Below are positions 1 through 39,232 of a DNA stretch of 39,232 nucleotides, piece by piece (the stretch's first letter is position 1; the number at the start of each line of letters is the position of its first letter). A program made the translations under genes and the position numbers. The notes under the pieces are model-generated. The model saw only the letters and a program-made list of their open reading frames with translations. It was not told where the DNA came from and ran no database searches. The stretch is from Bryobacteraceae bacterium. GTDB lineage: Bacteria > Acidobacteriota > Terriglobia > Bryobacterales > Bryobacteraceae. The stretch lies in NCBI GenBank assembly GCA_014860455.1, contig JACZJQ010000173.1, forward strand, positions 1 through 39,232. Reading direction: 5' to 3'.

Positions 1-113
1 GGGTAGAGGGTAGTGGTGCGGGGTAGTGAGACTGGCGACGTCTCCCACCGCCGACGAGACCAAGTGGAGCTTAGTCCAGGGGAGCGGAGGATGGGATACC
101 CTCGGAGTTCGCC

Positions 114-887
114 ATGTCCGAGGAACAGAGCAAGTCGAAAAGCATGTCGAGCAAGGCGAGCGGCACCGGCACGGGCACGGTGCTGGGCGTGCTGGACGCT
201 GAACTGCAGGCGCTGGTGCGAGACCTGGACCTTGGGGGCGTGATGGTGCCGCCCGACCACGTGGGTGCCACCATAGAACGGCTCCTGGCGTTGGCCGGTT
301 CCAGCATCAGCCCCGACACCTCCTGGCAGTCCAAATGGCTGTGGGCGCTGAGGAAGCCGACCAGGGCCAATGCCACCGGTGAACGGGGATTGGCCATCCG
401 GCTGTGCCATGCCCGGCCGGAACTGTTCTATGAGGTCCCGGCGGCGGCGGGGGTCTTCGATACTGGTGGCAAGGCCAACAAGAGGGCCAATGTGGACCTG
501 GCGGTTGAGGTCGTGCCGGGAGAGCATTACATCCTTGTCGAGCTGAAAGAGAAATCGGACAACCCGGCGTTTGCTGCCGCAGAGATCCTGAGGAACTTCG
601 TCTTGTACCTGGTTGCGAGGCGGCACGGCCCGCTGGAGTTGATTGAGAGGCGCCCGGTGCTCCAGGCCAGAAGGATCGACATCCAGGTGTGGGCGCCGGT
701 GGAGTATTACGAGGGGCGGGACTGGACGGGGCTGGAGACGACACTGGCGGAGGGATTGAGCCAGTGGGCGGTGGAGACACGGGAGAGTGGAAGAGATGGG
801 GGCATCGAGGTCAGCTTCAGCTTCAGAGTGGTGGGTCAGGATGGAAAGGTCCAGCCAGTAGCCGGTGCACGGGAGCCCATGCAATAG
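114..887 (+). CDS. Hypothetical protein with PD-(D/E)XK nuclease-like core
   Basis: A 257-residue soluble protein that I do not recognise as a named family. After a Ser/Lys-rich, low-complexity N-terminus (residues 1-22), the middle carries an arrangement resembling the PD-(D/E)XK nuclease fold. Glu90 lies in a helix, Asp128 sits at the start of a hydrophobic strand (NVDLAVEV), and Glu143-x-Lys145 sits in the next strand (ILVELKEK), followed by a helix. This D-(x14)-ExK spacing fits restriction-like enzymes, but active nuclease function is inference only. There is no signal peptide or membrane segment. The ATG at 114 is the first in frame; no strong ribosome binding site precedes it, and an ATG at 144 is an alternative start. 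It lies alone, about 200 bp before an insertion sequence, which suggests an accessory locus. It may be an orphan restriction or defence gene, or a non-catalytic relative. Confidence 0.6.
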   Translation: MSEEQSKSKSMSSKASGTGTGTVLGVLDAELQALVRDLDLGGVMVPPDHVGATIERLLALAGSSISPDTSWQSKWLWALRKPTRANATGERGLAIRLCHARPELFYEVPAAAGVFDTGGKANKRANVDLAVEVVPGEHYILVELKEKSDNPAFAAAEILRNFVLYLVARRHGPLELIERRPVLQARRIDIQVWAPVEYYEGRDWTGLETTLAEGLSQWAVETRESGRDGGIEVSFSFRVVGQDGKVQPVAGAREPMQ

Positions 888-990
888 GGCTGTTTGGGGA
901 CTGAACCCAGGGTGAAAGTGGCAGCTCGGATGCCGGGAGCGAGAGCGCATACGGAAATATCAGTAGAGACACCAGACGAGATCGCCTGGG

Positions 991-1076
991 TGGCTTTTGG
1001 CGAGGCTCTGACCACCATGGGTACCCTGAGGCCCCGTTCGGAGGCAGAACCCTCGTCAGCGCCGCGCCAAAAGCCA
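991..1076. repeat. 12-bp perfect inverted repeat in the gap before the IS
   Basis: The 888-1094 stretch holds no convincing gene. TGGCTTTTGGCG at 991-1002 is matched by its exact reverse complement at 1065-1076, with 62 bp between the arms. The left arm is part of a 17-bp sequence (990-1006) that recurs in inverted orientation at 20025-20041. A weak frame from 894 crosses the gap and runs into the insertion sequence. It may be a gene tail cut by the IS, but it is unsupported. Confidence 0.4.
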
Positions 1077-1094
1077 TTGGCTGGTTGTCGTAGG

Positions 1095-1114
1095 TTAACC
1101 CGACTTCCGCAATT
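1095..1114 (+). repeat. Left terminal inverted repeat of the IS1634-type element
   Basis: Reads TTAACCCGACTTCCGCAATT. Compared with the reverse complement of 3061-3080 it differs at only three positions (4, 8 and 18). The shared outermost TTA and the inner ACTTCCGCA define the element's end. Confidence 0.85.
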
Positions 1115-1291
1115 GTGAGTGGCTGGAGAATTTTTTGAGGCCTTTTGGACCGGGCAAGAGCGTTCCTACAAACGGCCGGTCTTTTGTTTTCAGTTCCGGC
1201 TCTTTGACGCGCCTCGGCGGACGCTTGCGGAAGCCGATGCAGTGACGACCTACCCTCTTGCGGAAGCGTTGCAGATCCGTAGGATGAGGCT

Positions 1292-2923
1292 GTGTATCTA
1301 CGGCGCTGCTATCGAAGCAAAGATGGCAAGCGCCATGCGTATTGGGCGTTGGTGCAGAGCTACCGGACGGCGCGCGGGCCGCGGCAACGAGTGGTGGCGT
1401 GGCTGGGCGTGATGGATGAGCGGGGAAGGCTGGGAGTCCGGCGCAGCGTGCAGCAGCAGCGCCAGCACCAGGTTGAATTGTTCGAGGACCAAGAGCCTGA
1501 CTGGGTGGAAGTGGATCTGAAGCGGGTGCGGGTGGAGCGCAGCCGCAAGTTTGGCGGCGTGTGGCTGGGCCGGGAGTTGATGCGGCAGTTGGGGCTGGAC
1601 GAGTTCTTCGCTCGGACTCTGCCGCAAGGCCGCGAGCAAGTGCCGTGGGCGGTGATGGCCGAGGAGCTGGTGCTGGGCCGGCTGTGCGAGCCGTCGAGCG
1701 AGTTGCATCTGGCTGAGCGGTTCTACGAGGCCAGCGCACTGGACGATCTGCTGGGGGTGCCGGCGGAGAAGGTCAACGACGACCGGCTATACCGGGCTTT
1801 GGATGCGCTGCTGCCGCACAAGCAGGCGTTGGAGAAGCATCTGAAGGAGAAGCTTGGCGAGTTGTTTGAGCTCGACTACGACCTGCTGCTGTACGACGTC
1901 ACCAGCACGTACTTCGAGGGCGAGGCGGCGAACAATCCCCTGGCCGTCCGCGGCTATTCGCGCGATCACAGGCCGGACTGCCAGCAGGTCAACATCGCGC
2001 TGGTGGTGAGCCGGTGCGGGATGCCGCTGGGCTACGAGGTCTTTGCGGATAGCCGCAACGATGCGACCACGGTGGAGCAGATGGTCGAGCACATCGAAGG
2101 ACTTTACGGCAAGGCCAACCGGATCTGGGTGATGGACCGCGGCATGGTGAGCGAGGACAACGTCGAGTATCTGCTCGAGGGCGGGCGGCGCTACATCATC
2201 GGCACGGCGAAGAACTCGCTGAAGAAGTTCGAGCGGGAATTGATGTCTGAGGACTGGAAGCAGGTGCATGAGGGACTTGAAGTGCGGCTGGTGCCAGCGC
2301 CGGGCGGCAAGGAGGTATTCATTTTGTGCCGTAGCGCCCAGCGGCAGGCCAAGGAGCAGGCCATGCACGAGCGCTTCGAGAAGCGGATCGAAGACGGCTT
2401 GCGCAAGATCGCCGAAAGCTGCCCGACGAAGCGGCAGCAACCGGGAGTGATCGAACGCCGGGTGGGGCGGTTGCTGGGCCAGAACACGCGTGCCGCGGCT
2501 CTGTTTGCCGTGCGGGTGGAGACAGATGCGGTTGGCTCAGCTCAACTCCGGTGGACGCACTTGGAAGCCTGGCGCGAGTGGGCGCGGCTGAGCGAGGGCT
2601 GTTACGTGCTGCGCAACAATGTCACCGACTGGGCGCCGGAAGAACTCTGGCGCGCCTACATTCAGCTGACCGAAGCCGAAGCAGCGTTCCGGATTCAGAA
2701 GTCGGATCTCGAACTCAGGCTGGTGTGGCACCAACGGCGGGACCGGGTGGAGGCGCACATTCTGGTGTGCTTCCTGGCCTACGTGCTGTGGAAGGCGCTG
2801 GCGGCGCGATGCCGACAGGCCGGGCTGGGCGATGAACCGAGACAGGTCTTCCAGGCGCTGGCTGAGATCTCGATGGTCGATGTGGTGCTGGCAGCGCGGA
2901 ACGGGATTGAGATCCGCAAATGA
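1292..2923 (+). CDS. IS1634-family DDE transposase
   Basis: A 543-residue transposase of the IS4 superfamily, IS1634 type, which catalyses cut-and-paste movement of the surrounding element. Recognisable parts in order: a basic N-terminal region (1-50) with the WALVQSYRT and VVAWLG motifs; a helical DNA-binding region; the first catalytic Asp at 202 (LLLYDVTSTYFEG); the second at 282 (RIWVMDRGMVS); and the catalytic Glu region near 461-463, in the YREK-like context of a YIQLTEAEAAFR segment. The long insertion before the final Glu is typical of IS4-like enzymes. The start is GTG at 1292; no in-frame ATG gives a full N-terminus. The length matches the usual 500-600 residues and there is no frameshift, so it may still be active. 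Confidence 0.92.
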   Translation: MYLRRCYRSKDGKRHAYWALVQSYRTARGPRQRVVAWLGVMDERGRLGVRRSVQQQRQHQVELFEDQEPDWVEVDLKRVRVERSRKFGGVWLGRELMRQLGLDEFFARTLPQGREQVPWAVMAEELVLGRLCEPSSELHLAERFYEASALDDLLGVPAEKVNDDRLYRALDALLPHKQALEKHLKEKLGELFELDYDLLLYDVTSTYFEGEAANNPLAVRGYSRDHRPDCQQVNIALVVSRCGMPLGYEVFADSRNDATTVEQMVEHIEGLYGKANRIWVMDRGMVSEDNVEYLLEGGRRYIIGTAKNSLKKFERELMSEDWKQVHEGLEVRLVPAPGGKEVFILCRSAQRQAKEQAMHERFEKRIEDGLRKIAESCPTKRQQPGVIERRVGRLLGQNTRAAALFAVRVETDAVGSAQLRWTHLEAWREWARLSEGCYVLRNNVTDWAPEELWRAYIQLTEAEAAFRIQKSDLELRLVWHQRRDRVEAHILVCFLAYVLWKALAARCRQAGLGDEPRQVFQALAEISMVDVVLAARNGIEIRK

Positions 2924-3060
2924 TGTGTCAGCCAGCCGACCGAGCACCAGGCGATCCTGCTGCAGAGGCTCGGCTTGCATATGCCCGCCAATCACGGGAA
3001 AACGGAAATGTAGTGGAAACTCGCCTGCCTCGGCGTTGCAGGCAAAGACGTTACCCGTCA

Positions 3061-3080
3061 AACTGCGGAAGTTGGGCTAA
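3061..3080 (-). repeat. Right terminal inverted repeat of the IS1634-type element
   Basis: Reads AACTGCGGAAGTTGGGCTAA on the plus strand, the imperfect reverse complement of 1095-1114. It ends the element about 140 bp after the transposase stop codon. Confidence 0.85.
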
Positions 3081-3417
3081 GTGCGGTGGCGAGCGAAGCG
3101 TAATCAGAAGAGTCCGTGGATCAGTCCCGGCTCAGGCAGGCAGCGTTGTCTCCCAATTCCCGCGGTGCAGTCCGCGGTTGGAGGTCGAAGCGCGCATCGA
3201 CCGGCACTCCCTCTTCCTTTCTCCCAGAGGACCGCACGGCCATCCGTGCAGGTTTCAACTGCTGCAGGAACATGAAGCGTGAGTGCCGGGTCGATGGCAC
3301 AGCTACCCATCGGCCACCGAACAGAGTTGACGCTGGTCCTCGGCGGGCTGCATCGCGAATACCGGCTGGAGCAGGTGGCCGCATAGCGCCGATCGAGTTT
3401 TGGCGGAGCACACCGGC
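3081..3417. other. Gene-free gap, possibly with a short transposase-like tail
   Basis: No full gene is supported between the IS end and the minus-strand glycosyltransferase. A short plus-strand frame from GTG 3279 to a stop at 3384-3386 (35 codons) reads with a segment VLGGLHREYRL. This vaguely resembles the C-terminal tails of integrase-type transposases, and an in-frame stop at 3273 separates it from upstream sequence. It may be the remnant of another element, but the match is from memory and weak. Confidence 0.25.
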
Positions 3418-4494
3418 TCAACTGTCAATCACCGACTGGATCATGTCGCTCATGGCGCGGGCGAACTCGCCTTCGGAGAAGCGTGTCGCGAAAGCCTGCA
3501 AGCGATCGACCTGGATGGAAGCCTCCGCGGCCTCAAAGCGGCGCACGGCACCTTCGAGGTCGCCCTCGAGAGGCTGACCATAGAAGAATGCCCCCTCGGG
3601 AGGAACACTCTCCAGGGCCCCTCCCCGGCCGAGAGCGATCACAGGCTTGCCGCTGGCCACGGCCTCGACGGCGGTGATGCCGAAGTCCTCCTCCCCGGGA
3701 AGGATGAGCGCCCGGCAGCTCGCGTATAACGACTGCAGGTCTGAGTCGGAGACGCGTCCGCAGAACTCGATATTGCCGCTGGCCATGCGCTTCAGTTGGC
3801 GGTATTCAGGGCCGTCGCCGACCAGGCGCAGGCGGGCGCCGGTGCGGGAGAAGCAGCGGACCGCATAATCGAAGCGCTTGTAGGGGACCAGTTCGCCCAC
3901 GGCGAGAAAGTAACCTTCGGGTTGTTGCCAGCGGAATTGATCCACGGCAACCGGCGGATAGATCACCCGGGACTCGCGCCGGTAACACTTCCAGATACGG
4001 AGGCGGATGTTCTCGCTGTTGGCGGCGAACTCATCGACCCGAGAGGCGGAGGCGAAGTCCCAAATGCGGAGGTAGTTGGAAATGGGCACCATCGCGAGGC
4101 GCTGCCACGGTGGCGCCCACTCATTGCGGTAATCCGGATACATGTGCCAGAGGTAGCGCATGGGGGTGTGGCAGTAACAGATGTGTTTGGTTTCCGCCCG
4201 GGTGATGACGCCTTTGGCAGGGCCGGATTCACTGCTGATCACGAGGTCGTAGTCGCGCAGGTCGAAGTTCTCAAGCGCCATGGGCATGAGCCCAAGGAGG
4301 GCGCGGTGGAACCGGCGGCCTGGATTGAGGAATGACGCTGTAACTCGATGGGAGCGAATGGTGGTTGAGACGGAGGCGGGGTTGTAGAACAGCGTGAAGA
4401 TGTCCGCCTCGGGCAGGAGGCGGCAGAGAGCTTCCAGCACTTTCTCGCCGCCCCGCATTTGGAGCAGCCAGTAATGCGCGAGCGCAATACGCAT
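3418..4494 (-). CDS. Family 4 (WbaZ-like) glycosyltransferase
   Basis: A 358-residue cytoplasmic GT-B fold glycosyltransferase that would add a sugar, often mannose in close relatives, to a lipid-linked polysaccharide intermediate. The N-terminal acceptor domain begins MRIALAHYWL and includes a Gly-Gly loop (MRGGEKVLEAL, about residues 13-23). A CYCHTPMRYLWHMYPDY segment at 106-122 is typical of WbaZ-like mannosyltransferases. The C-terminal nucleotide-sugar domain starts near 195 (YFLAVGELVPYKRFD). It carries the family Glu-x7-Glu motif near 269-277 (EDFGITAVEAVASGKPV). The ATG at 4494 gives a full-length protein. It is divergent from the flippase gene across 57 bp and is the leftmost gene of the exopolysaccharide locus. 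Donor and acceptor cannot be read from the sequence. Confidence 0.88.
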   Translation of the reverse strand: MRIALAHYWLLQMRGGEKVLEALCRLLPEADIFTLFYNPASVSTTIRSHRVTASFLNPGRRFHRALLGLMPMALENFDLRDYDLVISSESGPAKGVITRAETKHICYCHTPMRYLWHMYPDYRNEWAPPWQRLAMVPISNYLRIWDFASASRVDEFAANSENIRLRIWKCYRRESRVIYPPVAVDQFRWQQPEGYFLAVGELVPYKRFDYAVRCFSRTGARLRLVGDGPEYRQLKRMASGNIEFCGRVSDSDLQSLYASCRALILPGEEDFGITAVEAVASGKPVIALGRGGALESVPPEGAFFYGQPLEGDLEGAVRRFEAAEASIQVDRLQAFATRFSEGEFARAMSDMIQSVIDS

Positions 4495-4551
4495 TGTGAT
4501 GGCAGTTTAGCACCCGTCAGCGAGCATACATGTTATGTTCTTTCAGCAGCC
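4495..4551. promoter_or_regulatory. 57-bp divergent intergenic region (glycosyltransferase / flippase)
   Basis: The only space between the start codons of the minus-strand glycosyltransferase (4494) and the plus-strand flippase (4552). Promoters for both must lie here or inside the coding ends. It is AT-richer than its surroundings (ACATGTTATGTTC around 4528-4540), but I cannot assign -35/-10 boxes with confidence. Confidence 0.35.
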
Positions 4552-5886
4552 ATGCGATGGATGCAGCGCATAAATGCGGCGCGGCCGATGCTGTCGGACA
4601 CCCTGATCGTGGCGGCCGGCAACGTGGTGGTGAAGGGTGCGGGGCTGCTGAAGCTCATCATCACGGCGCACCTTTTCGGCACGAGCGACGCGCAGGATGC
4701 GTTTCTGGCGGCATTCCTCCTACCGTCCTCGTTGGGGGACATTTTCGCAGCATCAGCAACGCCTGCTCTGGTTCCGGCGATGGTCCGGCTGCAGCCTGGA
4801 GAACATGATCGGGAAGCGGACGAACTGTACCGGTCGGCTTTTGCTTCCAGCGTGGCGGCGATGTGCGCGATCGCCGGCCTGCTGGCGCTGGCGGCGCCGG
4901 CGGTCTTCGCAATCATCGCGTCGGGTTTCAGCGGGGAGAAGACTCAACTGGCCACGACGCTCTTTTACTGGCTGCTACCGCTACTTCCCCTGGCCGGGTG
5001 CAATGTGGTCTGGCGTGCGGTTTTGAATGCGCACCGCCGTTTTGCGCTGGCAGCCGTGGCGCCCGCGGTGACTCCATTAACCACGTTGGCCGTCCTGGCG
5101 GGCGGCGCCTCACGCTGGGGGATCTACGCGTTGGCGTTCGGGGTTGTCGCCGGTGGGATGGCGGAAGCTGCACTGCTCGCGGCGGCCGTCCGCCGGCTGG
5201 GTTACGGAGTGTGTCCTCTGTGGAGGGGTAGGGGAGAGGGCCTGCGGGACGTGCTGCCGCAATTCGCACCCTTGTTGGGCGGCTCACTGCTCTTGGGCAG
5301 TTGCCCGCTCATCGACAATGCCATGGCCGCGGGCCTAGAGTCAGGCAGCGTGTCCGTACTCAATTTCGGCACCAGGCTCACAACCGTGCTCGCCTCAATC
5401 GGGCCCGCAGCGGTGGGTACGGCCGCATTGCCTCACCTGGCCGATATGGCGGCGCGCGGTGAATGGCGGAAAATGCGAGGAGATCTGCGGTGGTTCGGCT
5501 CGCTGATTGTGGCGGCGGTGATTCCGGTGGCCGCGGTCCTGATCGCGCTTACCGAGCCGCTGGTGCGCATCGCTTTCCAGAAGGGGGCTTTCAGCGAGGC
5601 CTCGACGCTCGCCGTGGCTGCGGTACAGCGGTACTCACTGCTTCAGATACCATTCGCGGTGTTGTCCGCACTGGGATTCCGGCTGGCGGCTTCGCTGCGG
5701 GCCAACGAACTGTTCCTGCCGGTAGCCGCAGTGGGGTTCTGTGTAACGGTGACGGCGGACTACCTGTTGCGTCAGGCGCTGGGCGTGCCGGGCATCGCGC
5801 TGGCGGCGACGCTTTCACAAATCGCGATGATTTCAACGCTCGCAGTGCTGCTTGCGCGCCGCCTGCGCAAGGGAAGGGCAGCATGA
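4552..5886 (+). CDS. MurJ/Wzx-like lipid-linked oligosaccharide flippase
   Basis: A polytopic inner-membrane protein of the MOP superfamily (MurJ/MviN type), about 444 residues from the chosen start, with 12-14 hydrophobic helices. Such proteins flip undecaprenyl-linked precursors (lipid II, or O-unit analogues) to the periplasm. Diagnostic features are the N-terminal SDTLIVAAGNVVVKGAGLLK helix and the AHLFGTSDAQDAFLAAF segment, which matches the MurJ helix-1/2 region. Later hydrophobic segments include LVRIAFQKGAFSEAST. The frame is open from 4459, but the ATG at 4552 is preferred: the earlier start would run into the divergent glycosyltransferase and adds a non-hydrophobic leader. ATG 4561 is also possible. 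In this polysaccharide cluster it more likely serves as the Wzx-like flippase than as the essential lipid II flippase; that is inferred from context. Confidence 0.85.
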   Translation: MRWMQRINAARPMLSDTLIVAAGNVVVKGAGLLKLIITAHLFGTSDAQDAFLAAFLLPSSLGDIFAASATPALVPAMVRLQPGEHDREADELYRSAFASSVAAMCAIAGLLALAAPAVFAIIASGFSGEKTQLATTLFYWLLPLLPLAGCNVVWRAVLNAHRRFALAAVAPAVTPLTTLAVLAGGASRWGIYALAFGVVAGGMAEAALLAAAVRRLGYGVCPLWRGRGEGLRDVLPQFAPLLGGSLLLGSCPLIDNAMAAGLESGSVSVLNFGTRLTTVLASIGPAAVGTAALPHLADMAARGEWRKMRGDLRWFGSLIVAAVIPVAAVLIALTEPLVRIAFQKGAFSEASTLAVAAVQRYSLLQIPFAVLSALGFRLAASLRANELFLPVAAVGFCVTVTADYLLRQALGVPGIALAATLSQIAMISTLAVLLARRLRKGRAA

Positions 5887-5928
5887 TGCTGGCTGCTAGG
5901 AGGCCCGTGTTAGACTGATTCCAGACTG

Positions 5929-5933
5929 AGGAG
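5929..5933 (+). promoter_or_regulatory. Ribosome binding site deciding the GTG start of the kinase
   Basis: AGGAG lies 8 nt upstream of the GTG at 5942. It supports that start over the in-frame ATG at 5990 and over the overlapping out-of-frame GTG at 5940. Confidence 0.6.
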
Positions 5934-5941
5934 CGACTGGT

Positions 5942-6952
5942 GTGCTTAGGGGCGAACGGATCCTGAAACAGCCTGATTCGCATGTCGGCATGGAGTGCGA
6001 TCCGCTCCTCTACCGTACCGGCCTGTCCTGCTGCCTCACGCTCCACCCCCTGGGTTTTCCAGTACGAGTGGAAAGCAACTCCAGTGAGGTGATCTCGGGC
6101 CTCGAGGAGTCCTGGGGAGGCTTCCAGAAGGAATTCGACGCGCCGCCTGTTGAACTCAGTGTGATCGTCAGCGCTTCGACGAACCAAGCGTTGCTGTCCC
6201 CGCCCGTGTTCCGGTGCCGGCGCCACGTGCTGACAGTGGTGGCGGATGCTGAGAACTTCGCTGCATGCGACTTGAACTCGGGGTACGGCTGCGCATGGAT
6301 CACCACGCAGACCGCCAAGGACAGTGCGTATTTGCGGGATTCCTTCACCGAGGCGCTCCTGCTTTCGATGCTGAATACCCGCCATCTCTCGCCGGTGCAT
6401 GCGGCCTGCGCAGTGCGCGACGGAACCGGAGTGCTGTTGTGCGGTGATTCCGGATCCGGGAAGAGCTCGCTGGCCCTGGCTTGCGCACTGCGGGGTTGGG
6501 CATTGTTGTGCGACGACGCAAGCTTCCTGGTGCGCAGTCTGGGCGGATGCACGGTGGTTGGGAACCCGTTCATAATGCGATTCAAACCCGACGCGGTGCG
6601 ATTGTTCCCACAACTTGGCGGGCGCACCGCGGTGGCTCGCCTAAATGGCAAGCCGACCATCCACCTGCGGACATCCGAGTTTCCGCAGATCGAAACGGTG
6701 CAGCGGGCGGAAGTGCGTTTCCTGGCTTTTCTGCGGCGGGGAGTACAAGTGGAAGCGCGTCTGGTCCGGCGCGAGGCGGATAGCCAGCCCCTACCTCAAC
6801 TGACCGAATACGGGGACGTGAACGACACAATTGAGCAGCATGAGGCGCGCCGGGCACTGTCAAGCCTGCCGGCCTACGATCTCTTCTACTGCGAACTGGA
6901 TGAAGCCGTGGAGCAGTTGGACGCCATCTTTCGCTCCGGTGGTGAGTTGTGA
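5942..6952 (+). CDS. HPr kinase (HprK)-like P-loop kinase
   Basis: A 336-residue protein related to the catalytic domain of HPr Ser kinase/phosphorylase. The C-terminal half shows a Walker A P-loop, GDSGSGKSS, at 168-176. It is preceded by the conserved SPVHAACA segment (His153) and followed by LLCDDASF (Asp191-Asp192), the acidic pair used by HprK-like kinases. Residues 1-150 form a poorly conserved N-terminal domain. There is no membrane segment. Canonical HprK would be shorter and accompanied by HPr and PTS genes, none of which are here. Related stand-alone kinases tailor peptides in lasso-peptide clusters (for example the paeninodin kinase) or occur in polysaccharide loci. The GTG start with AGGAG is preferred. 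Its stop overlaps the receptor start by 4 bp (GTGA), so the two are translationally coupled. The substrate is unknown. Confidence 0.82.
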   Translation: MLRGERILKQPDSHVGMECDPLLYRTGLSCCLTLHPLGFPVRVESNSSEVISGLEESWGGFQKEFDAPPVELSVIVSASTNQALLSPPVFRCRRHVLTVVADAENFAACDLNSGYGCAWITTQTAKDSAYLRDSFTEALLLSMLNTRHLSPVHAACAVRDGTGVLLCGDSGSGKSSLALACALRGWALLCDDASFLVRSLGGCTVVGNPFIMRFKPDAVRLFPQLGGRTAVARLNGKPTIHLRTSEFPQIETVQRAEVRFLAFLRRGVQVEARLVRREADSQPLPQLTEYGDVNDTIEQHEARRALSSLPAYDLFYCELDEAVEQLDAIFRSGGEL

Positions 6953-9900
6953 AGCTCGCCATCGTGGGTCTCTTCTGCACCGGAACCCTGTCAGCCCAGA
7001 TTTCGTCGGGGACACTACAGGGCGAGGTGAAGGATTCGGCGCAGGGGCTGATGGATGGGGCGCAGGTAACAGCGCGAAGCCGGGAGATGGGATTCACTCG
7101 CAGCGCCTTCACCGGCAGCGCCGGGGTTTACCGTATGGAGAACCTGGCCCCGGGCACATACGCGGTGACAGCCTCGCGGCCGGGCTTTGAAACGGCCAGG
7201 GCGGCGGAAGTACTGGTTGAAGTGAACGGAAGGACACGCCTGGACTTCGAACTTTCTCCAGGGGATGCGCGCGTGACGGTGGAGGTGACTGCGATAACCT
7301 CGGCGCTACAAACGGACGAATCGTCTTCCGGCTACCTGATGGGCGAGGCAGCGCTGTTGTCGCTACCGCTTGTTGGAAGGAACATCGTCTCGCTAGTCAC
7401 TGTGGGTCCGGGCGCTATACCACGGCAACTGGGTGGATTCACACACGACACCATCAACGACGTGCAGGGCAACCGTGGCACAGTGGCTCTCAACAACCCC
7501 ATCCACGGGGGACGGTCAACGATGAACGCCTATCTGATGGACGGGGTGAGCAACACGGATCGCAACGTGTACGCGATAGCCGTCATTCCGCCCATCGAGA
7601 GCGTGCAGGAATTCCGTGTGCAGTCATCGCTGGGGCAGGCTGAGTTCGCCAACGCGGGGGGAGGCGTGGTGGACGTGGTGACGCGCGCGGGGAGCGCGGA
7701 CACGCACGGGAGCCTGTACGAGTACCTGCGCAATGAGGCCGCCGACGCCCGCGGCTTCTTCGACGACCCGCGACTACCCAGCCCGGTTTTCAGGCAGAAT
7801 CAGTTCGGCGGCACCCTGGGCGGAAGACTGCCGGTGCCGGCCACGTTCTTCTTCGGCGCATACGATGGCGTGCGCGCGCGGTCGGCCGCATCAACGCTGC
7901 ACCTATTTCCCGGCGCGGCGTTGCGGTCCGGCGACTTCGAGGGCAGGAATGCGCTTTTCGATCCCCTCGGCGGAAACGGCGGTAGGCGTGTACCGTTAGC
8001 AGGAAATCAGATCCCCACCTCGCGCATCGACGCGGCGGCCCGCAGATACATCGAAGGCTACCTGCCGCTGCCAAACCGGCCCGAGGGAACGACGAACTAC
8101 CTGGATGCGACACCCAACGAGCAGGAGAACGACAGCGGCACCATTCGAATCGACCATCAACTGAAGGATCGGAGTTCGCTATTCGGCCGCTACGCCATCA
8201 ACGGGGAGCGCGGCCGCCTGGCCGGTGCGTTTCCGGAGAGGCCGAGCCTTGAGCGGCTCCGGGCGCAACAGGCGGTGCTCGGCTACACTCGCGCGGGCCG
8301 GAACTGGGTGAACGACGCGCGTGTGTCGTTCACGCGGCTGCGCGTGTTCAATACCCCGGAGAGCGCGTTCCAGACCGACGTTATGGCGGAACTGGGAATC
8401 GGAGGGTTTGGGTCGGACCCGTTCTACTACGGCCTGCCGCACTTCCTCGTGACGAACTTCGAAACCGTCCTCGATGCGACGACACTGCCACAGGTGCAGC
8501 GAGACAATCTCTGGGAATTCTCCGACAGTTACTCGCGGGTGGATGGGCGCCATCAATGGAAGGTAGGGGTTCAGTGGATTTACTTCCAGCTTAACTACCT
8601 GCAGAGCCGGTTTCCACGCGGGTTGTACCAATTCACCGGGACGTTCACGAGCGATTCCTCGCGTCCCGGAGAAACGGGCGATCCGTTTGCGGACTTCCTG
8701 CTGGGTTTCCCGCAATCGACGCGGCGTAGCACCGGCGACGCGACTGCGCATATGCGCCAAGAGACGTTCGCTGCGTTCGTGCAGGACGATTGGCGGATCA
8801 ACAGCCGGCTGACGCTGAACCTCGGGCTGCGATATGAGTATTTCGACCCATATAGCGAGAAACGCGGGCGCTTCCTGAACCTCGACTACAGCACGCTCCC
8901 CGGGCCTCCACGGTTGGTGCGGGAAGCGCGCGCCGTGGAACCGGACCGGAACAACCTGGCCCCGCGGGTGGGCCTCGTGTGGCGGGTTCAGGACATGTTC
9001 GGCCGCGACACTCGGGCTGTCTTCCGCGCCGGCTACGGCGTTTACTACGCCCCTGAGATCGCCGCGGAGACCTACGACCTGGTGCGGAACGCCCTGCAGA
9101 ACGAGCAGAACGAGACGACAGGCCTTGTGCCGCTGCTCACAATCGAGCAGGGCTTTCCCCGGAACGGCAAGCTGGGGCTGCCCAGCTACTTCGGGATGGA
9201 CCGCGGCGCGCGCACGCCGTACATGCAGCAATGGAGCGCGGGCGTGCAGCGGGAACTTGGGGGCCGGGCGGTGCTCGACATCTCGTATCTGGGGACAAAA
9301 GGCACTAAACTCGGCCGCTTCCGGCGCTTCAACACGCCCTTGCATGTCGAAACGGGGGAGAACCTCGACCCGCGCCCGGGCGAGTTGCAGTCGCTTAGGA
9401 CGTTTCCCGAACTGGGGCCGCTGTTCCAGCGACAGCACATCTCGAGTTCCTCTTATCATGCACTGCAGGTTCGCGCCGAAAAGCGCTTCTCGCGCGGCTT
9501 TTCGTTCCTGTTCGGATATGTGTGGTCCAAGTCGATTGATGACTCCGATGCGGTGACGGTGGGCCTATTCGACAGCGTTGGCGCCCAGGACGAGCGGAAC
9601 CTGCGGCTGGAACGTGGGCTGTCCTTATTCAACTCGGGCAGGCGCCTGAGCGGCGGGTTCACGTGGGATCTGCCAAAGCCGAACTGGATGGGGGTCTTGC
9701 TCCGGGGCTGGCAGACCAGTGGAATCGTCACACTGCAGGATGGAACACCGCTGAACCCGGTCTACTTCGCCGCCGATTACGCAAACTCGGGGACGCCGAA
9801 CCGGCCGAATGTCGTACCCGGACAGAAGGCGATGCTCCCCTCGGCGGCACGAAGCGCTGAACGCTACTTCAATACTGATGCGTACTCAACGCCCGCGCCT

Positions 9901-10152
9901 TACACTTTTGGTAACGCCGGGCGCAACACGCTGCCGGGGCCCGGGAACGCGGTGGTGGATGTCGCTCTGCAGCGGCGCTTTCAGTTGGACGCACGCTGGT
10001 CGCTGGCCTTCCGCGCGGAGGCATTCAACGCGCTCAACCATCCGAATATCGGAATCCCGATTCCATTTGCAGACTTCGGCCCGTTCTTCGGCCGTATCGC
10101 CTCCTCTGGGAAGCCGCGGAGATTCCAGTTTGCGGCGCGTCTCGATTTCTGA
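6949..10152 (+). CDS. Oar-like TonB-dependent outer-membrane receptor
   Basis: A 1067-residue outer-membrane protein of the large Oar/CarboxypepD_reg type common in Acidobacteriota. Residues 1-16 form a short signal peptide (MKLAIVGLFCTGTLSA). A carboxypeptidase-regulatory-like beta-sandwich follows at about 20-100 (GTLQGEVKDS to the GTYAVTASRPGFET region), then a plug region near 110-230 (LPLVGRNIVSLVTVGPGA, STMNAYLMDGVSN). The rest is a long beta-barrel with alternating aromatic strands and the usual C-terminal Phe (FAARLDF). Such receptors take up or export large substrates using TonB energy, or act as surface scaffolds. The GTG start overlaps the kinase stop, and its stop overlaps the next ATG (TGATG), so it is the middle gene of a tightly coupled trio. 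Its cargo is unknown; context suggests a product modified by the flanking kinase and nucleotidyltransferase. Confidence 0.92.
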   Translation: MKLAIVGLFCTGTLSAQISSGTLQGEVKDSAQGLMDGAQVTARSREMGFTRSAFTGSAGVYRMENLAPGTYAVTASRPGFETARAAEVLVEVNGRTRLDFELSPGDARVTVEVTAITSALQTDESSSGYLMGEAALLSLPLVGRNIVSLVTVGPGAIPRQLGGFTHDTINDVQGNRGTVALNNPIHGGRSTMNAYLMDGVSNTDRNVYAIAVIPPIESVQEFRVQSSLGQAEFANAGGGVVDVVTRAGSADTHGSLYEYLRNEAADARGFFDDPRLPSPVFRQNQFGGTLGGRLPVPATFFFGAYDGVRARSAASTLHLFPGAALRSGDFEGRNALFDPLGGNGGRRVPLAGNQIPTSRIDAAARRYIEGYLPLPNRPEGTTNYLDATPNEQENDSGTIRIDHQLKDRSSLFGRYAINGERGRLAGAFPERPSLERLRAQQAVLGYTRAGRNWVNDARVSFTRLRVFNTPESAFQTDVMAELGIGGFGSDPFYYGLPHFLVTNFETVLDATTLPQVQRDNLWEFSDSYSRVDGRHQWKVGVQWIYFQLNYLQSRFPRGLYQFTGTFTSDSSRPGETGDPFADFLLGFPQSTRRSTGDATAHMRQETFAAFVQDDWRINSRLTLNLGLRYEYFDPYSEKRGRFLNLDYSTLPGPPRLVREARAVEPDRNNLAPRVGLVWRVQDMFGRDTRAVFRAGYGVYYAPEIAAETYDLVRNALQNEQNETTGLVPLLTIEQGFPRNGKLGLPSYFGMDRGARTPYMQQWSAGVQRELGGRAVLDISYLGTKGTKLGRFRRFNTPLHVETGENLDPRPGELQSLRTFPELGPLFQRQHISSSSYHALQVRAEKRFSRGFSFLFGYVWSKSIDDSDAVTVGLFDSVGAQDERNLRLERGLSLFNSGRRLSGGFTWDLPKPNWMGVLLRGWQTSGIVTLQDGTPLNPVYFAADYANSGTPNRPNVVPGQKAMLPSAARSAERYFNTDAYSTPAPYTFGNAGRNTLPGPGNAVVDVALQRRFQLDARWSLAFRAEAFNALNHPNIGIPIPFADFGPFFGRIASSGKPRRFQFAARLDF

Positions 10153-12557
10153 TGCCTCCCGTGCCTGACAGCATCCGAGCAGTAGTCGATGCGCTTCACT
10201 TCCGCGCGCCTCGCAGGGAGAGGCTAGCCGCCCTCAGCCCCGCGGAATGGGCCGAAGCGCTGGCCTTCTGCGACCGAACCCAGTTGACGCTGGTGTTGCT
10301 GCTGCGATGTGAAGGCCACCTGCCGCCAGAGATCAAGTCGCGCATCGAGGCCAACCTGGCGGCCAACCAGCTTCGCTTCGGGCGCCTCTTGGAGACGTAC
10401 GGCGAAGCCGGGTCAGCCCTGCGCCGCGCGCAAATCCCGTATGTTGTGCTGAAGGGCTTCTCGCAGAGCCCGTGGTTTGGCGGCGACGCCGCGGCACGGA
10501 TCCAATACGATCTCGACCTGCTCTGTCCTCCCGATGATATTTGGCGGGCGCGCGACTGCATGCTGGAGTTGGGCTATCAACCGGTGCGCGGCTCTGAGCG
10601 CTTCCCGACAGACCATCTGCCCGTCATGGTGCGAAAGACCGGCTACGAATGGAACGGCGACTATTTCGACCCTCGGATTCCCGTGAGCATAGACCTGCAC
10701 TTTCGGCTCTGGGACCGGCAGACCGAGCGGTTCGAGCCAGGGGGCGTGGGCTCATTCTGGGGCCGGAGAGTACTGGATCGTTTGGAGTGTGGAGAGTTCC
10801 CGGCACTGCATCCGGCGGATCGCTTGGGTTATGCGTGTCTCCACTTGCTGCGACATCTACTGCGAGGAAGCCTGCGGCCCTATCACGTCTATGAGATCGC
10901 CTGGCTGCTGGAGCACCGCGAGGGCGATACCCGCTTCTGGACGGAGTGGCGCGAGTTGCACGGCGCAGATCTCAGGCGGGTGGAGGCCATCTGCTTCGCG
11001 CTATGCGAGAAGTGGTTCGGCTGCCGCATGGCTGAAGCGGCCGGCGAGGAGGTCAGCGCACTGCCGCGGGACTGCCGCGCGTGGCTTGACGAGTACGGAG
11101 ATGCCCCTCTGGAAGGGCTCTTTGTGCCGAATAAGCACGAACTTTGGCTGCATTTGGGGTTGGTGGGATCAGGGCGCGACCGCGCAGCAGTGGTTCTTCG
11201 CCGGCTGCTGCCTGTCAAGTTTCCTGGGCACGTGGATTCCGTGCTGGTGCCGGAGCAGCAACTGACCGTCTGGTTGCGGATCCGCAGGCAATGGCGCTAC
11301 TGGCGTTTTGTCCTCGGGCGCATGGTGCACCATGGACGCGCGCTGCCGTCTGTGCTCGCGCATGGCACGGCCTGGCTCGCTCACCGCGCAGGGCTTGATC
11401 GGCGGTTTTTCCGCTTTCTGAGCGCGGCGTGGCTTTACGAACTGGGGATGTTCGTATTCGTGCTGCTCTATAACCTGCACCTCATCGACCTGGGCTACCG
11501 CGAGGATTTTCTGGGCCAGGTGACCAGCGCGCAAACCGTGGGCAGCTTGGCCGGCGCACTGCCCGCGGGCGTCCTGGTTCAACGGGCAGGCATAGGCCGT
11601 ATGTTGAGCGTGGCATTCGTACTGCTGGGCTCCCTATTCGCATTGCGAACCGTGGTTACAGGGCGGGTGACGCTACTGGCATTGGCATTCGCCGGCGGCA
11701 TGGTGTTTTCGGCGTTTATGGTGGCGTTTGCGCCAGCCATCGCAAGGATGACGCGGCCGGAGAGCCGTCCACTCGGCTACGGGATTTTCTTCTCTTCCGG
11801 AATCGCGCTCGGTATCGTTGGCGGGGTGCTGGGAGGGCGGCTGCCGGGATGGATGTCGGGCGTGGGATTGCAGGGGACGCAGGCGGCGCTGCTGGCCTCC
11901 TGCGCGCTCATTGCACTGGCCGCGTGGCCGGTGTCGAGTCTGCGGCTGCCGCCAGTGGATCAGCCAGCGCAGAAACTGTATCCGCGCAACCCAATACTGT
12001 GGCGGCTTTTGGCAGTGATTGCGGTGTGGAACCTGGCGACCGGATCGTTCAATCCCTTCTTCAACGCGTTCTTCGCCGATCACATGGGGACGGGCGTGGA
12101 AAGGCTTGGGACCATTTTTTCGATCTCGCAGCTTGCGCAGGTAGCAGCCATGTTGAGTGCACCCTGGGTGCTGCGCAGGTTCGGACTGGTGGGAGGGATC
12201 GTGTGCATGCAGGTGGCGACGGGGGTCGCCCTGGCGGGGCTGGCTGCCGGGCCTGGCGCATCCGCGGCCGCCGCCATTTACGTTGGATATATGGCATTCC
12301 AGTGGATGTCGGAACCGGGCATCTACAGCGCTCTAATGAATCCGCTGAAACCGGCTGAGATGGGCGGCGCGGCCGCGTTGAACATGGTGGTGACCCTGGC
12401 GGCACAAGCAATCGCAGCGTCCGTGGCGGGAGTGGTGATCACCAGACTCGGTTACCCGGCCTTGCTGATGCCGGCCGGTGCGGTGGCCGTGTTGGCCGGC
12501 CTGTTGTTCTGGTTTCTGCTGCGCAAGACAGCCTCCTCCATCAGTGCCAGCACCTGA
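10152..12557 (+). CDS. Fusion of PF14907-type nucleotidyltransferase and MFS transporter
   Basis: An 801-residue two-part protein. Residues 1 to about 390 match the uncharacterised nucleotidyltransferase family PF14907 (polymerase-beta fold). Its marks are VVLKG at 98-102, the metal-binding YDLDLL at 119-124 (Asp120, Asp122), a third acidic residue in VSIDLHFRLWD (Asp181), and helical His/Trp-rich segments after it. From about 423 to the end there are 11-12 hydrophobic helices of a major facilitator superfamily permease (FLSAAWLYELGMFVFVLLYN onward), with the half-molecule break near 590-620 (PVDQPAQKLYPRNPILW). The reading frame is continuous, with no sign of an assembly join. It starts one base inside the receptor stop (TGATG). 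The permease could export a product nucleotidylated by the N-terminal domain; this is inference. Its last 106 bp overlap the convergent glycosyltransferase gene. Confidence 0.85.
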   Translation: MPPVPDSIRAVVDALHFRAPRRERLAALSPAEWAEALAFCDRTQLTLVLLLRCEGHLPPEIKSRIEANLAANQLRFGRLLETYGEAGSALRRAQIPYVVLKGFSQSPWFGGDAAARIQYDLDLLCPPDDIWRARDCMLELGYQPVRGSERFPTDHLPVMVRKTGYEWNGDYFDPRIPVSIDLHFRLWDRQTERFEPGGVGSFWGRRVLDRLECGEFPALHPADRLGYACLHLLRHLLRGSLRPYHVYEIAWLLEHREGDTRFWTEWRELHGADLRRVEAICFALCEKWFGCRMAEAAGEEVSALPRDCRAWLDEYGDAPLEGLFVPNKHELWLHLGLVGSGRDRAAVVLRRLLPVKFPGHVDSVLVPEQQLTVWLRIRRQWRYWRFVLGRMVHHGRALPSVLAHGTAWLAHRAGLDRRFFRFLSAAWLYELGMFVFVLLYNLHLIDLGYREDFLGQVTSAQTVGSLAGALPAGVLVQRAGIGRMLSVAFVLLGSLFALRTVVTGRVTLLALAFAGGMVFSAFMVAFAPAIARMTRPESRPLGYGIFFSSGIALGIVGGVLGGRLPGWMSGVGLQGTQAALLASCALIALAAWPVSSLRLPPVDQPAQKLYPRNPILWRLLAVIAVWNLATGSFNPFFNAFFADHMGTGVERLGTIFSISQLAQVAAMLSAPWVLRRFGLVGGIVCMQVATGVALAGLAAGPGASAAAAIYVGYMAFQWMSEPGIYSALMNPLKPAEMGGAAALNMVVTLAAQAIAASVAGVVITRLGYPALLMPAGAVAVLAGLLFWFLLRKTASSISAST

Positions 12558-13594
12558 TCCCGGTACCGCTCCACCGTGTAGCGCTGTTCCCAGAGGTCGC
12601 GGGCGGCGCTTGCCACAGGGGCGAGGCGTCCGGGAGCGTCGAGCAGTTCTCGAAGGCAGCCCGCCAGCGAGGATGCGGATGGTTCGCTGACCAGAAACCC
12701 GGTCCGGCCGTGCGTGATGAGTTCGGGGATCGCTCCGGCAGCGAAGGCCACCACAGGCACGCCGGCGCTGAAGGCCTCCACGACGACGCGGGAAAACGCT
12801 TCATTCGGACCCGAAGGCACAACCAGGATGTCCACTGTCCGTAATGCCTCGGCAGGCGTCTCCCGGCTGGTGAACTCGATGGGCAGCCCTGCGGCTTGCC
12901 GCCGCACCTCATCGGCATATGCCGGATCCGCCAGCACAGCTTGGCCGCAAATGACGAACCGGCAAGCGGATTCCGGCCTGGCGAGCATCCTGACCGCTTC
13001 AACGAATTCGCGCTGGCCCTTCTCCGGTGCGATTCTCCCGATGACGCCGACTCGGAGTGGCGGGGAAGCTCCCCAGGGACGGTAGCCCAGGTCCTCGGTG
13101 CCATTGGGGACGATGTGCGGGGCGCATATGCCGCGCAGCGATTGAGCCACGAACTGCGAGGCGGCCAGCACGGTGGCGCGGCGCGTGGCGCGCTTCACCA
13201 GCCACCGCTCAGGTGTTCGCGAGAGGACACTGTGCGCGTGGAACAGCAGAGGCGCGCCCGACAGGCTTGCGGCTGGTAGCACACGGGGCCCGTTGGCATA
13301 GACTAGATCGATGGAACAGGCGGCAACCATACGCCTGAGCCGCATCGCCGCGCGAGGCGTGTCGAGCAGGAAGCGGGCGAAGTCTGCCGGGCTCTTGCGG
13401 CCATAAGCGTATGGGCCGCAGGGGATGCTCTGGACTGGCACGCCGCCCTCCGCCAACCTGCCGATCAGAGGGCCATTGCGGGGCAGTGCGGCGAAGCATC
13501 GCCACCCGCGCTGGCGGGCGCCGGCCAGCACGTCCAGCAGACAGAACTGGGCGCCGCCCATCTCGCTGTACTGATCGACGAATAGGACGTTCAC
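12452..13594 (-). CDS. Family 4 glycosyltransferase
   Basis: A 380-residue GT-B glycosyltransferase of the exopolysaccharide locus, expected to work on the cytoplasmic face of the inner membrane. The N-terminal acceptor domain opens MNVLFVDQYSEMGGAQFCLL, with the Gly-Gly loop at 13-14. The donor domain begins near 180 (LRVGVIGRIAPEKGQREF) and carries the Glu-x7-Glu motif near 265-273 (NEAFSRVVVEAFSAGVPVV), followed by GAIPELI. The ATG at 13594 overlaps the stop of the upstream polymerase gene (ATGA, 4 bp), so it is the last gene of a wzz-wzy-GT operon on the minus strand. Its final 34 codons overlap the convergent MFS end. The residues beyond the last helix (from about 360) are Asn/Ala/Pro-rich and look dispensable. 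Sugar specificity is unknown. Confidence 0.88.
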   Translation of the reverse strand: MNVLFVDQYSEMGGAQFCLLDVLAGARQRGWRCFAALPRNGPLIGRLAEGGVPVQSIPCGPYAYGRKSPADFARFLLDTPRAAMRLRRMVAACSIDLVYANGPRVLPAASLSGAPLLFHAHSVLSRTPERWLVKRATRRATVLAASQFVAQSLRGICAPHIVPNGTEDLGYRPWGASPPLRVGVIGRIAPEKGQREFVEAVRMLARPESACRFVICGQAVLADPAYADEVRRQAAGLPIEFTSRETPAEALRTVDILVVPSGPNEAFSRVVVEAFSAGVPVVAFAAGAIPELITHGRTGFLVSEPSASSLAGCLRELLDAPGRLAPVASAARDLWEQRYTVERYRDQVLALMEEAVLRSRNQNNRPANTATAPAGISKAG

Positions 13595-14970
13595 CGGCGT
13601 TCCACTCGTACAGCTTGTCCCAGGACCCAGAAGTATACGGGCATCACCCGCCAGTAGGTGAGCAGATCACCGGACAGCATCTGAACAAGCTGGCCGGTCC
13701 AGAAGCAGAAGATCCAGGCGCCGAAAAAGCTGTGGCGGGCACGCCATGCGGCATGGAGAATGGCCGCATTCAGGGCTAGAAATGCAGCCAGGCCGGCAAT
13801 GCCTGTCTCCGCGAGCAAGCCGAGATACATGTTGTCGGCGGTGATGGGGCCGCCTGGGAGGTCCGAGTAAGGCAGTGTCTTGTATCCGACACCGAGCAGC
13901 AGATGCCAGGGATGATCGAGGAGAAACCCGCCAAGCCGCTGCCAGCTTTCTAGCCGGCCGGAGAGGACGCTGTTGGGAGAGCTGAAGAAGTACTGCACGG
14001 AGAGCCACAGGCGAAGCATCCATGTCGTGACGAACTGGCTGAACAGGCCAAACGCGAGCAATGCCGTGCCCGCGAAGAAGAGCGCCGCCCGCACCCAGCG
14101 CCGCGCATGGAGGAGCGGCCGGTGCAGGCAGATCATGACTGCGAGAGAAACACCGAGATTCACGAGTGAGGCGCGGGAATAAGAGAGTAGGAGGGCGGTG
14201 GCGAGCAAAGGAACGGCGACAGCGATGGAGAGCCGTGAGACGGGCGTCTCGTGTTTCGGCCGGACCACGCGCAGCGCCGCCATCGTCAGAAAGAACACAC
14301 AAAAGTTGCCGAGAGTGCTGGCCTCGTAGAAGAAACCCTGGGCTCGGCGGAAGACTCCCGTATCGAGCCAGATGAACTGCGCGCCGAAGCCCGCGGGCGC
14401 GGGCCATTGGAATTGGAAATCGAGACAGGCGAACAGCGCGGAGCCGGCAGCCGCCAGAAAGAGCAGGCGCGTGAGTCGGCGCGGGTCGCAAACGGGCCCG
14501 TAGGCGGCGTAGAAATAGACGTAGCAGGCGATTCCGAACAACAGGACGCGCGCGAGGCTGCCGGCTCCGACCGTCCATCCCGAGTAGAGAAACGCCAAGC
14601 CGGTGCTTCCTAGCAGCACCGCAAAGAAGAATGCGAGCGACGCTGGGAGCACGGCCATACGAATGCGCCAGTCCCCCAGGCGGAGAAGACCTGCCGGAAT
14701 CCCGAGGGCTGCAATGAAAACGGCGACATGGGGCCCCGAGTTGCCCAGTGCGACGGGCAAGGGGGGCAGGAGCAGGGCGGCGAGGAAGAACGCGGACAGC
14801 CAGCGCTGGGCATGCAGGAGCACGAACCAGGCCAGCGGAGCGGCCAGCAACAGCACGGCGGCGGCCAGCGCGGCTGGGGAGGGGAGGAGGACGGCGGTCG
14901 CCGCGAGAATCCCGATCAACGCGGGCGGCAACAGGTCTCGCTTATCAATAGCCTGCAAAGCGCTGTTCAC
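13591..14970 (-). CDS. Wzy/O-antigen ligase-like polysaccharide polymerase
   Basis: A 459-residue inner-membrane protein with about 11-12 hydrophobic helices. A periplasmic loop before the last helices carries the Wzy_C/WaaL-type pattern (LLGVGYKTLPYSDLPGG, then the DNMYLGLLAETGIAGLAAF segment). Such proteins polymerise lipid-linked repeat units or ligate them to an acceptor. Because a Wzz-like gene lies immediately upstream, with a 4-bp ATGA overlap at 14967-14970, polymerase is the likelier role. A 4-bp overlap also links it to the glycosyltransferase downstream. The start at 14970 is fixed by this coupling. Polymerases and ligases cannot be told apart from sequence alone. Confidence 0.82.
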   Translation of the reverse strand: MNSALQAIDKRDLLPPALIGILAATAVLLPSPAALAAAVLLLAAPLAWFVLLHAQRWLSAFFLAALLLPPLPVALGNSGPHVAVFIAALGIPAGLLRLGDWRIRMAVLPASLAFFFAVLLGSTGLAFLYSGWTVGAGSLARVLLFGIACYVYFYAAYGPVCDPRRLTRLLFLAAAGSALFACLDFQFQWPAPAGFGAQFIWLDTGVFRRAQGFFYEASTLGNFCVFFLTMAALRVVRPKHETPVSRLSIAVAVPLLATALLLSYSRASLVNLGVSLAVMICLHRPLLHARRWVRAALFFAGTALLAFGLFSQFVTTWMLRLWLSVQYFFSSPNSVLSGRLESWQRLGGFLLDHPWHLLLGVGYKTLPYSDLPGGPITADNMYLGLLAETGIAGLAAFLALNAAILHAAWRARHSFFGAWIFCFWTGQLVQMLSGDLLTYWRVMPVYFWVLGQAVRVERR

Positions 14971-16025
14971 GCGCCGGCCCCGCCGGTTGTTTCCGGACCG
15001 TTGGATCGCCGCTGTTTCATGCTAAAGCCGGCGGCCAGTGAGAGCAGCGATACCGCGAGCGCCAGCATCACGGCGGCGGTGACGATCAATGGGGTTTTGG
15101 GAAAACTGGGCTCCTGCGGGACGGTGCCGGAGTCGATCACCTGGAGGCGCTCGCCGAGCAAGCCGGCATTGCCCTGCAGATTCCGCACGCGCTCACGCGA
15201 GGCCTGCAGGTCGCGGGAGGCGGCGTCGAATTCGAGCTGCAGGGCAGTGCGCCTGACCGTCCGCTGGGCCAGGCTTTCGTTCTTGATCCGGATGCGGCGA
15301 TCCAGCTCAATCGCCTGTGTCTGCAGTTCAGCGGCGCGCCGGGCGAGTGATTCATCGGGGCGTTCCGCCAGATCGGCGCGCGCGTCCAGCAGATCGCGCT
15401 CAACGCTGGTGCGCATATCCATGAGGCTCTCAAGATCGTACTTGATAGCTGCGATCGCCTCCTGGCGGTCTTCCTGGTCGAGGGCGCGCTGAACGGCGGC
15501 AAGTGATTTTTCCGCCGCGTCGAGCTGAGCCTGGCTGCTCGCGACGACATCGTTCTCGGCCCGCCGGCCGGCAGACTCGCTGAGGGCCACGGTCTCGCGC
15601 GCCAAATATGCCGCCAGGGCTGCGGCCTGTTTCGGTTCCGGCAACGAGACGGAGATTTGGAGGATTCTCGTGTCGCGGAGTTTCGACACCTTTAGCACTC
15701 GGCGCTTCAAGGCTTCGATGGACTGATTGGGATCGGTCTTAAGATGGAACTCCTCCACGGCCCGGCGGAAGAGGCTGTCGTTGTCCGCAAAATGCTCATA
15801 GGTCTTGAGCGACTCCAGGTAGACGGGACTCACGGCAATGGCCGCGCGCGGATCGCTGATGGCCGGCGGGTCGATGAGGATACTGGCGGTCGCGGAGTAT
15901 CGCTTGGGAAGCAGCAGGCTTCCTAGGAGCGCTACCGCACCGGCCAAGGCGCAAGCTAGCGCGACGTACCACCACCTGACCCGAAGGTAGGCCATGAACT
16001 CGTAGGGGTCAAACGAGTCAGTCAT
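14967..16025 (-). CDS. Wzz/GumC-like polysaccharide chain-length determinant
   Basis: A 352-residue inner-membrane polysaccharide co-polymerase that sets polymer length with the polymerase. The topology is classic. A short cytoplasmic N-terminus (DSFDPYEFMAYLRVRWWY) leads into a first membrane helix at about 18-40. A large periplasmic domain follows, beginning with the conserved YSATASILIDPP strand; its long coiled-coil (about 140-295) is rich in Ala, Glu, Arg and Leu. A second membrane helix lies at about 310-335, preceded by the Pro-rich PQEPSFPKTP motif. There is no C-terminal tyrosine-kinase domain, so it is the kinase-less form. It is the first gene of the minus-strand wzz-wzy-GT operon and starts only 24 bp from the divergent WaaL-like gene. 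Confidence 0.88.
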   Translation of the reverse strand: MTDSFDPYEFMAYLRVRWWYVALACALAGAVALLGSLLLPKRYSATASILIDPPAISDPRAAIAVSPVYLESLKTYEHFADNDSLFRRAVEEFHLKTDPNQSIEALKRRVLKVSKLRDTRILQISVSLPEPKQAAALAAYLARETVALSESAGRRAENDVVASSQAQLDAAEKSLAAVQRALDQEDRQEAIAAIKYDLESLMDMRTSVERDLLDARADLAERPDESLARRAAELQTQAIELDRRIRIKNESLAQRTVRRTALQLEFDAASRDLQASRERVRNLQGNAGLLGERLQVIDSGTVPQEPSFPKTPLIVTAAVMLALAVSLLSLAAGFSMKQRRSNGPETTGGAGA

Positions 16026-16049
16026 AGCGCCTGCTACTGTAGATCATAC
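16026..16049. promoter_or_regulatory. 24-bp divergent start-to-start gap
   Basis: Only 24 bp separate the start codons of the Wzz-like gene (minus) and the ligase/polymerase-like gene (plus). Neither a full promoter pair nor two ribosome binding sites fit comfortably, so promoters probably sit inside the opposite coding sequence, or the leaders are minimal. No -35/-10 boxes were assigned. Confidence 0.4.
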
Positions 16050-17828
16050 ATGGCGATCCTGGCACCCGTCGTGCTTGTTCTCTTGCCTCTGCTGATCCTG
16101 CCCGGAACTCTTTTCTACTACGACGTCACGCCGAAGGCCGCGGTTTTATTGTTGGGGACAGCTGCGGGACTGATCTGCTTCGATGCGAATGCCAGTGCGA
16201 TGCGGATGCTGCTGGCGACGCGGTACGGGCGTTGGTTCGCCGCGCTCCTGGGGTGCCAGTTGGTGAGCCTGATCCTGTCGACGGCGGCTTCCACCAACCC
16301 CGCCCTTTCGGCCGGCGGAACAAACTGGAGACGCTATGGGTTGATCACGCAGACCGCCCTGGCGCTGTTCGCGCTGATGCTGGCAGGGCACTTCAGTCTG
16401 AATCCCCGACTGGTGGTGCGCGCGCTCCGAGCCACGGCGGTGGTTGCATCCGTTGCTGCCGTTTACGGGATCCTACAGTACTTCGGATGGGATCCGCTAC
16501 TCCCGGCTGAATCCTATCAGGCGGGGGAAGGCGAGTTTGCAATCGTGCGGCCGCCGGCGACTTTCGGCCACGCGGCCTATTTCGCGACGTACCTTCTTTT
16601 TGGTCTGTTTGCGGCCATTTCGTTGAGGCAGGAGGATCGTTGGCTGAGTCGGCTGGCAATCGTCCTGATCCCGATGGCAATCCTGCTAAGTGGCACACGC
16701 GCGGCGTTGCTGGGGTTGCTTGCGGGGCTGGTGACACTGATGGCGCTGGCCAGGCCGCGGCTGCGAACGGTCGCATTGGTTGCGGCGCTGGCGCTCGGGG
16801 GTGTTGCGGCGTTGCTGTTGACGCCGGCAGGGAAACGCCTGGAGGCACGCGTACATTGGTCGGTCGATGATGCCCGGGGAGGTGCTCGACTTCTGCTGTG
16901 GCGCGATTCGCTGCGGATGGGTGTCTCGCACTGGATGGTGGGAACCGGACTCGAGACCTTTGGAAACTCGTTCCCGGCCTGGGAATCCAAGGAACTGGCG
17001 CGGCAGTACCCCGACTTCTTCCACGAGTCGCCGCACAACATGTTTCTGGATGTGCTCAACGCGCAAGGGGTTCCCGGGTTGCTCGTGTGGGTAGGCCTGT
17101 GCGTCCTGCCGTTGCTCTCTATACGAAGGGAGCCTGCCTTGGGCGCCGGATGGGTGGCTGCCCTGGTTAGCCTGCAATTCAGCAGTCCGACCGTCGCGAC
17201 CGCATTGGGGTTGCTGTGCCTGGCCGCGGCAATGGTGCGCGGGCAGAAAAACCCGGCCGGGTTTGACTCGGCCACTCGGCGGAGGCTGACTCCAGGGATT
17301 CTGGCCATCGGGTTGGCGATGACCGGCCTGATGCTGGTCATGACGGATCTACATCTGCAGAGGGTGAAATCCTCATTGGATGCGGGCCGGGGCGAGGATG
17401 CCGCGGCGGCCTACCGGCAGGCTTCCCGCTGGGCGCTGCCGGGCGGAAATGCGGGCATCTATTATTCGCGCCGAATGGCGGTCTTGGGGCGTTGGCCGGA
17501 CGCGCTTGAGGCGGCACGCCGCACGGTTCAGACGGCGGAAGACCGGCAAAACGCCTTTTACAACCTGGCTGTCATTCAGGCCGCGGTGAACGATGCAACA
17601 GGCGTCGAATCGAGTCTCAGGGCGGCCATCGGGAATGCGCCCAACTGGTTCAAGCCACGCTGGACGCTGGCACAGATACTAGCATTGCAGGGCCGTTTCG
17701 ATGAGGCGGAGCGGGAAGGAGCGATTGCGGCGGACCTGGCTGGCGGGCGTCACCCGGAAGTAGGCGAAGCGCTCTCGAAAATCCGGCAATCAAAGCAGTT
17801 GTCGCGCCAGGCGCCACCCGCCCGGTGA
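16050..17828 (+). CDS. O-antigen ligase/polymerase-like protein with C-terminal TPR region
   Basis: A 592-residue protein. Residues 1 to about 435 form a polytopic membrane domain with 10-12 helices and a Wzy_C-type periplasmic loop (GTGLETFGNSFPAW, then DFFHESPHNMFLDVL and GVPGLLVWVGL at about 300-350). The His-Asn within HESPHNMF is characteristic of the WaaL/Wzy family. After the last helix, residues about 445-592 are soluble and helical with TPR-like repeats (DAAAAYRQASRWAL, WPDALEAARRTVQTAEDR, WTLAQILALQGRFDEAEREG). Ligases or polymerases with TPR tails are known and may use the repeats for partner contact. It is the second Wzy/WaaL-type protein in the locus, so one may polymerise and the other ligate. 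The start at ATG 16050 is followed at once by the first helix. Confidence 0.84.
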   Translation: MAILAPVVLVLLPLLILPGTLFYYDVTPKAAVLLLGTAAGLICFDANASAMRMLLATRYGRWFAALLGCQLVSLILSTAASTNPALSAGGTNWRRYGLITQTALALFALMLAGHFSLNPRLVVRALRATAVVASVAAVYGILQYFGWDPLLPAESYQAGEGEFAIVRPPATFGHAAYFATYLLFGLFAAISLRQEDRWLSRLAIVLIPMAILLSGTRAALLGLLAGLVTLMALARPRLRTVALVAALALGGVAALLLTPAGKRLEARVHWSVDDARGGARLLLWRDSLRMGVSHWMVGTGLETFGNSFPAWESKELARQYPDFFHESPHNMFLDVLNAQGVPGLLVWVGLCVLPLLSIRREPALGAGWVAALVSLQFSSPTVATALGLLCLAAAMVRGQKNPAGFDSATRRRLTPGILAIGLAMTGLMLVMTDLHLQRVKSSLDAGRGEDAAAAYRQASRWALPGGNAGIYYSRRMAVLGRWPDALEAARRTVQTAEDRQNAFYNLAVIQAAVNDATGVESSLRAAIGNAPNWFKPRWTLAQILALQGRFDEAEREGAIAADLAGGRHPEVGEALSKIRQSKQLSRQAPPAR

Positions 17829-17852
17829 GCCGAGATTCGGCTTGCAATTCTT
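17828..17852 (+). terminator. Possible weak Rho-independent terminator
   Basis: The perfect hairpin AGCCGA-GAT-TCGGCT (17828-17842), overlapping the stop codon, is followed by TGCAATTCTT. The stem is short and the U-tract interrupted. It may end the ligase transcript before the secreted-protein gene, or attenuate read-through into it. Confidence 0.35.
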
Positions 17853-17904
17853 GATGTTCCCGTCTACTATTGCTGGCATAGAGAGGCAGTTTCTGGGGGA
17901 TGCC

Positions 17905-18756
17905 ATGAACCATGTGAAATGGTGTGTTTTCCTGTGGGCGGCTTGTGCGCTGGCTTTGGCGCAATCGCCGGCCGGGCTTGGTGAGCGGGTGGAAGCGAGG
18001 CCGAATCCGACTGCGCAGAAGGTGATGACGGGAACGGTAGCTGGTGTATTCGCATCTCCGCTTGCCGCGGGGACGGCGCAGGCGGACACAGTGCCTGGGT
18101 CCACAACTTACGCATTGCCGCAACTTGCCTTCGGCGGCGGATGGTACACGGCCCTCTACATTTCGAACCCGACCGATGCCGCCGCAGCGGTGAGCGTGAA
18201 TTTTGTCGGCAACGACGGTGCTCCGCTGAGCGTCCCGCTGATCGGAATAGGCCCGGTTTCCGAGCAGGCGATCAACCTTGCTCCGCGGGCAACGGTCATC
18301 CTGGAAGCGCCTGATTCCGGCGCTCTGCAGCAGGGCTGGACACAGGCCACGCTCGCCTCCGGGCTAGTCTGCTACGGCGTATTCAGGCAGTCGATCTCCG
18401 GCCGCGCCGACCAGGAAGCGGTGGTGCCGCTCGGCGTGGCGTCTTCCCAGATTGCAGATCTGACTTGGGATGACACGGCATTTACCACGGCAGTTGCCTT
18501 GGTGAATACCGGTGATTCGGCGGCGGACATCTTGATTGAGGTGTTCGCTAGCGACGGGACCTCGATCGGCACGACGACTGTCAACCTGGCTGGGCGTGGA
18601 AAGACTGCGTTCGTCCTGCGTGAGCAGCCGGGATTAGTCGGAATGACATCCAAGCGAGGTTTCGCGCGCTTTTCTGTGACGTCCGGGTCCCTGGCCGTGC
18701 TGGGCTTGCGGTTCGGCGGATCGGCGTTTACCTCGATCCCGGTCACATACAGGTAG
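17905..18756 (+). CDS. Secreted two-domain beta-rich protein of unknown function
   Basis: A 283-residue exported protein. The frame is open from 17842, but ATG 17905 is preferred: a GGGGGA ribosome binding site lies just upstream, and the protein then starts with a clean signal peptide (MNHVKWCVFLWAACALALA, cleavage near Ala-Gln). The mature part has two similar beta-sandwich-like halves. The first has LPQLAFGGGWYTALYISNPT followed by a VSVNFVGNDGAPLSVPL strand pair. The second has an IADLTWDDTAFTTAVALVNT strand followed by ILIEVFASDGTSIGTT. Both repeat a pattern of 'W/F..A.ala..NtgD.aa.v.v.f...dG'. Acidobacterial genomes encode many such surface proteins, but I know no assigned function. Its position after the ligase-like gene suggests, without proof, a matrix or surface role. 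Confidence 0.7.
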   Translation: MNHVKWCVFLWAACALALAQSPAGLGERVEARPNPTAQKVMTGTVAGVFASPLAAGTAQADTVPGSTTYALPQLAFGGGWYTALYISNPTDAAAAVSVNFVGNDGAPLSVPLIGIGPVSEQAINLAPRATVILEAPDSGALQQGWTQATLASGLVCYGVFRQSISGRADQEAVVPLGVASSQIADLTWDDTAFTTAVALVNTGDSAADILIEVFASDGTSIGTTTVNLAGRGKTAFVLREQPGLVGMTSKRGFARFSVTSGSLAVLGLRFGGSAFTSIPVTYR

Positions 18757-18850
18757 GCGCTATGCAACCAAACGGGAAGGAGGATTCTCTCCGGCCCGGT
18801 GTTCAATCCTGAGAGTGAGGCACCGTTTCAGTCCAGGTGCCAGTCGAGCG

Positions 18851-19280
18851 TCACATCTCTCCGTGAAGCTTGCTGAATTCGGATGTAGGGCCGAGGAGAA
18901 CCAAAGAGAGTTCCCCGGGAATCTCACCGTTCACGCGGTAGCCACCCCAATCCTGAACTGGGCGCGCACCTCCGATGCCCGAACATCCCTGCGGTATGCG
19001 ATGCCTGACTTCAACCCCTACTCCGAAGGGCCGGGCGGTGGCGCGGCAGTAGTGGTTCAGCATGCCGCCCAAGCGCTGGCACCGTTGGACGGCGCCTGAA
19101 GCACCAAGGTGGCCCGCTACCGGACGTATGATCCGGTTCGACAGAGCCTGATGGTTCCGCTCAGCGTGATCATGCTCCACGAAGCTCTGAGCGGCCGTCC
19201 GCATCAACGCCTCTCCGAAAATGATCATCCGGTCGAGACAGGAATCCTTGACAACCGCTCCGGACTCGCCGGAAAAAGGG
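18851..19280 (-). pseudogene. Truncated integrase-type (rve) transposase C-terminus
   Basis: The minus-strand frame contains the C-terminal end of an integrase-core transposase. KDSCLDRMIIFGE is followed by SFVEHDHAERNHQALSNRII and then by a VQRCQRLGGMLNHYCR segment. These blocks match the end of DDE integrase transposases, where 'ECLDR.I.FGE', 'F...YH.ERNHQGL.NRLI' and 'RLGGLL.YY.R' are usual. Everything upstream, including the first two catalytic Asp residues, is missing. At about 19270-19280 the frame runs into unrelated sequence that, in another frame, belongs to a phage-like ORF. It is an IS remnant, not functional. The junction probably marks a deletion or insertion edge. The 18757-18850 stretch holds nothing I can identify. 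Confidence 0.7.
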
Positions 19281-19358
19281 GAATCCGGCTTCGGCCAGCT
19301 TGGCTCTGGCTGCGTCGACCTGTTCCGGGGAAACGCGAAACTTCATCTGATCAGCCAT
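19271..19358 (-). pseudogene. Truncated small phage-like ORF
   Basis: Starts MADQMKFRVSPEQVDAARAK and reads coherently for about 29 residues before running into the transposase remnant. Its ATG overlaps the end of the split peptidase gene (ATGGCTGA), the close packing typical of phage lysis or tail genes. The function is not recognisable. It was probably cut by the transposase insertion or a deletion. Confidence 0.4.
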
Positions 19359-19758
19359 GGGCTACCTCCTGGAACGTGTCCGTCGCGAGCACAGCGCGGC
19401 CATTCCGGTAAACCCAGAAGATTGGCGCTGCCGCCTCCCGCACGTCGACGTGGATGTAGCCTGCGGCGTGGTCTACGCCGATGCCCTAGATCCGCGGCTC
19501 CGATCGAACGACGTCATAGAAGGCGCGTAGCGGAACGGCAAGCGGCACTAGATCCGCCGCGAGGCCCCGGGCGTGGAATCCGGGCTTCGGCTTGCGTGCC
19601 TCGACGGGATGCTGTGGGCAGCGGTAGGCGGAGTTCACCTTCAATGGCCCCGCCTTCGCGCGCAGCGCCTCGAGCACATCGAGTAGTTCCTGCCGGACGC
19701 CCTCGCTACCGCACTGGCGGCAGCGGAGTTCTGCTGACTTGAAGTGTTCCGACTCCAT
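19351..19758 (-). pseudogene. Phage-type M15A peptidase split by an in-frame TAG
   Basis: Resembles the peptidase M15A (D-Ala-D-Ala carboxypeptidase / endolysin) family found in prophages. The first 90 residues contain the HFKSAELRC opening and VNSAYRCPQHPVEAR, followed by GFHARGLAADLV, which holds the first zinc-ligand His and Asp. A TAG at 19486-19488 interrupts the frame. The sequence then continues in the same frame as GIGVDHAAGYIHVDVRE, holding the third zinc-ligand His, to a TGA at 19351-19353. Read through, the protein would be 135 residues, the normal family length. The sequence on both sides of the stop is well conserved, so this is a single nonsense mutation, a recoded stop, or a sequencing error. 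As written, the product lacks the last zinc ligand and should be inactive. Confidence 0.78.
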
Positions 19759-19761
19759 CGA

Positions 19762-19992
19762 TCAGACACCCCCTTCCGTCTTGGCCACAGAGACCGGCAG
19801 CACGAACGCGTGCCGCTTAATCTCCTCCATCTCGGCCTGGATGGCCTGGATCCGGACCATTCTCTCCGCCACGCCATTGACGGCATCTTTCCGAGCCCCG
19901 ATCCCCTGCATCGGCCCCCGGGGTTCGCAGTCGGTGCTGGTCGGGGTTCGCCCAGCGACCCGGCAGCAATGCCTGGCCTTGTCCGGCACCAT
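19762..19992 (-). CDS. Small hypothetical protein of the phage-like island
   Basis: A 76-codon frame whose stop lies 3 bp before the split peptidase start, on the same strand. The C-terminal half (ERMVRIQAIQAEMEEIKRHA, then FVLPVSVAKTEGG) reads like a real amphipathic helix and tail. The first 25 residues are Cys/Arg-rich and less convincing, so the true start may be the internal ATG near 19911 (MQGIGARKD). Small proteins at this position often occur in phage lysis modules. No function is recognised. Confidence 0.4.
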   Translation of the reverse strand: MVPDKARHCCRVAGRTPTSTDCEPRGPMQGIGARKDAVNGVAERMVRIQAIQAEMEEIKRHAFVLPVSVAKTEGGV

Positions 19993-20254
19993 AATCCCTA
20001 CCCGACCTTACAGCGCTCGCCCAGGCCTCGCCAAAAGCCACTAGCGCCAGCCTCTGGGCCTGCCCCAGTATCGCCACCCGCCGCCCTCCACCATCTCGCC
20101 CACACCATCACCAGGCACAACCTCTCCAACTCCCGCCCCCGCCGGCCAGCCTCATCGCCGAGTCGGCCTCGCTGCGGCGCGTGGACGCCATCCCCAGCAG
20201 GCCCTCCAGTTCTTGAACTTCAGGCTCTGGCTGGGCAGCGGGCGGCCACGTCCT
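19993..20254. other. Unassigned gap in the accessory island
   Basis: No gene is supported here. Several minus-strand frames are open in short pieces, and one reads AILGQAQRLALVAFGEAWAS. The 17-bp sequence at 20025-20041 is the reverse complement of 990-1006. It may be decayed phage coding sequence. Confidence 0.3.
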
Positions 20255-20596
20255 CTACTTGTTCGAGGGCTTGCCCTTCAGATCTTCTTCCAGGCCGGGC
20301 TGGTGGGCGACCCAGGCCAGCAGTTCCGTGCGCGGGTACCGGACAGCGGAGCCGATCTTGCGGAATGGCGGTCCCTGCCGGAGCAAACGCCACCGCCTCA
20401 AGGAGGCCACGCTGATGTTGATCAGGCGGGCGGCGGCAGTGTCCTTGAGATACTCTGGCTGGCTCGCCGGTGTGTTCGCTGCGGGATTGACCTGGGGATG
20501 GGCTGGGGTGATGGCCGCGTTCTCCGCCAGTTTTTCGACAGCCTCACGGAGCGCCCGGACCTCGAGGCGGAGTTCTCTGATCTCGCCTTCAAGCAT
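20255..20596 (-). CDS. Excisionase/AlpA-like HTH DNA-binding protein
   Basis: A 113-residue small DNA-binding protein. Residues 1-28 form a Glu/Arg/Leu-rich amphipathic helix that probably dimerises (MLEGEIRELRLEVRALREAV). A Pro/Ala-rich linker follows at 29-46. Residues 47-98 form a MerR-like winged helix of the excisionase (HTH_17) type: a YLKDTAAARLINISVASLRR helix-turn-helix, then FRKIGSAVRYPRTELLAWV. Such proteins direct excision of mobile elements or regulate phage and toxin genes. The start at 20596 lacks a strong ribosome binding site. It lies 37 bp downstream of the HEPN-like gene on the same strand, so the two may be cotranscribed. No integrase is in the window. Confidence 0.72.
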   Translation of the reverse strand: MLEGEIRELRLEVRALREAVEKLAENAAITPAHPQVNPAANTPASQPEYLKDTAAARLINISVASLRRWRLLRQGPPFRKIGSAVRYPRTELLAWVAHQPGLEEDLKGKPSNK

Positions 20597-20633
20597 GGGT
20601 ATAGTCTCTCGTTGGCGGAGACCCGGCGGAGGG

Positions 20634-21269
20634 TCAACCTGGGCTGACTAGGCTGCGGGGCGACGCTCGACGCTGACCGCGGCGTTTCGCGAAGAGCACT
20701 TTCAACCTCTCCATCTCGGAGGTGAACTGACCGTGCACCGACTTCAGCATGTTGTGTGCGTCCTCGTCACGCCACATCACGTTCGTCGTCTCGATAGCGA
20801 GGAAGGAGACGAGACGGCCGGCGGACAGGCAGATCCTCGGCAGTCCATCGATCTCCAGGCTCCAACCCCTCGGCGTGAAGTGTATGAACTCGTTGCGAAG
20901 AGAATTCAGGCGCTTGATGTCGGCCCCTTCGAAGCCCCTCGGCACAAACCGGGTGTTGCCGCCAATTGTCCCGGTTGTCCTGTGCTTCACCTTCTCGTAA
21001 AGGTCCAATGAGTTGTCGAGCCTCTCCCTCGGCGGAGGTTCGTTCTTCTCGTATGCCGCCATCCATTCGGCGTAGCTCGTGCGGCTCAATGCGAGCAGCC
21101 CGTTGCCGTGGCGAATCGAGAGGACCATGGCCCCTTGAGCAGCGCTGTGCAGCGCGAGGATGATCCAACGCCAGAGATGCGGGTCCGACTCCACGCCCCG
21201 TGCGAAGTTCGCCGCCATGGCCATGGCATGGGCAACCTCCAATTCCTCATCAGTCTGTAGGTAGGCCAC
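20634..21269 (-). CDS. HEPN-like protein with Rx4H motif
   Basis: A helical soluble protein of about 211 residues from the chosen GTG. It belongs to a widespread uncharacterised family that I recognise by its LWRWIILALHSAAQGAMVLS helix near the N-terminus and the later LNSLRNEFIHFTPRGWSLEI block. Arg125-Asn-Glu-Phe-Ile-His130 is an Rx4H motif, the catalytic signature of HEPN ribonucleases in toxin-antitoxin and defence proteins. Whether this family cleaves RNA is not established here. The frame is open to an ATG at 21311, but the GTG at 21269 is preferred: an AAAGGAG site lies 9 nt upstream and the earlier residues are Arg-rich. It lies upstream of the HTH gene and 91 bp from the CRISPR-like array. 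Confidence 0.65.
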   Translation of the reverse strand: MAYLQTDEELEVAHAMAMAANFARGVESDPHLWRWIILALHSAAQGAMVLSIRHGNGLLALSRTSYAEWMAAYEKNEPPPRERLDNSLDLYEKVKHRTTGTIGGNTRFVPRGFEGADIKRLNSLRNEFIHFTPRGWSLEIDGLPRICLSAGRLVSFLAIETTNVMWRDEDAHNMLKSVHGQFTSEMERLKVLFAKRRGQRRASPRSLVSPG

Positions 21270-21360
21270 TCTCCTGCGCTCCTTTCTTACACGGTCAGGG
21301 CCTATAAACAAATCACACTATCCCTGGCCTCGATGCAACGGTTGCCGGGAGCCTAAAGGC

Positions 21361-21614
21361 AGTTCAATGGGACCGCAGCCCGATGGCTGGGGAAACCTCC
21401 GTCGGTTTCTCCACCTCGCACCACATAAGAGTTGGCTTCAACGGGGCCTCAGCCCCCAGGCTGCGGAATGGGCCAGGACGTAGGGAATGCAACGGGGGTT
21501 AAAGCCGCTTCAATGGGGCCGCAGCCGTGTGGCTGCGGAATGGACATTCCAGTTCAGCGACGACGGCACGACCTACCAGCGTCAATGAAGCCGCAGCCTG
21601 CTGGCTGCGAAATG
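21361..21614. CRISPR. CRISPR-like array: four diverged 36-bp repeats, three spacers
   Basis: Repeats lie at 21361-21396, 21435-21470, 21507-21542 and 21579-21614, a period of 74, 72 and 72 bp. Spacers are 38, 36 and 36 bp and unrelated to each other. The shared form is gcTTCAAtGGGgCCgCAGCC-NNNN-GGCTGcGgAAtg: a 7-8 bp stem (CCGCAGCC/GGCTGCGG) around a 4-nt loop, ending in a GAAAC- or GAAATG-like tail. The stem is nearly constant, but the four loops all differ (CGAT, CCCA, GTGT, TGCT). Repeats 1 and 2 have one stem mismatch each. No cas genes are in the window, so it is an orphan or remote array, or a related structured repeat family. It fills the gap between the HEPN-like gene and the phytase gene. 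The direction of transcription is unknown. Confidence 0.7.
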
Positions 21615-21641
21615 GCGGCCTACCCGCGACGCGCGGGGAAA

Positions 21642-22769
21642 TCAGGGGTTGCGGCCGGGCGATTGGAGGGGTTGGCCGGCGTCGCGGAAGTCTTCCCATT
21701 TGAAGAGGAGGAAGTTTTTCGGGCCGGAGTTCATGACCACGACGAGTCCGGCTGGAAAGTGCGGGCCGAGAGGGCGTGACGTCGCTTCCAAACCGTCGGT
21801 CGAATCGGCGCCCCCGCGGATGCATTTGAGCATTTCCACATGGTCGTGCGGGCCGGCGGGGCCGCCTTCGCGGCGGTAGATGTGGTAGTGGGTGTTGCCG
21901 GCGATCTGGTCTGTGCAGATGACGTAGCCTTTGCCGCCGGGCATGGAGTAGATGGCGATGCCCTCGCGGTCGCCGGCGAATTCCTTGAGTCCGAAGTGCG
22001 CGAGTTCGCGGGCGGCAGCGGGGTGGTCGGGATCGGCGTGCCATTTGTGGATGCCGCTGCCCTCGTCGGCGTAGTAGACGAAGCCGAGTTCGTCGTCCAC
22101 GGCGACGGCCTCAATCTCCTTGCTGCCGCTGAAGTTGCCGAATCGGCGGACGTGGGTGGTCTTCACCTTACCTGTGCCGTCGTCTTCGAGGCGGTACTGG
22201 CGGAGGTAGCCCTGCCGGGGCCCGTTCTTGGGGGCGACGATGGCAAAAATGGCGCCGTCGGAGGGACGGCGGTACAGGGCGATGCCCATGGGTTCGGCGA
22301 GTTCGCCGGCCTCGCCCTGGAGGATGTGGGCGCCTTCGGGCGATGAGATGTCGGTGAGCGGCGAGCCGTCGGCAGGAATGAGGAAGACGCGCAGGCGGGA
22401 TTTGAGACGCTCCGTGGCGACGGCGATATCTGCCTGGCGGCCCCGGAGGGTGAGGCCGTATTCGACGTCGATGTTGTTGGGGCGGTCGATGCGGGCGATG
22501 GTCTGGCGGATGGTGCCGTCGAGGTTGAAGACGACGACGGCGCCGGCGGGTGCGGCCACTTTATTGGTGCCGATGATGAGGGACTTCGACGGGTCATCGG
22601 GATGGACCCAGATGGCGGGGTCGTCGGCGTCGTCTGTAACGGGTTGGGTGGCGAGAACCTCCTTGACGTCGACGGAGGTGTGGGCGGGCCGGTTCGAGCA
22701 GCCTGCCAGCGCCAGCAAGGAGAAAAACGCGGCGGCGGTTTCCCGCCGCCGGAATGGGAGGCAATACAT
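21642..22769 (-). CDS. Beta-propeller phytase, lipoprotein
   Basis: A 375-residue exported phytase of the beta-propeller (PhyC, PF02333) type, which removes phosphate from inositol hexakisphosphate in a calcium-dependent way. A lipoprotein signal ends in LLALAGC (Cys24), so it is anchored in a membrane and faces the periplasm or outside. The propeller starts with the family pattern DDADDPAIWVHPDDP and LIIGTNK. It continues through RPNNIDVEYGL, EPMGIALYRRPSDGAIF, IEAVAVDDELGFVYYADE and DREGIAIYSMPGGKGYVI. These acidic blade motifs bind calcium and phosphate. The frame opens at a TTG (22781), but the ATG at 22769 is preferred because AGGAAC lies 3-8 nt upstream. It follows the Oar-like receptor gene by 21 bp and is probably in its operon. 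Confidence 0.9.
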   Translation of the reverse strand: MYCLPFRRRETAAAFFSLLALAGCSNRPAHTSVDVKEVLATQPVTDDADDPAIWVHPDDPSKSLIIGTNKVAAPAGAVVVFNLDGTIRQTIARIDRPNNIDVEYGLTLRGRQADIAVATERLKSRLRVFLIPADGSPLTDISSPEGAHILQGEAGELAEPMGIALYRRPSDGAIFAIVAPKNGPRQGYLRQYRLEDDGTGKVKTTHVRRFGNFSGSKEIEAVAVDDELGFVYYADEGSGIHKWHADPDHPAAARELAHFGLKEFAGDREGIAIYSMPGGKGYVICTDQIAGNTHYHIYRREGGPAGPHDHVEMLKCIRGGADSTDGLEATSRPLGPHFPAGLVVVMNSGPKNFLLFKWEDFRDAGQPLQSPGRNP

Positions 22770-22790
22770 AAAGTTCCTCAAACGAGGAGT

Positions 22791-25772
22791 TTAGAACATG
22801 AATCGCAGAGCGAGCTGAAGCTGGCGCGAGGTGCCTGTGCCGATGGTCCGGTTCAGGCCGCTGTTGACCAGGCCGAAGCTGGCCGGTGAGGTGAGCGTGG
22901 TTCCCGGGTTGCCCGCCTGGACGCGGTTCGAGATGTTGAAGGACTCCACCCGGAAGACGAGGGTCTTGTCTTCCTGGATCGGAATGCGCTTCTGCAGAGT
23001 GAAGTCGACCTGGGCCAGTCCGGGACCGACGGCGATGGCGCGGCCGGCATTGCCCCAGGTGTTCTTGGCAGGGATGGCGAAGGCGGCGGGGTTGAGCCAC
23101 TGGGCGAAGGTGGGTCCGCCCGCCGGGTAGAGCGAAACGCCGGGCACAAGATTAGGGCGCTGGCCTGACGTGTTTCCGTCCGGAACGTCTCCGCTGGAAC
23201 GGGCGATCGTGATTGTGAGCATGCGGCCGGTGCGGGCTGTGTGGATGCCGCTGACCTCCCAGCCGCCGAGAACCTTGGAAGCGAAGCCGGTGGTGAGGTA
23301 GCGCTGGCCGGGTCCGAACGGGAGGGCATAGACCCAATTGCTGGTGATTGTGTGGCGGACGTCCTGCGGGCTGTTGCCGCGGTCGCAGGCCCGGCACAGG
23401 GCAATCTGCGGCTGGGCGCCTTCGCCGCCGCCGGTCGAGTTGTCGTTGATCGAGTGCGACCACATGTACTCGGTGCCCCAAGTCAGACCGCGGGCGGCCC
23501 GGCGGTGCAGCGAGAGTTGGAGGGCATTGAAGTTGGAGTTGCCGTCGTTGTTCTTCTCGTCCATGCGTCCAAAATTGGGCAGCGGGCGGACCTTCGTTAC
23601 GATGTCGAGATTGTTGATGTACTTGCGCGTGGTCACATGGCTCGCCGAGCTCCCGACATAGCCGATCTGTCCCACGAAGGCCGCCGGCAGTTGCTGCTGA
23701 ATGGAGAAGCCCCACTGGGCGGAGTACAGGTCCCGGCGGTCGCGCTGGAGCGAACGGGGCGTGATGCCCGCGTCCTTGGCGAGTCCCAGATAGGGAGCGA
23801 TGGGATAGGAGAGGCCAGGCGCTTCGACCGCTGTGAGCGAAAACCGCTCCGCCATGTTGTCGAGAGCGGCGTTCTGGTCGTCAATCTGGCCAGGGCCATG
23901 ATAAACGCCGGCGCCGGTGCGGAAGATCGTCTTGCCGCCGAGTGCCTTCGGCGCCCAGGCGATGCCGATGCGCGGGTCGAAGTTGTTCTTGTCCGGGAAG
24001 TACCAGGGCGTGCCCTGCGCGCAGAAGCCGCGGCAGGCGTTGAGATCGAAGACCCGGTAACGGTCGTTCACTTCACGGTTCACGCCGTAGTACTCGTAGC
24101 GGAGCCCGAGATTCAGGGTCAGCTCCGAATTCACACGAATATCGTCTTGGATGTAGGCGTAGTAGTACCACTTGCGGGTCCCTAGCACAGGCGCGCCGCC
24201 CGTGACCGCGATGCGGTCTACCTTGTTCGCCAGCAGGTCGTTCCGGCTGGCATAGGTGACGCTGACGTCGTTCTGGGCCGGATCGGCGACGTTCACATGG
24301 GCGCGCCGGATCTCGCCGCCCACTTTCAGCGTGTGGCGTCCGGCGGTGATCACGAGATTGTCGATCAGCGAATAGGAAGTGCCGTTTTCCACCAGCAGGT
24401 TGGAGTTGTTCAGCGAGGTGAATCCGGCAATCGAGATCGCTTCGGCGAACGGCGCGAAGCTGAACCGCCTCAACGCCGACCGGTTGAAGCCGGACTTCAC
24501 TTCGTTGACCACCCGCGGCGAGAACACCCGCTGATACTGGGCGATCAGGTTCGACGGACGGAAGAAGCTATCCTGGCGGTCGCCAGGAATGATGCTGCGC
24601 GGCGAGACGATGGTCCCATCGTCGATGTTGTAGCGGACGAAGATGGTGTTGTTGTCATTGAATCTGTGATCGACGCGCAACGTGCCGGCGTCCTCGCGCC
24701 ACTGCTGGCTGGTGTCGCCGTAGGCGCGGTCGATATCAACGTTCGATGTGCGCTCGGTCCCGACCGGATAGGAGTTGACGATTTTCTGCACATTGGGGTC
24801 CGTCGCGCGGGCGCGGAAAGCGGCGCTGGGAACATCGTTGCGGACCGTCTGGCTCACCCTCTGGCGCAGGCCTTCATAGTTCGCGAAGAAAAACGTCCGG
24901 TTCTTGACGATCGGGCCGCCGAGGTTTCCGCCGAACTGATTCAGGCGGAAGGGCTGGCGCGAAGCATCAAATGGGTTGCGGGCATCCAATTTGTCGTTCC
25001 GGAAGAACTCGAAGAGGCTGCCGTGGAAGTTGTTCGAACCAGACTTGGAAACAATGTTGATCTGGCCGCCGGCGCCGCTGCCGGATTCGGCGCTGTAAAG
25101 CGTTGAGTTGACGCGGAACTCGGCGATGGCGTCGGTGCTGATGACCAACCGGAGCGCGGCTTCCTGCCGCGGGTCCTTGACGCCGGTGGCGTCGAGGCCG
25201 TCGAAGGTCCAGTTGTTGTCGTCACGCGCCCGCCCGACGAACCGGATCGACTGCTGGTTGCCCTCGCCCGTGTTGATCGCGCCTGGCGCCAGCGCCATCA
25301 GGCTGGCCCAGTGCCGGCCGTTCAAGGGCATCTCGCGCATCTGCTGGCCGCCGATCACCGTGCCGACGACGGCCGAGGTGCTCTCCATCGGCGCGATCGT
25401 GTCTTCCACGGTGACGGATGTCTCGATATTGCTTACCTGCATGGCGATGTCCAGCGTCCGCTTGTCGCCGACGCCCAGCCGTACATCCTTCATCGTGACG
25501 GTGCGGAATCCTGCCTGCGACGCCGTGACCGAGTAAACGCCGATCGGCAGCATCGACAGAGTGTATGCGCCGCTGCCGTTGGTCTGGACACTCCTCTTGA
25601 GACCCGTCCCGGGCGAAACAATCTCCACCGAAGCGCCCTGAATCGCCGCTCCGGTGCTGTCTGTTACCACGCCTGAGAGCGTCGCACGGTCGACCTGTGA
25701 AAATGCTGGCAGGGCGAGAACCGCCGCAACCAGAGAAACCGCCCCGAAGCGGGCGAGACTCCTGCGAAGCAT
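22791..25772 (-). CDS. Oar-like TonB-dependent outer-membrane receptor
   Basis: A 993-residue outer-membrane receptor of the acidobacterial Oar type. A signal peptide spans about residues 1-25 (SLVAAVLALPAFS). A carboxypeptidase-regulatory-like domain follows at about 28-110 (ATLSGVVTDSTGAAIQGASV, then GVYSVTASQAGFRTV), then the plug (TIAPMESTSAVVGTVIGGQQ and MPLNGRHWASLMALAPGA). The beta-barrel has the common ANYEGLRQR and NLGLRYEYYG blocks and a C-terminal Phe (LALRFMF). The start is well supported: GGGAGG lies 7 nt before the ATG at 25772. It is followed by the phytase, so its cargo could be phytate, inositol phosphates or a surface partner of the phytase. It is related to, but clearly diverged from, the receptor at 6949-10152. 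Confidence 0.93.
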   Translation of the reverse strand: MLRRSLARFGAVSLVAAVLALPAFSQVDRATLSGVVTDSTGAAIQGASVEIVSPGTGLKRSVQTNGSGAYTLSMLPIGVYSVTASQAGFRTVTMKDVRLGVGDKRTLDIAMQVSNIETSVTVEDTIAPMESTSAVVGTVIGGQQMREMPLNGRHWASLMALAPGAINTGEGNQQSIRFVGRARDDNNWTFDGLDATGVKDPRQEAALRLVISTDAIAEFRVNSTLYSAESGSGAGGQINIVSKSGSNNFHGSLFEFFRNDKLDARNPFDASRQPFRLNQFGGNLGGPIVKNRTFFFANYEGLRQRVSQTVRNDVPSAAFRARATDPNVQKIVNSYPVGTERTSNVDIDRAYGDTSQQWREDAGTLRVDHRFNDNNTIFVRYNIDDGTIVSPRSIIPGDRQDSFFRPSNLIAQYQRVFSPRVVNEVKSGFNRSALRRFSFAPFAEAISIAGFTSLNNSNLLVENGTSYSLIDNLVITAGRHTLKVGGEIRRAHVNVADPAQNDVSVTYASRNDLLANKVDRIAVTGGAPVLGTRKWYYYAYIQDDIRVNSELTLNLGLRYEYYGVNREVNDRYRVFDLNACRGFCAQGTPWYFPDKNNFDPRIGIAWAPKALGGKTIFRTGAGVYHGPGQIDDQNAALDNMAERFSLTAVEAPGLSYPIAPYLGLAKDAGITPRSLQRDRRDLYSAQWGFSIQQQLPAAFVGQIGYVGSSASHVTTRKYINNLDIVTKVRPLPNFGRMDEKNNDGNSNFNALQLSLHRRAARGLTWGTEYMWSHSINDNSTGGGEGAQPQIALCRACDRGNSPQDVRHTITSNWVYALPFGPGQRYLTTGFASKVLGGWEVSGIHTARTGRMLTITIARSSGDVPDGNTSGQRPNLVPGVSLYPAGGPTFAQWLNPAAFAIPAKNTWGNAGRAIAVGPGLAQVDFTLQKRIPIQEDKTLVFRVESFNISNRVQAGNPGTTLTSPASFGLVNSGLNRTIGTGTSRQLQLALRFMF

Positions 25773-25943
25773 AAACTAACCTCCCAAAGGCCAATCTGGC
25801 CGCAACGATCCAGCACGAGTGCCGGCTGAATGGATGGTACCGATTGGTTGTTGCAACTCCGTTACATCCGCATGAAGAATCGCCCACACCGCGGGTCTCT
25901 GTGGCCGCGGCCGGCGCCGGAGGCTATCTTTTGGGGGCCGGGG

Positions 25944-27782
25944 TCAGGATGCAGCCAGACGGTCGAGTCGCGGCGTTTGCGTTCCATCCAAATGGAGGCG
26001 AAGGAACTCCTGCTCGCCCGCGGCGCCGAGGTACTTGCATCTCAGTTTGGAGTTCGTCTCCAACAGGTCGACGAGAACGAGTCCGTCCACGACCCCTGAG
26101 AACGCCTTGTCCACGTTGAAGCCCAGAAACCGCGCGCCAAGGTTCATATACTGCCTCACCAGCACAGGCACCGGCCTTCCCTGGCTGTCCATATCGGAGA
26201 CCACCTCGCTGAGTTCCTCCACCCCGTTCAACAGTTTCGCGATTCGCCTGAACTCGCCGGCATGCAGCGGCCGGACCCTGAAGCCGTTCCGGGACCGGAC
26301 CAGCGATCCTAGCGGCCTGTCCAGAAACCGCTCTTTCAGATAGGTCACCACCATCTCGCGGGAAGCGCACGAGTAGTCGCCGCTGATGCTCACCGGGCCG
26401 AACAGATGGCGGCACTCGGGCCTGAGCGCGACCAGCCTGCCGATGCCGTTCCAGAGAAGAAAGAGCGGCATGGCCTGTTTCTGGTATTCGGGGCGCACAA
26501 AAGAGCGGCCCAGTTCCATGGAGGGCCCGATGCGGGCGAAAAGGGCCGGATTGATGTGAAACAGGCTGTGGGTATACAGACCCTTCACCCCGTGGCGTTC
26601 GATCACATCGCTGGTATAGGCGGCCCTGTATGCACCAACGATTTCGCAGGACTCGTCATTCCAGACGAACAGGTGCCTGTAGTGAGCGTCGTAGCGGTCG
26701 AGATCAATCTCCCTGCCTGTGCCCTCGCCGGCGAGCCGGAATGTGATCTCGCGCAGCCGGCCGATCTCGCGCAGCACCAGCGGAATCTGACAGGCATCGG
26801 CGGCGAACACCGACAGCCTGCCCGCCCTGGCCAGCCGCTGGTTTTCCGGCAACGCGCGGACCTCCTCCTGCATCGAGTGGGGTTCAACCGGTCCCGAAAC
26901 CGGTATCTGGACGTTGGGGCCGGCGGCGCCCGGGTTGAGGCGTCCTGGACTCCTCCACCGCAACAGGTGGACCCGCCGCCGCAGGTACTCCGTGGCATCC
27001 TGGTCGGTTTGGAATGCCGAAAGGCGCGCCGGGCTCAGCGGCGTACCGATGGTGATCCGCGCCGTCTGCCCCTTCTTGTTGAGCAGTTCCCTGACCAGCA
27101 GGGCCGTCCGCGCCTGCGGGTGTACCAGTCCGGCCGTCTGAAAGCCCAGCCCGTTCGAACCGTGGATGTACATCGGCACAACGGCGGCTTTCGCAATCTT
27201 CGCCAGGCGGACCGCCGCAGGGTTCCAGGCCCGGTCCTCCACCCGCATCCTGCCGAACTGGAACGAAGACACCTCGCCCGCGGGCAGCACGACGAGCAAC
27301 CCGCCGGACTGGAGCCAGTTCAGGCACTCCCGCAGGGGCCCCCGGTTTCTGGCCGCGGCCTCAGGCCCGCCGAACGGATCCACTGGAATGACGTATTCGC
27401 CAAACTTGGGCAGTCCTCTTAGTAAGGAGTTGGCCAGGAACCGGACGTCCGGCCGGATCCGCAGCAACAACTGGCCAAGGATAGGCCCTTCCAGCAGCCC
27501 GAAGGGGTGGTTTGCCGTGATCACCACCGGTCCTTGCCGGGGAATGCGGGCAAGGTCGGCCTGGGTGACGTCGACGCGCACGCCCAGCGCCTCCAGCAGC
27601 GGACCGAACATCTGCTCGCCCGAGGCCCGCATGAGGGTCTCCGCATGCAGCCTCCGAAGGTCTTCGATCATCAGCACCCGCCCCAGCCAACTCGCCGGCA
27701 CCGGCAGCGGCAGATGCCGGTTCAGTTCCAGCGCAGCCTTCGCCACCAGTTCGTCAGTGAGCGCTCTTGGTTGTGCGTACAT
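25944..27782 (-). CDS. olsF: OlsF-like bifunctional acyltransferase (PlsC domain + GNAT domain)
   Basis: A 612-residue fusion. The N-terminal half is a PlsC/LPLAT acyltransferase: ITANHPFGLLEGP gives the catalytic His and acidic residue in the variant H-x5-E form common to this branch (usual form NHPFGGLDG). The later motifs LLVVLPAGEVS and VVPMYIHGSNG follow. The C-terminal half (from about 310) is an OlsB-like N-acyltransferase of the GNAT/hemolysin family, with HLFVWNDESCEIVGAYR, GRSFVRPEYQKQA and LFGPVSISGDY. This order matches OlsF, in which the C-terminal domain N-acylates ornithine and the N-terminal domain adds the second acyl chain to form ornithine lipid. The start at ATG 27782 is preferred over upstream in-frame starts, whose Cys/Gly-rich leader is not domain-like. 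It is divergent from the PHP operon. The amino-acid substrate is inferred. Confidence 0.75.
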   Translation of the reverse strand: MYAQPRALTDELVAKAALELNRHLPLPVPASWLGRVLMIEDLRRLHAETLMRASGEQMFGPLLEALGVRVDVTQADLARIPRQGPVVITANHPFGLLEGPILGQLLLRIRPDVRFLANSLLRGLPKFGEYVIPVDPFGGPEAAARNRGPLRECLNWLQSGGLLVVLPAGEVSSFQFGRMRVEDRAWNPAAVRLAKIAKAAVVPMYIHGSNGLGFQTAGLVHPQARTALLVRELLNKKGQTARITIGTPLSPARLSAFQTDQDATEYLRRRVHLLRWRSPGRLNPGAAGPNVQIPVSGPVEPHSMQEEVRALPENQRLARAGRLSVFAADACQIPLVLREIGRLREITFRLAGEGTGREIDLDRYDAHYRHLFVWNDESCEIVGAYRAAYTSDVIERHGVKGLYTHSLFHINPALFARIGPSMELGRSFVRPEYQKQAMPLFLLWNGIGRLVALRPECRHLFGPVSISGDYSCASREMVVTYLKERFLDRPLGSLVRSRNGFRVRPLHAGEFRRIAKLLNGVEELSEVVSDMDSQGRPVPVLVRQYMNLGARFLGFNVDKAFSGVVDGLVLVDLLETNSKLRCKYLGAAGEQEFLRLHLDGTQTPRLDRLAAS

Positions 27783-27953
27783 GTTGTTCACCGGACAGCT
27801 TGAACCGCCTTCGTTACAGGAGTATGCATATCGGACTAACGGAGAGTGAGCCGGAGCGGTTGGCGCGCCGCCGCTCGCCTGTGCGAGGTGCGGCGCGCCG
27901 CCACGCTCGGAACAAAACCTACAATTTGTGTTTGACAATTCACGGCCGCTAAA

Positions 27954-27987
27954 CCTGACTGAAAGCGACAGGCTTCAGACTGTCAGG
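27954..27987. promoter_or_regulatory. Imperfect dyad in the 277-bp divergent region
   Basis: Between the OlsF-like gene (start 27782) and the PHP gene (start 28060), CCTGAC at 27954-27959 pairs with GTCAGG at 27982-27987. An inner TGAAAGC pairs with GCTTCA, with a bulge. It could be an operator or a leader hairpin of the PHP operon. A TTGACA at 27932-27937 might serve as a -35 box, but no good -10 follows at 17 bp. The rest of the gap shows no gene. Confidence 0.3.
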
Positions 27988-28059
27988 CATGCAGAGGAAC
28001 TCAAACCCTCACGGCCAGGCCGGCAAGGCTCACCGCCACTGTCTTGAAGGATGTGCGCT

Positions 28060-29193
28060 ATGAAGCCGTGCCCGGTCTCGTTCGCCTGGCAGCCCGGCGC
28101 ATTCAGCGGATATCGCACCGGTGTCTCCCTGCACAGCCACACCTCGCACTCCAGAGAGACTCTGGATTTCATCCCGCGGTTCTGCGCCGCCATCCCGCCG
28201 CTGGCCGCCGCGCTGCGCCGGTACGAAGCCCGGTACCGCCGGCTGCACGGCCGGGAACTGGACTACGGGGCCGCATGGTGGACTCCGCCTCTCGGGCCGA
28301 GGGAAGCCCTCTCGGTCGAGCGAGCCCAGATTGAAAGCCGGTGCCTCGCGCCCCTGGTCTCCATCACCGACCATGACAACGTGGAAGCGCCGATGCTTCT
28401 CCGGATCCTCAGCGAAAGCAGGGAGACCCCCGTCGGTGTTGAGTGGACCGTTCCCTGGCGAGGTACGACGTTCCATATCGGCGTCCACAACCTCCCCCCG
28501 CGCAGCGCCGCTGCGAGAATGGAAGAACTCGCCCGATTTACCGCGCGTCCCCACGAAGCCCTGCTGCCCGGACTGCTTGACTGGATCACGGACTCCCCCG
28601 ACACGCTGGTCGTCTTCAACCATCCCTTCTGGGACGAAAAGGGGCGCGGCCGGGCGTTCCACATCTCGAGGGCCGAGGAGTTCCTGCGCATCCACCGCCC
28701 GTGGATCCACGGGCTGGAACTGAACGGTCTGAGGCCCTGGAGCGAGAACCAGCGGATTATCGAACTGGCCGAATCTCGGGAGATACCCTACGTCTCGGGC
28801 GGCGACCGCCACTGCTGCGAACCCAACGCGCTGCTGAACTTGACCTCGGCGGCGACTTTCTCCGAGTTCACCGAGGAGGTTCGGGCCGACGGCATGAGCC
28901 GCGTGGTGCTCATGCCGCAGTACAGGGAGCCGATGACCAGCCGGATCCTGGCCTCGATCGCCGACGTCATGCGCGACAACGCCGAGCATACTCACGGCTG
29001 GACCCGCTGGAGCGACAGAGTGTTTTTCAGGCGGAGTGACAGCAGCATTGACCCCCTTTCGGCTGCCTTTCCATCCGGTCGGGAGCCGTCCGTCATCCGC
29101 CTATTTGTCCTTTTCAGCCGCCTGCTCGACGACCAGCGGCTCAGGTGGGCAATGCGTGGACTCGGGCAACCCGCCCGCGAGTTCGAATCATGA
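28060..29193 (+). CDS. PHP-domain metal-dependent phosphoesterase
   Basis: A 377-residue cytoplasmic protein with the PHP (polymerase and histidinol phosphatase) fold. The metal ligands appear in order: HSHTSH at 25-30, SITDHDN at 101-107, an acidic VEWTVPW, then H in FHIGVHN. VVFNHPFWDE and the final SGGDRHCCEPN follow. Such proteins hydrolyse phosphate mono- or diesters with two or three bound metals. The start at ATG 28060 has GAAGGA 8 nt upstream; the ATG at 28051 is less well placed. The stop overlaps the next gene (ATGA). Location beside an ornithine-lipid-type acyltransferase and a lipid-type glycosyltransferase suggests a phosphatase acting on a lipid or sugar phosphate, which is inference. 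The substrate is unknown. Confidence 0.85.
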   Translation: MKPCPVSFAWQPGAFSGYRTGVSLHSHTSHSRETLDFIPRFCAAIPPLAAALRRYEARYRRLHGRELDYGAAWWTPPLGPREALSVERAQIESRCLAPLVSITDHDNVEAPMLLRILSESRETPVGVEWTVPWRGTTFHIGVHNLPPRSAAARMEELARFTARPHEALLPGLLDWITDSPDTLVVFNHPFWDEKGRGRAFHISRAEEFLRIHRPWIHGLELNGLRPWSENQRIIELAESREIPYVSGGDRHCCEPNALLNLTSAATFSEFTEEVRADGMSRVVLMPQYREPMTSRILASIADVMRDNAEHTHGWTRWSDRVFFRRSDSSIDPLSAAFPSGREPSVIRLFVLFSRLLDDQRLRWAMRGLGQPAREFES

Positions 29194-30386
29194 GCGCCGC
29201 AATCCGTCTGGCCCTGTTCGCCGACAGCTTTCACGAAGTCAACGGCGTGGCCCTGACATGCCGCCAGTTCGAAAGCCACGCCGCCAGGAATGGACTCCCT
29301 CTGCTTGGCGTCCACAGCGGCCCGGCCACCAGGGCCTGGGACGAAGGCTCCGTGACGCACTGTGAACTCACCACATCAAAACTGTTCCTGCCTCTCGATT
29401 CCGGCCTGCGCTTCGACCTCGCCTTCTGGCGGCACTCCCGGTTCGTGGAAGACGCCCTTCGCGCCTTCCGGCCGGACGCCATCCACATCACCGGGCCCAG
29501 CCACATCGGCATCCTCGGCCTATTGCTTTCGCGCCGCCTGCGCCTTCCCCTGTTCGCCAGTTGGCACACCAACGTCCATGAGTACGCCGGCCGCCGCCTG
29601 CCTCCATTCCTGAGGGCTCCCCTCGGCAGGGCCGCAGAACGGGCGTCGCTGGCGCTCACCGCGCGCTTCTACCGATTCGCCCGCGCCCTGTTCGCGCCCA
29701 ACATGGACCTGGTCCGCCTGCTCGAAGCTCGTACGGGCCGCGAATGCCACCTCATGACTCGCGGCGTGGATACCCAACTGTTCCGCCCCGGCCAGGCACG
29801 GTCCGCCGGCGCTCCACTCTCCATCGGCTACGTAGGCCGGTTGTCGGTGGAGAAGAACGTGCGCCTGCTGGCCTCCGTGGAAAAGTCGCTCTCGAAGGCC
29901 GGACTTGATCAATTCGCGATCGACATCGCCGGCTCGGGTTCCGAACGCGGCTGGCTGCGCGCCAACGTGGCCCGCCTGCGTGATCACGGCACGCTGCATG
30001 GCGAAGCGCTGGCCCGCCTCTACTCCCAATTCGACATCTTCGTCTTCCCGTCCGAAACCGACACCTTCGGCAATGTCGTTCAGGAAGCCATGGCCTCCGG
30101 CGTCGCCTGCGTCGTAATGGACAAGGGCGGACCCGCGTCCATCGTCCGTCACGGCGAGACCGGTCTGGTCGCCTCCTCGCCCGAGTCCTTCTGCCGGGCC
30201 GCCGTCGAACTCGCCTCGGCGCCATGGCTCCGCCGGCGCCTTGGACGGGCCGCGCGCACGGCCATGCACGGGCGTTCATGGGACTCAGTCTTCGAAGAGA
30301 TGTACCGCGTTTACGGCCAAGACCTTCTCGCTTCACCGCCGCTCCCTTATGCGTCTTCCCTGGAACTGGAAAACCGCGCTGTCTAG
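29190..30386 (+). CDS. Family 4 glycosyltransferase (lipid-type)
   Basis: A 398-residue GT-B enzyme resembling the group that glycosylates lipids, such as sulfoquinovosyl- or mannosyl-transferases. The N-terminal domain opens IRLALFADSFHEVNGVALTC, the usual 'D.f.P..nGva.t' motif, and includes HITGPSHIGILGLLLSRRL and FASWHTNVHEYAGRR. The donor domain starts near LSIGYVGRLSVEKNVRLL. It has the Glu-x7-Glu region in FVFPSETDTFGNVVQEAMAS. The start at ATG 29190 overlaps the PHP stop (ATGA). An earlier in-frame start at 29145 only adds residues inside the PHP gene. The gene is coupled to the PHP gene, and its 3' end overlaps the next small membrane gene by 38 bp. It could decorate a diacylglycerol or ornithine-lipid acceptor. 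Sugar and acceptor are not shown by sequence. Confidence 0.87.
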   Translation: MSAAIRLALFADSFHEVNGVALTCRQFESHAARNGLPLLGVHSGPATRAWDEGSVTHCELTTSKLFLPLDSGLRFDLAFWRHSRFVEDALRAFRPDAIHITGPSHIGILGLLLSRRLRLPLFASWHTNVHEYAGRRLPPFLRAPLGRAAERASLALTARFYRFARALFAPNMDLVRLLEARTGRECHLMTRGVDTQLFRPGQARSAGAPLSIGYVGRLSVEKNVRLLASVEKSLSKAGLDQFAIDIAGSGSERGWLRANVARLRDHGTLHGEALARLYSQFDIFVFPSETDTFGNVVQEAMASGVACVVMDKGGPASIVRHGETGLVASSPESFCRAAVELASAPWLRRRLGRAARTAMHGRSWDSVFEEMYRVYGQDLLASPPLPYASSLELENRAV

Positions 30387-30852
30387 CGGCATCTACCGCA
30401 GCCCGGCGTTTCTTCTGGCGGGTTTCAGCCATGCGGGGACGGCAGCGGGAGTGCGGGCGGCATCCATCGAGTTTGCCGTCCTCGCAGCAGCCGCCGGGTT
30501 TACCGGCGCCTGGCTGGAGAGCCTGAACGCGAAGCCCCGCGGACTCTACACCCGCGCGGTCGTTTTCTGCTTCGTCCCCGCCGCGCTGCACCTGGCCGAG
30601 TTCGTCGTCCACTCGCTGGCCGGCACACCCGCCGCGGGAAGGGGCATCATGCTGTCGATCGGGCTCTCCATCGTGTCCTCCAGTTTCTGCTGGCATACGA
30701 TGAGGCGAGGGGCCATGCTGACATCGGCCGGCGCCCCGGGGCTTCTCGATGATCTTAGGCGGATGCCGCAACTGCTGCTCTCCTTTGTGACCTCGTCTTT
30801 CTCGCGCAGCCGGGTCTTCATCCCTTCAACTCGGGAGAATGATCCTGGATAA
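30349..30852 (+). CDS. Small integral membrane protein of unknown function
   Basis: A 167-residue protein from ATG 30349 (MRLPWNWKTALSSGIYRSP). It has four likely membrane helices: FLLAGFSHAGTAAGVRA; FAVLAAAAGFTGAWL; FCFVPAALHLAEFVVHSLAG; and IMLSIGLSIVSSSFCWHTM. A basic, Ser-rich C-terminus follows. The frame is open from 30241 but would then overlap the glycosyltransferase by 146 bp; from 30349 the overlap is 38 bp. It is the third gene of the PHP-GT operon. I do not recognise the family; it could be a partner of lipid modification or transport. Confidence 0.6.
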   Translation: MRLPWNWKTALSSGIYRSPAFLLAGFSHAGTAAGVRAASIEFAVLAAAAGFTGAWLESLNAKPRGLYTRAVVFCFVPAALHLAEFVVHSLAGTPAAGRGIMLSIGLSIVSSSFCWHTMRRGAMLTSAGAPGLLDDLRRMPQLLLSFVTSSFSRSRVFIPSTRENDPG

Positions 30853-30956
30853 CCGGAAGGAGTGAGGGCATGAGCATGGCCGTTCACGCCGGATTTCCCC
30901 TTCGGGATGCCGGCGGCGTAGTGGAACCACAGTGGTCTGCCCGATCCGAGAGTGAA

Positions 30957-31005
30957 CCCCTTGGCGACCCTTTGGCCCTTTGGCCCTTTGGCCCAACCCC
31001 TTTGG
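30957..31005. repeat. CCCTTTGG octamer microrepeat
   Basis: Four exact copies of CCCTTTGG (30968-30975, 30976-30983, 30984-30991, 30998-31005) plus one near-copy, CCCCTTGG, at 30957-30964. Three copies are head to tail. It lies in the 176-bp gap between two convergent genes, 24 bp past the stop of the minus-strand FISUMP gene. It is probably replication slippage; no hairpin terminator is evident. Confidence 0.7.
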
Positions 31006-31028
31006 CCAATGCTACCGGAATTGGTTCG

Positions 31029-31628
31029 TTACTCCCTGACACACCGAACGGACAGTGCTCTCTGCTTCTCGAGGCCGCTTTGCCGATGGAGAGCTTGCCC
31101 GCCTTTGCCGAAGTTGTAGGACCACGCAGTGGCCGGATCAATCTCTGATTCCGTCCAGTAGAAACCATGGGCCTCCAACCGTGAATACTGGCCATCATCG
31201 GAACGTCCGCCGCCAAGCAAGGCATTGAATCCCGAGTTGCCTCCGGCCAGGAGCGCCTTGTAGGCCGCATTGCCCCTGTCTTCCGAGTCCTCGCTGACGC
31301 CACCGTAGTGCTTCGCCATCTGCCGCCAGTCCCCGTCGGTTGGCAACCGCCATCCATCTCCCAACGATTGACATACTCGCCGCGCCGACTCCCAAGTGTA
31401 TAAACGGCCATACTGACGGCACTTCGATTCCGCTCCTTCGTAGCAGTACGACGGGACAGCGTTGACGTTCAGATTGTGTGTCGTCCACTCTTTTCCATCC
31501 GCCATCCGCTTGGGGGAATAAGTCGCGCCGAACGATTTCCTGTCTTGCGCTGAAACTGGCTCCAGTGAGGCGGTATTAAAGCCGAACGCAATACCCAGCG
31601 ACACTGACATGACAGAAACTCGAATCAT
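31029..31628 (-). CDS. Secreted FISUMP-domain protein
   Basis: A protein of about 199 residues with the 'Fibrobacter succinogenes major paralogous' domain (TIGR02145/PF09603 type). The mature part shows the family order: a DGKEWTTHNLNVN opening, CYEGAESKCRQYGRLYTWESA, the DGWRLPTDGDWRQM block, a GFNALLGGGR block, GFYWTESE and a final SVRCVRE. The predicted signal peptide is MIRVSVMSVSLGIAFGFNTA to about Ser-Ala-Gln. ATG 31628 is favoured over the 31673 start because it begins just before the hydrophobic core. FISUMP proteins are surface or secreted lectin-like folds of unknown role. No neighbour explains its function. Confidence 0.85.
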   Translation of the reverse strand: MIRVSVMSVSLGIAFGFNTASLEPVSAQDRKSFGATYSPKRMADGKEWTTHNLNVNAVPSYCYEGAESKCRQYGRLYTWESARRVCQSLGDGWRLPTDGDWRQMAKHYGGVSEDSEDRGNAAYKALLAGGNSGFNALLGGGRSDDGQYSRLEAHGFYWTESEIDPATAWSYNFGKGGQALHRQSGLEKQRALSVRCVRE

Positions 31629-31745
31629 CCTGGTCTTCTCATCAGCGCAGTTATGGCGACCGTTCCACCGCATGCCGAACCATTGTACGTGCGACGCCTG
31701 CGCTTCTCAACCTGCGGGCCGGTTGGCTGGAATCAGCAAAGCTGT

Positions 31746-32855
31746 TCACCGCCGCTTATCGGGAACACTGAACGTCCCTCGAACTAGGTTCAGGCTGTCA
31801 TTATCCTTGCCCCGTCCCGCGCCCGTAAACACCATCGTGAATTCCAGTCCATTTGAGCTGTGCCACTTGGTGGGCAGGTTCCAGAAGAAGGTGTTGGCGG
31901 GGACATTCGGTTGTCCGGCGCCGAACGGGGTACCGGCCGATTCGCTGGAGAAATGTACAGTGGTCCAAGGTCCCCAGGGTTCAGGCGCGTCGTAGACCCC
32001 GAGGTTTCCACGCGAAGACGCGGTGTGCTCCACCATCAGGATGTACCGCTTGCGACCAGCGTTATAACAGACGCTGCTCACCCAGCCTACGCCGTTTTCC
32101 CGATCCTCGAAGACGGGCCGCTTGCGCGTGAGGGCTTGCGTCCACACCGGCTCGTTCCGCCGCAAATGCGAAAAGAACTCATAATCGGAACGCTCCATCA
32201 ACTTGCCGGCGGGTGAGCGCGCCAGGTGGATTGCCCCGGGGGTCTGGATATTGTAGCCAGCCGAATCTCGCGGAGCTATGAAGTAGTGATAAACGAACCG
32301 GTCGCGAGCGCCCTGGTTGTTGCGGCCGAACTGGCAGATGGTTGGAATCGTCAGGTCATCGGCGCGCTGGAACGCCCACGACGCCGGTGTCCATGTCCTG
32401 CCATGATCGGCTGACGAGTACAGTCGAGCCTCGCTCTGCATCTCTGCCAGCAGGGATTTCGGCACGACCCACATGTACAGGATCCCGGCGACACAAACCG
32501 TACCCCAGCTTTTCCCCTGGAAGGTGGCTTGCGAAAGCGCGTTCTTTCCTCCCCATACATTGACGCCCCTGCAGCTCGTCCAGTCGCCTTCCAGGCGCCC
32601 GTAGCCGAGGCTTACACGGCCATCGGAGTTGCTCCCCCCGAACCCTCCGCCATCGCCCCAGGCTCCATAGAGGTGACCGTCGTCTGCCCAGGTGAGCTGC
32701 CAGTTGTCGCTCCCGGGAGCGTCCCGCTTGTGCGTTGACCAGTCGAGCACCATCTCCCCCAGAGCAGTACTCGGCGGGTACGCTGGCTTGGGCGAGAACT
32801 GCGCTCGGGACAACGCCGGAGTGAACAGCACGGGCAGGAAACTGCGGCGGAGCAT
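31746..32855 (-). CDS. Secreted DUF4185-type beta-propeller protein
   Basis: A 369-residue exported protein. A signal peptide (MLRRSFLPVLFTPALSRA) is followed by a sialidase-like or five-bladed-propeller domain of the DUF4185 sort. Blocks in order: DNWQLTWADDGHLYGAWGDG; the LYMWVVPKSLLA strand; ARLYSSADHGRTWTP (an Asp-box-like SxDxGxxW); GRNNQGARDRFVYHYFI; NGVGWVSSVCYNAGRKRYIL; and an EPWGPWTT strand near the end. Asp boxes and the repeated W/Y strands indicate a glycoside-hydrolase-like propeller, but no catalytic residues can be assigned. It is monocistronic as far as can be seen and lies 117 bp upstream of the FISUMP gene on the same strand. Confidence 0.75.
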   Translation of the reverse strand: MLRRSFLPVLFTPALSRAQFSPKPAYPPSTALGEMVLDWSTHKRDAPGSDNWQLTWADDGHLYGAWGDGGGFGGSNSDGRVSLGYGRLEGDWTSCRGVNVWGGKNALSQATFQGKSWGTVCVAGILYMWVVPKSLLAEMQSEARLYSSADHGRTWTPASWAFQRADDLTIPTICQFGRNNQGARDRFVYHYFIAPRDSAGYNIQTPGAIHLARSPAGKLMERSDYEFFSHLRRNEPVWTQALTRKRPVFEDRENGVGWVSSVCYNAGRKRYILMVEHTASSRGNLGVYDAPEPWGPWTTVHFSSESAGTPFGAGQPNVPANTFFWNLPTKWHSSNGLEFTMVFTGAGRGKDNDSLNLVRGTFSVPDKRR

Positions 32856-33245
32856 AAGCCGAGTATGGCATGGGCAGGTCCACGGGAGCGCCGGCGGCGT
32901 GTGACGGCCTTATCGCTGGTCTGGGCGTGTTTTGAGCCAAGCAAGAAATTCGCAGCTGCCGCCCGGCGCAGCTGCGGAGAGCCCGCATCGACGGCCCTGC
33001 GACCGCCGACCACCGGCGTTAGCGCTGGAAATTGTCCGGCGCCTCGCGGCCACGAATAGAGGCGGCGGAGACCCAAGTGTATTGCGTCAGGACTTTGCTC
33101 CCTCAGGGCCCGCTGGCTTGCAGTACGACTCCTGATCCATCCCGGCTGGGCGCCGGGCGAGGGTGGACAGAGGCGCGTGCCGTTTTCGATGGAATCGTGA
33201 TTTGGTTGTACGCGGCTGAACCGTTCGCCCGGTTTGAGTGGAGGT
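32856..33245. other. Gap without a supported gene
   Basis: 390 bp between the RND pump stop (33246) and the DUF4185 start (32855), both minus strand. Plus-strand frames here are Arg/Ala-rich and lack homology signals. Two copies of the palindrome GCAGCTGC occur near 32951-32974. No terminator hairpin with a U-tract was seen. It presumably carries the DUF4185 promoter. Confidence 0.4.
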
Positions 33246-36200
33246 TCAGCGGGCGTCGGGGTTGGAGTCGCCAGTGGAGCGGGGGTTGAACCAGGGGTAG
33301 AGGAGGGGCAAGAGGTAGATGGTGAGGATGGTGGAGGTGAGGAGTCCGCCGATGACGACGGTGGCGAGGGGGCGCTGGACTTCGGAGCCGGTGGAGGTGG
33401 CCAGGGCCATGGGGAGGAAGCCGAGGCTGGCGACGAGTGTGGCCATGAGGACGGGCCGGAGGCGGTGGGTGGCTCCTTCGATGGCGGCGGATTCGGGCGG
33501 ATCGGATTCGGAGCGGCGGTGGATTTCGCTGATCATGACGATGCCGTTGAGCACAGCGACGCCGAACAGGGCGATGAAGCCGATGCCGGCGCTGACGTTC
33601 AGATTGAGCCCGCGCAGATGGAGGGCGGCGATGCCGCCGACGATGGCGAAGGGCACGTTCAGCAGGATGAGCAGGGCGAGACGGGTAGAGGTAAAGGTGA
33701 AGAAGAGCAGCCCGAAGATGATGAGGATGGAGGCGGGGACGACGAGCATGAGGCGCTGGGTGGCGCGTTCCTGGTTTTCGAACTGGCCGCCCCAATCGAT
33801 GGAGTAGCCGGGGGGCAACTGGAGTTGAGAAGCGATGCGCTGGCGGGCTTCGGCGACGAAGGAGCCGAGGTCGCGGCCGCGGACGTTGGACTGAACGACG
33901 ATGCGGCGCTGGCCGTTTTCGCGGGAGACGAGTTCGGGTCCGCGGGCAAGATAGACGTTGGCGACCTGGCCCAAGGGGACGCGCTCGCCGCCGGGGGCGA
34001 AGAGGAGGAGGTTGCGGACGGCGGAGTCGTCTGAACGGTAGGTTTCGGGGAGGCGGACGACGATGTCGAAGCGGCGCTGGCCTTCGATCATTTCAGAGAC
34101 GGTGCGGCCGCCGATGGCGGCGTCCATGAGGTCGCGGACGTCGGAGACGTTGAGGCCGTAGCGGGCGAGGGCGGCGCGGTCGATTTCGACGCGGAGTTCG
34201 CCGACGCCGGAGATGATCTCCATTTGCTCGTCGGCGGCACCGCGGACGCCAGAAACGAGAGTGAGGGCGCGCTCGGCGAGTGTGGAGAGCACGGCGGGGT
34301 CTTCGCCGAAGATTTTGAGAGCGACGTCGGCCTTGATGCCGGAGATGGTCTCGTCGAGGCGCATGGCCATGGGCTGGGTGAAGTTGAAATTGACGCCGGG
34401 GACGGAGGAGAGGGTGCGGTCGAGGGATTCGATGAGTTCCTGCTTGGAGCGGAAGCGGGTCCACTGGTCGTAGGGTTTGAGGAGGACATAGACGTCGCCC
34501 TGGTAGATGCCCATGGCTTCGGTGGCGACGTCGGGACGGCCGATGCGGGTGACGATGCCGTTGATTTCGGGGTATTCGAGCAGGATCTGTTCGATGCGGG
34601 TGGAGATGCGGACAGACTCGGTGAGGGAGATGCCGGGGAGTTTGCGGGTTTCGATGAGGATGGAGCCTTCGTCGAGACGGGAGATGAATTCGGTGCCGAG
34701 GGTCATGAAGCCGGGGACGATGAGGGCGACGACGGCGGCGCCGGCGAACAGGACCTTCTTCTTATGGGCGAATGCCCAGGCGAGGGAGCTGCGGTAGCGG
34801 GCTTGAGTCCACTGGAACCAGCGGTCCTTGGGGGTGCGGACACCTTTGCGCAGGACGATGGAGGCGGCGGCGGGCAGGGCGGTGAGGGTGAGGAAGAGAG
34901 CGCCGAGCAGGGCAGCGCAGACCGAGATGGCCATGGGCCGGAACATGCGGCCTTCGAGGCCTTCGAGGAAGAAGACGGGCAGGTAGACGGCGATGATGAT
35001 GCCGACGGCGAACAGGATGGGGCGGGCGACTTCGGTGGCGGCGGAGTGGATGCTTTCGGTGACGTTGATTGAGGCGGTCTGGCCGGGGCGGCGCTGGAGG
35101 CGGTGGACACAGTTTTCCATCATGACGACGGCGCCGTCGACGATCATGCCGAAGTCGATGGCGCCGAGGCTCATGAGGTTGGCTGAGACGCCGAAGTAGG
35201 TCATTCCGAGGAAGCCGAACAGGAGCGAGAAGGGGATGATGGCGGCGGTGAGCAGGGCGGCGCGGAAGTCGCCGAGGAAGATGAACAGGACGACGAAGAC
35301 GAGGAGGGAGCCTTCGAGCAGGGCGTTGCGGACGGTGCGGATGGTTCCGTTGATGACGGTGGACTGGTCGTAGAAGGGGACGACCTGGACGCCATCGGGG
35401 AGGCGGAGTGTGGCGAGCTTGGCCTTGACGCGTTTGATGACGTCCATGCCGTTTTCGCCCTTGAGCATGATGGCCATGCCGGAGACGGTTTCGCCCTTGC
35501 CGTCGCGGGTGGTGGCGCCCTGGCGGGGCAGGGGCATCAGTTTGATTTCGGCGATGTCGCGGAGAAGGACGGGAGTGCCGGCGCGGGCGAGGATGACGAT
35601 GCGCTCCAGGTCGCCCATGCTGAGCGTTCGTCCGATGCCGCGGACGGTGTACTGCTCCATGGCGTGTTCGATGAAGCCGCCGCCGAAGTTGGCGTTGTTG
35701 TCGCGGACGCGGTCGAAGACGTGGGAGAGGGTGAGGCCGTAGCGCTGGAGTTTAATGGGGTCGACTTCGATGGTGTACTGGCGGGTTTCGCCGCCCCAGG
35801 AGTTCACTTCGTTGACGCCGGGGACGGTACGGAGGGCGTAGCGGATCTGCCAGTCGTGGATCGTCTTGACCTCCATTGGGGTGAGGCCCTTGCCCTCGAC
35901 GGTGTATTGATAGACCTCGCCGAAGGCGGTGGCCATGGGGCCGAGGACTGGGTCGATGCCTTCGGGCAGGCGTGAGCGGACCTCCTGGAGACGTTCATTG
36001 ACAAGCTGGCGGGCGAACCATGGATTGACCGAGTCATCGAAGATAATGGTGACCATGGAGAGGCCGAGTTTGGAGATGGAGCGGATGTCCTGGGTATTGG
36101 GGACGCCCATGAGGGCGGTTTCGATGGGGAAGGTGACGAGTTGCTCGACCTCGGAGGGGGCCATGGCGGGGCACTCGGTGATGACGTTGACCTGGTTGTT

Positions 36201-36329
36201 GGTGAGGTCGGGGAAAGCTTCGACGGGGATGCGGAGCATGGCCCAGAGGCCGGCGGCGACGAGCAGAATCAGTCCAACGACGACGACCCAGCGCTGACGG
36301 AGGTGAAAGCTGATGATGCGGTCGAGCAT
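33246..36329 (-). CDS. Heavy-metal RND efflux pump (CzcA/CusA type)
   Basis: A 1027-residue inner-membrane proton/metal antiporter of the HME-RND family, which expels metal ions through a tripartite channel. It has the usual 12-helix plan: helix 1 at about 13-32, a large periplasmic loop (about 35-335), helices 2-7, a second loop, and helices 8-12. Helix 4 carries DFGMIVDGAVVMMEN at 392-406. This DFG-x3-DGA-x3-MEN form belongs to the divalent-cation branch and not to the AIG-x3-DAA form of copper/silver CusA. Other family blocks are FPDLTNNQVNV, GVPNTQDIRSISK and PTRxL-like ends near RPVLMATLVASLGFLPMA. It starts 12 bp after the adaptor stop and is the third gene of the efflux operon. The exact metal is not determinable. 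Confidence 0.93.
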   Translation of the reverse strand: MLDRIISFHLRQRWVVVVGLILLVAAGLWAMLRIPVEAFPDLTNNQVNVITECPAMAPSEVEQLVTFPIETALMGVPNTQDIRSISKLGLSMVTIIFDDSVNPWFARQLVNERLQEVRSRLPEGIDPVLGPMATAFGEVYQYTVEGKGLTPMEVKTIHDWQIRYALRTVPGVNEVNSWGGETRQYTIEVDPIKLQRYGLTLSHVFDRVRDNNANFGGGFIEHAMEQYTVRGIGRTLSMGDLERIVILARAGTPVLLRDIAEIKLMPLPRQGATTRDGKGETVSGMAIMLKGENGMDVIKRVKAKLATLRLPDGVQVVPFYDQSTVINGTIRTVRNALLEGSLLVFVVLFIFLGDFRAALLTAAIIPFSLLFGFLGMTYFGVSANLMSLGAIDFGMIVDGAVVMMENCVHRLQRRPGQTASINVTESIHSAATEVARPILFAVGIIIAVYLPVFFLEGLEGRMFRPMAISVCAALLGALFLTLTALPAAASIVLRKGVRTPKDRWFQWTQARYRSSLAWAFAHKKKVLFAGAAVVALIVPGFMTLGTEFISRLDEGSILIETRKLPGISLTESVRISTRIEQILLEYPEINGIVTRIGRPDVATEAMGIYQGDVYVLLKPYDQWTRFRSKQELIESLDRTLSSVPGVNFNFTQPMAMRLDETISGIKADVALKIFGEDPAVLSTLAERALTLVSGVRGAADEQMEIISGVGELRVEIDRAALARYGLNVSDVRDLMDAAIGGRTVSEMIEGQRRFDIVVRLPETYRSDDSAVRNLLLFAPGGERVPLGQVANVYLARGPELVSRENGQRRIVVQSNVRGRDLGSFVAEARQRIASQLQLPPGYSIDWGGQFENQERATQRLMLVVPASILIIFGLLFFTFTSTRLALLILLNVPFAIVGGIAALHLRGLNLNVSAGIGFIALFGVAVLNGIVMISEIHRRSESDPPESAAIEGATHRLRPVLMATLVASLGFLPMALATSTGSEVQRPLATVVIGGLLTSTILTIYLLPLLYPWFNPRSTGDSNPDAR

Positions 36330-36341
36330 AGTGGGGGGCCC

Positions 36342-37559
36342 CTACTCATCCGACAGCGAGGATTTGAGCAACTGCGACTTAAGAATGAAACTTCCCCGGG
36401 CGACTACGCGTTCACCGCCTTTCAAACCGCCAGTGACCTGCACCAGACCCTCCACGGACCGGCTGACGGTGACCGGGACGGGGCGGAATGACGCGGCATC
36501 GACCTCGACGAAAACCGTGGGCTGGCCGTTCAAGTCCTGGACGGCATCCTGGGGGATGAAGATGGCGGACTCCGACATGCCTGAATCGAGCTCGATGGTG
36601 GCGTACATCTCGGGTTTGAGGAGTCCGGCGCGGTTATCGATCTCGATGCGGGCGGAGACGGTGCGGGTTTCGGGGTCGAGTTTCTCGTCGATTTTCAGGA
36701 CGCGGCCTGGAAATGTGCGGCCCGGGTAAGCCTGAACGGAGACGCGTGCGGGGACGCCGGGGCGGAGGCGGGAGAGGTGCTCCTCCTGGACGGCAGCCAG
36801 GGCCCAGATGGTGGAGAGGTCGCAGATGGTGAAGAGATCAGAGGATGCGTTGACGACGGCGCCCGGAGTGACCTCGCGGCTGAGGACGATGCCGGTGGCG
36901 GGGGCGTTGATGGGGATGAGGTAGTCGGCGTGGACTTCAGGGTCGGGGACGTCGCCGTGGTCGGCCGGCGCATCGATGGGGATCTGGAGGAACTCGGTGA
37001 GGTGCAGGCGGGTGCGGCGCTCCTCGATCGCGGCGTTTTCGAGCGCGATCTGTTCGTTTCGAAGGGTGTTTTCGGCGAGTTCGAGTTGTTCGAGGCTGGC
37101 GGCCTTCATTTGATGGAGGCGGCGCATGCGGTCGCGGGAGCGGCGGGCGAAATCGACGTTTGAGTTCAGGCGGGAAAGTTCACCGACGGCGCGGCGGTGT
37201 TGGGCGCGGGATTCATGGATGTCGTGGGAGAACAACCGGGCCAGGAGTTGGCCCTTTTTCACATGGTCACCGACTTTCACCTCGACGCGGATGATACGGC
37301 CGTCGGTGATCGCGCCCACGCGCCAGGTGGTGTTTTCATTCGTGATCAGGCGCCCGGATGCGGAAATGCCAACGGGGATCGCCCGGACAGCGGCGTCGAC
37401 GATCTGGATTCTGGCTTCCTTGAGGGAAGCGGCGTCGAGGGTGACGGTATTCTGCTGGGCTGCTTTCGGCGGCTCCGGCGCGGGCGACTGGGGTTCGGGC
37501 GATTTGCCGCAACCGGCCAGGAAGAGGAGGGCGACGGCGACTGTGGTGGTGGCTCTCAT
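36342..37559 (-). CDS. RND efflux periplasmic adaptor lipoprotein (CzcB/CusB type)
   Basis: A 405-residue membrane-fusion protein linking the pump to the outer-membrane channel. The lipobox is LFLAGC (Cys17), so it is anchored to the inner membrane. Domains in order: a Pro-rich linker (about 20-35); a first barrel and lipoyl half (SGRLITNENTTWRVGAITDG and RIIRVEVKVGDHVKKGQLLA); a helical hairpin of about 110-195 (RAQHRRAVGELSRLNSNV onward); the second lipoyl half (INAPATGIVLSREVTPGAVV); and the beta-barrel (VSVQAYPGRTFPGRVLKIDE, LDPETRTVSARIEIDNR). A membrane-proximal domain ends in EGLVQVTGGLKGGERVVARG. Its ATG overlaps the channel gene stop by 4 bp (ATGA). Metal specificity is not shown. 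Confidence 0.92.
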   Translation of the reverse strand: MRATTTVAVALLFLAGCGKSPEPQSPAPEPPKAAQQNTVTLDAASLKEARIQIVDAAVRAIPVGISASGRLITNENTTWRVGAITDGRIIRVEVKVGDHVKKGQLLARLFSHDIHESRAQHRRAVGELSRLNSNVDFARRSRDRMRRLHQMKAASLEQLELAENTLRNEQIALENAAIEERRTRLHLTEFLQIPIDAPADHGDVPDPEVHADYLIPINAPATGIVLSREVTPGAVVNASSDLFTICDLSTIWALAAVQEEHLSRLRPGVPARVSVQAYPGRTFPGRVLKIDEKLDPETRTVSARIEIDNRAGLLKPEMYATIELDSGMSESAIFIPQDAVQDLNGQPTVFVEVDAASFRPVPVTVSRSVEGLVQVTGGLKGGERVVARGSFILKSQLLKSSLSDE

Positions 37560-38782
37560 TGAATGATCCCCATGGCGGATTGGAGCGCGGCTTCGCTTTG
37601 GCGGTACTGGGCCGCCGCCTGGACGGAGAGGATTTCGATCTCGATGCGGAGGCGCTCGGCGTCGAGCAGGCGGAGCAGGTCGGCACCACCGAGGCGGTAG
37701 GCGGCCTGGGCAATCTGGGAAGTTTCTGCGCCCTGTTGCCTGAATCTCCCCATGAAGTCGACGACCTGGCGGCGGCGGATCAGGTACTCCTGGTAGGCGG
37801 CTTCGATTTCGGCGCGGGCGGTGGCTTCTGTGGCGGCCAGCCGGGACTCGGCCTCACTGATGGAGGCGGCGGCGGATTCGATATTGCCCTGATTGCGGTT
37901 ACGCCAGGGGAGATCCCACTGGACGCCGCCCATCATGGTGTTGAAGCCCTCGGTGCGCTTGTAGCCGAAGAAGAGCGAATAGTCGGTGCGGGCGTTGGCG
38001 CGCTGAAGTCGGAGGCCGGCACGGGAGGCTTCGATGCCGGCGCGTGCGGCGAGGACGTCGGGGCGGCGGCCGAGGGCGGCTGCCGGGTCGGGCGTCATTG
38101 GCGGATCGGCGCCGACGGCGAGACTGTTGGTGAAGACGGTATCCGGGAATGAAGACTGGCCCATGGCGCGATAGAGATTGATGCGGGTGCGCTGGGCGTC
38201 GAGGCGGGCCTGGTTGGCGGCAAGTTCGATTCGATCGGCTTCGAGGCGGACGCGGAGAAGGTCGGATTCGGCCATGGCGCCTTCGCGGACGCGGATCTCG
38301 TGGTACTCGACAATTTGTTGAAAGTTCTTTTTGGTGGCTTCGAGGAGGTCGAGGGTCTGCCGCGCGCCGGCGGCGGCCCAGTAGGCATCTTTGACGGCGG
38401 CCGCGACGGCGAGACGTGTGGAGGCGAGTTCGTGGGCGGCGACGGCGGTTGCGGCTTCGGCGGCGTCAACGCGGCGGCTGCGCTTGGCGCCGGGTTCGAA
38501 CTGCTGCTGGAGGTAGACGAAGTTGTCGGTCTGTTGGGAAAAGCTGAACGGGTTGCCGGCGGTCGATGGGCGGATGTTCTCGGTCTGGACGACCAACTGA
38601 GGGTTGGGGGCGAGGCCGGCCTGCCTGCGCGCGCCTTGGGACTGCGAGACGCGGGCACTTGCCGACGCAATCTCTGGATGGGTGGCGAGCGCGGCATCCA
38701 CAGCGCCGACCAGCGACAACTGCTGCTGCGCCGATACAGGGGCGAGGCAGAGGCAGGCGAGGACGGCGAAACGGAAGATCAT
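37556..38782 (-). CDS. TolC-family outer-membrane efflux channel (CzcC/CusC type)
   Basis: A 408-residue outer-membrane factor, first gene of the metal-efflux operon. The signal peptide is MIFRFAVLACLCLAPVSAQ. The mature protein has two TolC-type repeats of long helices. In the first, LSLVGAVDAALATHPEIASA and VSQSQGARRQAGLAPNPQLV precede a barrel strand, followed by VAAAVKDAYWAAAGARQTLD. In the second, ALGRRPDVLAARAGIEASRA is followed by the YSLFFGYKRTEGFNTMMGGV strand and AEIEAAYQEYLIRRRQVVD. No lipobox Cys is present after the signal, unlike CusC, which is acylated. It forms a trimeric tunnel used by the pump. The 4-bp overlap couples it to the adaptor. Confidence 0.92.
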   Translation of the reverse strand: MIFRFAVLACLCLAPVSAQQQLSLVGAVDAALATHPEIASASARVSQSQGARRQAGLAPNPQLVVQTENIRPSTAGNPFSFSQQTDNFVYLQQQFEPGAKRSRRVDAAEAATAVAAHELASTRLAVAAAVKDAYWAAAGARQTLDLLEATKKNFQQIVEYHEIRVREGAMAESDLLRVRLEADRIELAANQARLDAQRTRINLYRAMGQSSFPDTVFTNSLAVGADPPMTPDPAAALGRRPDVLAARAGIEASRAGLRLQRANARTDYSLFFGYKRTEGFNTMMGGVQWDLPWRNRNQGNIESAAASISEAESRLAATEATARAEIEAAYQEYLIRRRQVVDFMGRFRQQGAETSQIAQAAYRLGGADLLRLLDAERLRIEIEILSVQAAAQYRQSEAALQSAMGIIQ

Positions 38783-39098
38783 GCAGTCTTTACCAAACCG
38801 TCATTCTAGTCCAGTTGGAACATGGCTCGCTGGAGCAATTCGGAGATTTTTGTCTGAGAGCTGTTGAGTGACAGCGCGCTGTGTACGCCGGGCGGCCAGC
38901 GCGGAGTTGATTGGCTTACCGCTGGCTGGGGCAAGGATCGACGCCTACCTACCCGCGGTGTGGCTACCAGGACGATGACGCCGCCGGCTTCTGACACGGA
39001 GATTGAATCAAGCCGGGGGCTTCGGCGCTCCCTGATCGAACTCGCCCTCCGCGCTTGGCGCATGGGTTTTGTCCCAGCCGGCGTGCCGGCGACGGGGT
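38783..39098. other. Upstream region of the efflux operon, no gene supported
   Basis: About 316 bp before the efflux operon. On the minus strand a TAGAAT hexamer lies about 25 bp upstream of the channel start and could be a -10 box, but no matching -35 was found. No metal-sensor operator dyad was recognised and no sensor or regulator gene lies alongside. Confidence 0.3.
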
Positions 39099-39232
39099 AT
39101 GATGGGCGATTCCATCGAGCCGTTCGTCCTGTGGAATCGCGTGTGGGCGTATCAGGCTGGGGCCTGGGGGCCTGGTACGGCCGGCCCCACTCGCAATCTC
39201 CCCAAAACCCCTCAAAACCCCAACAATAACCG
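39099..39232 (+). CDS. Possible 5' end of an unidentified gene, cut by the window edge
   Basis: From ATG ATG at 39099 a frame stays open to the end of the window: MMGDSIEPFVLWNRVWAYQA, then a Gly/Pro/Asn-rich stretch. The first 20 residues read like a protein, but the ribosome binding site is weak (GACGGGG) and only 44 codons are visible. No function is assigned and it may be chance. Confidence 0.3.
   Translation, partial: MMGDSIEPFVLWNRVWAYQAGAWGPGTAGPTRNLPKTPQNPNNN

Follow-up and report, generated by a model that had tools for sequence, protein, structure and literature searches.

A kinase, an Oar-type outer-membrane protein and a nucleotidyltransferase–permease fusion beside polysaccharide genes in Terriglobia: a possible route for moving and tagging one compound

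TonB-dependent proteins are mostly importers, and LicABC, a kinase–permease–nucleotidyltransferase locus, is a phosphocholine salvage route. Among lasso peptides, two reports (PMC9266682, PMC8498205) describe kinases with a His-Lys-Asp-Asp motif that phosphorylate a C-terminal Ser, a nucleotidyltransferase, PsmN, that adds hexose(s) to the kinase-made phosphate, and occasional fusions of nucleotidyltransferases to the lasso B2 protein. A first-pass annotation of the DNA studied here had likened a kinase and a PF14907 nucleotidyltransferase to these tailoring enzymes, and the analogy is correct. In open-licence full-text literature we found no description of a module joining such a kinase to an Oar-type receptor and a nucleotidyltransferase–MFS protein and retrieved nothing on PF14907, and a plasmid search gave no match. 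Here we show that in soil Acidobacteria the kinase and nucleotidyltransferase lie beside polysaccharide genes, along with an Oar and an MFS permease that tend to co-occur, which suggests a dedicated route that moves and chemically tags one compound.

The window, a 39,232-nucleotide stretch of a Bryobacteraceae contig, carries the module on its plus strand at 5942-12557:

5942..6952, plus strand: HprK/PEPCK-fold kinase, GTG start, 336 aa, with H153, K174 (Walker A), D191 and D192
6949..10152, plus strand: Oar-type TonB-dependent receptor-like outer-membrane protein, GTG start, 1067 aa
10152..12557, plus strand: PF14907 nucleotidyltransferase (NT) fused to an MFS permease, ATG start, 801 aa

The kinase stop and Oar start share four bases (GTGA, 6949-6952), and the Oar stop and the NT-MFS ATG share one (TGATG, 10150-10154), exactly the coordinates and overlaps first reported; the domain assignments made at the same time also hold by profile and, for the kinase, by predicted fold. 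The kinase matches PF07475 weakly in Pfam (27.9 bits, under the cutoff of 33.3), and its best NCBIfam match, HprK_rel_A (TIGR04352, covering residues 151-328), reaches 46.5 bits where the cutoff asks for 200, which leaves it outside that named family; HPr kinase/phosphorylase (TIGR00679) gives 27.8 bits against 240, also below cutoff. The structure predicted for it (pLDDT 90.9) adopts the HprK/PEPCK fold by Foldseek and VIA-align (1ko7: Z 14.5, rmsd 2.5, 130 residues), and the matches to HprK and PEPCK reveal a P-loop kinase fold with His-Lys-Asp-Asp present. For comparison we used 80 stretches, namely the window and L033-L111, picked from class matches at E 1.5e-38 or better and from earlier phylum matches, with most weaker class matches left out; 78 kinases in these stretches score above 150 bits. 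H153, K174 and D192 are kept in 78/78 of these kinases, and D191 in 71/78.

The third gene belongs to PF14907 (109.3 bits, cutoff 31.2) and matches MFS_1 at 68 bits, with the NT domain at residues 30-290 and the MFS part spanning about 424-746. Its key NT residues, K101, G102, R116, D120 and D122, are invariant in 60/60 sequences, so that the catalytic residues of kinase and NT alike are conserved, and the family-wide inactivating substitutions that the first-pass annotation had weighed against its own reading did not occur. The whole-chain model is well predicted (pLDDT 92.1); the best 50 Foldseek rows for it are all MFS transporters, and these matches mix importers and exporters (VMAT2, G6PT, NorA, a galactonate symporter) and therefore do not set a transport direction. 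Searching solved structures by sequence gave no useful match for the NT half or the MFS half. A single gene encodes both NT and MFS in 13 loci; in 5 more they are separate neighbouring genes, 2 of these pairs on opposite strands. The protein between the two enzymes is of Oar type by its matches to OMP_b-brl_4 (705 bits) and CarboxypepD_reg (66.5 bits), and we take it to resemble Oar of Myxococcus xanthus, a TonB-dependent outer-membrane protein.

Around the module lie the genes of a polysaccharide locus:

3418..4494, minus strand: GT4 glycosyltransferase in divergent orientation, also seen repeatedly next to the module in relatives (cluster c4)
4459..5886, plus strand: MurJ-family flippase directly upstream of the kinase, 192.5 bits
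12452..13594, minus strand: GT4 glycosyltransferase, convergent, its 3' end overlapping the NT-MFS gene (cluster c7)
13591..14970, minus strand: Wzy_C polymerase/ligase (cluster c3)
14967..16025, minus strand: Wzz-like chain-length protein, 22.1 bits against a Pfam cutoff of 25.5 (cluster c5)
16050..17828, plus strand: second Wzy_C protein with a TPR-like C-terminus (cluster c6)

The Bryobacteraceae module thus lies in a Wzx/Wzy-like polysaccharide locus, as the exopolysaccharide setting proposed at first had implied: the MurJ-family protein, both Wzy_C proteins and both GT4 enzymes score over cutoff, and the Wzz-like protein below it. The flippase probably has a Wzx-type role, since its score falls below the MurJ equivalog cutoff, and the flippase–kinase order is the same in L052, L053 and L086. 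A tblastn search of the window for an initiating sugar-phosphate transferase (PF02397) gave nothing better than E 0.34, and that enzyme is present in relatives L052 and L084. By profiles, polysaccharide genes lie within the examined stretch of 53/78 kinases; the 25 loci that have none include 9 of the 21 with an adjacent Oar, and a Poly_export count of 12/36 was made by eye among the matches listed. Polysaccharide, MFS and radical-SAM status were all judged inside stretches of 5-20 kb, some running to a contig edge (the window has 39 kb). An apparent MurJ–kinase fusion in L164 has an ambiguous codon at the junction and is not claimed.

The neighbourhood comparison suggested by the first-pass annotation shows the three genes recurring as a unit rather than unlinked in relatives. 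Among the kinases, 21/78 have an Oar gene in the same orientation no more than 300 bp away; for other genes of these loci, taken as controls, the figure is 14/765, so adjacency to the kinase is about 15-fold enriched (Fisher p = 1e-14, uncorrected for relatedness). The linked open frames are spaced from -390 to +30 bp. The order kinase–Oar–NT-MFS is common to seven sampled Bryobacteraceae genomes (the window, L052, L053, L059, L061, L067 and L086), all with orthologous Oar. In Acidobacteriaceae the order is Oar–kinase–MFS, the Oar is not the same one, and the NT often lies elsewhere. The order first described is therefore recurrent, but it is one arrangement among several, and for 57/78 kinases, a few of them at contig edges, the examined stretch shows no Oar next to the kinase gene. 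Some of the named loci (L152-L190, among the matches listed) are the same contigs as unnamed ones, and the two sets were not summed; the named set includes Terriglobus roseus DSM 18391 (L183).

Apart from that of L111, the kinase-adjacent Oars fall into two orthologue groups. In the six other genomes with kinase–Oar–NT-MFS, the Oar is 54-78% identical to that of the window at more than 1260 bits, the next best Oar in those comparisons reaching 458 bits, and no equally close Oar was found in 20 Bryobacteraceae genomes that are not listed as having the kinase, of which two belong to the same genus (best 552 bits, 37%). In Acidobacteriaceae and one further family a module-locus Oar is the top match in 16/16 genomes, one being the query's own, and a search of 15 class genomes absent from the kinase listing found no such Oar, although a few of these genomes may lie outside the kinase sample. 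Per-genome Oar status was scored from the best 18-45 Oar candidates. Independent recruitment of two Oar lineages is not claimed: the tree separates them, a single clade is unrejected (AU p = 0.132), and the tree is biased by the choice of non-module Oars among the best matches to the window Oar.

The Oar orthologue accompanies the permease rather than the nucleotidyltransferase. Across 62 loci, both Oar orthologue and MFS are found in 24, MFS only in 5, Oar only in 1 and neither in 32, so that the orthologue is present for 24/29 MFS-bearing loci against 1/33 without MFS (Fisher p = 3e-11); its association with NT proximity in these loci has p = 0.79. Here Oar status is genome-wide and coded by hand, and MFS status applies to the examined stretch. 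The association is strong over loci and borderline once relatedness is allowed for: six supported independent pairs on the kinase tree differ in MFS, and Oar is concordant in about 5.3 of them (median sign-test p = 0.06). The other 16/78 loci stand outside this tally: those in genomes that were not searched for Oar, the additional kinase loci of four genomes, and L072, from an Oar-searched genome whose contigs break at the module; two of these additional loci, L094 and L077, lack MFS in Oar-bearing genomes and would count against the association locus by locus. MFS without the Oar orthologue occurs in Bryobacteraceae L054, L056, L070 and L084 and also in L088, and L040 has an MFS-family protein (406 bits) with no kinase near it. 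This co-occurrence agrees with the earlier proposal that the outer- and inner-membrane transporters belong together.

Kinase relatives without transporters often have radical-SAM and methyltransferase genes adjoining the kinase. Among the 78 loci, 29 have MFS, 28 a B12-radical-SAM gene, none both and 21 neither; because the kinase tree offers only about 1.1 informative pairs, this exclusion could be one old split. It has almost no phylogenetic replication.

We tentatively favour reading the module as a pair of tailoring enzymes, kinase and NT, served by a transport route of its own through both membranes and set in Terriglobia polysaccharide loci, in which uptake precedes activation. Specifically, a small hydroxylated compound would cross the outer membrane through the Oar and the inner one through the MFS permease; the kinase would phosphorylate a hydroxyl of the compound, and the NT domain, on the cytoplasmic side of the permease, may then add a nucleotide (or sugar) to the phosphate. 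The activated compound could decorate the polysaccharide made by the flanking glycosyltransferase, flippase and polymerase genes, and the radical-SAM/methyltransferase relatives behave as if they made the compound instead of importing it. Transport-coupled tailoring is held more firmly than the inward direction, which we consider somewhat favoured provided that such tailoring holds. The outward transport first proposed is not supported: no result fixes the direction, and the MFS/radical-SAM exclusion fits uptake equally well or better. No substrate or acceptor gene was identified, and against a small compound stands the fact that characterised relatives of both enzymes act on peptides (PMC9266682, PMC8498205). 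A fuller version, with a matched Oar/MFS import pair for one compound, an HprK-fold small-molecule kinase, permease-tethered PF14907 nucleotidylation that supplies polysaccharide decoration and sister lineages that substitute B12-radical-SAM biosynthesis, is unlikely as a whole.

The strongest competing explanation, which we regard as somewhat improbable, is export: a ribosomal peptide or other small product encoded elsewhere would be phosphorylated by the kinase and then glycosylated or nucleotidylated by the NT, after which the MFS and then the Oar would pass it outward. The importing habit of most TonB-dependent proteins speaks against it; the lasso kinase and PsmN chemistry on a peptide C-terminal Ser (PMC9266682, PMC8498205) and the requirement of the Myxococcus TonB-dependent transporter Oar for PopC secretion (PMC6434023) speak for it. 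Its peptide form is opposed by the gene content. As first noted, a Pfam scan of 30 ORFs in the window gives no B1, B2 or asparagine-synthetase-like cyclase domain. The genome's only matches to B2 protease (PF13471) and B1 PqqD/RRE (PF05402) lie outside the window on contig C328, as does a cyclase, in a lasso-like cluster (L051) with a separate NT of its own and a weakly HprK-like protein that reaches only 28 bits against the module kinase profile. Since these lasso-like genes sit on another contig, a lasso-cluster reading of the module was rejected. Moreover, the 78 kinase loci have no PQQD or TGL profile match, and genome-wide searches of four kinase-bearing genomes (G147, G036, G195 and G297) found neither PF13471 nor PF05402. 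The precursor reported missing was likewise not recovered: no conserved precursor-like short ORF lies near 119 loci, although a distant gene is possible. When short ORFs in the gaps of these loci were considered as hidden precursors, the recurrent ones that resemble real genes encode a c-type cytochrome and a CuA-like cupredoxin, and the remaining clusters of the 25 listed look like antisense shadows or chance.

Regulation is a poorer explanation, and we think it improbable: the kinase would phosphorylate a polysaccharide-machinery protein or sensor, with Oar and MFS sensing nutrients to set polysaccharide output. HPr kinase, a protein kinase, has the same fold, and response-regulator and histidine-kinase profiles each match in 23/78 kinase loci, mostly in Acidobacteriaceae; the window, however, has no match to either, and regulation leaves the invariant NT motif and the NT-MFS fusion unexplained. 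A porin and a cupredoxin are often next in the loci with response-regulator or histidine-kinase matches.

That the Oar is a bystander to a kinase/NT/MFS unit, landing in many operons through sheer abundance, would suit the size of the family, since 12/12 Terriglobia genomes each give at least 37 Oar matches, at or near the scoring limit, and the many kinases with no Oar adjacent, but it is already disfavoured and very improbable given the enrichment over control genes, the two orthologue groups, the failure to find module orthologues in the tested kinase-less genomes and their tracking of MFS.

We know of no substrate established for any Terriglobia Oar-type protein. For the Oar orthologue groups described here, co-occurrence points to a partner family of inner-membrane permeases and to two enzymes whose chemistry can be assayed. 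The locus also moves the kinase/PF14907 pair from lasso peptides to an envelope setting. If import and activation prove true, an Acidobacterial Oar would gain an inferred substrate pathway and both enzyme families a small-molecule role. Named strains such as Terriglobus roseus carry the locus, making gene-removal tests feasible.

LicABC likewise brings kinase, permease and nucleotidyltransferase activities into a single locus that supplies an envelope glycan, a logic that the uptake reading resembles; unlike it, the module adds an outer-membrane protein and fuses the NT to the permease, and the proteins presumably belong to unrelated families. Myxococcus xanthus Oar has a reported role in secretion of the protease PopC (PMC6434023). 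With PsmK/PsmN (pseudomycoidin) and PadeK/ThcoK, the likeness lies in an HprK-like His-Lys-Asp-Asp kinase and, for PsmK/PsmN, in a kinase and nucleotidyltransferase acting consecutively on one hydroxyl (PMC9266682, PMC8498205); unlike PsmK/PsmN, the module was found beside no precursor, B1/B2 protease or cyclase, and adjoins Oar, MFS and polysaccharide genes.

The module occupies positions 5942 to 12557 on the plus strand of the window, which corresponds to contig C276 in a genome of 5.29 Mb. Its three plus-strand genes each run into the next, and both overlaps fall precisely where the first-pass annotation had placed them. The first encodes a kinase of 336 residues that sequence models match weakly; its AlphaFold2 model (pLDDT 90.9) aligns over ~275 residues with PEP carboxykinases (Z up to 15.7) and over ~130 residues with HPr kinases (1ko7, Z 14.5, rmsd 2.5). 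The second encodes an Oar-type outer-membrane protein, and the third a fusion of a PF14907 nucleotidyltransferase and an MFS permease, with a structure model spanning both halves (pLDDT 92.1). Linkage of Oar to the kinase extends well beyond the window: 21 of 78 related kinases (those above 150 bits among the window and the surveyed kinase loci) have a same-strand Oar gene no more than 300 bp away, versus 14 of 765 other genes of the same loci (Fisher p = 1e-14). Mapped on the kinase tree, the presence of an adjacent Oar takes 12 changes, compared with 18.6 after shuffling, so it is clustered yet has been repeatedly gained or lost. The order kinase, Oar, nucleotidyltransferase-MFS is found in seven sampled Bryobacteraceae genomes including that of the window and, among the matches listed, in the named Bryobacteraceae loci L152, L158, L161, L164 and L166; the second large family, which we take to be Acidobacteriaceae, has Oar first, then the kinase and MFS, and the nucleotidyltransferase close by or further away. 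Among the matches listed, 15 of 39 named Acidobacteriota loci have an adjacent Oar, Terriglobus roseus DSM 18391 included, some of these loci being the same contigs as loci of the other set.

The module Oars belong mainly to two orthologue groups. The window Oar shares 54-78% identity (>1260 bits) with the module Oars of six relatives, the next best Oar scoring 458 bits. An Oar this close was not found in 20 Bryobacteraceae genomes without a listed kinase, among them two of the same genus (the best match had 552 bits and 37% identity), nor in 14 Bryobacteraceae genomes with the kinase but without an adjacent Oar. In genome G724 one contig opens with a 58% identical Oar fragment and the kinase lies at the edge of a second contig, which would fit a break between contigs inside the module; in G402, from another family, the Oar adjoining the kinase (locus L111) is 48% identical. 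In Acidobacteriaceae the module Oar belongs to a second orthologue group, whose top match falls in the module locus in 16/16 genomes tested, the query's own included, although in three of these (G147, G394, G588) it sits a few genes off on the opposite strand. This type was not found in 15 genomes of the class not listed with the kinase, and was found in one of 24 genomes with the kinase but without an adjacent Oar (G579, whose kinase locus bears the MFS gene). The tree places the two groups apart, though a single common clade is not rejected (p = 0.132).

Across the 62 loci with genome-wide Oar data, the Oar orthologue and MFS occur together in 24, MFS alone in five, Oar alone in one (L111, on a short contig) and neither in 32, while Oar shows no link with nucleotidyltransferase proximity (p = 0.79). 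Second kinase loci (L094, L077) were left out; including them would slightly weaken this locus count. Allowing for the kinase tree, Oar follows MFS in ~5.3 of 6 supported independent pairs (median p = 0.06). We regard the co-occurrence over loci and tree pairs as good, if not decisive, evidence for a shared compound handled by Oar and MFS. At L065:10497-10634 the kinase is directly followed by a short MFS remnant (33 bits); the Oar orthologue was likewise not found in that genome, as if both transporters had been lost. At L040:8207-10456, the gene after an esterase-like gene encodes an MFS of the module's family (406 bits); Oar genes lie in that stretch but no kinase is near, which may point to another use for this permease family.

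MFS is present in 29 of the 78 kinase loci and a B12-radical-SAM profile in 28, with both in none and neither in 21. Neighbours scanned in representative loci (L037, L039, L041, L046 and L050) encode methyltransferases, an amidohydrolase domain, a SPASM radical-SAM protein and a UDPGT-like glycosyltransferase. It would fit that radical-SAM loci make the compound and MFS loci import it; we treat this as a lead, because the kinase tree holds ~1 informative pair.

The module is flanked in the window by a MurJ-family flippase, two GT4 glycosyltransferases, two Wzy_C proteins and one Wzz-like protein. Polysaccharide profiles (Wza, Wzz, Wzx, Wzy, WecG, MurJ-family, initiating transferase) occur in 53/78 kinase loci with at least one kind and in 41/78 with at least two; 25 have none, nine of which belong to the 21 with an adjacent Oar. 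In at least 12 of 36 genomes, read by eye, a Poly_export gene is no further than 20 kb from the kinase, versus ~1 expected from 2-8 such genes per genome; no genome with the kinase-Oar-nucleotidyltransferase-MFS order is in that group among the matches listed. Of 17 Bryobacteraceae loci including the window, 13 carry a Wzy_C cluster and 11 a Wzz-like one, while L059, L067, L081 and L161 have neither. In two genomes (L042:14315-18436 and L043:14840-18961, minus strand), a 1373-residue ORF joins a PF14907 nucleotidyltransferase to a Wza-like (Poly_export/SLBB) protein through a hydrophobic, signal-like segment. The relatives L052 and L053 place an initiating sugar-phosphate transferase beside the GT4 gene, an enzyme not found in the window, and an IS1634-type transposase lies near the window's polysaccharide locus (1292-2923).

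Other neighbours were also observed. On the minus strand of the window, a phytase gene directly adjoins a second Oar-type protein (21642-25772), possibly a phytate-use pair, and a GNAT-acyltransferase fusion (25944-27938) resembles ornithine-lipid synthesis proteins. Acidobacteriaceae loci (L033, L035, L038, L042, L064 and others) carry a recurring set near the module, comprising a small c-type cytochrome, a CuA-like cupredoxin and a porin-like protein without a Pfam match, with a response regulator-histidine kinase-porin-cupredoxin run.

We favour a model in which Oar and MFS would act as importers, the kinase and nucleotidyltransferase would activate the imported compound, and flanking genes would use the product. 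This reading draws on the fusion of permease to nucleotidyltransferase, the polysaccharide genes, the radical-SAM exclusion and the lack of a peptide: the 119 loci compared showed no recurrent precursor-like ORF of the kind that the first-pass annotation had suggested seeking. Oar may instead act in export, the direction first proposed; a reported role of Oar in Myxococcus gives a precedent (PMC6434023). Both importers and exporters appear among the MFS fold matches listed.

A lasso cluster at the module itself was rejected, PF13471 and PF05402 in this genome being confined to contig C328, along with a separate PF14907 protein, a weakly HprK-like protein and an asparagine synthetase; neither profile matched in four kinase-bearing genomes (G147, G036, G195, G297). 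On C328 (L051:839-11125) lies a lasso-like cluster with the PF14907 nucleotidyltransferase, an ABC transporter, a transglutaminase-like B2, the weakly HprK-like protein, PqqD, and the asparagine synthetase with a related second protein.

The module enzymes retain their catalytic residues, and the family-wide inactivating substitutions that the first-pass annotation had named as fatal to its proposal were not seen. The His-Lys-Asp-Asp motif that PMC9266682 describes for lasso kinases is present (H153, K174 and D192 in 78/78, D191 in 71/78), as are nucleotidyltransferase residues K101, G102, R116, D120 and D122 in 60/60. According to the same study, PsmN in pseudomycoidin modifies a phosphorylated Ser with one or two hexoses and may be either a glycosyltransferase or a true nucleotidyltransferase (PMC9266682). 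Given both motifs and the PsmN activity, the module likely carries out a comparable chemistry, phosphorylation followed by transfer onto the phosphate.
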